A DNA stretch of 23,881 bases from a virus: positions 1 to 23,881 of IMG/VR virus record IMGVR_UViG_3300030419_001947. One strand, 5' to 3'. Positions 1 through 23,881 of this stretch are shown piece by piece (the stretch's first letter is position 1; each line of letters begins with the position of its first letter). A model generated the notes under the pieces. The model was not told where the DNA came from. It searched no databases and worked only from the letters and a program-made list of their open reading frames with translations. Both the position numbers and the translations under genes were made by a program.

Positions 1-2651
1 TTAGCTACTGCTGTCTGGCTGATATCAATGGTGAACTCGTGTTGGTACATAACATTGCCGTTGCCTGGCACAACCATTGCTTCAATCGTCAGGTCTTTAA
101 GCTTGGGGGTGTTGGTTGCTGTACTGCCACGAAGCAGATGAACTCTCATACCTATGTTAATTGCACTGACCCCGGCATTAGACGCAAAAGTATTAGCAGT
201 AGTAGCCGATGTAAAGTTTCCAAGCGCAGTAGTAGTTCTAGCTGCATTATCAGTACCATACTCTATAGCTATATACTCATCTGATGCCGATGAATTAAGG
301 TCATCAGCATTAACGTGTCCTCGTAGCCATGCCTTCGATTCGTGAGGCATTCCAAGGTCTATATATGGTAAGTCCAGATAGCCAACAACATTGTCGGAAT
401 CGTCCTCTCGCTTAATAGATATACCAGACCGAGGATTTACATTAGGCTCACCTAAGAACTTGGCATTGGACACATCAGTCCCTGTTCTAATCGCATAGTG
501 TAATCGTGGCGTACCGTCATCGTCGCCGCTGAAATCAATCCATTCAATAGGCTGATTAGCTGTAGTATTCTGTGTCATATGGTGCCACCCAAAATTATTG
601 TGGGCTAACACCCTGGACTTCGTAGAACCTGAATGACCACCAACTGACATGTACAGGAAGTCACCTGCACTTTTCATCCAGCTGACAGCCCCCATCATGT
701 CTGACGGAACACTGTCTCCTGAGTTTAGACCGAAGCCGTTTTCTATTAATCTTCTGTCTCCCTGTACAGTCAGCTTGTATATGGATGCTGGGGACGAATC
801 ACCGACGCCCTGCGCTATCCAGATAGAGCCGTTATGGATTGTCATCCTCCTACCATTGTCACCATGGCCTGTCATAGGGAATATCAGTTGGTAATCCCAG
901 TCAGTCCCAGATGGATCAACAACATATATTCCTTCATAAGTTGCTACATATATCTTTAGTATCCTATCGATATCAGGATATGCACATATTCCAAGCGGGC
1001 CATCGTTTGAACTAATACGCACGTTCTGATCGACCCATTTCATATTCTCGTCAACATCAGATGTTGAATAGAACCTTATAACTTTACCTACTTCATCCCA
1101 TACCGCAGCTACTAACTCGTCCCCCAGGGTAAGAAGTAATCCTGCATCTATATCTTCATTAGCTGTAACTACGTTTGACAGTAGTGAGTGTTGTATGTCT
1201 TTCATTACCGTTACAACAGAATCGTCAGCATGTGGAGATGCTGCCGTTGCTTTAGTTGTACCGTTATATCCTCGTATTACAGTTAAATTATTTGTTGCTA
1301 TAGCTGTAATATGCATCTGCTCATCATTAACTAATATAGTGTCATGTACGGATAACTCAGCTGCTGAATCTACAGCTACAGTCGTGCTATCTTCAATCGC
1401 TCCGTTTATGAGAGTCATTTTCGTCTGGCTAGTCGGTATTCCTGTCCACGTAGCTCCATCAGTTGACGTGGATATGACATGGCTTTTTCCTTGTATTCCA
1501 AGAGCGATCAGTTTATTTTTGTGAGGAATCATATCCAATCCAACTACCTCAGTAGCCGTCGTTCCAGTAACAGGAACCGCCACCATGACATGATTGCCCC
1601 CACTTACTGTCCAAGACATAGTTGTGCTGACCCCGCTTGCGGTCTCATGGCTAGAACCAAATCGAAAATCTCCACTACCAGACCCTGTATTACCATTTGA
1701 GACCTGTGTCTGCCCTGCTCCCACAGTTAGAGAGTGAGTATCATCAGTGGTTACATAATCAATAACGATATCTCCAGCCACAGTTGTGGCAGTTAAGTCT
1801 GCTGTATGAGAGGCTCCAGAACTACTATCGTATTCTTTTACTATCGTTCTAATGGGACTACCTATATCTGCATTTTTAAAATCAAATACTTGTATAGCCA
1901 TTTTTCTAGAAGTTGCAGCCGTGCCTACAATATTTGCTGTACCTACAGGGGGATTAATTAAGTACCAGACGTTTATACCAGCGTTACCTCCAGACTGCGA
2001 CTCTGCAAGAGTTAAGGGAATTTCATCATAAGTAATACTAGAGGGTTCCTTTCCCGATAGTACTACAAGAAGCCTCAAATTATTGTCAGCTATTGTATGA
2101 CTGAGAGTAATTGTAGTTCCATTAGTTGTTATTACTGCTTCCGCTTCACTCACCATGGTAAGCACAGTGTCCATAATAGTCCCACCGTTTTCCCATGTAA
2201 GGGTATTTCCTGAAACAGGGTCTTCTTCTGCACCTGTGTACTGTCTGTTCAGTAACGTGGTGGAGGTTCCGTCTTCCCACATACCATTCAGTTCGCCTAG
2301 AAAATTAGCTGATGCCCTTATGACTTCAAGCCCGGTATGTGTACTATCCTCAGATTGAATAGGAAGATAGACGGCATCCATCCACCTGGTGTCGCATGTA
2401 CTGTCCCAGAAACGTCGATATTCTTTAGCTTCAAATGCAGCATCTGAGTTAATTCGATAGCGCCCAAACCCATATGTCATGTTGGGATGGATAAATGTTT
2501 CGTATGGACTTACGTCTTGAGGTCGAGTTCTACCTGTCTGCCTGATCGGTTGAACAAATTGACGGACTGGACGAGAAACCATCTTGGTTCCGTCTTCGCT
2601 CGCTTTGAGGGCGTAAGTCTGACTGTTGAGTCTAATGTCGAGTCCAGCCAT
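1..2651 (-). CDS. Large tail (nozzle-like) virion protein, 3' end cut by window
   Basis: An open frame runs from an ATG at 2651 to the left window edge without a stop, giving at least 883 residues; the C-terminus is missing. It begins MAGLDIRLNSQTYALK, 8 nt after the adaptor-like gene ends, with GGTGA upstream as a weak ribosome site. The sequence is rich in Thr, Ser, Gly and Val throughout, as in all-beta virion proteins. Around residues 420-480 is a block with ILVNDEQMHITAI followed by LTVIRGYNGTT, a small beta module I recall from many phage structural proteins. Later segments such as GIYVVDPSGTDWDYQL and FLYMSVGGHSG look like propeller blades. Size and position just after an adaptor-like gene suggest a T7 gp12-like nozzle. 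A fibre or another tail-spike protein is possible. Being a virion protein is firm; the nozzle role is inference. Confidence 0.75.
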   Translation of the reverse strand, partial: MAGLDIRLNSQTYALKASEDGTKMVSRPVRQFVQPIRQTGRTRPQDVSPYETFIHPNMTYGFGRYRINSDAAFEAKEYRRFWDSTCDTRWMDAVYLPIQSEDSTHTGLEVIRASANFLGELNGMWEDGTSTTLLNRQYTGAEEDPVSGNTLTWENGGTIMDTVLTMVSEAEAVITTNGTTITLSHTIADNNLRLLVVLSGKEPSSITYDEIPLTLAESQSGGNAGINVWYLINPPVGTANIVGTAATSRKMAIQVFDFKNADIGSPIRTIVKEYDSSSGASHTADLTATTVAGDIVIDYVTTDDTHSLTVGAGQTQVSNGNTGSGSGDFRFGSSHETASGVSTTMSWTVSGGNHVMVAVPVTGTTATEVVGLDMIPHKNKLIALGIQGKSHVISTSTDGATWTGIPTSQTKMTLINGAIEDSTTVAVDSAAELSVHDTILVNDEQMHITAIATNNLTVIRGYNGTTKATAASPHADDSVVTVMKDIQHSLLSNVVTANEDIDAGLLLTLGDELVAAVWDEVGKVIRFYSTSDVDENMKWVDQNVRISSNDGPLGICAYPDIDRILKIYVATYEGIYVVDPSGTDWDYQLIFPMTGHGDNGRRMTIHNGSIWIAQGVGDSSPASIYKLTVQGDRRLIENGFGLNSGDSVPSDMMGAVSWMKSAGDFLYMSVGGHSGSTKSRVLAHNNFGWHHMTQNTTANQPIEWIDFSGDDDGTPRLHYAIRTGTDVSNAKFLGEPNVNPRSGISIKREDDSDNVVGYLDLPYIDLGMPHESKAWLRGHVNADDLNSSASDEYIAIEYGTDNAARTTTALGNFTSATTANTFASNAGVSAINIGMRVHLLRGSTATNTPKLKDLTIEAMVVPGNGNVMYQHEFTIDISQTAVA

Positions 2652-2659
2652 TTCACCGC

Positions 2660-4009
2660 CTAATAAGCCATGCTAGGGGCTTTAAAACGTGGGCGTGGTA
2701 CTCTGAGTCCTACTGCTCCACTTTCAATAGCCTTGTTGTACTCCGCTTCGTATTGCCGTGCCATCGTAAACCAGTAACTATCTGGTATTCCCATCGACAT
2801 CTCATCCGCAATCATCTGGCGTACCTTATTGTATAGAGGTTCCAGTAGTTCTCCATCTATCTCGACGGTACTGGCATCGCTCGATACTGATGATAGCAAG
2901 TCTGTACCTACAATCCTTAACCTATGGTGTGATGGCAAGTTACCTGTGAATCGTAGTGTTCCCCCGGTGGACGCACCATCTGCGGGTGGAACTATGTCCC
3001 AGTTAGTGATCGGAGTGTATGGTCTATCAAGTGCTTCTGACTGTCCGAGTGTAAGGAATACTTCATCAACATACACTGCTAGAATCGCTCCCGATGTAAC
3101 AGATATACCAACTACAGTTGCAGTATCATCTTGAGTAAGAATCACACTACCTTTCAGCAACTCCCAACCAGTTCCACCGTGAGTCTCTGACTGAACTGTG
3201 CCATCTATAGTTAATGAAACACGACTTGCTACTGTGCAATAGACCCATGCACTCACGTTTGCTTCCATTCCCTGTGTAGCTACCGCTGTGTAAGTCGAGG
3301 ATGTAGAGTCAAAAGTTTGAACAAGCGTAGTCAGAGTATTAAGGGCAACTGCTAACCGTGCTGAATTGTTTCCTGATAGTACGGCATAGTTGGTAGGAGA
3401 ACTTGTCTGTTCCTCCTGGTTTACTGATGAAGTTCCACTACCTGTACTGGTGACACTCCAATTTTCTGGGGTAGTAGCATTAGTCCAGTTCTCAAATGAG
3501 CCGTTGACTAACAGATTCTCTGCATCTGTCTGCGCTTCATATCTTTCACCAAGATATATTCGGTTTACCTTCCTAATGGTTGAAGGTATCTCATATGTGA
3601 ACTGCCTGTTTCCTGTAACTAAGGTTTCAACATCACGGACGATACCTATCTGAGGCCATACTATTTGCCTGGCACGGTTGTATGCTCTCATCACATTGTT
3701 CGGCGGTACTGGCATCAATTCATATGTTGAATCCGCACCATCAGTACCAGCGCCCCAAGCCTTTGAAACTGTAAGAGTTCCACTGGACTGAGCATAGTCT
3801 GTGATACGCCTGTACTGACCGTCTCTGTTGTTACTTGTAACTATGGCAAACCAGTTACCATTGAAGTAATCATCAGCTGAATAGAGATCAGTTAAACCTG
3901 TATCTATAAGAGAAGTGTTGGCTGCGACATTTGTAGTCGTCGTGCCAGTAACCAGACCAAAAGGTCTGACTATCTCTTGTCTCATAGTTTCCCAGGATGT
4001 GGTTCCCAC
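2660..4009 (-). CDS. Collar/head-tail adaptor-like virion protein with inserted carbohydrate-binding-like domain
   Basis: 449 aa. It starts at a GTG that shares one base with the stop of the preceding gene (TAGTG), implying translational coupling. Residues 1-160 hold a beta segment with DDYFNGNWFAIVTS and GQYRRITDY, a pattern I recall from phage collar or adaptor proteins, then the helix MRAYNRARQIVWPQ. Residues about 165-322 look like a separate jelly-roll module: NLLVNGSFENW at its start, then VSAWVYCTVASRVSLTIDG, then AVYVDEVFLTLG at its end, the layout of family 4/9-type carbohydrate-binding domains. The C-terminus returns to helices (PLYNKVRQMIADEMSMG, MARQYEAEYNKAIESG). I infer a connector protein beneath the portal with a sugar-binding domain inserted between connector halves. 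The adaptor role is moderately supported. The CBM-like call rests on motif pattern only. Confidence 0.7.
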   Translation of the reverse strand: MGTTSWETMRQEIVRPFGLVTGTTTTNVAANTSLIDTGLTDLYSADDYFNGNWFAIVTSNNRDGQYRRITDYAQSSGTLTVSKAWGAGTDGADSTYELMPVPPNNVMRAYNRARQIVWPQIGIVRDVETLVTGNRQFTYEIPSTIRKVNRIYLGERYEAQTDAENLLVNGSFENWTNATTPENWSVTSTGSGTSSVNQEEQTSSPTNYAVLSGNNSARLAVALNTLTTLVQTFDSTSSTYTAVATQGMEANVSAWVYCTVASRVSLTIDGTVQSETHGGTGWELLKGSVILTQDDTATVVGISVTSGAILAVYVDEVFLTLGQSEALDRPYTPITNWDIVPPADGASTGGTLRFTGNLPSHHRLRIVGTDLLSSVSSDASTVEIDGELLEPLYNKVRQMIADEMSMGIPDSYWFTMARQYEAEYNKAIESGAVGLRVPRPRFKAPSMAY

Positions 4010-4218
4010 TATTTAGCCTCAATAAAATCTGGGGTTATCTCTCCAGCACCGTTAGCCTTCTGGCCTTCCAATTCCTCGATGCGCTTTTGCATCATCTCTC
4101 TCTGTACTCTCTCGCTTACTATGCGATTAAGTTCGTTCTGAGCCTGTGGCATCCTGCGAAAGAGTTCCGCAAAGTCTGCATCTATAACCTGGATTTGTTC
4201 CTGTTGTTCCTGTGTCAT
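4009..4218 (-). CDS. Small helical hypothetical protein
   Basis: 69 aa, strongly polar and Glu/Gln-rich, starting MTQEQQEQIQVIDADF. Residues about 30-55 (NRIVSERVQREMMQKRIEEL) have heptad-like spacing and should form an amphipathic helix or coiled coil. Its ATG shares one base with the stop of the gene before it (TAATG), and its own TAG shares one base with the GTG of the adaptor-like gene, so it sits in a translationally coupled string. I do not recognise a family. Position between fibre and adaptor suggests a small tail-assembly chaperone or minor virion component. That is inference only. Confidence 0.75.
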   Translation of the reverse strand: MTQEQQEQIQVIDADFAELFRRMPQAQNELNRIVSERVQREMMQKRIEELEGQKANGAGEITPDFIEAK

Positions 4219-4478
4219 TATGTTGCCGCCGTGAATGTTTTAGGTGTTGGCACAGCAGCTTTATTCTGTTGCTTGTTAGCATTAGCGACGATTCTAGTTG
4301 CGAGATAATTAACCATTAATGATTGCCATTCGGCATCAGTATTAACTGGGTCACCGTCACCTGATGTCATTTCTGTCTCATAAGCAAGGGCAAGTACCCT
4401 TGTCGCAGAGTCAATAGCAACCGTCTTAGTTACTCCCCCCTCTACACTAATAGATAAAATGCAATCACCTGTTGCCAC
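4218..4478 (-). CDS. Small hypothetical virion-module protein
   Basis: 86 aa. The start is a GTG at 4478 chosen because a perfect AGGAGG lies 6 nt upstream (4485-4490), inside the end of the fibre gene; the two genes overlap by 14 nt. The protein begins MATGDCILSISVEGG with an alternating beta pattern (KTVAIDSATRVLALAYE), then a helix (WQSLMVNYLATRIVANAN) and a Lys/Ala/Pro tail. No family is recognised. Placement directly after the fibre suggests a fibre-associated or fibre-assembly factor, but the sequence does not prove it. Confidence 0.8.
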   Translation of the reverse strand: MATGDCILSISVEGGVTKTVAIDSATRVLALAYETEMTSGDGDPVNTDAEWQSLMVNYLATRIVANANKQQNKAAVPTPKTFTAAT

Positions 4479-6588
4479 CTTTAACCTCCTGTAATTCTTG
4501 TCTTAATTCCTGTATTGCTTTAACTAAAGTTGGAACGAGATGCTGGTATTCAACTTGGAACATTCCATGAACATCACACTCAAGCCCTGCCATACAATTT
4601 GTACAGTCTCTTCCACCACCTTGGTCGTTGATAATCCAAGGAGCAACCTTCACAGTTTCTTGAGCCAACATCCCAACGTATTTTCCTCTGTAGTTTTTCC
4701 CATATTTAATAGTGTCTGTTGGGTCATCCCATCCAAAATCAACTACGTTAAGTTCATCAATTAAATTAAGAGCATCTATAGACGTAGACTCGATGTCAGT
4801 TTTAAGTCGTGCATCAGATGAAGTAGTAATAGAGGTGTTGCCTATATACAACGTACTTGCACCCGAACCATTTGTTGCATTGTCTATAAGGTTATTTGTT
4901 GAATCAGATGGCCCGATGATTACACCGTCATCAAGCCTTGCTTTTCCTGAGTCCACCCATAAAGCATAGTTAGCTGTATCCCCTTCTGTTGGGGCATTTT
5001 CTATATATACAGTACTGCCTCTTGTAATAGTATCCCCACTATCTGTAATACCCGGCTCATCGACATATAGACTTGTTATAAGAGGAATAGTTTGGGACTC
5101 ACCTTGGGTAGTAACAGTTCCACCTGTTCCAGTACCTATGACACAATGAGCATACCAATAGATAGTTGAATCTGTTGTTCTTTCTGTTGCAACTAAGTCA
5201 TATCCAATACCAAGACCGTATAAAATTTGATTGTCGTTTTTCTGAGTATGTGACCCCATGAATCTAGCAGCATAGGTTGACGCACCTGAATGATAAAAGG
5301 AAAATCTTTGGGCTGAACCAATATGGTTGATACTATCCCCTGTGTTGAGTGTAAAGGCATAGTCAGTATTATCTCTTGCTATCACCCAATCTGTATCTGT
5401 TGTTGCACCATTTACAGTATTTGATGTGCCACCACCAAAGTGGATGGAAGTGTCTTCTGCTCCACCATCTCCAAGAATTAAGTCTGGAGTTGTACCTCTT
5501 ACATTTATGTCACCATAAGTAGTGATTGCACCATCTAATCTTGTGATGCCAGAGTCTACCCATAATCCATAGGTATCACCACCACCTATATACACACCGT
5601 AATCATTCGTACCAGCAGTCTGATTATCAATGTACAGTCCATAGTTATTGGTAACCACAGCATCAGTACCACCAGAAGTATCTACAGTATTAGAACCGAT
5701 ATGTAATCCAGCCATACCTGTAATGGTTGCTGCCGAACCTCCAGCCTGTGCAGTCACATTTGCCTTCGTATAAAGTCCTCGTAACCCAAGAGTGTTTGTC
5801 CAGTTCTGGGTATTAGCGGTACTTATGTTAGCAACAAAATATCCACCATAAACAGCCGATGTATAAGCAGCCGATGTTTTATGCCAGTACAGGTCATTAA
5901 TCTGTGCATATCTGGCATTGTTATCACCAATAACCGAAGGGGTTTGCACGTTCCTGATATTGATAGTTGAATCAGGAACAACTCCTACACCCACATTTGT
6001 ACCTAACTGCACATCTTGAGCAAACGTCACCCCACCGCCATCTGCGATAGTCATCGCCAAATCACCATCGGTATAGTCGATGGTTGCTACTTCAAGGGAG
6101 CCAGTGATCTCTACACCAGATGCGTGAGTTTCTAGTTTTTTAGAGTTGCTATGGTAAAGTTCCACAGCACCACTATTAGTAAATGTAGCCATTGATGCCC
6201 CACCATGAGTCTGTATTTCTACAGCAGCAGCATTGGACGAGAGTATTAAGTTACCTGTACCTACATCTCTAACATAGCTATTACTTCCGTCATGGAATAA
6301 AACAAGATCATCGCCAGTACCCATGTAAAAGTAAGTAGAATCTGGAAACTTTAGAGAATTGGCACTCTCATCCCAAAGCATATACTTACCAGATGCCGCC
6401 CCATAGAAAGTAACATCATGTCCAGTATCATCAACTCCAACGGTTAACGCACCAGTAACAGTCAGCGTAGACCCATCAAAGGTCAAATTCGATTCGCCCT
6501 GAATCTGAGTGGCGTCAGTAAACGTGGCAACTTCGTTATTGCCTCCGTCTCCGACTAATCCAACTCTTCCTCCGGGAACGATAATCAT
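4465..6588 (-). CDS. Tail fibre with C-terminal S74 (endosialidase-type) intramolecular chaperone
   Basis: 707 aa. The ATG follows the previous stop directly (TAGATG), with GGAAGG upstream. The N-terminus (GGNNEVATFTDATQIQGES, LTFDGSTLTVTGALTVG) and the long repetitive beta shaft, including NYGLYIDNQTAG, DYGVYIGGGDTYGLWVDSG and NYALWVDSGKARLDDG, are typical of trimeric marine-phage fibres. Residues 591-596 read SDARLK, the S74 autocleavage signature; Ser591 and Lys596 have the i, i+5 spacing of the known Ser-Lys dyad. The domain continues with YVGMLAQETVKVAP and ends in the coiled coil LVKAIQELRQELQEVK. In this family the chaperone drives trimer folding and then cuts itself off, leaving a mature shaft of about 590 residues. 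Residues 662-674 add Cys-x2-Cys-x5-Cys-x2-His inside the chaperone domain, which is unusual. Receptor binding is the expected role. Confidence 0.93.
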   Translation of the reverse strand: MIIVPGGRVGLVGDGGNNEVATFTDATQIQGESNLTFDGSTLTVTGALTVGVDDTGHDVTFYGAASGKYMLWDESANSLKFPDSTYFYMGTGDDLVLFHDGSNSYVRDVGTGNLILSSNAAAVEIQTHGGASMATFTNSGAVELYHSNSKKLETHASGVEITGSLEVATIDYTDGDLAMTIADGGGVTFAQDVQLGTNVGVGVVPDSTINIRNVQTPSVIGDNNARYAQINDLYWHKTSAAYTSAVYGGYFVANISTANTQNWTNTLGLRGLYTKANVTAQAGGSAATITGMAGLHIGSNTVDTSGGTDAVVTNNYGLYIDNQTAGTNDYGVYIGGGDTYGLWVDSGITRLDGAITTYGDINVRGTTPDLILGDGGAEDTSIHFGGGTSNTVNGATTDTDWVIARDNTDYAFTLNTGDSINHIGSAQRFSFYHSGASTYAARFMGSHTQKNDNQILYGLGIGYDLVATERTTDSTIYWYAHCVIGTGTGGTVTTQGESQTIPLITSLYVDEPGITDSGDTITRGSTVYIENAPTEGDTANYALWVDSGKARLDDGVIIGPSDSTNNLIDNATNGSGASTLYIGNTSITTSSDARLKTDIESTSIDALNLIDELNVVDFGWDDPTDTIKYGKNYRGKYVGMLAQETVKVAPWIINDQGGGRDCTNCMAGLECDVHGMFQVEYQHLVPTLVKAIQELRQELQEVKGGNR

Positions 6589-6924
6589 CTAGGAAACCTT
6601 CCCAAGTATGACGTCTACCTCGACATTGTAGAAATGTCCTCGTAGTTCAGCATCAGTACTTGTATCTCGTATGAATTCCATGGTCGAAAATTCTGATTCA
6701 CCCAAATATACTACATCACCGCTACCTATTAATTGACCCTCTGATCCTGTTGGACTTGTGCCATCTCCTCTTGCTCGTACAGCAGCTGATTCAATGGTGC
6801 CGACAAAGCTTCTGGCCCCGGTAGGTATTGTTGTAATAAGAGCCGACCCCATACCAAGTATGGTTACAGCTGAGTCACTTATAGTTCCTGATGTGTAATC
6901 GAGTGCCTGTGGTTGCCTTGCCAT
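6589..6924 (-). CDS. Small beta-rich virion protein
   Basis: 111 aa, starting MARQPQALDYTSGTISDS. AAGGAG lies 6 nt before the ATG and overlaps the stop of the preceding gene. The pattern AVTILGMGSALITTIPTGA then SFVGTIESAAVRARGDGTSP, followed by VVYLGESEFSTMEFIRD and YNVEVDVILGKVS, is a compact all-beta protein without signal peptide or membrane segment. Its stop touches the ATG of the fibre gene, so the two are probably made together. A fibre-base, neck or head-decoration role would fit. I do not recognise a named family with confidence. Confidence 0.8.
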   Translation of the reverse strand: MARQPQALDYTSGTISDSAVTILGMGSALITTIPTGARSFVGTIESAAVRARGDGTSPTGSEGQLIGSGDVVYLGESEFSTMEFIRDTSTDAELRGHFYNVEVDVILGKVS

Positions 6925-6927
6925 AAC

Positions 6928-7497
6928 TTACTCCTTCTCTTCAGGCTCTGTCCTGTAATGACCAATTGGTGCCGCAACTGAGTTCTCCTCATTCGGCATC
7001 GGCAAATGATCTAAGGCGCCCTCTCTAACATTGTGTACATGTGCATCACCTTTAAAGTCTGGGATAATCATACGCCATTGGTCTTCAATTGGCATCAAGA
7101 CCGCAGCTGGTATATGACCGCCCCACTTCTTGTACATCTTTTCAAGCCATACCTGGTGTGCGTACTCCGTATCGTAGTCCGTATTAAGAAGCTGAGTTAT
7201 TGCTGAAGCGTAAGCCTTCTTAAACTGTGACGTATCGTGCTTTGTACCATGTCCATTATGCTTGTCTGGGTGACAGGCCGCAATACTATCAACAAGAAAA
7301 CTGGCGACATCCTCAATTGAATCGCCCATGGCTATCAGGTTATCTGTACCGTTGCCTATGGGTACATGATGGACATGCCCTTCCTTGGTCTCAAAAGAAA
7401 CATATGCGTATGGCGACCTATACCCCCGCTCGTTAATCTTTGCAATAAGAGGCACAAACGAGGGATGGTACTTATTATCTTTATTGTCTTCAGACAT
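6928..7497 (-). CDS. Hypothetical virion-module protein, His-rich
   Basis: 189 aa starting MSEDNKDNKYHPSFVPL. Composition is notable for many histidines, with clusters EGHVHHVPIGNG, CHPDKHNGHGTKHDTS and DAHVHNV, and an acidic C-terminus (TEPEEKE). The middle (FKKAYASAITQLL, EYAHQVWLEKMYKKWGGH) is helical. No known catalytic motif is certain; the His clusters could bind metal or be structural. The ATG at 7497 has no clear ribosome site within 15 nt, although two purine-rich blocks (ACGGAGGG, TGGGAGGG) lie further upstream. Its stop overlaps the Shine-Dalgarno of the next gene. It lies among capsid and tail genes, so a minor virion or assembly role is likely. Function unknown. Confidence 0.75.
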   Translation of the reverse strand: MSEDNKDNKYHPSFVPLIAKINERGYRSPYAYVSFETKEGHVHHVPIGNGTDNLIAMGDSIEDVASFLVDSIAACHPDKHNGHGTKHDTSQFKKAYASAITQLLNTDYDTEYAHQVWLEKMYKKWGGHIPAAVLMPIEDQWRMIIPDFKGDAHVHNVREGALDHLPMPNEENSVAAPIGHYRTEPEEKE

Positions 7498-7571
7498 CGC
7501 TATATGTGACCGAGAGAGCCTATCTGACCCTCCCAGTCACCCTCCGTTGACCTTTCCCATAGGGAACCCCC
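7498..7571 (-). promoter_or_regulatory. 74-nt intergenic leader with stop-codon-overlapping inverted repeat
   Basis: One of only two internal gaps of more than 70 nt in the minus-strand operon. A 6-bp inverted repeat (CCCATA...TATGGG, plus-strand 7556-7561 and 7573-7578, 11-nt loop) covers the stop codon of the upstream 247-aa gene; a smaller alternative hairpin TTCCC-TAT-GGGAA lies inside it. No T-run follows, so it is not a standard terminator. The leader is purine-rich on the transcript and holds ACGGAGGG and TGGGAGGG with no good ATG nearby. An in-frame ATG 63 nt upstream of the next gene meets a TGA after seven codons. Possible mRNA processing, pausing or translational control; weak evidence. 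Confidence 0.35.
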
Positions 7572-8315
7572 TTATGGGTTAATGGTTAGATTAACGTATC
7601 CATAGTCCGTTGTGACTGGAGCAATGAGTGAAGCTACACCAATAGTCTCCTCATTTTCATTACTACCGTCTCGGTCTAGAGGCTCACCTGATCCTGCGGT
7701 GTTGTCAGAAACCCTGACATGATTGCCTATAACAAAAGCTACGTCACAGAGTACTGCTGCTGGCCCCCATGTTTGAAGCCAACCGTAGTCATCGTCGTCG
7801 AAGTCTGTTGGGGCTACACCTACGGCATGGCCTGTAGCAGTAGTTGGATACACAATGAAGTCCTTATAAGGATTCTTTGCAAGACCCGCTATTGTCGCAG
7901 CCTCAAAAGCAACAGCAATTGCATCACCGTCGTACAGATTTATGGCTCCACTACCGCTACTGTCAATAGCGTCATGTTGCCTAATCTTGTAGTTATGGCC
8001 TTGTCCTGTACCATCGTTTATATATAAATACCCATCAGCATACTGGTCTTCAGTTACCGCGGTACCACCTACTGTTACGGTTACACTTTTATCTCCGACT
8101 GAAGCAGTGTTAGTTGCTAAGTCCATGTCGTGATTTGCTACCCCGACAGCACTTTGGCAGATTGCTCCAGCAGTTTGCGCTCCGTCGGTTTGTCCATAGT
8201 AGAAAACTCTACTGTCAGGCAAAACCATTCTTGTTCCGAAAGGGTGAAGCTTTGTTGTGCCAGTGACTTTCTCATCACCATAATCACCCCATATTGTTCC
8301 ATACGTGAGTGCCAT
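7572..8315 (-). CDS. Beta-rich virion structural protein
   Basis: 247 aa starting MALTYGTIWGDYGDEKV. GAGGT before the ATG serves as ribosome site. The middle reads SVTVTVGGTAVTEDQYADG then YLYINDGTGQGHNYKIRQH, then KNPYKDFIVYPTTATGHAVG and DYGWLQTWGPAAVLCDV. I recall this combination (a NPY..vvhPTTAT segment followed by a WLQTwG..avL segment) from conserved structural proteins of marine phages, usually lacking a precise assignment. Hydrophobic strands alternate throughout with no membrane segment. It lies a few genes after the major capsid protein, so a head decoration, head-tail joining or tail role is possible. Virion identity is moderately sure; the exact role is unknown. Confidence 0.85.
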   Translation of the reverse strand: MALTYGTIWGDYGDEKVTGTTKLHPFGTRMVLPDSRVFYYGQTDGAQTAGAICQSAVGVANHDMDLATNTASVGDKSVTVTVGGTAVTEDQYADGYLYINDGTGQGHNYKIRQHDAIDSSGSGAINLYDGDAIAVAFEAATIAGLAKNPYKDFIVYPTTATGHAVGVAPTDFDDDDYGWLQTWGPAAVLCDVAFVIGNHVRVSDNTAGSGEPLDRDGSNENEETIGVASLIAPVTTDYGYVNLTINP

Positions 8316-8338
8316 TTTAATACCTCAATGTCACTAAA

Positions 8339-9133
8339 TTATTTCTTCTTTCTTCCACGAGCCACTCGTTTGATTGCACCTGTCAATCCATCATCTTTCT
8401 TAGCGGTCTCAGCTTCCTCTACAGGAACTTCTTCCTCCACTACTTTAGGTTCTGGAATAACAACCTTCATCTGTTCGACTGTTGCGTGGTTTTGACCTCG
8501 TCCTCTTGGAGGAGGTGCTACATAGTAAGCCCTATGATTCTGTGTTGCTCTTAAACTTTTAAAGCCATGATCATGAACTAAGCAGTAATACTCGTAGTCC
8601 TTCATTCTCTCCGTTACTTCACTTGGTGGGTCATACCTTAATTGTACTCCTCTATTCTGGCAGTACATTCTGTATGCATCCCACGTAATAAACTTTCTGT
8701 CTGCCTTTCTTCCAGGCACAACATACGGAGCATCCGCATATAAATCACCCTCAGTGAATTCGGCGGTCTCAGACGTCTCAACGTCAACAAGTGGATCAAC
8801 ACTTGAGCGGAGACGGAAACCCTTTTGGAGATAATTACGTAACTGCACAGCATTAGCACAGGGTAACGGATTGGTGGCTTGCCAACCGTAGTCGTCTTCA
8901 CGACCATAGTTAGTTACTGTTACACGATGGTACAGAATTGCCCTTCCACGTTCTACCCAATGAGGCTCCTGTCCTACACCTAGCTTATAGCCAAGTTCGT
9001 TCCTGAGTTCTCTCTGTATAAACGTCCATTCCATCTCTCTGAACATCTCGACGTGTTCTCGTGCTGGGCTATCATCATCAAGGAAGTAGTCCCACGAGTC
9101 TACAACGATTTGCTCCTCTGTGGCTGTGGTCAT
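8339..9133 (-). CDS. Hypothetical capsid-module protein with one finger-like motif and basic tail
   Basis: 264 aa. Its ATG overlaps the TGA of the preceding gene by 4 nt (ATGA), so the two are translationally coupled. The N-terminal 60 residues are acidic and helical (EHVEMFREMEWTFIQREL). A motif near residues 190-215, YCLVHDHGFKSLRATQNH, has Cys-x2-His-x12-His spacing, close to the Cys-x2-Cys-x12-His of the neighbouring upstream protein, and could be a degenerate zinc finger. A Gly/Pro/Arg stretch (PPPRGRGQNH) follows, then a Glu/Val-rich linker (EEEVPVEEAE) and a basic end (AIKRVARGRKKK). The family is not recognised. Context suggests a minor virion protein that contacts nucleic acid; this is inference. 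Confidence 0.75.
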   Translation of the reverse strand: MTTATEEQIVVDSWDYFLDDDSPAREHVEMFREMEWTFIQRELRNELGYKLGVGQEPHWVERGRAILYHRVTVTNYGREDDYGWQATNPLPCANAVQLRNYLQKGFRLRSSVDPLVDVETSETAEFTEGDLYADAPYVVPGRKADRKFITWDAYRMYCQNRGVQLRYDPPSEVTERMKDYEYYCLVHDHGFKSLRATQNHRAYYVAPPPRGRGQNHATVEQMKVVIPEPKVVEEEVPVEEAETAKKDDGLTGAIKRVARGRKKK

Positions 9134-9759
9134 CTATTTCTCCTTCTACGCCGACGTCGTCTGCGCGGACTATCGTCTACGTTCCGATTCTCCTGGTCGA
9201 CATCAGGCTCTTTGCCTCCAAAGGAAATGGTATCCACAACCTGTAGGGGCATTGATACTGAGGGTGCTGTAGCATACTTGTGCATGAGTAATACATCAAT
9301 TGACCCTGCCTTTACATGGGTCTCATAATCATTTTTAGTTCTGTCTATATGTTTCTGTCCTTGGTTCTTACGCATCGATAACGGTGATCCACACCCAGTA
9401 CAGTGAACCATTATCTGTCCACCTTCACCTATACCCTGGTGCAACTCTGCTTCCTTATGAGATTCATAGTTGGCTTTAACCTGGGTCAGGTGTCGCTGTA
9501 TATCTCCTTCATGGAGCGAGGTTTCGTTACAGGCAGAACACTTAAAGACTATCTTACTAAGGTAATAATCCATAGCAAGATGACGTTCAAGTGGCTCTGT
9601 CCATGATTCATCAACCAAGTCCCATATACGAATCTTCGACGCTTCAGTCGAGTCCATATCAAACAGGATGGCATCACGTCCACTTTCGTCAACGATTCGC
9701 CTCCGTTCTTTTGAAGAAGGTGCTTCACCTTCATATGTCGGTACGCTTTGATTAACCAA
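9130..9759 (-). CDS. Protein with duplicated Cys2-His2-like zinc module and Arg9 tail
   Basis: 209 aa. The start is a TTG at 9759: the frame has a stop just upstream (TGA at 9768-9766) and AAGGA at 9774-9770 overlaps the capsid gene's stop; the next in-frame ATG would remove 34 residues. Two modules repeat: Cys74-x2-Cys77-x12-His90-x10-His101 and Cys120-x2-Cys123-x13-His137-x10-His148. They share the helix pattern HLTQVKANYESH / HIDRTKNDYETH, so this is an internal duplication. The C-terminus is SP followed by nine Arg and Asn-Arg. The N-terminal 70 residues are acidic and helical. Metal binding is probable and nucleic-acid binding is a reasonable inference from the tail. It sits directly after the major capsid gene and overlaps the next gene by 4 nt. 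Function unknown; an internal head protein or DNA-condensing component would fit. Confidence 0.75.
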   Translation of the reverse strand: MVNQSVPTYEGEAPSSKERRRIVDESGRDAILFDMDSTEASKIRIWDLVDESWTEPLERHLAMDYYLSKIVFKCSACNETSLHEGDIQRHLTQVKANYESHKEAELHQGIGEGGQIMVHCTGCGSPLSMRKNQGQKHIDRTKNDYETHVKAGSIDVLLMHKYATAPSVSMPLQVVDTISFGGKEPDVDQENRNVDDSPRRRRRRRRRNR

Positions 9760-9772
9760 AAAACATCAATCC

Positions 9773-10660
9773 TTAAACAGTTGTGGCTGCATCAGAGAAC
9801 ACTTCAACACCGTGAGGGTCAGCCCTCTCACCTTCTGCCCACTCTTGGAAGATTCCGTACTCTCTCGCTCTGAGTGAGTTGTCGTCTTCCTCTGTCACAT
9901 CAGCATCATTAGCAATAACCATGTAAAGCGCCCCGGAAGCAAAGATTGCACCCTTGGCGTCATCACCGCTATCGCGTGAAATGTTACCGCTGTGGAATAT
10001 GGGAATACCATAGAGTCGGTCAGAGCCTCTCCACCATCGTTGCACCATATCTGCTGACAAACCAAACCTTGAACTGGCTACTGTGCCAGGGTCTGACAAG
10101 TCTGCAATTATGTCGCTGATCTGTTCAATATGCATTGCTGCATGTAGAGGCATTGGAGCAGGACCAAAATTGGTGTTGTTATCTGTTAATAGATAAGCTG
10201 CCGCTCCTCTGAAATGTGTAATATCCATTGCGCTACCTGCGCCAACGATTGACTTTGAAAAGCCATCATAAAGTGCGATAACGTCTTTAGCCATGCGCCG
10301 TCGCAATGACGATCCAATCTGTCTACCCGCTACGGAAACCACACTGCTATCTCCCTGTCTCCTAACGAGACGATTAGATAGTGTCACTAGAATACCGTGT
10401 TCTGCGGGAGTCAACTGGAGCGTATTTGTAGCAAGCTGCTGAACCGAAGTCAGGTCAACACCCTCTGTGAGGGCTTGAGCATCTGTTAATCGAGCATAAG
10501 TGCTTATGTCCCATTGCTTTACGCCAGTGGGAATGCGCTCACTCTCAATCAAATCCGGGTCTGGTGCAGCAGGCTCAAATGCTTCCTTTGCAGAAGCAAT
10601 CACGATGCGCTGTCCGTTTGTTAAGTTAGAAGTGCTGGACAGCGAAATTCCTGTTGCCAT
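9773..10660 (-). CDS. Major capsid protein (HK97-fold)
   Basis: 295 aa starting MATGISLSSTSNLTNGQR, with AGGGAG upstream of the ATG. The N-terminus VIASAKEAFEPAAPDPDLIE followed by a charged Arg/Glu patch, ISTYARLTDAQALTEGVDLT, the helix RRMAKDVIALYDGF (about residues 120-133) and the late GIPIFHSGNI plus EYGIFQEWAEGERADPHGVE match a major-capsid family I recall from marine and metagenomic phages: an N-arm, E-loop, spine helix and P-domain layout. The length is typical for an uncleaved HK97-type shell subunit. It lies 17 nt downstream of the scaffold gene, the canonical scaffold-capsid order. It should form the icosahedral shell lattice. The HK97 fold is inferred from family memory, not from structure. 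Confidence 0.9.
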   Translation of the reverse strand: MATGISLSSTSNLTNGQRIVIASAKEAFEPAAPDPDLIESERIPTGVKQWDISTYARLTDAQALTEGVDLTSVQQLATNTLQLTPAEHGILVTLSNRLVRRQGDSSVVSVAGRQIGSSLRRRMAKDVIALYDGFSKSIVGAGSAMDITHFRGAAAYLLTDNNTNFGPAPMPLHAAMHIEQISDIIADLSDPGTVASSRFGLSADMVQRWWRGSDRLYGIPIFHSGNISRDSGDDAKGAIFASGALYMVIANDADVTEEDDNSLRAREYGIFQEWAEGERADPHGVEVFSDAATTV

Positions 10661-10677
10661 TTAATTCTCCCTAATTA

Positions 10678-11415
10678 TTATTGTCCTGCTTCGGACAACC
10701 TTTTCTTGTAGTCTTCAAAAGAAAGCTTATCTTCTATGTAAGCCCTCTCTATCTGTTCGACTGTCCTCATGTTATTAGAAACACCATTAGCTGGAGTCCC
10801 TGCCTGTGGCGGACTCTGTACTTGTGGTTGTTCTGTTTGAGTTGGTTCTGGTGTAGTTGCTTGCGGTGTTGGACTTGCCATTACCGTTCTTAAACTACTA
10901 AAGAACCTATCTCTCCTTTGACCTTCAGACAATCCGGGATCAGTAAATGCTTGATAATCAATACCTGGGGTTTGAGGATCAACTCCCATGCTTCTCGCGA
11001 TAGCATAAATTTGTTCCCATTCCGATGACGCGTCTTGCGTTTCGGCTTGGGGTTCTGCTGTCTGTGATTGCACCTGTTGCTGTTGAAGCTGTGCATTTTC
11101 ATTCATCAAGTACTCGAATCCTGCTCGGTATTCTTCTGGTACCTGTTGAGCATACTGTTGCATAGCTTGGTAACGCTGTTGCATCGCTCCCTGTTGGTAT
11201 TGTTCTCGCATTCCATTCAAGCCCCTGTCCACCTTTGACTGCAACCCGGCTACTTGTCTTTCGGTGCTGGTTCTTAAATCCTGAACCAATCCTTTTAAAG
11301 CCCGGAGTTCTTCAGTCACTGGGTCAGCTGCTTGAGGTGTACCCTCCTGAACAGCGTCCAGTTGTGCCTGATCCTGATCCAATCCAGATGTAAAATCTGT
11401 GTTTTCTGTAGTCAC
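10678..11415 (-). CDS. Head scaffolding protein
   Basis: 245 aa. The start is GTG at 11415, chosen because a perfect AGGAGG (11422-11427) lies 6 nt upstream. The sequence is Gln/Glu-rich, with a coiled-coil stretch near residues 35-75 (EELRALKGLVQDL, ERQVAGLQSKVDRGLNGMRE), a Gln-rich helix (QQRYQAMQQYAQQVPEEYRA), a disordered Pro/Gln/Thr middle, and a C-terminal helix IERAYIEDKLSFEDYKKRL. This is the usual make-up of a scaffold: flexible coiled coil with a short terminal helix that binds coat protein. It is immediately upstream of the major capsid gene. No protease motif is visible, so scaffold removal may be by exit or a host protease. It is the first gene after the internal promoter. Confidence 0.87.
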   Translation of the reverse strand: MTTENTDFTSGLDQDQAQLDAVQEGTPQAADPVTEELRALKGLVQDLRTSTERQVAGLQSKVDRGLNGMREQYQQGAMQQRYQAMQQYAQQVPEEYRAGFEYLMNENAQLQQQQVQSQTAEPQAETQDASSEWEQIYAIARSMGVDPQTPGIDYQAFTDPGLSEGQRRDRFFSSLRTVMASPTPQATTPEPTQTEQPQVQSPPQAGTPANGVSNNMRTVEQIERAYIEDKLSFEDYKKRLSEAGQ

Positions 11416-11444
11416 CTAGAGCCTCCTATCGTTTGATGAGAAAA

Positions 11445-11460
11445 TGTGACGTCTTTCACA
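11445..11460. promoter_or_regulatory. Perfect palindrome TGTGA-N6-TCACA, CRP-like operator candidate
   Basis: Plus strand reads TGTGACGTCTTTCACA, with AAA before and GTT after. The two 5-bp arms are perfect inverted repeats at the spacing of the Escherichia coli CRP consensus TGTGA-N6-TCACA, and the flanks agree closely as well. It starts at the last base of the predicted -10 box and would cover the transcription start, so a bound protein should repress the capsid genes. It could also be a site for another CRP/FNR-family or phage regulator, or chance. Confidence 0.5.
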
Positions 11461-11489
11461 GTTTAGTTTTTGTTCCTAGTTAATGTCAA
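11460..11489 (-). promoter_or_regulatory. Sigma70-type promoter for scaffold-capsid operon
   Basis: In the 77-nt gap between the 1215-aa gene and the scaffold gene, the minus strand carries a perfect -35 TTGACA (11489-11484), an 18-nt spacer, and TAAACT (11465-11460) as -10, matching the consensus at four of six bases. The predicted start near 11453 leaves a leader of about 35-40 nt with a strong ribosome site. This would give the abundant capsid and scaffold proteins their own transcript, separate from the packaging genes. Confidence 0.6.
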
Positions 11490-11492
11490 TTA

Positions 11493-14400
11493 TTATCGTG
11501 CTGGAACTGTTCCCAGTTCTTCCTCTCTTTGCATTTGTTCTAAATATAAAATGTTTTTCATTTCTTCAGGTAATCTGTCAAATTGAATAAACCCCCACTT
11601 AAGCAATATACGAGATATAGCCAACGCACGTTCTTTCTGTTCAGGGGGAACTACAGATTGTCCTGTTCTAAAGTTTTTAGGATTAGTATCAAAGTTAGGG
11701 TCATCATCATCCCAACCAGCACTTCTTGCCATTTTCTTCTGGAAACTAGCATCTTCTAATGCTGCATGTAATTTGGGGTCATGCATCATATTTACAAAAA
11801 CCCCACTTCCCTCCTCAGTTTCTGTGTCATCTCTAATGTCACGTTGCATTGCAGAGTACTTATACCTTAGATAAGACTCGTAAACCCCTGCCTTCTTTAC
11901 AACATCACTAGTGATATAAAAGAAATTATCTGCAAGGAAAGCCATATTATCCTGATATTCTCTAACGGCTTCAAAGAAATATCGACGATCACTGTCTGTG
12001 TCAGCCCGGCTAACAGGAATTGCTGTACTTACAATCCTCTTATAACCAGGATCATCCAAGTTAATCGTGCCATCCTCATTTAATAATGTAATAACCCCCA
12101 TAGCGATAGCTTGATTAATGACTTCTTTTTGTTGCTTCTCTTTTAAATCAAAATCAAAATCAGGAGTAACCATCCCCTGTATCACAACCCGAGGAGCTTG
12201 GATACTATGATACTTATCACGGAGTAAATCAACTAAATAATTAGGGTTTTCCCATCTGTTTAACTGAGCTGCTTTCCATATTGCCGCCTCTTCAGTAATA
12301 TGCTCACTCCATGCGATATTTTTTCTTGATAAATATGTACGTATATGATCTCTTCTAATTGGCCCGACAGGAACAGACAAAACACTTTGCATTGCCCCTA
12401 TGATAGGTTCTCCAGTCTTTGGATTAGTTCCCCCCTGCTCAATTGACTCAACTGAATTAGCGTAATCTCTAATACCAGTAAACCACTGTTCCTGGGGACT
12501 GTCCTTCGGGGTTTTTGCCTTACGATCAGCCCAGTAGGCTAACATAGTAGGATGGGCATCTACGTCTATTTGTTCCTGTGAGCCATCTTCTAGGTCTTCA
12601 TACATCTTTCCCGGATACATCTGTTCAGTTAATTCGTTCTGTAAATCTCGTGAAGTAGAGAACGTCTGAAACCCACCACCGTACAAGGAAAATGCCGTTC
12701 CCGCATATGCAATAGGATTACTAAGAAACTGATTTATGTCATGTCCCTCTCCCGACGTCTTTTCAACAACATCCATGATGTCCCCTATCAACATGGGAAC
12801 TGCTCTATCAATTAAAAAATCTGTTGTCAATATATCTCGCGGTTCCATTGCCTCTCCAAGAAAGTCTTCGCCTGTAACCAGGTCTGAACCAAGAGCATAA
12901 GCAGGGTTTTCCTTAGATCGCATGAATCGCCCAAATACCTCTGCTCTACTTTCAAGAAATCCACCCGGAACATCATAGATATATCCTGTGGTCAAGCTCT
13001 TTCTCTCTGCGGATTTTACATCTCCAATCATCTGTGCCGTGTATCGCATTAACGGTTGCCACCCACCAAAGAAATCAAATCTATGTGTACCTACTTTCCC
13101 TTTACCGAAATCCGATGAACGAGGGTCTAATTCTACTTCCGCTCCTGCCAGATGCAATTTTCTCAACCACATCATGCTAGTTTCAGCAAACCCTACCATG
13201 CTTCTGGCCCACATCTTGGAAGCAAGAGCGTTTCTATCCATACCAGCCTTAATAGCACCGCCAACAATAAAAGAAGGCCCGGATGTTGCAAACCTTGGAG
13301 CAAAAAAGAGCGCACTTAAAATATCTGTGGCTCGGCCTTTATTAGCCCAGCTAGGTAATGGGCCTCGACCTGTTCCCCAGTTAATCATTTCGGCAAGGTC
13401 TTTATAATCCTGATATGATCTTTTAACTCCAGAAACTTCCCATTCAGAAATTGTGCGATAAAAAATATCATGTCGATATTTATTTAAAAATGACGCATAT
13501 GCTCTTTCCGATGCCTTAACACCAGGTATCCACGAAGCAAACTTACTAACAAACTTTTCTTCTCTGTAGGTTGTTCCAGTACCAGCTTTAGTTCCTCGTT
13601 CCGCATAAAAAAGTCCTGAGTCACTGGCAATTTTGTACATTGGGTGATTCTTAATACTTGCCTCAAGGGCTAAAGCATTCTTTTCACTGAAAGCAACCTT
13701 ATGCATAGCAATTGCAGCATCCTTAAACTCCTCAGGATAGGCTCCCATAAGCGGGCGCCCCTGTCTTAATGGGGCAGACAAGTCCATGCTTGCAATCATT
13801 GTTCTAGGCAATGCAATGACATCAAAAATCCCATCTGCAATTACAGTCTTCCATCCTACCTCTTCCACCATATCAATAATGTCACTTCCGAATAACTGTC
13901 TGAGTTCCTGTATCTGGGCAGGTTGGGGTACCTGATCCCCTTCTGTAAGAGCAATAAAGGCTTTCCATTTATTAACAAAATCAAAAGGCTTATCTGGATC
14001 ACTTTGCCCGCGAATATAGCGAACGAGTTCATCGTACTGATCAGACGTTAAAGGATTAGTATCTGAAAGAGACTGCCAATTTGCTTTTTCGTACTCCCCT
14101 CCAAGCGCACGTAAAGCGTCATTAAAAACATCCCGATCTATAAGCCCATTGTTTGCTGGATCATTAAACTCTTTTGTTAGCTTATCTGTTAGTTCAGCTA
14201 TACGTTTTCTTTTCTCATGCTTTACGAGTTCAGTCTGTTTTTTTCTTACCGAAGCTGACTCTTTAATTTTTTCTACTATTGTTTTTACAATAGGATCATC
14301 AGGCATAGGAATTCTTTCAGCAGTAAAAGATGCTACCTTTGAAGCCTTCTTCATCGCATCCTCATCCCATTTATTTCGTAAAGCTTTTGCTGCTTCCTCT

Positions 14401-15140
14401 ATCATCTGGTCAGTTGCGGTTAACGGAAAACCAGAATGTGTCCCAAACCAGTTCATCCCACCAATAAAGGTAGGAAACGTAGGAGGATCAAACACTTTTT
14501 TTTCTACCATTTCGGCAGCGTCTTTAGCCGCCAATTGAGCCGATTGATCTATTACTGGTTTCCCTGTAATGGGATTCCTACGTTTTACAACTGGCTTTGC
14601 TTTTTTTACCTCTTTAATAGTCTTAAATGCATTTTTACCAATCTTATAAGGCAATCGCCCCGGAAAAAAAACATACGGATCACCAAAAGTCATGTCCCAC
14701 AAACCCTCGACTCCCCATGGGGCAGGATTTACCTCATCAGAAAGCTTCATAAGTTCTCGTAAAGAAAGCTTCCGCCCAAGTTCTTCTTCTTTTCTTAATC
14801 TGTGCTGTGCTAAATTGTAATGATATACATCCAGATTAGTGCCAGGAACAGGGTTAAGACTACCAGGGTCCCATAATGCTCTGCCTCCTAAGCCCTGAAA
14901 CGTCTCAAAACTCCAGTCTGCCCACTCTTGTGCGGGCCACATAGCCTTATCCCATAGCCAGCTAAGACCCTTGCTTACTGGTTCCATAGTCCTGCGTTGC
15001 CCTGACAAAGTAAGCGACGGCATGGTCGAGGTAGTTTCCGTTGGTGGAAGCGATGGGCCTAATTGTGGCTGTCTAGTAGGAACAGGTGTCGGGGTTCCCT
15101 GTTTTCTAGGGTCGTTCGTTCCTTCTATTGGTGGTGGCAT
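11493..15140 (-). CDS. Giant (1215 aa) polyvalent-type phage protein of unknown role
   Basis: 1215 aa; its ATG shares one base with the stop of the 789-aa gene (TAATG). The first 50 residues are Pro/Thr-rich and disordered (MPPPIEGTNDPRKQGTPTP), then Trp-rich helices (GLSWLWDKAMWPAQEWADW). The middle is largely helical with Lys/Glu-rich segments (residues about 160-330). Residues about 610-700 hold FFAPRFATSGPSFIVGG and, from Asp672, LDPRSSDFGKGKVG followed by HRFDFFGGWQPLMRYTAQMI and KSLTTG. I recall a close pattern (DPRSSDFGKI..GNTR.D..GGFQ..) in very large phage and plasmid proteins of the polyvalent group, where it is a large polyvalent-associated domain. Such proteins are thought to travel with the DNA into the host. 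Position between portal and scaffold, very large size and AT-rich codons set it apart from its neighbours. Function is unknown; no catalytic motif was identified. Confidence 0.8.
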   Translation of the reverse strand: MPPPIEGTNDPRKQGTPTPVPTRQPQLGPSLPPTETTSTMPSLTLSGQRRTMEPVSKGLSWLWDKAMWPAQEWADWSFETFQGLGGRALWDPGSLNPVPGTNLDVYHYNLAQHRLRKEEELGRKLSLRELMKLSDEVNPAPWGVEGLWDMTFGDPYVFFPGRLPYKIGKNAFKTIKEVKKAKPVVKRRNPITGKPVIDQSAQLAAKDAAEMVEKKVFDPPTFPTFIGGMNWFGTHSGFPLTATDQMIEEAAKALRNKWDEDAMKKASKVASFTAERIPMPDDPIVKTIVEKIKESASVRKKQTELVKHEKRKRIAELTDKLTKEFNDPANNGLIDRDVFNDALRALGGEYEKANWQSLSDTNPLTSDQYDELVRYIRGQSDPDKPFDFVNKWKAFIALTEGDQVPQPAQIQELRQLFGSDIIDMVEEVGWKTVIADGIFDVIALPRTMIASMDLSAPLRQGRPLMGAYPEEFKDAAIAMHKVAFSEKNALALEASIKNHPMYKIASDSGLFYAERGTKAGTGTTYREEKFVSKFASWIPGVKASERAYASFLNKYRHDIFYRTISEWEVSGVKRSYQDYKDLAEMINWGTGRGPLPSWANKGRATDILSALFFAPRFATSGPSFIVGGAIKAGMDRNALASKMWARSMVGFAETSMMWLRKLHLAGAEVELDPRSSDFGKGKVGTHRFDFFGGWQPLMRYTAQMIGDVKSAERKSLTTGYIYDVPGGFLESRAEVFGRFMRSKENPAYALGSDLVTGEDFLGEAMEPRDILTTDFLIDRAVPMLIGDIMDVVEKTSGEGHDINQFLSNPIAYAGTAFSLYGGGFQTFSTSRDLQNELTEQMYPGKMYEDLEDGSQEQIDVDAHPTMLAYWADRKAKTPKDSPQEQWFTGIRDYANSVESIEQGGTNPKTGEPIIGAMQSVLSVPVGPIRRDHIRTYLSRKNIAWSEHITEEAAIWKAAQLNRWENPNYLVDLLRDKYHSIQAPRVVIQGMVTPDFDFDLKEKQQKEVINQAIAMGVITLLNEDGTINLDDPGYKRIVSTAIPVSRADTDSDRRYFFEAVREYQDNMAFLADNFFYITSDVVKKAGVYESYLRYKYSAMQRDIRDDTETEEGSGVFVNMMHDPKLHAALEDASFQKKMARSAGWDDDDPNFDTNPKNFRTGQSVVPPEQKERALAISRILLKWGFIQFDRLPEEMKNILYLEQMQREEELGTVPAR

Positions 15141-17509
15141 TATTGACCTCTATAACCAAATATTGATTGATCTTCTGCTTGTAATATTGGATCATAAGGA
15201 ATTGGTGCGTCTTGATATGTAACATCTCCACCAAGCCCAATATTAACTGTACCTCCTGCACTAATTGGAGCTAAAGTGGTACCTTCTGTTAATTGTGGTA
15301 TTGTCCCAGTGATCTGCGGAGTAGGGAAAAGCCGTTCATAATCAGCATCTCCGGGTCTAATAGTTCTTTCTGGAGATGCATAACCATATGATCCTGTTTG
15401 TGGATCGTAACCTGTTATCGGCAAAGGGGTCACAGATGATCCCGGCATAAAGTTACTTGGTACTTCATATCCTCTCATCTTGCTATAATCTATTTCCTGA
15501 ACCCACTGTCCATCCCTAAACACCTCTTTCATAGGGGTACCTTCACCACTTGTATACCATTGCAGTTGGGTTCCGTCAGCAGTCAGTTCAGCTGGTATTG
15601 AAAATGGACTAGCGAATGGATTGTGTAATCCCCACATGGTTATATTCTGCGCCCTCTGTGGCAGTCTTGGAAAGATATCCTCCATAAACCGAGAACCAGA
15701 GGCCTCTGCTCTCATCATGTCCATTTGGCCTGTTTCAGGGTCAGCTGTCCAAGGCGCAGGAACATACGTAAAGCCTGATAACGGTTGAAGGTCACCCTCT
15801 GGAGTTATTCCACTACTACGGCTTACCTGATCCATTACCATGTCCATCGCCAGCGCTCGACCCTGTGCGTTAGACACCAAGCCGGGGTAATTTCTAAACA
15901 CTTCTTGTAATAAAGAATCAATTTTAATGGTTGCGGGATATTCACCGCTTTCGTAATCAAATCCACGTTGTGACGGATCACCCGGTATGCCAAGTCTTTC
16001 ACGTAGTGAATACCCATCACCGAATAAAGTTGTGTCCTTAAACCTGTCTGGCTTAGTCCGATATTCGGTAATAGCCTGTTCATTTATTGCGTAAGGAAGT
16101 ACGTCTCCATAAAAATCTTGCACCCATGCCTTTGCTTCAGGGACAGGTTCACCTATTTGTTCACTCTGCTGTGCCTGACTCCAGTAATTGTATGTAATAT
16201 TGTCAATCACATCATCAGAAGGAACTTTTCCTTTATAGATCGTTTTTAATGCACTGGTAACCACTGTGCGTGTTTTATCCCAGTCTGCTAAGTTAGCGTA
16301 CCCAGCTATGCGATCTTCTTCAGCTTTTTTCGATGCTTCTCTTGAAGCCTTATCACGAGCTGCTTCCCTGTCCAAGGCCGTAACATCGGGTCTCTGGTTC
16401 CATGCAGTATTAAAGGAAGCACCAGACATCTTAATAATGTCTTCTGGAGTCCATTTAATTGTTCCAAGATCAGTTCTTGCTTCACGCCACCCTTTAACCT
16501 TGTCCCCAAAAAGCTGCGCCTGCTGATTAACATATGCATCACGTTGTGCTACAGCAGCAGCTTCTGTTGGTTTAAGAATTGAATTTCTTTGTCTTTCACT
16601 CTCAAATCTCTTTTTGAACCACGCTACAGGATCACTTGTAATCGCCTGGTAATCTTCCTCTGTCAGCTGAACATCAGCCTGACGTGCTTCAAGAATTTCT
16701 CTCTGTTCTGCTTGAGTTTTTGGGTTATCAGTAAAATGCGTAAGAAGAAAACCTAAATCTAACTGCTGTTCGTTTGTTCCTTCTGGCCCCGCATTTAACA
16801 TGGCCCGCTTAGACAATGTTTTTATAGCAGGGTTATATGCTGTTCCCTGTCTTTCTAAAGCAGCTTCAATCTCAGGCCAGAACTTAACAACCTGTTTAGC
16901 CGCTTCTGGTCGAGTCATTGCATCAATGAGACCAAGGTCTTCAGCTGCATCAAGATATGCTGCCTGTTTTAAATCTGTCGTAAAATGTAATGGTTGGTTT
17001 TCTACTCTTGTTTCCTGTATAGCCTTAACATCCCTTAAAGCCATTAGAATTGGAACCCATGAAGAAGGAACATCTCCTTCAAAAGTAGTTAACCCGCCCC
17101 ACGTAAGAGGTTGTCCTTCTACCTGTACTGTTGTGCTTGCGTGTGGATTTAAAACAAATGTTTGAATTAAATTAGCAGCTATAGTCCTTTCTTCTTCTGT
17201 TGGAACCCTTCCTGTCTGTGCTTCAAAAAGCTCATTCCAAGCTACATACGATTCATCAAAAAATAAGACTACATCCTCAATATTAATATGATCCCGCGCA
17301 CCTTTAAATTCATTTCTTGCTTCCTGCACGTCACCTGCAACATCATCTAACTCTTGATCAAAGTAAGCTGCCTGTCGTGCCATCCAGTCAATGCTTAACT
17401 TAGAGTCTGGCAGCCTCACTATCATGTCACGAATTTCTTTCAGCACCTCTCTAAGGATAGTCTTATCCCAGTTATAATATGGACTCTCATAAGGTTTAGG
17501 CCCGGCCAT
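15140..17509 (-). CDS. Large (789 aa) hypothetical protein between portal and scaffold
   Basis: 789 aa starting MAGPKPYESPYYNWDKTI. The ATG lies 14 nt inside the preceding 62-aa gene, with AGAAG upstream. The first two thirds are mostly helical with charged segments (REVLKEIRDMIVRL, EAARDKASREASKKAEEDRI, DPVAWFKKRFESERQRN); the last 150 residues are Pro/Gly/Thr-rich and beta or disordered (PITGYDPQTGSYGYASPE, TLAPISAGGTVNIGLGG). No signal peptide, membrane helix or known catalytic motif is evident. It is coupled at both ends to neighbours (a 1-nt TAATG overlap with the 1215-aa gene). Its place directly after portal and its size suggest an internal core, ejection or portal-associated protein. 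I do not recognise a family. Confidence 0.75.
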   Translation of the reverse strand: MAGPKPYESPYYNWDKTILREVLKEIRDMIVRLPDSKLSIDWMARQAAYFDQELDDVAGDVQEARNEFKGARDHINIEDVVLFFDESYVAWNELFEAQTGRVPTEEERTIAANLIQTFVLNPHASTTVQVEGQPLTWGGLTTFEGDVPSSWVPILMALRDVKAIQETRVENQPLHFTTDLKQAAYLDAAEDLGLIDAMTRPEAAKQVVKFWPEIEAALERQGTAYNPAIKTLSKRAMLNAGPEGTNEQQLDLGFLLTHFTDNPKTQAEQREILEARQADVQLTEEDYQAITSDPVAWFKKRFESERQRNSILKPTEAAAVAQRDAYVNQQAQLFGDKVKGWREARTDLGTIKWTPEDIIKMSGASFNTAWNQRPDVTALDREAARDKASREASKKAEEDRIAGYANLADWDKTRTVVTSALKTIYKGKVPSDDVIDNITYNYWSQAQQSEQIGEPVPEAKAWVQDFYGDVLPYAINEQAITEYRTKPDRFKDTTLFGDGYSLRERLGIPGDPSQRGFDYESGEYPATIKIDSLLQEVFRNYPGLVSNAQGRALAMDMVMDQVSRSSGITPEGDLQPLSGFTYVPAPWTADPETGQMDMMRAEASGSRFMEDIFPRLPQRAQNITMWGLHNPFASPFSIPAELTADGTQLQWYTSGEGTPMKEVFRDGQWVQEIDYSKMRGYEVPSNFMPGSSVTPLPITGYDPQTGSYGYASPERTIRPGDADYERLFPTPQITGTIPQLTEGTTLAPISAGGTVNIGLGGDVTYQDAPIPYDPILQAEDQSIFGYRGQ

Positions 17510-17684
17510 TTCTTCTCCCTAACAAAACATCAGGTCTTAAATTATTTGCTCTAGCCCATGCATTGAAATCCTTACGTTTAGGCTTTGGAACATACTGATC
17601 TTTAAATGCTTCAACCTGTTCCCTAAATCTTAACTGTGCAGTCAATACAGGGTCTCTTAATAAATCCGTTTCTTTTCCTGCCAT
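17496..17684 (-). CDS. Small basic hypothetical protein
   Basis: 62 aa starting MAGKETDLLRDPVLTAQ. The ATG shares one base with the portal stop (TAATG), with AGGG/AGGA upstream; the 3' end overlaps the 789-aa gene by 14 nt. It is a helical, basic protein (LRFREQVEAFKDQYVPKPKR, FNAWARANN, LLGRRNGRA) with no recognised domain. Both overlaps and the intact frame support it as a real gene. A portal-linked assembly factor is possible but unproven. Confidence 0.75.
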   Translation of the reverse strand: MAGKETDLLRDPVLTAQLRFREQVEAFKDQYVPKPKRKDFNAWARANNLRPDVLLGRRNGRA

Positions 17685-19543
17685 TATCCTACCCTTTGCC
17701 CTGACGGCATATCTCTACCGAGGCCAGTTGCCGTCCCTAGTTGTGAACCTAGAATATCAAGTCCGCCAAGCCCCTGTGGGTATACAGACTCACGTCCTGC
17801 CCCTGTAGCCATCCTCTGCCCCTGTATATTTTGCTCTCCCGGCCTTTGAAGTTGCGCCTGGTTTGGAAGATACTGCGTTCCAAGCTGGTTCCCTGTTGGT
17901 GGTGCAATATCCGCAGCCTGCGCCCTCTGCTGTTCCAGTTGAACAGCCTGTGCAACTTCTGCCGCCTGTTCCGCTCTTGTCATTTCAAGAAGTTTTTCAG
18001 CAGCCATCTGGTTCTGTTCCTCAAGCGGATTTGTAATACCAACTCTTCGCTGCGCTTCATATAGACTGATAAGTCCTGACCCACCATTCCATAGCCTAAG
18101 TGCAAGTAAAGCTTCACGCTCTCTCTCTTCTGGAGCCTCTGCTTTAAGGCTTACATTATTCTCATAGAATGCCTTAATATCATTTGGCTCAATCGATTGA
18201 TCAAACTCATGTACTGTACTTCTTCCATGAACAGTAACCCTACCCATAGCCTTATTATTCACAAGTTTAAGGAACTTCTGGTTTGCTTCTTCCATTCCTC
18301 TTGCCATAGCGTCTGCAAACTTACCAAATACAAGTCTGCCTGTACCCGCAAGTACCGATAATGCAAATCCTGTAGATACCCCTGAAGGTCGCATACCACG
18401 CACTACGTTAGGAAAAGTTGCTTCCTCAATCATGGTTTGTACCATGCCAAGCTGTTGCAGTATTTCCTGTGGAGGCATTGCTAATGGTGACGGCTCTATC
18501 TGGACATTTGGACGTACCCAGTTCTTAGAAGCAAACAGTTCGTACTCATCCATAGTTGATTCAGCTGATGAAGCTGGCCCATAGAAGTCTATGGTTCTCC
18601 ATGCATACTGCCTCAATATAGCTTCATACTGTGTAATCAATCTCGCTTCTGAGTCAAGAAGACTATGTACAGGTTTTAGTATCCCCTGATATCTATGTTC
18701 AGGAGACCCAACATCATAATCTATTGATGATGCTGGCTGTATCTTTATATACGGATTAAATCCATAGCCGTGTTTGTACGGCCCCCATACCCATTCACCG
18801 TCTGCCATTCTTCCACACCAGGTGTCGTCCCAGTACTCGAGGAAAGTAACAGTTTCCGATGTGGGCATAACTGGCGCCCACTCTGGATAAAGTGCGCGGA
18901 TATCATTGCAATGAGCCTCATAGAACTCAATTGCCCACTTCATCCCTGCTCTTGAATCATCCCAAATTAAGTTCTTTGGATTTACTGCATCCAGTATAAA
19001 AGGAAAAGATATATCTCTTTCATCTAAATGATCTTTTAATGCATCTTTATACTCTTCTTCCGAATCATAATCATCCAATTTTGGGCTATCAGGCCATTTG
19101 TCTCCATCCCACCATGCTTTCATGAAGGACACGCCGTATTGAATAGAATGTTTTACAACAGTTCTTTTCTTGTGTTCGGGTATATGCATCCATACGCCCT
19201 GTAAGAATTTCTGTATTCTCTCTGACCTATTCTTCGCACGAGGCGATGGGGCAGGAACAAATATAGATGGATTATTTACATCCACATGGTCTGTTGCGAC
19301 ATTAACAATAGCGTGAGGAGTTGCAGGACGAACTGGATCAATCGGCATATCATCTGGAATCGGAACAGTTCTTGTTCCAAAATAGAATTCATCTTCTTCA
19401 TCACACTGAGCATGGAACTGCTCAAAGTGCGTTCGATATGTTTCAAATATCTGTAAAACTTCTTCATCCGTTGGCTTGGAATCATCATAGACCTGATCAC
19501 CGGGAACCAGCGGATTACCTGTATCAAAATTTATCAATACCAT
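17684..19543 (-). CDS. Portal protein
   Basis: 619 aa starting MVLINFDTGNPLVPGDQ, with a 1-nt overlap with TerL (TAATG) and AGGAG upstream. Features of podovirus-type portals are visible: an N-terminal helix with acidic aromatic content (EQFHAQCDEEDEFYFG), the wing segment PHAIVNVATDHVDVNNPSIF, HSIQYGVSFMKAWWDGDKWP, an Asp/Trp-rich region DAVNPKNLIWDDSRAG, then SLLDSEARLITQYEAILRQY and the stem helices with EEATFPNVVRGMRPSGVSTG. The last 100 residues are Gln/Ala-rich and disordered (EVAQAVQLEQQRAQAADI), likely inside the head or contacting terminase. The length is within the usual 500-700. Its place directly after TerL is canonical. It forms the dodecameric DNA entry vertex. Confidence 0.9.
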   Translation of the reverse strand: MVLINFDTGNPLVPGDQVYDDSKPTDEEVLQIFETYRTHFEQFHAQCDEEDEFYFGTRTVPIPDDMPIDPVRPATPHAIVNVATDHVDVNNPSIFVPAPSPRAKNRSERIQKFLQGVWMHIPEHKKRTVVKHSIQYGVSFMKAWWDGDKWPDSPKLDDYDSEEEYKDALKDHLDERDISFPFILDAVNPKNLIWDDSRAGMKWAIEFYEAHCNDIRALYPEWAPVMPTSETVTFLEYWDDTWCGRMADGEWVWGPYKHGYGFNPYIKIQPASSIDYDVGSPEHRYQGILKPVHSLLDSEARLITQYEAILRQYAWRTIDFYGPASSAESTMDEYELFASKNWVRPNVQIEPSPLAMPPQEILQQLGMVQTMIEEATFPNVVRGMRPSGVSTGFALSVLAGTGRLVFGKFADAMARGMEEANQKFLKLVNNKAMGRVTVHGRSTVHEFDQSIEPNDIKAFYENNVSLKAEAPEEREREALLALRLWNGGSGLISLYEAQRRVGITNPLEEQNQMAAEKLLEMTRAEQAAEVAQAVQLEQQRAQAADIAPPTGNQLGTQYLPNQAQLQRPGEQNIQGQRMATGAGRESVYPQGLGGLDILGSQLGTATGLGRDMPSGQRVG

Positions 19544-20976
19544 TAGAGATCAACTCCTGCTTTATCCCATCGATCTTCTACACGTTTTAGTCTTCTGTCC
19601 TTCATGTATCGTTCACCAAAACTCATCCCCATTGTACCGTATCCACTGTTGGCTTCCGCCTGTGTAGGTAAGTATCTTCTTCCCGGACCTCTTCTTCTCG
19701 ACTGATATGAAACTGGTTCGTTACATGCATTTAATGCCAGGGCCAGAGCAAACACTTCGTCGTCATGTTCACCAGCTGGCGCCTGTGCCTTAAAGTTTCC
19801 ATTTGACATTCTTATATGTTGAAACGCTCTCAGCTGTCTCAGCATTATAGGGATAGCTGGAAACTGTATTGTCTTATGTTCCATTGCCACGGTTAAATTT
19901 GCAAGTACTTCTTCACGTACACTTCTCTGTAAAGATATACCTTCGACTGGCATATTGTATGCCATCAGGTCTTCGACCATAGCTTTACCCATACCAGTTG
20001 CATCAGCAATTATTCTCTGTAATCCCCACTCCTCGTTGATAGCCACTATATGTTGTTGTACCTGTGACCATGACTCTGAGTCCCAGAACCTGTGATATAC
20101 AACTCTTCGTTCATCGGCATCCATTACGGTAAGAACTGTAAAGTCACGGCTGACACCAAGGTCAAGTCCTGCGACATAGTTCTTTCCCGGTAGGGGAGCG
20201 TCAAGTAAATCACCTGCGATACATTCCTCGATGTTTGAAAAGAATCCCGCTGATAGCGAGAACTCTGCGAGATACATACGTCTCCATGCTGACTCAGGCA
20301 TAACCTCCTTGTCAGACTCTACCTCGTCCACATCATCTTCATTAAGTAATGGATTCTGGTACACCGTGTAATGGAAATACCTGTGGTTCTTATATGCACC
20401 TCTTTGAGCTGCTGCACATCCACGCCTGAACCAGTGTTCAGGGTAGAGGGAAGGGATGCCTTCATAGAAGGCTTTCCCCATTCGACCTGCCTGTCTAAGG
20501 GTAGGTCGCAATTTTTCAGCTGCTGCATTTGGGATATCCTGTGCTTCAGATACCCAGAGGAAGTCCAGCCCCACAGTCTGTAACGCCTGTGCATTATCAG
20601 CAGATTTCATTTCTATAAGTCCCCACACTTCCTCAGTCATACCATTCAATGTAATGGTCATATTCGCCTGGTTAACTTCTCGTATCCAGTCAGGATTAAG
20701 AAGTTGTAGTAGTTCGTTCCATGCCTGTCTGCCCTGTACGTAGGATGGAGCAACTACCCATGCGTGAAACCCCGGTGGAACAAGTTGATACCTGTTAATT
20801 GATTCCATCGGACGGCTGAGAGATTCGTAATATGCGGACTCTAACTCACCAAGAGCGCAACGAGACTTACCCCAACGTCGTGCCGCCTCTAACCATTTCT
20901 CCTTGGAATTAAGACTGTGTACTTCTATCTGACCTTCGTGTGGACTATACCGCGTCCTCAACAATTGCTGTGTCAT
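19543..20976 (-). CDS. terL: Terminase large subunit (ATPase/nuclease)
   Basis: 477 aa. The ATG lies 32 nt inside TerS, with GGAG 8 nt upstream; the opening YSPHEGQIEVHS is the usual TerL N-terminal adenine-binding segment, supporting this start. The Walker A variant is AARRWGKS (residues 31-38). Walker B is LDFLWVSE (137-144), with Ser in place of the usual Asp before catalytic Glu144. A coupling-motif-like segment is YEGIPSLYPEHW (171-182). The RNase H-like nuclease triad is visible as GLDLG (Asp272), IIADATG (Asp325) and EHDDEVFALALA (Asp405/Asp406). With portal and TerS it pumps DNA into the prohead and cuts it. Length and order are canonical. Confidence 0.95.
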   Translation of the reverse strand: MTQQLLRTRYSPHEGQIEVHSLNSKEKWLEAARRWGKSRCALGELESAYYESLSRPMESINRYQLVPPGFHAWVVAPSYVQGRQAWNELLQLLNPDWIREVNQANMTITLNGMTEEVWGLIEMKSADNAQALQTVGLDFLWVSEAQDIPNAAAEKLRPTLRQAGRMGKAFYEGIPSLYPEHWFRRGCAAAQRGAYKNHRYFHYTVYQNPLLNEDDVDEVESDKEVMPESAWRRMYLAEFSLSAGFFSNIEECIAGDLLDAPLPGKNYVAGLDLGVSRDFTVLTVMDADERRVVYHRFWDSESWSQVQQHIVAINEEWGLQRIIADATGMGKAMVEDLMAYNMPVEGISLQRSVREEVLANLTVAMEHKTIQFPAIPIMLRQLRAFQHIRMSNGNFKAQAPAGEHDDEVFALALALNACNEPVSYQSRRRGPGRRYLPTQAEANSGYGTMGMSFGERYMKDRRLKRVEDRWDKAGVDL

Positions 20977-21511
20977 CTTCTATCTCCAAGTACCTGTGAG
21001 GTGTTCGTCGATCTGGTATTACCGCTCCGGGAACTAGATCATCTGCGACAATTGGTTTGATCTTAGGTTTTACTTTACCACGTCCGCCACCCTTTGTTGG
21101 CCCTTCTTCATCTGGTAATGCCTGTATCTGCTTGATCACAGCAAGTCGTTTTTCCACTGGTAGTTCGGGATCGTTAAGCATCTGTACAAGATGCCACTTC
21201 GCCACACGTTTAAGTTCATTGTTTGGCAGTTCATCTACTGCGGTTGCTCTTTGTCGTATCAGCTTGGCAGCGACACTAAAGTAAACATTCTTTCTTACCC
21301 ACTTGGTAAGCCATGACTGTGACCGTCCAACATAAGCAAGTGCGCCTGAGTCCTTTGCATGAAACTGTCTTACCCAGAGGAACGCCTTCATCTCTGATGT
21401 AAAAGTTTCCCAACCTTCTATCTGCGATCCGTAATCACTTCTCTTTGCAGCTGAAGCGATTGTCGAAGATATGAGTGCTGGATGTATATCTACTGCTTCT
21501 TTACGTGGCAT
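20945..21511 (-). CDS. terS: Probable terminase small subunit
   Basis: 188 aa starting MPRKEAVDIHPALISS; its ATG shares one base with the stop of the upstream gene (TAATG). Residues about 41-75 contain a helix-turn-helix-like stretch (DSGALAYVGRSQSWLTKWVR) preceded by the helix EMKAFLWVRQF. A helical oligomerisation-like segment follows (ELKRVAKWHLVQML, EKRLAVIKQIQALP), then a Gly/Lys-rich linker (KGGGRGKVKPKIKPI) and an acidic tail. DNA-binding N-domain, helical core and flexible C-terminus is the TerS layout, and the gene overlaps TerL by 32 nt. Family similarity is not certain by eye; synteny carries most of the weight. Confidence 0.8.
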   Translation of the reverse strand: MPRKEAVDIHPALISSTIASAAKRSDYGSQIEGWETFTSEMKAFLWVRQFHAKDSGALAYVGRSQSWLTKWVRKNVYFSVAAKLIRQRATAVDELPNNELKRVAKWHLVQMLNDPELPVEKRLAVIKQIQALPDEEGPTKGGGRGKVKPKIKPIVADDLVPGAVIPDRRTPHRYLEIEDDTAIVEDAV

Positions 21512-22944
21512 TATTTTTTCTTCAGCATATCTCTGATATCTTCATAAATAAATTCATCCTTAAGGAGCGATTTAACTTCAATTGGGGATATCCCATATAT
21601 CTGTGAAATCTGTTGTGCTTTATGGAAAAAATTATCAGACTTTAAAAATTCCTCAAATAACTTTTCTTGTTTAGGGCTTAATCCCTTGGTCTGCATTTGT
21701 CTATATGGCTCATCTTTAAGTTTAAGATGTTTATCAAGACGCTCAGAAGTAACACCCTGTGGCCTTGCCCCTTTTCCTTCATTAGGCAGTCTGCTTCCTA
21801 TTATATCTGAGGCACCAACTCTTGTTCTGATAGCTTCCCATATTTTTGCCTGGTCAGCAATTGATACCTGACCTTTTGATGTTGTATCAGAGTAATTTAA
21901 TAGTGGTTGTAATCTATCTGAATCCCAAGCCTCCATTGCATAGACATCCCTACGCTGAAAAGAGTCGGCAAGTTTATCTTTTGGCAAATACCCTCTGATA
22001 TCTACTTTCCATGGGCTTCGACTAAACAACTGATCCATCGTTGGTATTGCTTCGTCACCAAGTCTTTTAAAATTACTTTCATCGTATAGCCAATCTTCAA
22101 ATGCATCATATAAAACTTTTCTTCCTTCTATATCAAAACCAGGATATGCCTCGACTCGGAATTTAAGTGTGTCGTCACTAGCATCAAGAACATCAAATAC
22201 ATACGTATCCGATCCAGTTCTATTAAATTTGTCCGCAAGATCATCCATAAAAGGATACTGATGAGATACTGGTATACCTTCACCTAATCCGCCCTTGAAG
22301 TATGGACTGTCTGGTTGAAACCGACTTCCTCCCATAAAGTCAGCCATTTCGCGAGAGGTATTCGTAACATCCTGTATTTTAAATTTACCACCTTCCGTTA
22401 TTGATTCCAGTACCCTTTGTCCTGGCTGTAATAAATCTGCCGAAGTTCCTTCAGCAGTTCTTCTTATATTCTTCAATGCTACAGCAGAAATCGGGCCAAC
22501 CATCTTGCCGATATCAGCAGCATGTCCAAGTATTTGTCCACCTGGAACAGCCTCTCCGATATCGAGAGCTGCGTCTAATGCGTCCCATCCACCTTGCCAC
22601 TCTTCCGTTCCAGCTCGATGCATCCACGACCCAGGAGTAACATCACGCTCTTTGGCTTCCTGTATATTTTCTTGCCACCCAAGATGCATTGGAGAAAAAG
22701 AACCGGGCGCAATAGCATGTTGAAAAAACCCAAAAGGCATTTGAAATGACGAAACATTCTGTTCGTCTACGGTTAGTCCTGATCGTTGTGGGGGTACAGA
22801 TGAATAAGTTGGGCCACCGATATTAATGTTCTGTTCAAATGGTGCAGCTGGTAATCGGTTAACAAGTCCTAGGGGAGCAATCTGTCCCTGATGAAACCTT
22901 GCACCTTCAGGTTCAAAGGCCGGATCTTTCCATGGTTCTGCCAT
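21511..22944 (-). CDS. Hypothetical protein with helix-turn-helix-like C-terminus
   Basis: 477 aa from the ATG at 22944, 2 nt after the previous stop. A longer frame from 23055 exists but would overlap that gene by 109 nt. The N-terminal third is Pro/Gly-rich (SSVPPQRSGLTVDEQNVSS, FFQHAIAPGSFSPMHLGW). A small hydrophobic helix follows near residues 130-155 (EAVPGGQILGHAADIGKMVG). The middle contains FDVLDASDDTLKFRVEAYPG and acidic/aromatic segments. Residues about 441-462 read KAQQISQIYGISPIEVKSLL, a plausible helix-turn-helix, and the protein ends DMLKKK. It is coupled to TerS by TAATG. The family is not recognised; it may be a DNA-binding packaging accessory or a virion protein. Confidence 0.78.
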   Translation of the reverse strand: MAEPWKDPAFEPEGARFHQGQIAPLGLVNRLPAAPFEQNINIGGPTYSSVPPQRSGLTVDEQNVSSFQMPFGFFQHAIAPGSFSPMHLGWQENIQEAKERDVTPGSWMHRAGTEEWQGGWDALDAALDIGEAVPGGQILGHAADIGKMVGPISAVALKNIRRTAEGTSADLLQPGQRVLESITEGGKFKIQDVTNTSREMADFMGGSRFQPDSPYFKGGLGEGIPVSHQYPFMDDLADKFNRTGSDTYVFDVLDASDDTLKFRVEAYPGFDIEGRKVLYDAFEDWLYDESNFKRLGDEAIPTMDQLFSRSPWKVDIRGYLPKDKLADSFQRRDVYAMEAWDSDRLQPLLNYSDTTSKGQVSIADQAKIWEAIRTRVGASDIIGSRLPNEGKGARPQGVTSERLDKHLKLKDEPYRQMQTKGLSPKQEKLFEEFLKSDNFFHKAQQISQIYGISPIEVKSLLKDEFIYEDIRDMLKKK

Positions 22945-22946
22945 AT

Positions 22947-23678
22947 CTAGAATCCAAAGGGATTCATCTGCATTTGTCTCATCCAAGGAATATTGGCGCC
23001 GTACTGATTCATAATTTCCCTGAATCCCTCTGGTGTCATTTCTCTTCCTGTCCATACCCTTGGCACACCCTGAAAGGAATTACCGAAATTCCTGTTTGGT
23101 GCCTGGTAATGCGGTGTGTTTCTAAAAAAATCTGACCCATAATAATCCATCGGATTCATACCAGGACGAAACTGTCCGCCCTGCCAGTGGTTTAACATTC
23201 CATGCTGACCTCTATATGCATCTTCTCCACCAAAAACCGTACCTTCTGGAGTACGGTATGGAACAGGTCTCGACCATGCTGGATGCATAGGATTAATTGA
23301 ATAACCCGGAGCGTGAACTCCCTGCCCGGTAAATCCAGGAGACGTCCTAGTGTCCCATATTGGGTTCATGTTCATCATTCCAGATTGCACAAGCCGTTGA
23401 GCAAAAGGCATAGGTGTTGCCTGTGGGGCTTGCTGTTGTATGCCTGATGGTAAATTATTAGTCCTTACTCCTGTCTGCCGTGTCGGGTCAACAGGGTCGT
23501 TAAAAGTCTGTTGTTGTTGTTTCCTGGTGTTCCGTTTCGCCTTTGACTTTGGACTGCGCTTAGGTGACCAAGTGTCAGGAAAATTGATTGGATTCCAAGC
23601 CAAGCTACGCCGTGTGTTTGGGTCAACTGGATCGTTAACCCCTGACTGACCACCTGTAAATTGATATCGCATCGTCAT
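22947..23678 (-). CDS. Low-complexity Pro/Asn/Gly/Met-rich hypothetical protein
   Basis: 243 aa starting MTMRYQFTGGQSG, 1 nt after the 28-aa gene. The sequence looks largely disordered: Pro, Asn, Gly, Gln and Met dominate, with aromatic residues spaced along the chain (RPGMNPMDYYGSDFFRNTPH, GNSFQGVPRVWTG). The motif NDPVDP[N]TR occurs twice, at residues 15-22 and 60-66, separated by a basic Lys/Arg stretch (SPKRSPKSKAKRNTRKQQQQ). No signal peptide or membrane helix. Absence of a fold-like hydrophobic core suggests a flexible virion or packaging protein. The frame is intact over 732 nt and neatly packed between neighbours, so I accept it as real. Function unknown. Confidence 0.72.
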   Translation of the reverse strand: MTMRYQFTGGQSGVNDPVDPNTRRSLAWNPINFPDTWSPKRSPKSKAKRNTRKQQQQTFNDPVDPTRQTGVRTNNLPSGIQQQAPQATPMPFAQRLVQSGMMNMNPIWDTRTSPGFTGQGVHAPGYSINPMHPAWSRPVPYRTPEGTVFGGEDAYRGQHGMLNHWQGGQFRPGMNPMDYYGSDFFRNTPHYQAPNRNFGNSFQGVPRVWTGREMTPEGFREIMNQYGANIPWMRQMQMNPFGF

Positions 23679-23679
23679 G

Positions 23680-23766
23680 TCAGTACTTCCTTTTCTTCAT
23701 TGCCTTTTTCGCGGCAGCCTTGCCTTTCTTAGTATAAGGGAATTTCTTCTTTCCTACCTTCGGCAT
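23680..23766 (-). CDS. 28-aa Lys-rich peptide
   Basis: The frame encodes MPKVGKKKFPYTKKG followed by an Ala/Lys-rich helix and ends MKKRKY, stop TGA. Twelve of 28 residues are Lys. AAGGAG lies 7 nt before the ATG, and the next gene starts 1 nt after the stop. I recall very similar VGKKKFPYTKKGKAAAKK-type peptides, stand-alone or as protein tails, in many marine phages. It probably binds nucleic acid or an acidic partner by charge; whether it is packaged in the virion is unknown. It is the first gene of the minus-strand block in this window. Confidence 0.82.
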   Translation of the reverse strand: MPKVGKKKFPYTKKGKAAAKKAMKKRKY

Positions 23767-23786
23767 ATTAATCTCCTTAAAGATTA

Positions 23787-23818
23787 CCGAGGAGGAAAAT
23801 CGTAAAAAACCTCCCCGG
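23787..23818 (-). promoter_or_regulatory. Hairpin in the leader of the packaging operon
   Basis: On the minus-strand transcript a 9-bp stem (CCGGGGAGG with CCTCCTCGG, one G-U pair) encloses a 14-nt loop, TTTTTTACGATTTT. It ends about 8 nt before the AAGGAG of the first gene. No T-run follows the 3' arm, so a standard terminator is unlikely; RNA processing, 5' stabilisation or control of translation would fit. If the gene at 23863 is real, this lies between divergent genes. No convincing promoter boxes were found in 23767-23862. Confidence 0.45.
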
Positions 23819-23862
23819 CAACCTACCGTTTAGGATGAGGGAAAAAAACACCAAGGATAGAT

Positions 23863-23881
23863 ATGGCGGAGAACATAATCT
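23863..23881 (+). CDS. Probable start of a divergent plus-strand gene, cut by window
   Basis: AAGGA (23853-23857) stands 5 nt before ATG at 23863, opening MAENII before the window ends. If real, it marks the change from the minus-strand late module to a plus-strand module, a common arrangement in phages. Another ATG at 23835 in a different frame (MREKNTKDRYGGEHN) is also open to the edge but lacks a good ribosome site. With only six codons visible this is a suggestion. Confidence 0.3.

Follow-up and report, generated by a model that had tools for sequence, protein, structure and literature searches.

Two large genes between portal and scaffold as probable, exchangeable ejection-protein genes in a group of uncultured phages

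Phages encode many giant 'hypothetical' proteins that still lack a name. Two of them, termed A and B, are encoded side by side between the portal and scaffold genes in the window, the 23,881-nt stretch of viral DNA analysed here, and the locus raises the question of what such proteins do within a packaging operon. A preliminary description had proposed that they are inserted there and act as virion-loaded, polyvalent-type effectors or as ejection proteins. Homology and synteny give good support to the ejection reading; the effector reading and the idea of an insertion were not borne out. A and B are probably internal-virion (ejection) proteins of a short-tailed phage, similar to T7 gp15 and gp16 and encoded in a relocated, hypervariable and exchangeable cassette.

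Two large genes in the packaging operon

ORF analysis of the window gave the minus-strand order TerS, TerL, portal, a 62-aa gene (p62), A, B, scaffold and major capsid protein (MCP) (Table 1). Both giant ORFs are complete, and the gene order is as first described. The A/B junction reads CAATAATGCC, a TAATG overlap, and the portal/p62 junction is also TAATG. The earlier claim of TAATG coupling thus holds between A and B, while coupling from portal to A passes through p62, a gene that had not been listed and that overlaps the start of the A gene by 14 bases. TerL was matched with E = 9e-31. MCP has a weak Pfam match (E = 9e-4, below the Pfam cut-off) and tblastn matches to annotated capsid proteins (best E = 1e-17). 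Portal and scaffold have no useful match in PHROGs or Pfam and are named from position and conservation only. A weak tail-fibre match is the only database match of p449; none was found for p883, which by eye is repeat-rich and apparently beta-rich.

Table 1. Features of the window and their coordinates
Feature	Position	Strand	Length	Remarks
p883	3..2651	-		nozzle-position protein; open at window end
p449	2660..4009	-		tail/adaptor-position protein; conserved in the group
MCP	9773..10660	-	295 aa	major capsid protein
Scaffold	10678..11415	-	245 aa	conserved right-hand flank; name based on its position ahead of MCP
Promoter-like motif	11460..11489	-		TTGACA-18 nt-TAAACT; directly after B stop codon, before scaffold; right cassette edge
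B	11493..15140	-	1215 aa	complete ORF; putative gp16-like ejection protein
Conserved core of B	12903..13985	-		residues 386-746; common to B and the MW202497 protein
DPRSSDFGK block	13101..13127	-		residues 672-680 of B; B relatives have DP.S/D..FGK or DPTSGKF here
A	15140..17509	-	789 aa	complete ORF; putative gp15-like ejection protein; homologues always accompany B
p62	17496..17684	-	62 aa	small gene between portal and A
Portal	17684..19543	-	619 aa	conserved left-hand flank, upstream of A/B; 82-87% identity among close relatives; named by position and conservation

A survey of related phages, suggested in the preliminary description, recovered the A-B block in every relative whose sequence spans the slot (about 18 records). 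Each contig carries a large A-type ORF followed by a larger B-type ORF, usually preceded by a small gene, and none lacks the two large genes. The term 'inserted' is therefore misleading, and portal-A-B-scaffold is the normal order throughout the group rather than a one-off. A 479-aa minus-strand ORF in the slot of G017 and G018 was discarded as spurious, being antisense to a plus-strand frame that reaches 460 codons at most. Both genes are under purifying selection, with dN/dS values of 0.34-0.47 for A and 0.21-0.31 for B. Since homologues also occur at this position in many independent contigs, A and B are not chance ORFs. No published description of the portal-side arrangement was found in the open-access literature.

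Homologues and domain content of A and B

The usual place of ejection proteins is directly behind the tail nozzle, and in the window group A and B are encoded between portal and scaffold instead. The location behind the nozzle is usual and not defining (PMC10386132). Profile comparison (hhalign) linked the window-type B to the B proteins of G021 and G022/G023, contigs related to MW202497 (see below), with P = 100 and E = 3e-48. The gene order is portal-447 aa-B in G021, as in the window, and the canonical nozzle-405 aa-B in G022/G023. The portals of G021 and G022 are 38% identical and their A partners are homologous (E = 7e-14). Judged by these alignments, the same A-B pair is present in both genomic positions, portal-side and nozzle-side. 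The core of B is also homologous to a 1582-aa protein of MW202497 (Manatee Spring phage). This protein follows a stabilization/nozzle protein that matches the PHROGs 'internal virion protein' and 'head closure', and as in G021 and G022/G023 the homologous core lies behind a smaller A-like gene. The B proteins of all four are experimentally uncharacterised and are likened to the window B from sequence. The DPRSSDFGK motif begins at residue 672 as first reported, and the DPRSSDFGK..GGW block is conserved within the core. No direct homologue of A was found in a nozzle-side position, no B was found in bacterial genomes, and the MW202497 B gave no matches when used as a query against viral contigs.

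A second B family occupies the same slot in L003, whose portal is 85% identical to that of the window. The L003 protein carries an LPD38 domain and matches the protein at the T7 gp16 position in podophage Lederberg (Pelagibacter podophage EXVC029P). The Lederberg protein has 1254 aa, follows a 589-aa gene and lies behind tail tubular proteins A and B and a PHROG internal virion protein. It shares with the window B the second-and-larger position, and differs from it in its T7-like location and in the lack of detectable homology. Because profile comparison found no link between the two B families, they are connected by their common slot only. Synteny, together with transitive homology for B, points to equivalence of the pair with known ejection proteins.

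PHROGs, Pfam and PDB sequence searches returned nothing usable for A or B, neither a named ejection protein nor a solved structure. A match to apolipoprotein A-I (E = 0.01) was attributed to amphipathic-helix composition and discounted. The AlphaFold models are poor (pLDDT 47 for both proteins), and in them A and B appear long and mostly helical. Foldseek hits for A were noise, with no PDB fold match. Those for B were mainly phage proteins, unnamed or annotated as 'large polyvalent protein associated domain', the latter all with E above 0.05. Neither A nor B yielded an effector, MuF or tape-measure domain.

These searches bear on the proposal that A and B are virion-packaged polyvalent effectors, injected for host takeover or anti-defence and not parts of a DNA conduit. 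Genes for polyvalent proteins often lie close to packaging genes (PMC5512222), LPD38 in the L003 slot-mate is a domain named from polyvalent proteins, some polyvalent-domain proteins are in the Foldseek list for B, and the variability of A and B fits an arms race. Against this, PHROGs and Pfam detect no enzymatic or catalytic domain in A, B or their slot relatives, nor the several fused enzymatic or effector domains that are the polyvalent hallmark. Even at E values up to 1, the LPD38 Pfam model does not hit the window record, the DPRSSDFGK..GGW block included; LPD38 occurs in the different B family of L003. Exactly two large genes are present in every relative and are never absent, which fits an essential structural role, and B homologues occupy the ejection position in other phages. 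The effector reading is thus unlikely.

Tape-measure homology had been named beforehand as evidence against packaging and injection. It was sought in A and B and not found, neither protein matching a tape-measure family in PHROGs or Pfam. A tail-protein origin, in which a tape measure or another tail gene of a long-tailed phage had ended up in the head module as A or B, would suit the length and mostly helical models of both, the few tape-measure proteins among the Foldseek matches (at noise level), and the long-tailed phages with tape measures among the MCP relatives. The closed relative G018, which has a 127-bp end repeat, speaks against it: no tape measure or tail-tube neighbours were recognised, and its only ORFs of more than 500 aa encode portal, B and a nozzle-position protein. 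B relatives also adjoin nozzle/stabilization proteins, and a tail-protein origin is highly improbable. The missing tail genes suggest a short tail.

Phages with related MCPs carry a gene of 330-608 aa, in one case called 'head morphogenesis domain', between portal and scaffold, and A and B could on that account be an enlarged, split version of the MuF-like minor head protein normally found there. The slot holds two genes, not one, and MuF is absent by Pfam from A and B at E up to 1 and from the slot relatives at E up to 0.1. The location of B homologues behind the nozzle in other phages argues further against a MuF-like origin, which is very unlikely.

Likeness to known ejection systems

A and B resemble T7 gp15 and gp16 in being two adjacent large genes, a medium one followed by a larger one, with sizes within or near the published ranges of 431-982 aa for gp15 and 609-1337 aa for gp16 and with very low sequence identity next to a conserved portal (PMC8954989). 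The L003-type B extends this likeness through its match to Lederberg. The window differs from T7 in the position of the pair beside the portal and has no direct sequence link to the T7 proteins. Neither a gp14-like membrane protein nor a lysozyme/peptidoglycan hydrolase domain was found; T7 gp14 has about 200 aa compared with the 62 aa of p62, which on reading has no obvious membrane segment. In the N4-like phage DEV, gp72, gp73 and gp71 also form an ejection-protein operon and one of the proteins rings the portal in the virion (PMC10925440). DEV gp71 is an RNA polymerase, and no sequence relation to A or B was detected.

By analogy, the procapsid would take up A and B on its inner side, at the portal; both would be driven out through portal and nozzle before the DNA leaves, and would form a conduit across the host envelope that opens a path for the DNA. 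The hosts may be Chloroflexota, although the indication is weak. Core proteins would then meet a different barrier from the periplasm faced by T7; a periplasm-crossing tunnel may not be needed, which would count against the conduit. Ejection proteins are hard to recognise because they diverge very fast. With one family seen in the standard position and a new portal-side one, such proteins become nameable in uncultured phages.

Probable exchange of the gene pair between close relatives

A and B are only 18-37% identical between phages with portals that are 82-93% and capsids that are 84-89% identical. Three pairs of relatives lose DNA similarity at codon 34, 36 or 39 of p62 and regain it at the B stop codon. 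The left breakpoint in the window falls near 17568, inside p62, whose first approximately 35 codons are conserved with the portal side and whose last approximately 20 residues vary with the cassette. To judge from these identities, the most likely explanation is that close relatives swap the A/B pair wholesale while the rest of the particle is almost unchanged. The exchanged block would be the second half of p62 plus A and B, presumably moved by recombination in the conserved flanks, so that near-identical capsids carry very different ejection pairs. Co-diversification of scaffold as the recruiter of A and B was considered and is not supported by the identities: G003 and G005 have 77% identical scaffolds and 23% identical A/B, and the window and L013 have a common B family with 53% identical scaffolds.

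Whole ejection gene sets (gp7, gp20 and gp16) also differ between related P22-like phages, and changed sets alter sensitivity to an entry block (PMC10883804). The window cassette differs from these in lying beside the portal, with breakpoints in p62 and at the B stop codon, next to a promoter-like motif. SieA-type superinfection exclusion, from which P22 escapes by ejection-protein changes, is a known pressure of this kind. We tentatively suggest that the p62 tail, A and B form a portable entry cassette, in which the whole envelope-crossing machinery, from the portal side to the scaffold promoter, is swapped in one recombination step; this could let near-identical capsids evade exclusion systems or suit different envelopes. 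Particles that are about 90% identical and carry very different ejection pairs are natural swaps and could serve directly as an experiment on which pressures select for diversity in ejection proteins.

The TerL-portal-p62-A-B unit would stop immediately ahead of a promoter that serves the high-copy scaffold and capsid genes separately. A promoter scan found fewer sites than in shuffled sequences and is itself no evidence, so the evidence for the promoter-like motif is its conservation only: both hexamers and the 18-nt spacing are kept in seven close relatives whose B proteins differ.

Gene layout of the portal-to-scaffold interval

The window corresponds to a complete IMG/VR record of 23,881 bases. 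Its late region is one long minus-strand stretch in which two unknown genes and a 188-aa gene in the TerS position are followed by TerL, portal, p62 (a small gene), A, B, scaffold and MCP. Downstream of MCP come smaller genes, a gene for an S74-type fibre and an ORF of 883 codons that is open at the window end. A and B had been described as intact and coupled by TAATG overlaps; both ORFs are indeed intact and overlap by TAATG. Portal and p62 overlap by TAATG, and p62 and A by 14 bases. Base composition is uniform over the late region and gives no indication of a recently acquired foreign island.

Features of the window and related records
Feature	Record	Position	Strand	Basis
TerL	window		-	E 9e-31 match
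Portal, 619 aa	window		-	named by position
p62, 62 aa	window	17496-17684	-	
A, 789 aa	window	15140-17509	-	
B, 1215 aa	window	11493-15140	-	
Scaffold, 245 aa	window		-	named by position
MCP, 295 aa	window		-	25-30% identity to capsid proteins annotated in pelagiphages and others
p247	window	7572-8315		
p247 counterpart	G016 (L060)	18317-19060		
B in two ORFs	G005 (L066)	4983-6092, 6101-8974 (span 4983-8974)		
TatC	G018 (L048)	16375-17073		Pfam E 3e-38
Methyltransferase-like and epimerase genes	G018 (L048)	3269-6879		
Page gp20	L068	17001-22040		
Giant protein, Vibrio phage 1.205.O	L070	4342-13734		

Related viral contigs were gathered by scanning with the window portal and MCP. All of the approximately 18 records covering the interval contain an A-type ORF (424-1121 aa) followed by a larger B-type ORF (999-1791 aa), usually preceded by a small gene of 56-66 aa. 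The slot A of records G017 and G018 is a frame of ≤460 codons masked by an antisense ORF, and locus L019 has additional genes ahead of A. The split B of record G005 is either a genuine frameshift or an assembly error; its L002 counterpart is 91% identical and continuous. Complete B proteins form one homology component at E < 1e-4 except that of locus L003, which makes up a separate family with L006 (whose partial B also stands apart). Profile comparison chains the B families (I-II 96%, I-IV 97%, II-V 99% and IV-VI 99% probability), chiefly via the second half of B. The A/B slot is a standing feature of the group.

Identity of A and B

Sequence searches with window A or B alone yielded no identity, and the predicted models, in which both proteins look mostly helical, have a mean pLDDT of 47 and are too poor for use. 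Identity was therefore decided by the synteny of relatives. The B core, spanning residues 386-746, has a match in the 1582-aa protein of Manatee Spring phage (MW202497), whose gene lies shortly 3' of that for a stabilization protein with matches to two PHROGs families, 'internal virion protein' and 'head closure'. The L019 B as query retrieved three more contigs. G022 has the order TerL-portal-..-MCP-..-nozzle-like 647 aa-405 aa-B 1081 aa, its nozzle-like protein is 30% identical to the MW202497 stabilization protein, and G023 has the same nozzle-405-B segment. G021 has the order TerL-portal-447 aa-B, with an 822-aa 5'-open ORF, a 291-aa gene and MCP at the opposite end, as expected if a circular contig was cut within B; no end repeat was found in this contig. 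Between G021 and G022, the portals share 38% identity and the A partners 29% (E 7e-14). These portal-side and nozzle-side homologues show the same A-B pair in both positions. Window-type B aligned with B of these contigs at a probability of 100 (E 3e-48, 500 columns) in profile comparison.

L003 has a portal 85% identical to the window's, and its same-slot B carries LPD38 (E 1e-11). This B matches (24%, E 6e-6) the 1254-aa LPD38 protein of Lederberg EXVC029P, a Pelagibacter podovirus (PMC7892664). In Lederberg, the gene for this protein comes after those for tail tubular A and B, an internal virion protein identified by PHROG and a protein of 589 aa, and a fibre gene follows it. This arrangement is the T7 gp14-gp15-gp16-gp17 order. 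No tape measure was recognised in G018, a genome closed by a 127-bp terminal repeat, and only three of its ORFs exceed 500 aa: portal, B and a nozzle-position protein of 791 aa.

Published ejection proteins are encoded by adjacent genes (gp15, 431-982 aa; gp16, 609-1337 aa) and have very low identity beside a conserved portal (PMC8954989). Window A and B share this adjacency, size and divergence. Ejection genes are generally found on the right-hand side of the tail-tube genes, and their divergence and mosaicism make them difficult to locate (PMC10386132). The A/B block is real and conserved, and on homology and gene order it is well explained as ejection proteins, one of two functions, beside virion-loaded effectors, that the preliminary description had suggested. 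The synteny and homology of B relatives support that reading for B; A, which had no direct homologue in an ejection position, would be an ejection protein by its constant partnership with B. The unusual features are the portal-side position and the exchange as a block.

The L003 slot protein has unannotated giant relatives in Bacillus phage Page (gp20) and Vibrio phage 1.205.O. LPD38 is present in Page gp20 (E 3e-27), so the domain is also found in a podovirus whose host has a single membrane.

Exchange of the block and its edges

The window and its close relatives are 80-87% identical in TerL, 82-87% in portal and 84-89% in MCP, whereas global alignment gives 18-25% for A and 21-37% for B, the lower values being about the level given by unrelated proteins. 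Records G003 and G005 have 93% identical portals and 89% identical MCPs, with A and B each at 23%. DNA similarity stops at small-gene codon 34 (G003/G005), 39 (window/L013) or 36 (L033/L013) and returns 0-4 bases ahead of the end of B in all three pairs. The exchanged unit is thus the second half of the small gene plus A and B. Within alleles, dN/dS is 0.34-0.47 for A, 0.21-0.31 for B and 0.02-0.10 for portal; purifying selection acts on A and B, less strongly than on portal. The A C-terminal part is common to phages with differing B families (L010/L013, E 9e-23; G003/L002, E 2e-17), which makes the cassette itself mosaic.

At the right edge, TTGACA-18 nt-TAAACT lies immediately 3' of the B stop codon, followed by GATAGGAG(G) and the scaffold GTG start. 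Seven close relatives retain both hexamers (CTGACA in one, TAGACT in one) at a distance of 18 nt, and the spacer sequence varies. A consensus scan for a promoter is on its own no proof; what does carry weight is conservation of this promoter-like motif beside B sequences of unrelated-level similarity. The motif suggests a low-copy TerL-portal-p62-A-B unit, with scaffold and capsid transcribed separately and more strongly.

The p247 gene, in a decoration-like position, is 89% identical to its G016 counterpart and just 38-81% identical to those of closer relatives. Its adjoining genes are 28-33% identical to those of G016, indicating that this single gene moved recently.

Proposed function and host

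A and B probably enter the procapsid at the portal, and probably leave the particle ahead of the DNA to build an envelope conduit, with B the probable counterpart of gp16. In DEV, an N4-like phage, one ejection protein rings the portal (PMC10925440). Block exchange including the small-gene end suggests that A, B and the p62 tail need a mutual match, with the first half of p62 remaining on the portal side; we speculate that p62 may be an adaptor. Swapping could be selected by exclusion systems, or by envelope differences. P22 evades SieA when its ejection proteins gp16 and gp20 are altered, and hybrids carrying HK620 ejection genes are partially resistant (PMC10883804).

The G018 genome (45 kb) encodes the twin-arginine translocase component TatC. 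Its cellular relatives, in a search requiring exact 8-residue words, were in two Chloroflexota genomes only (34-35% identity), a hint that the hosts may be Chloroflexota. If the hosts are single-membraned, the T7 tunnel model needs modification. Amid its head and tail genes, G018 also encodes a methyltransferase-like protein and a nucleotide-sugar epimerase.
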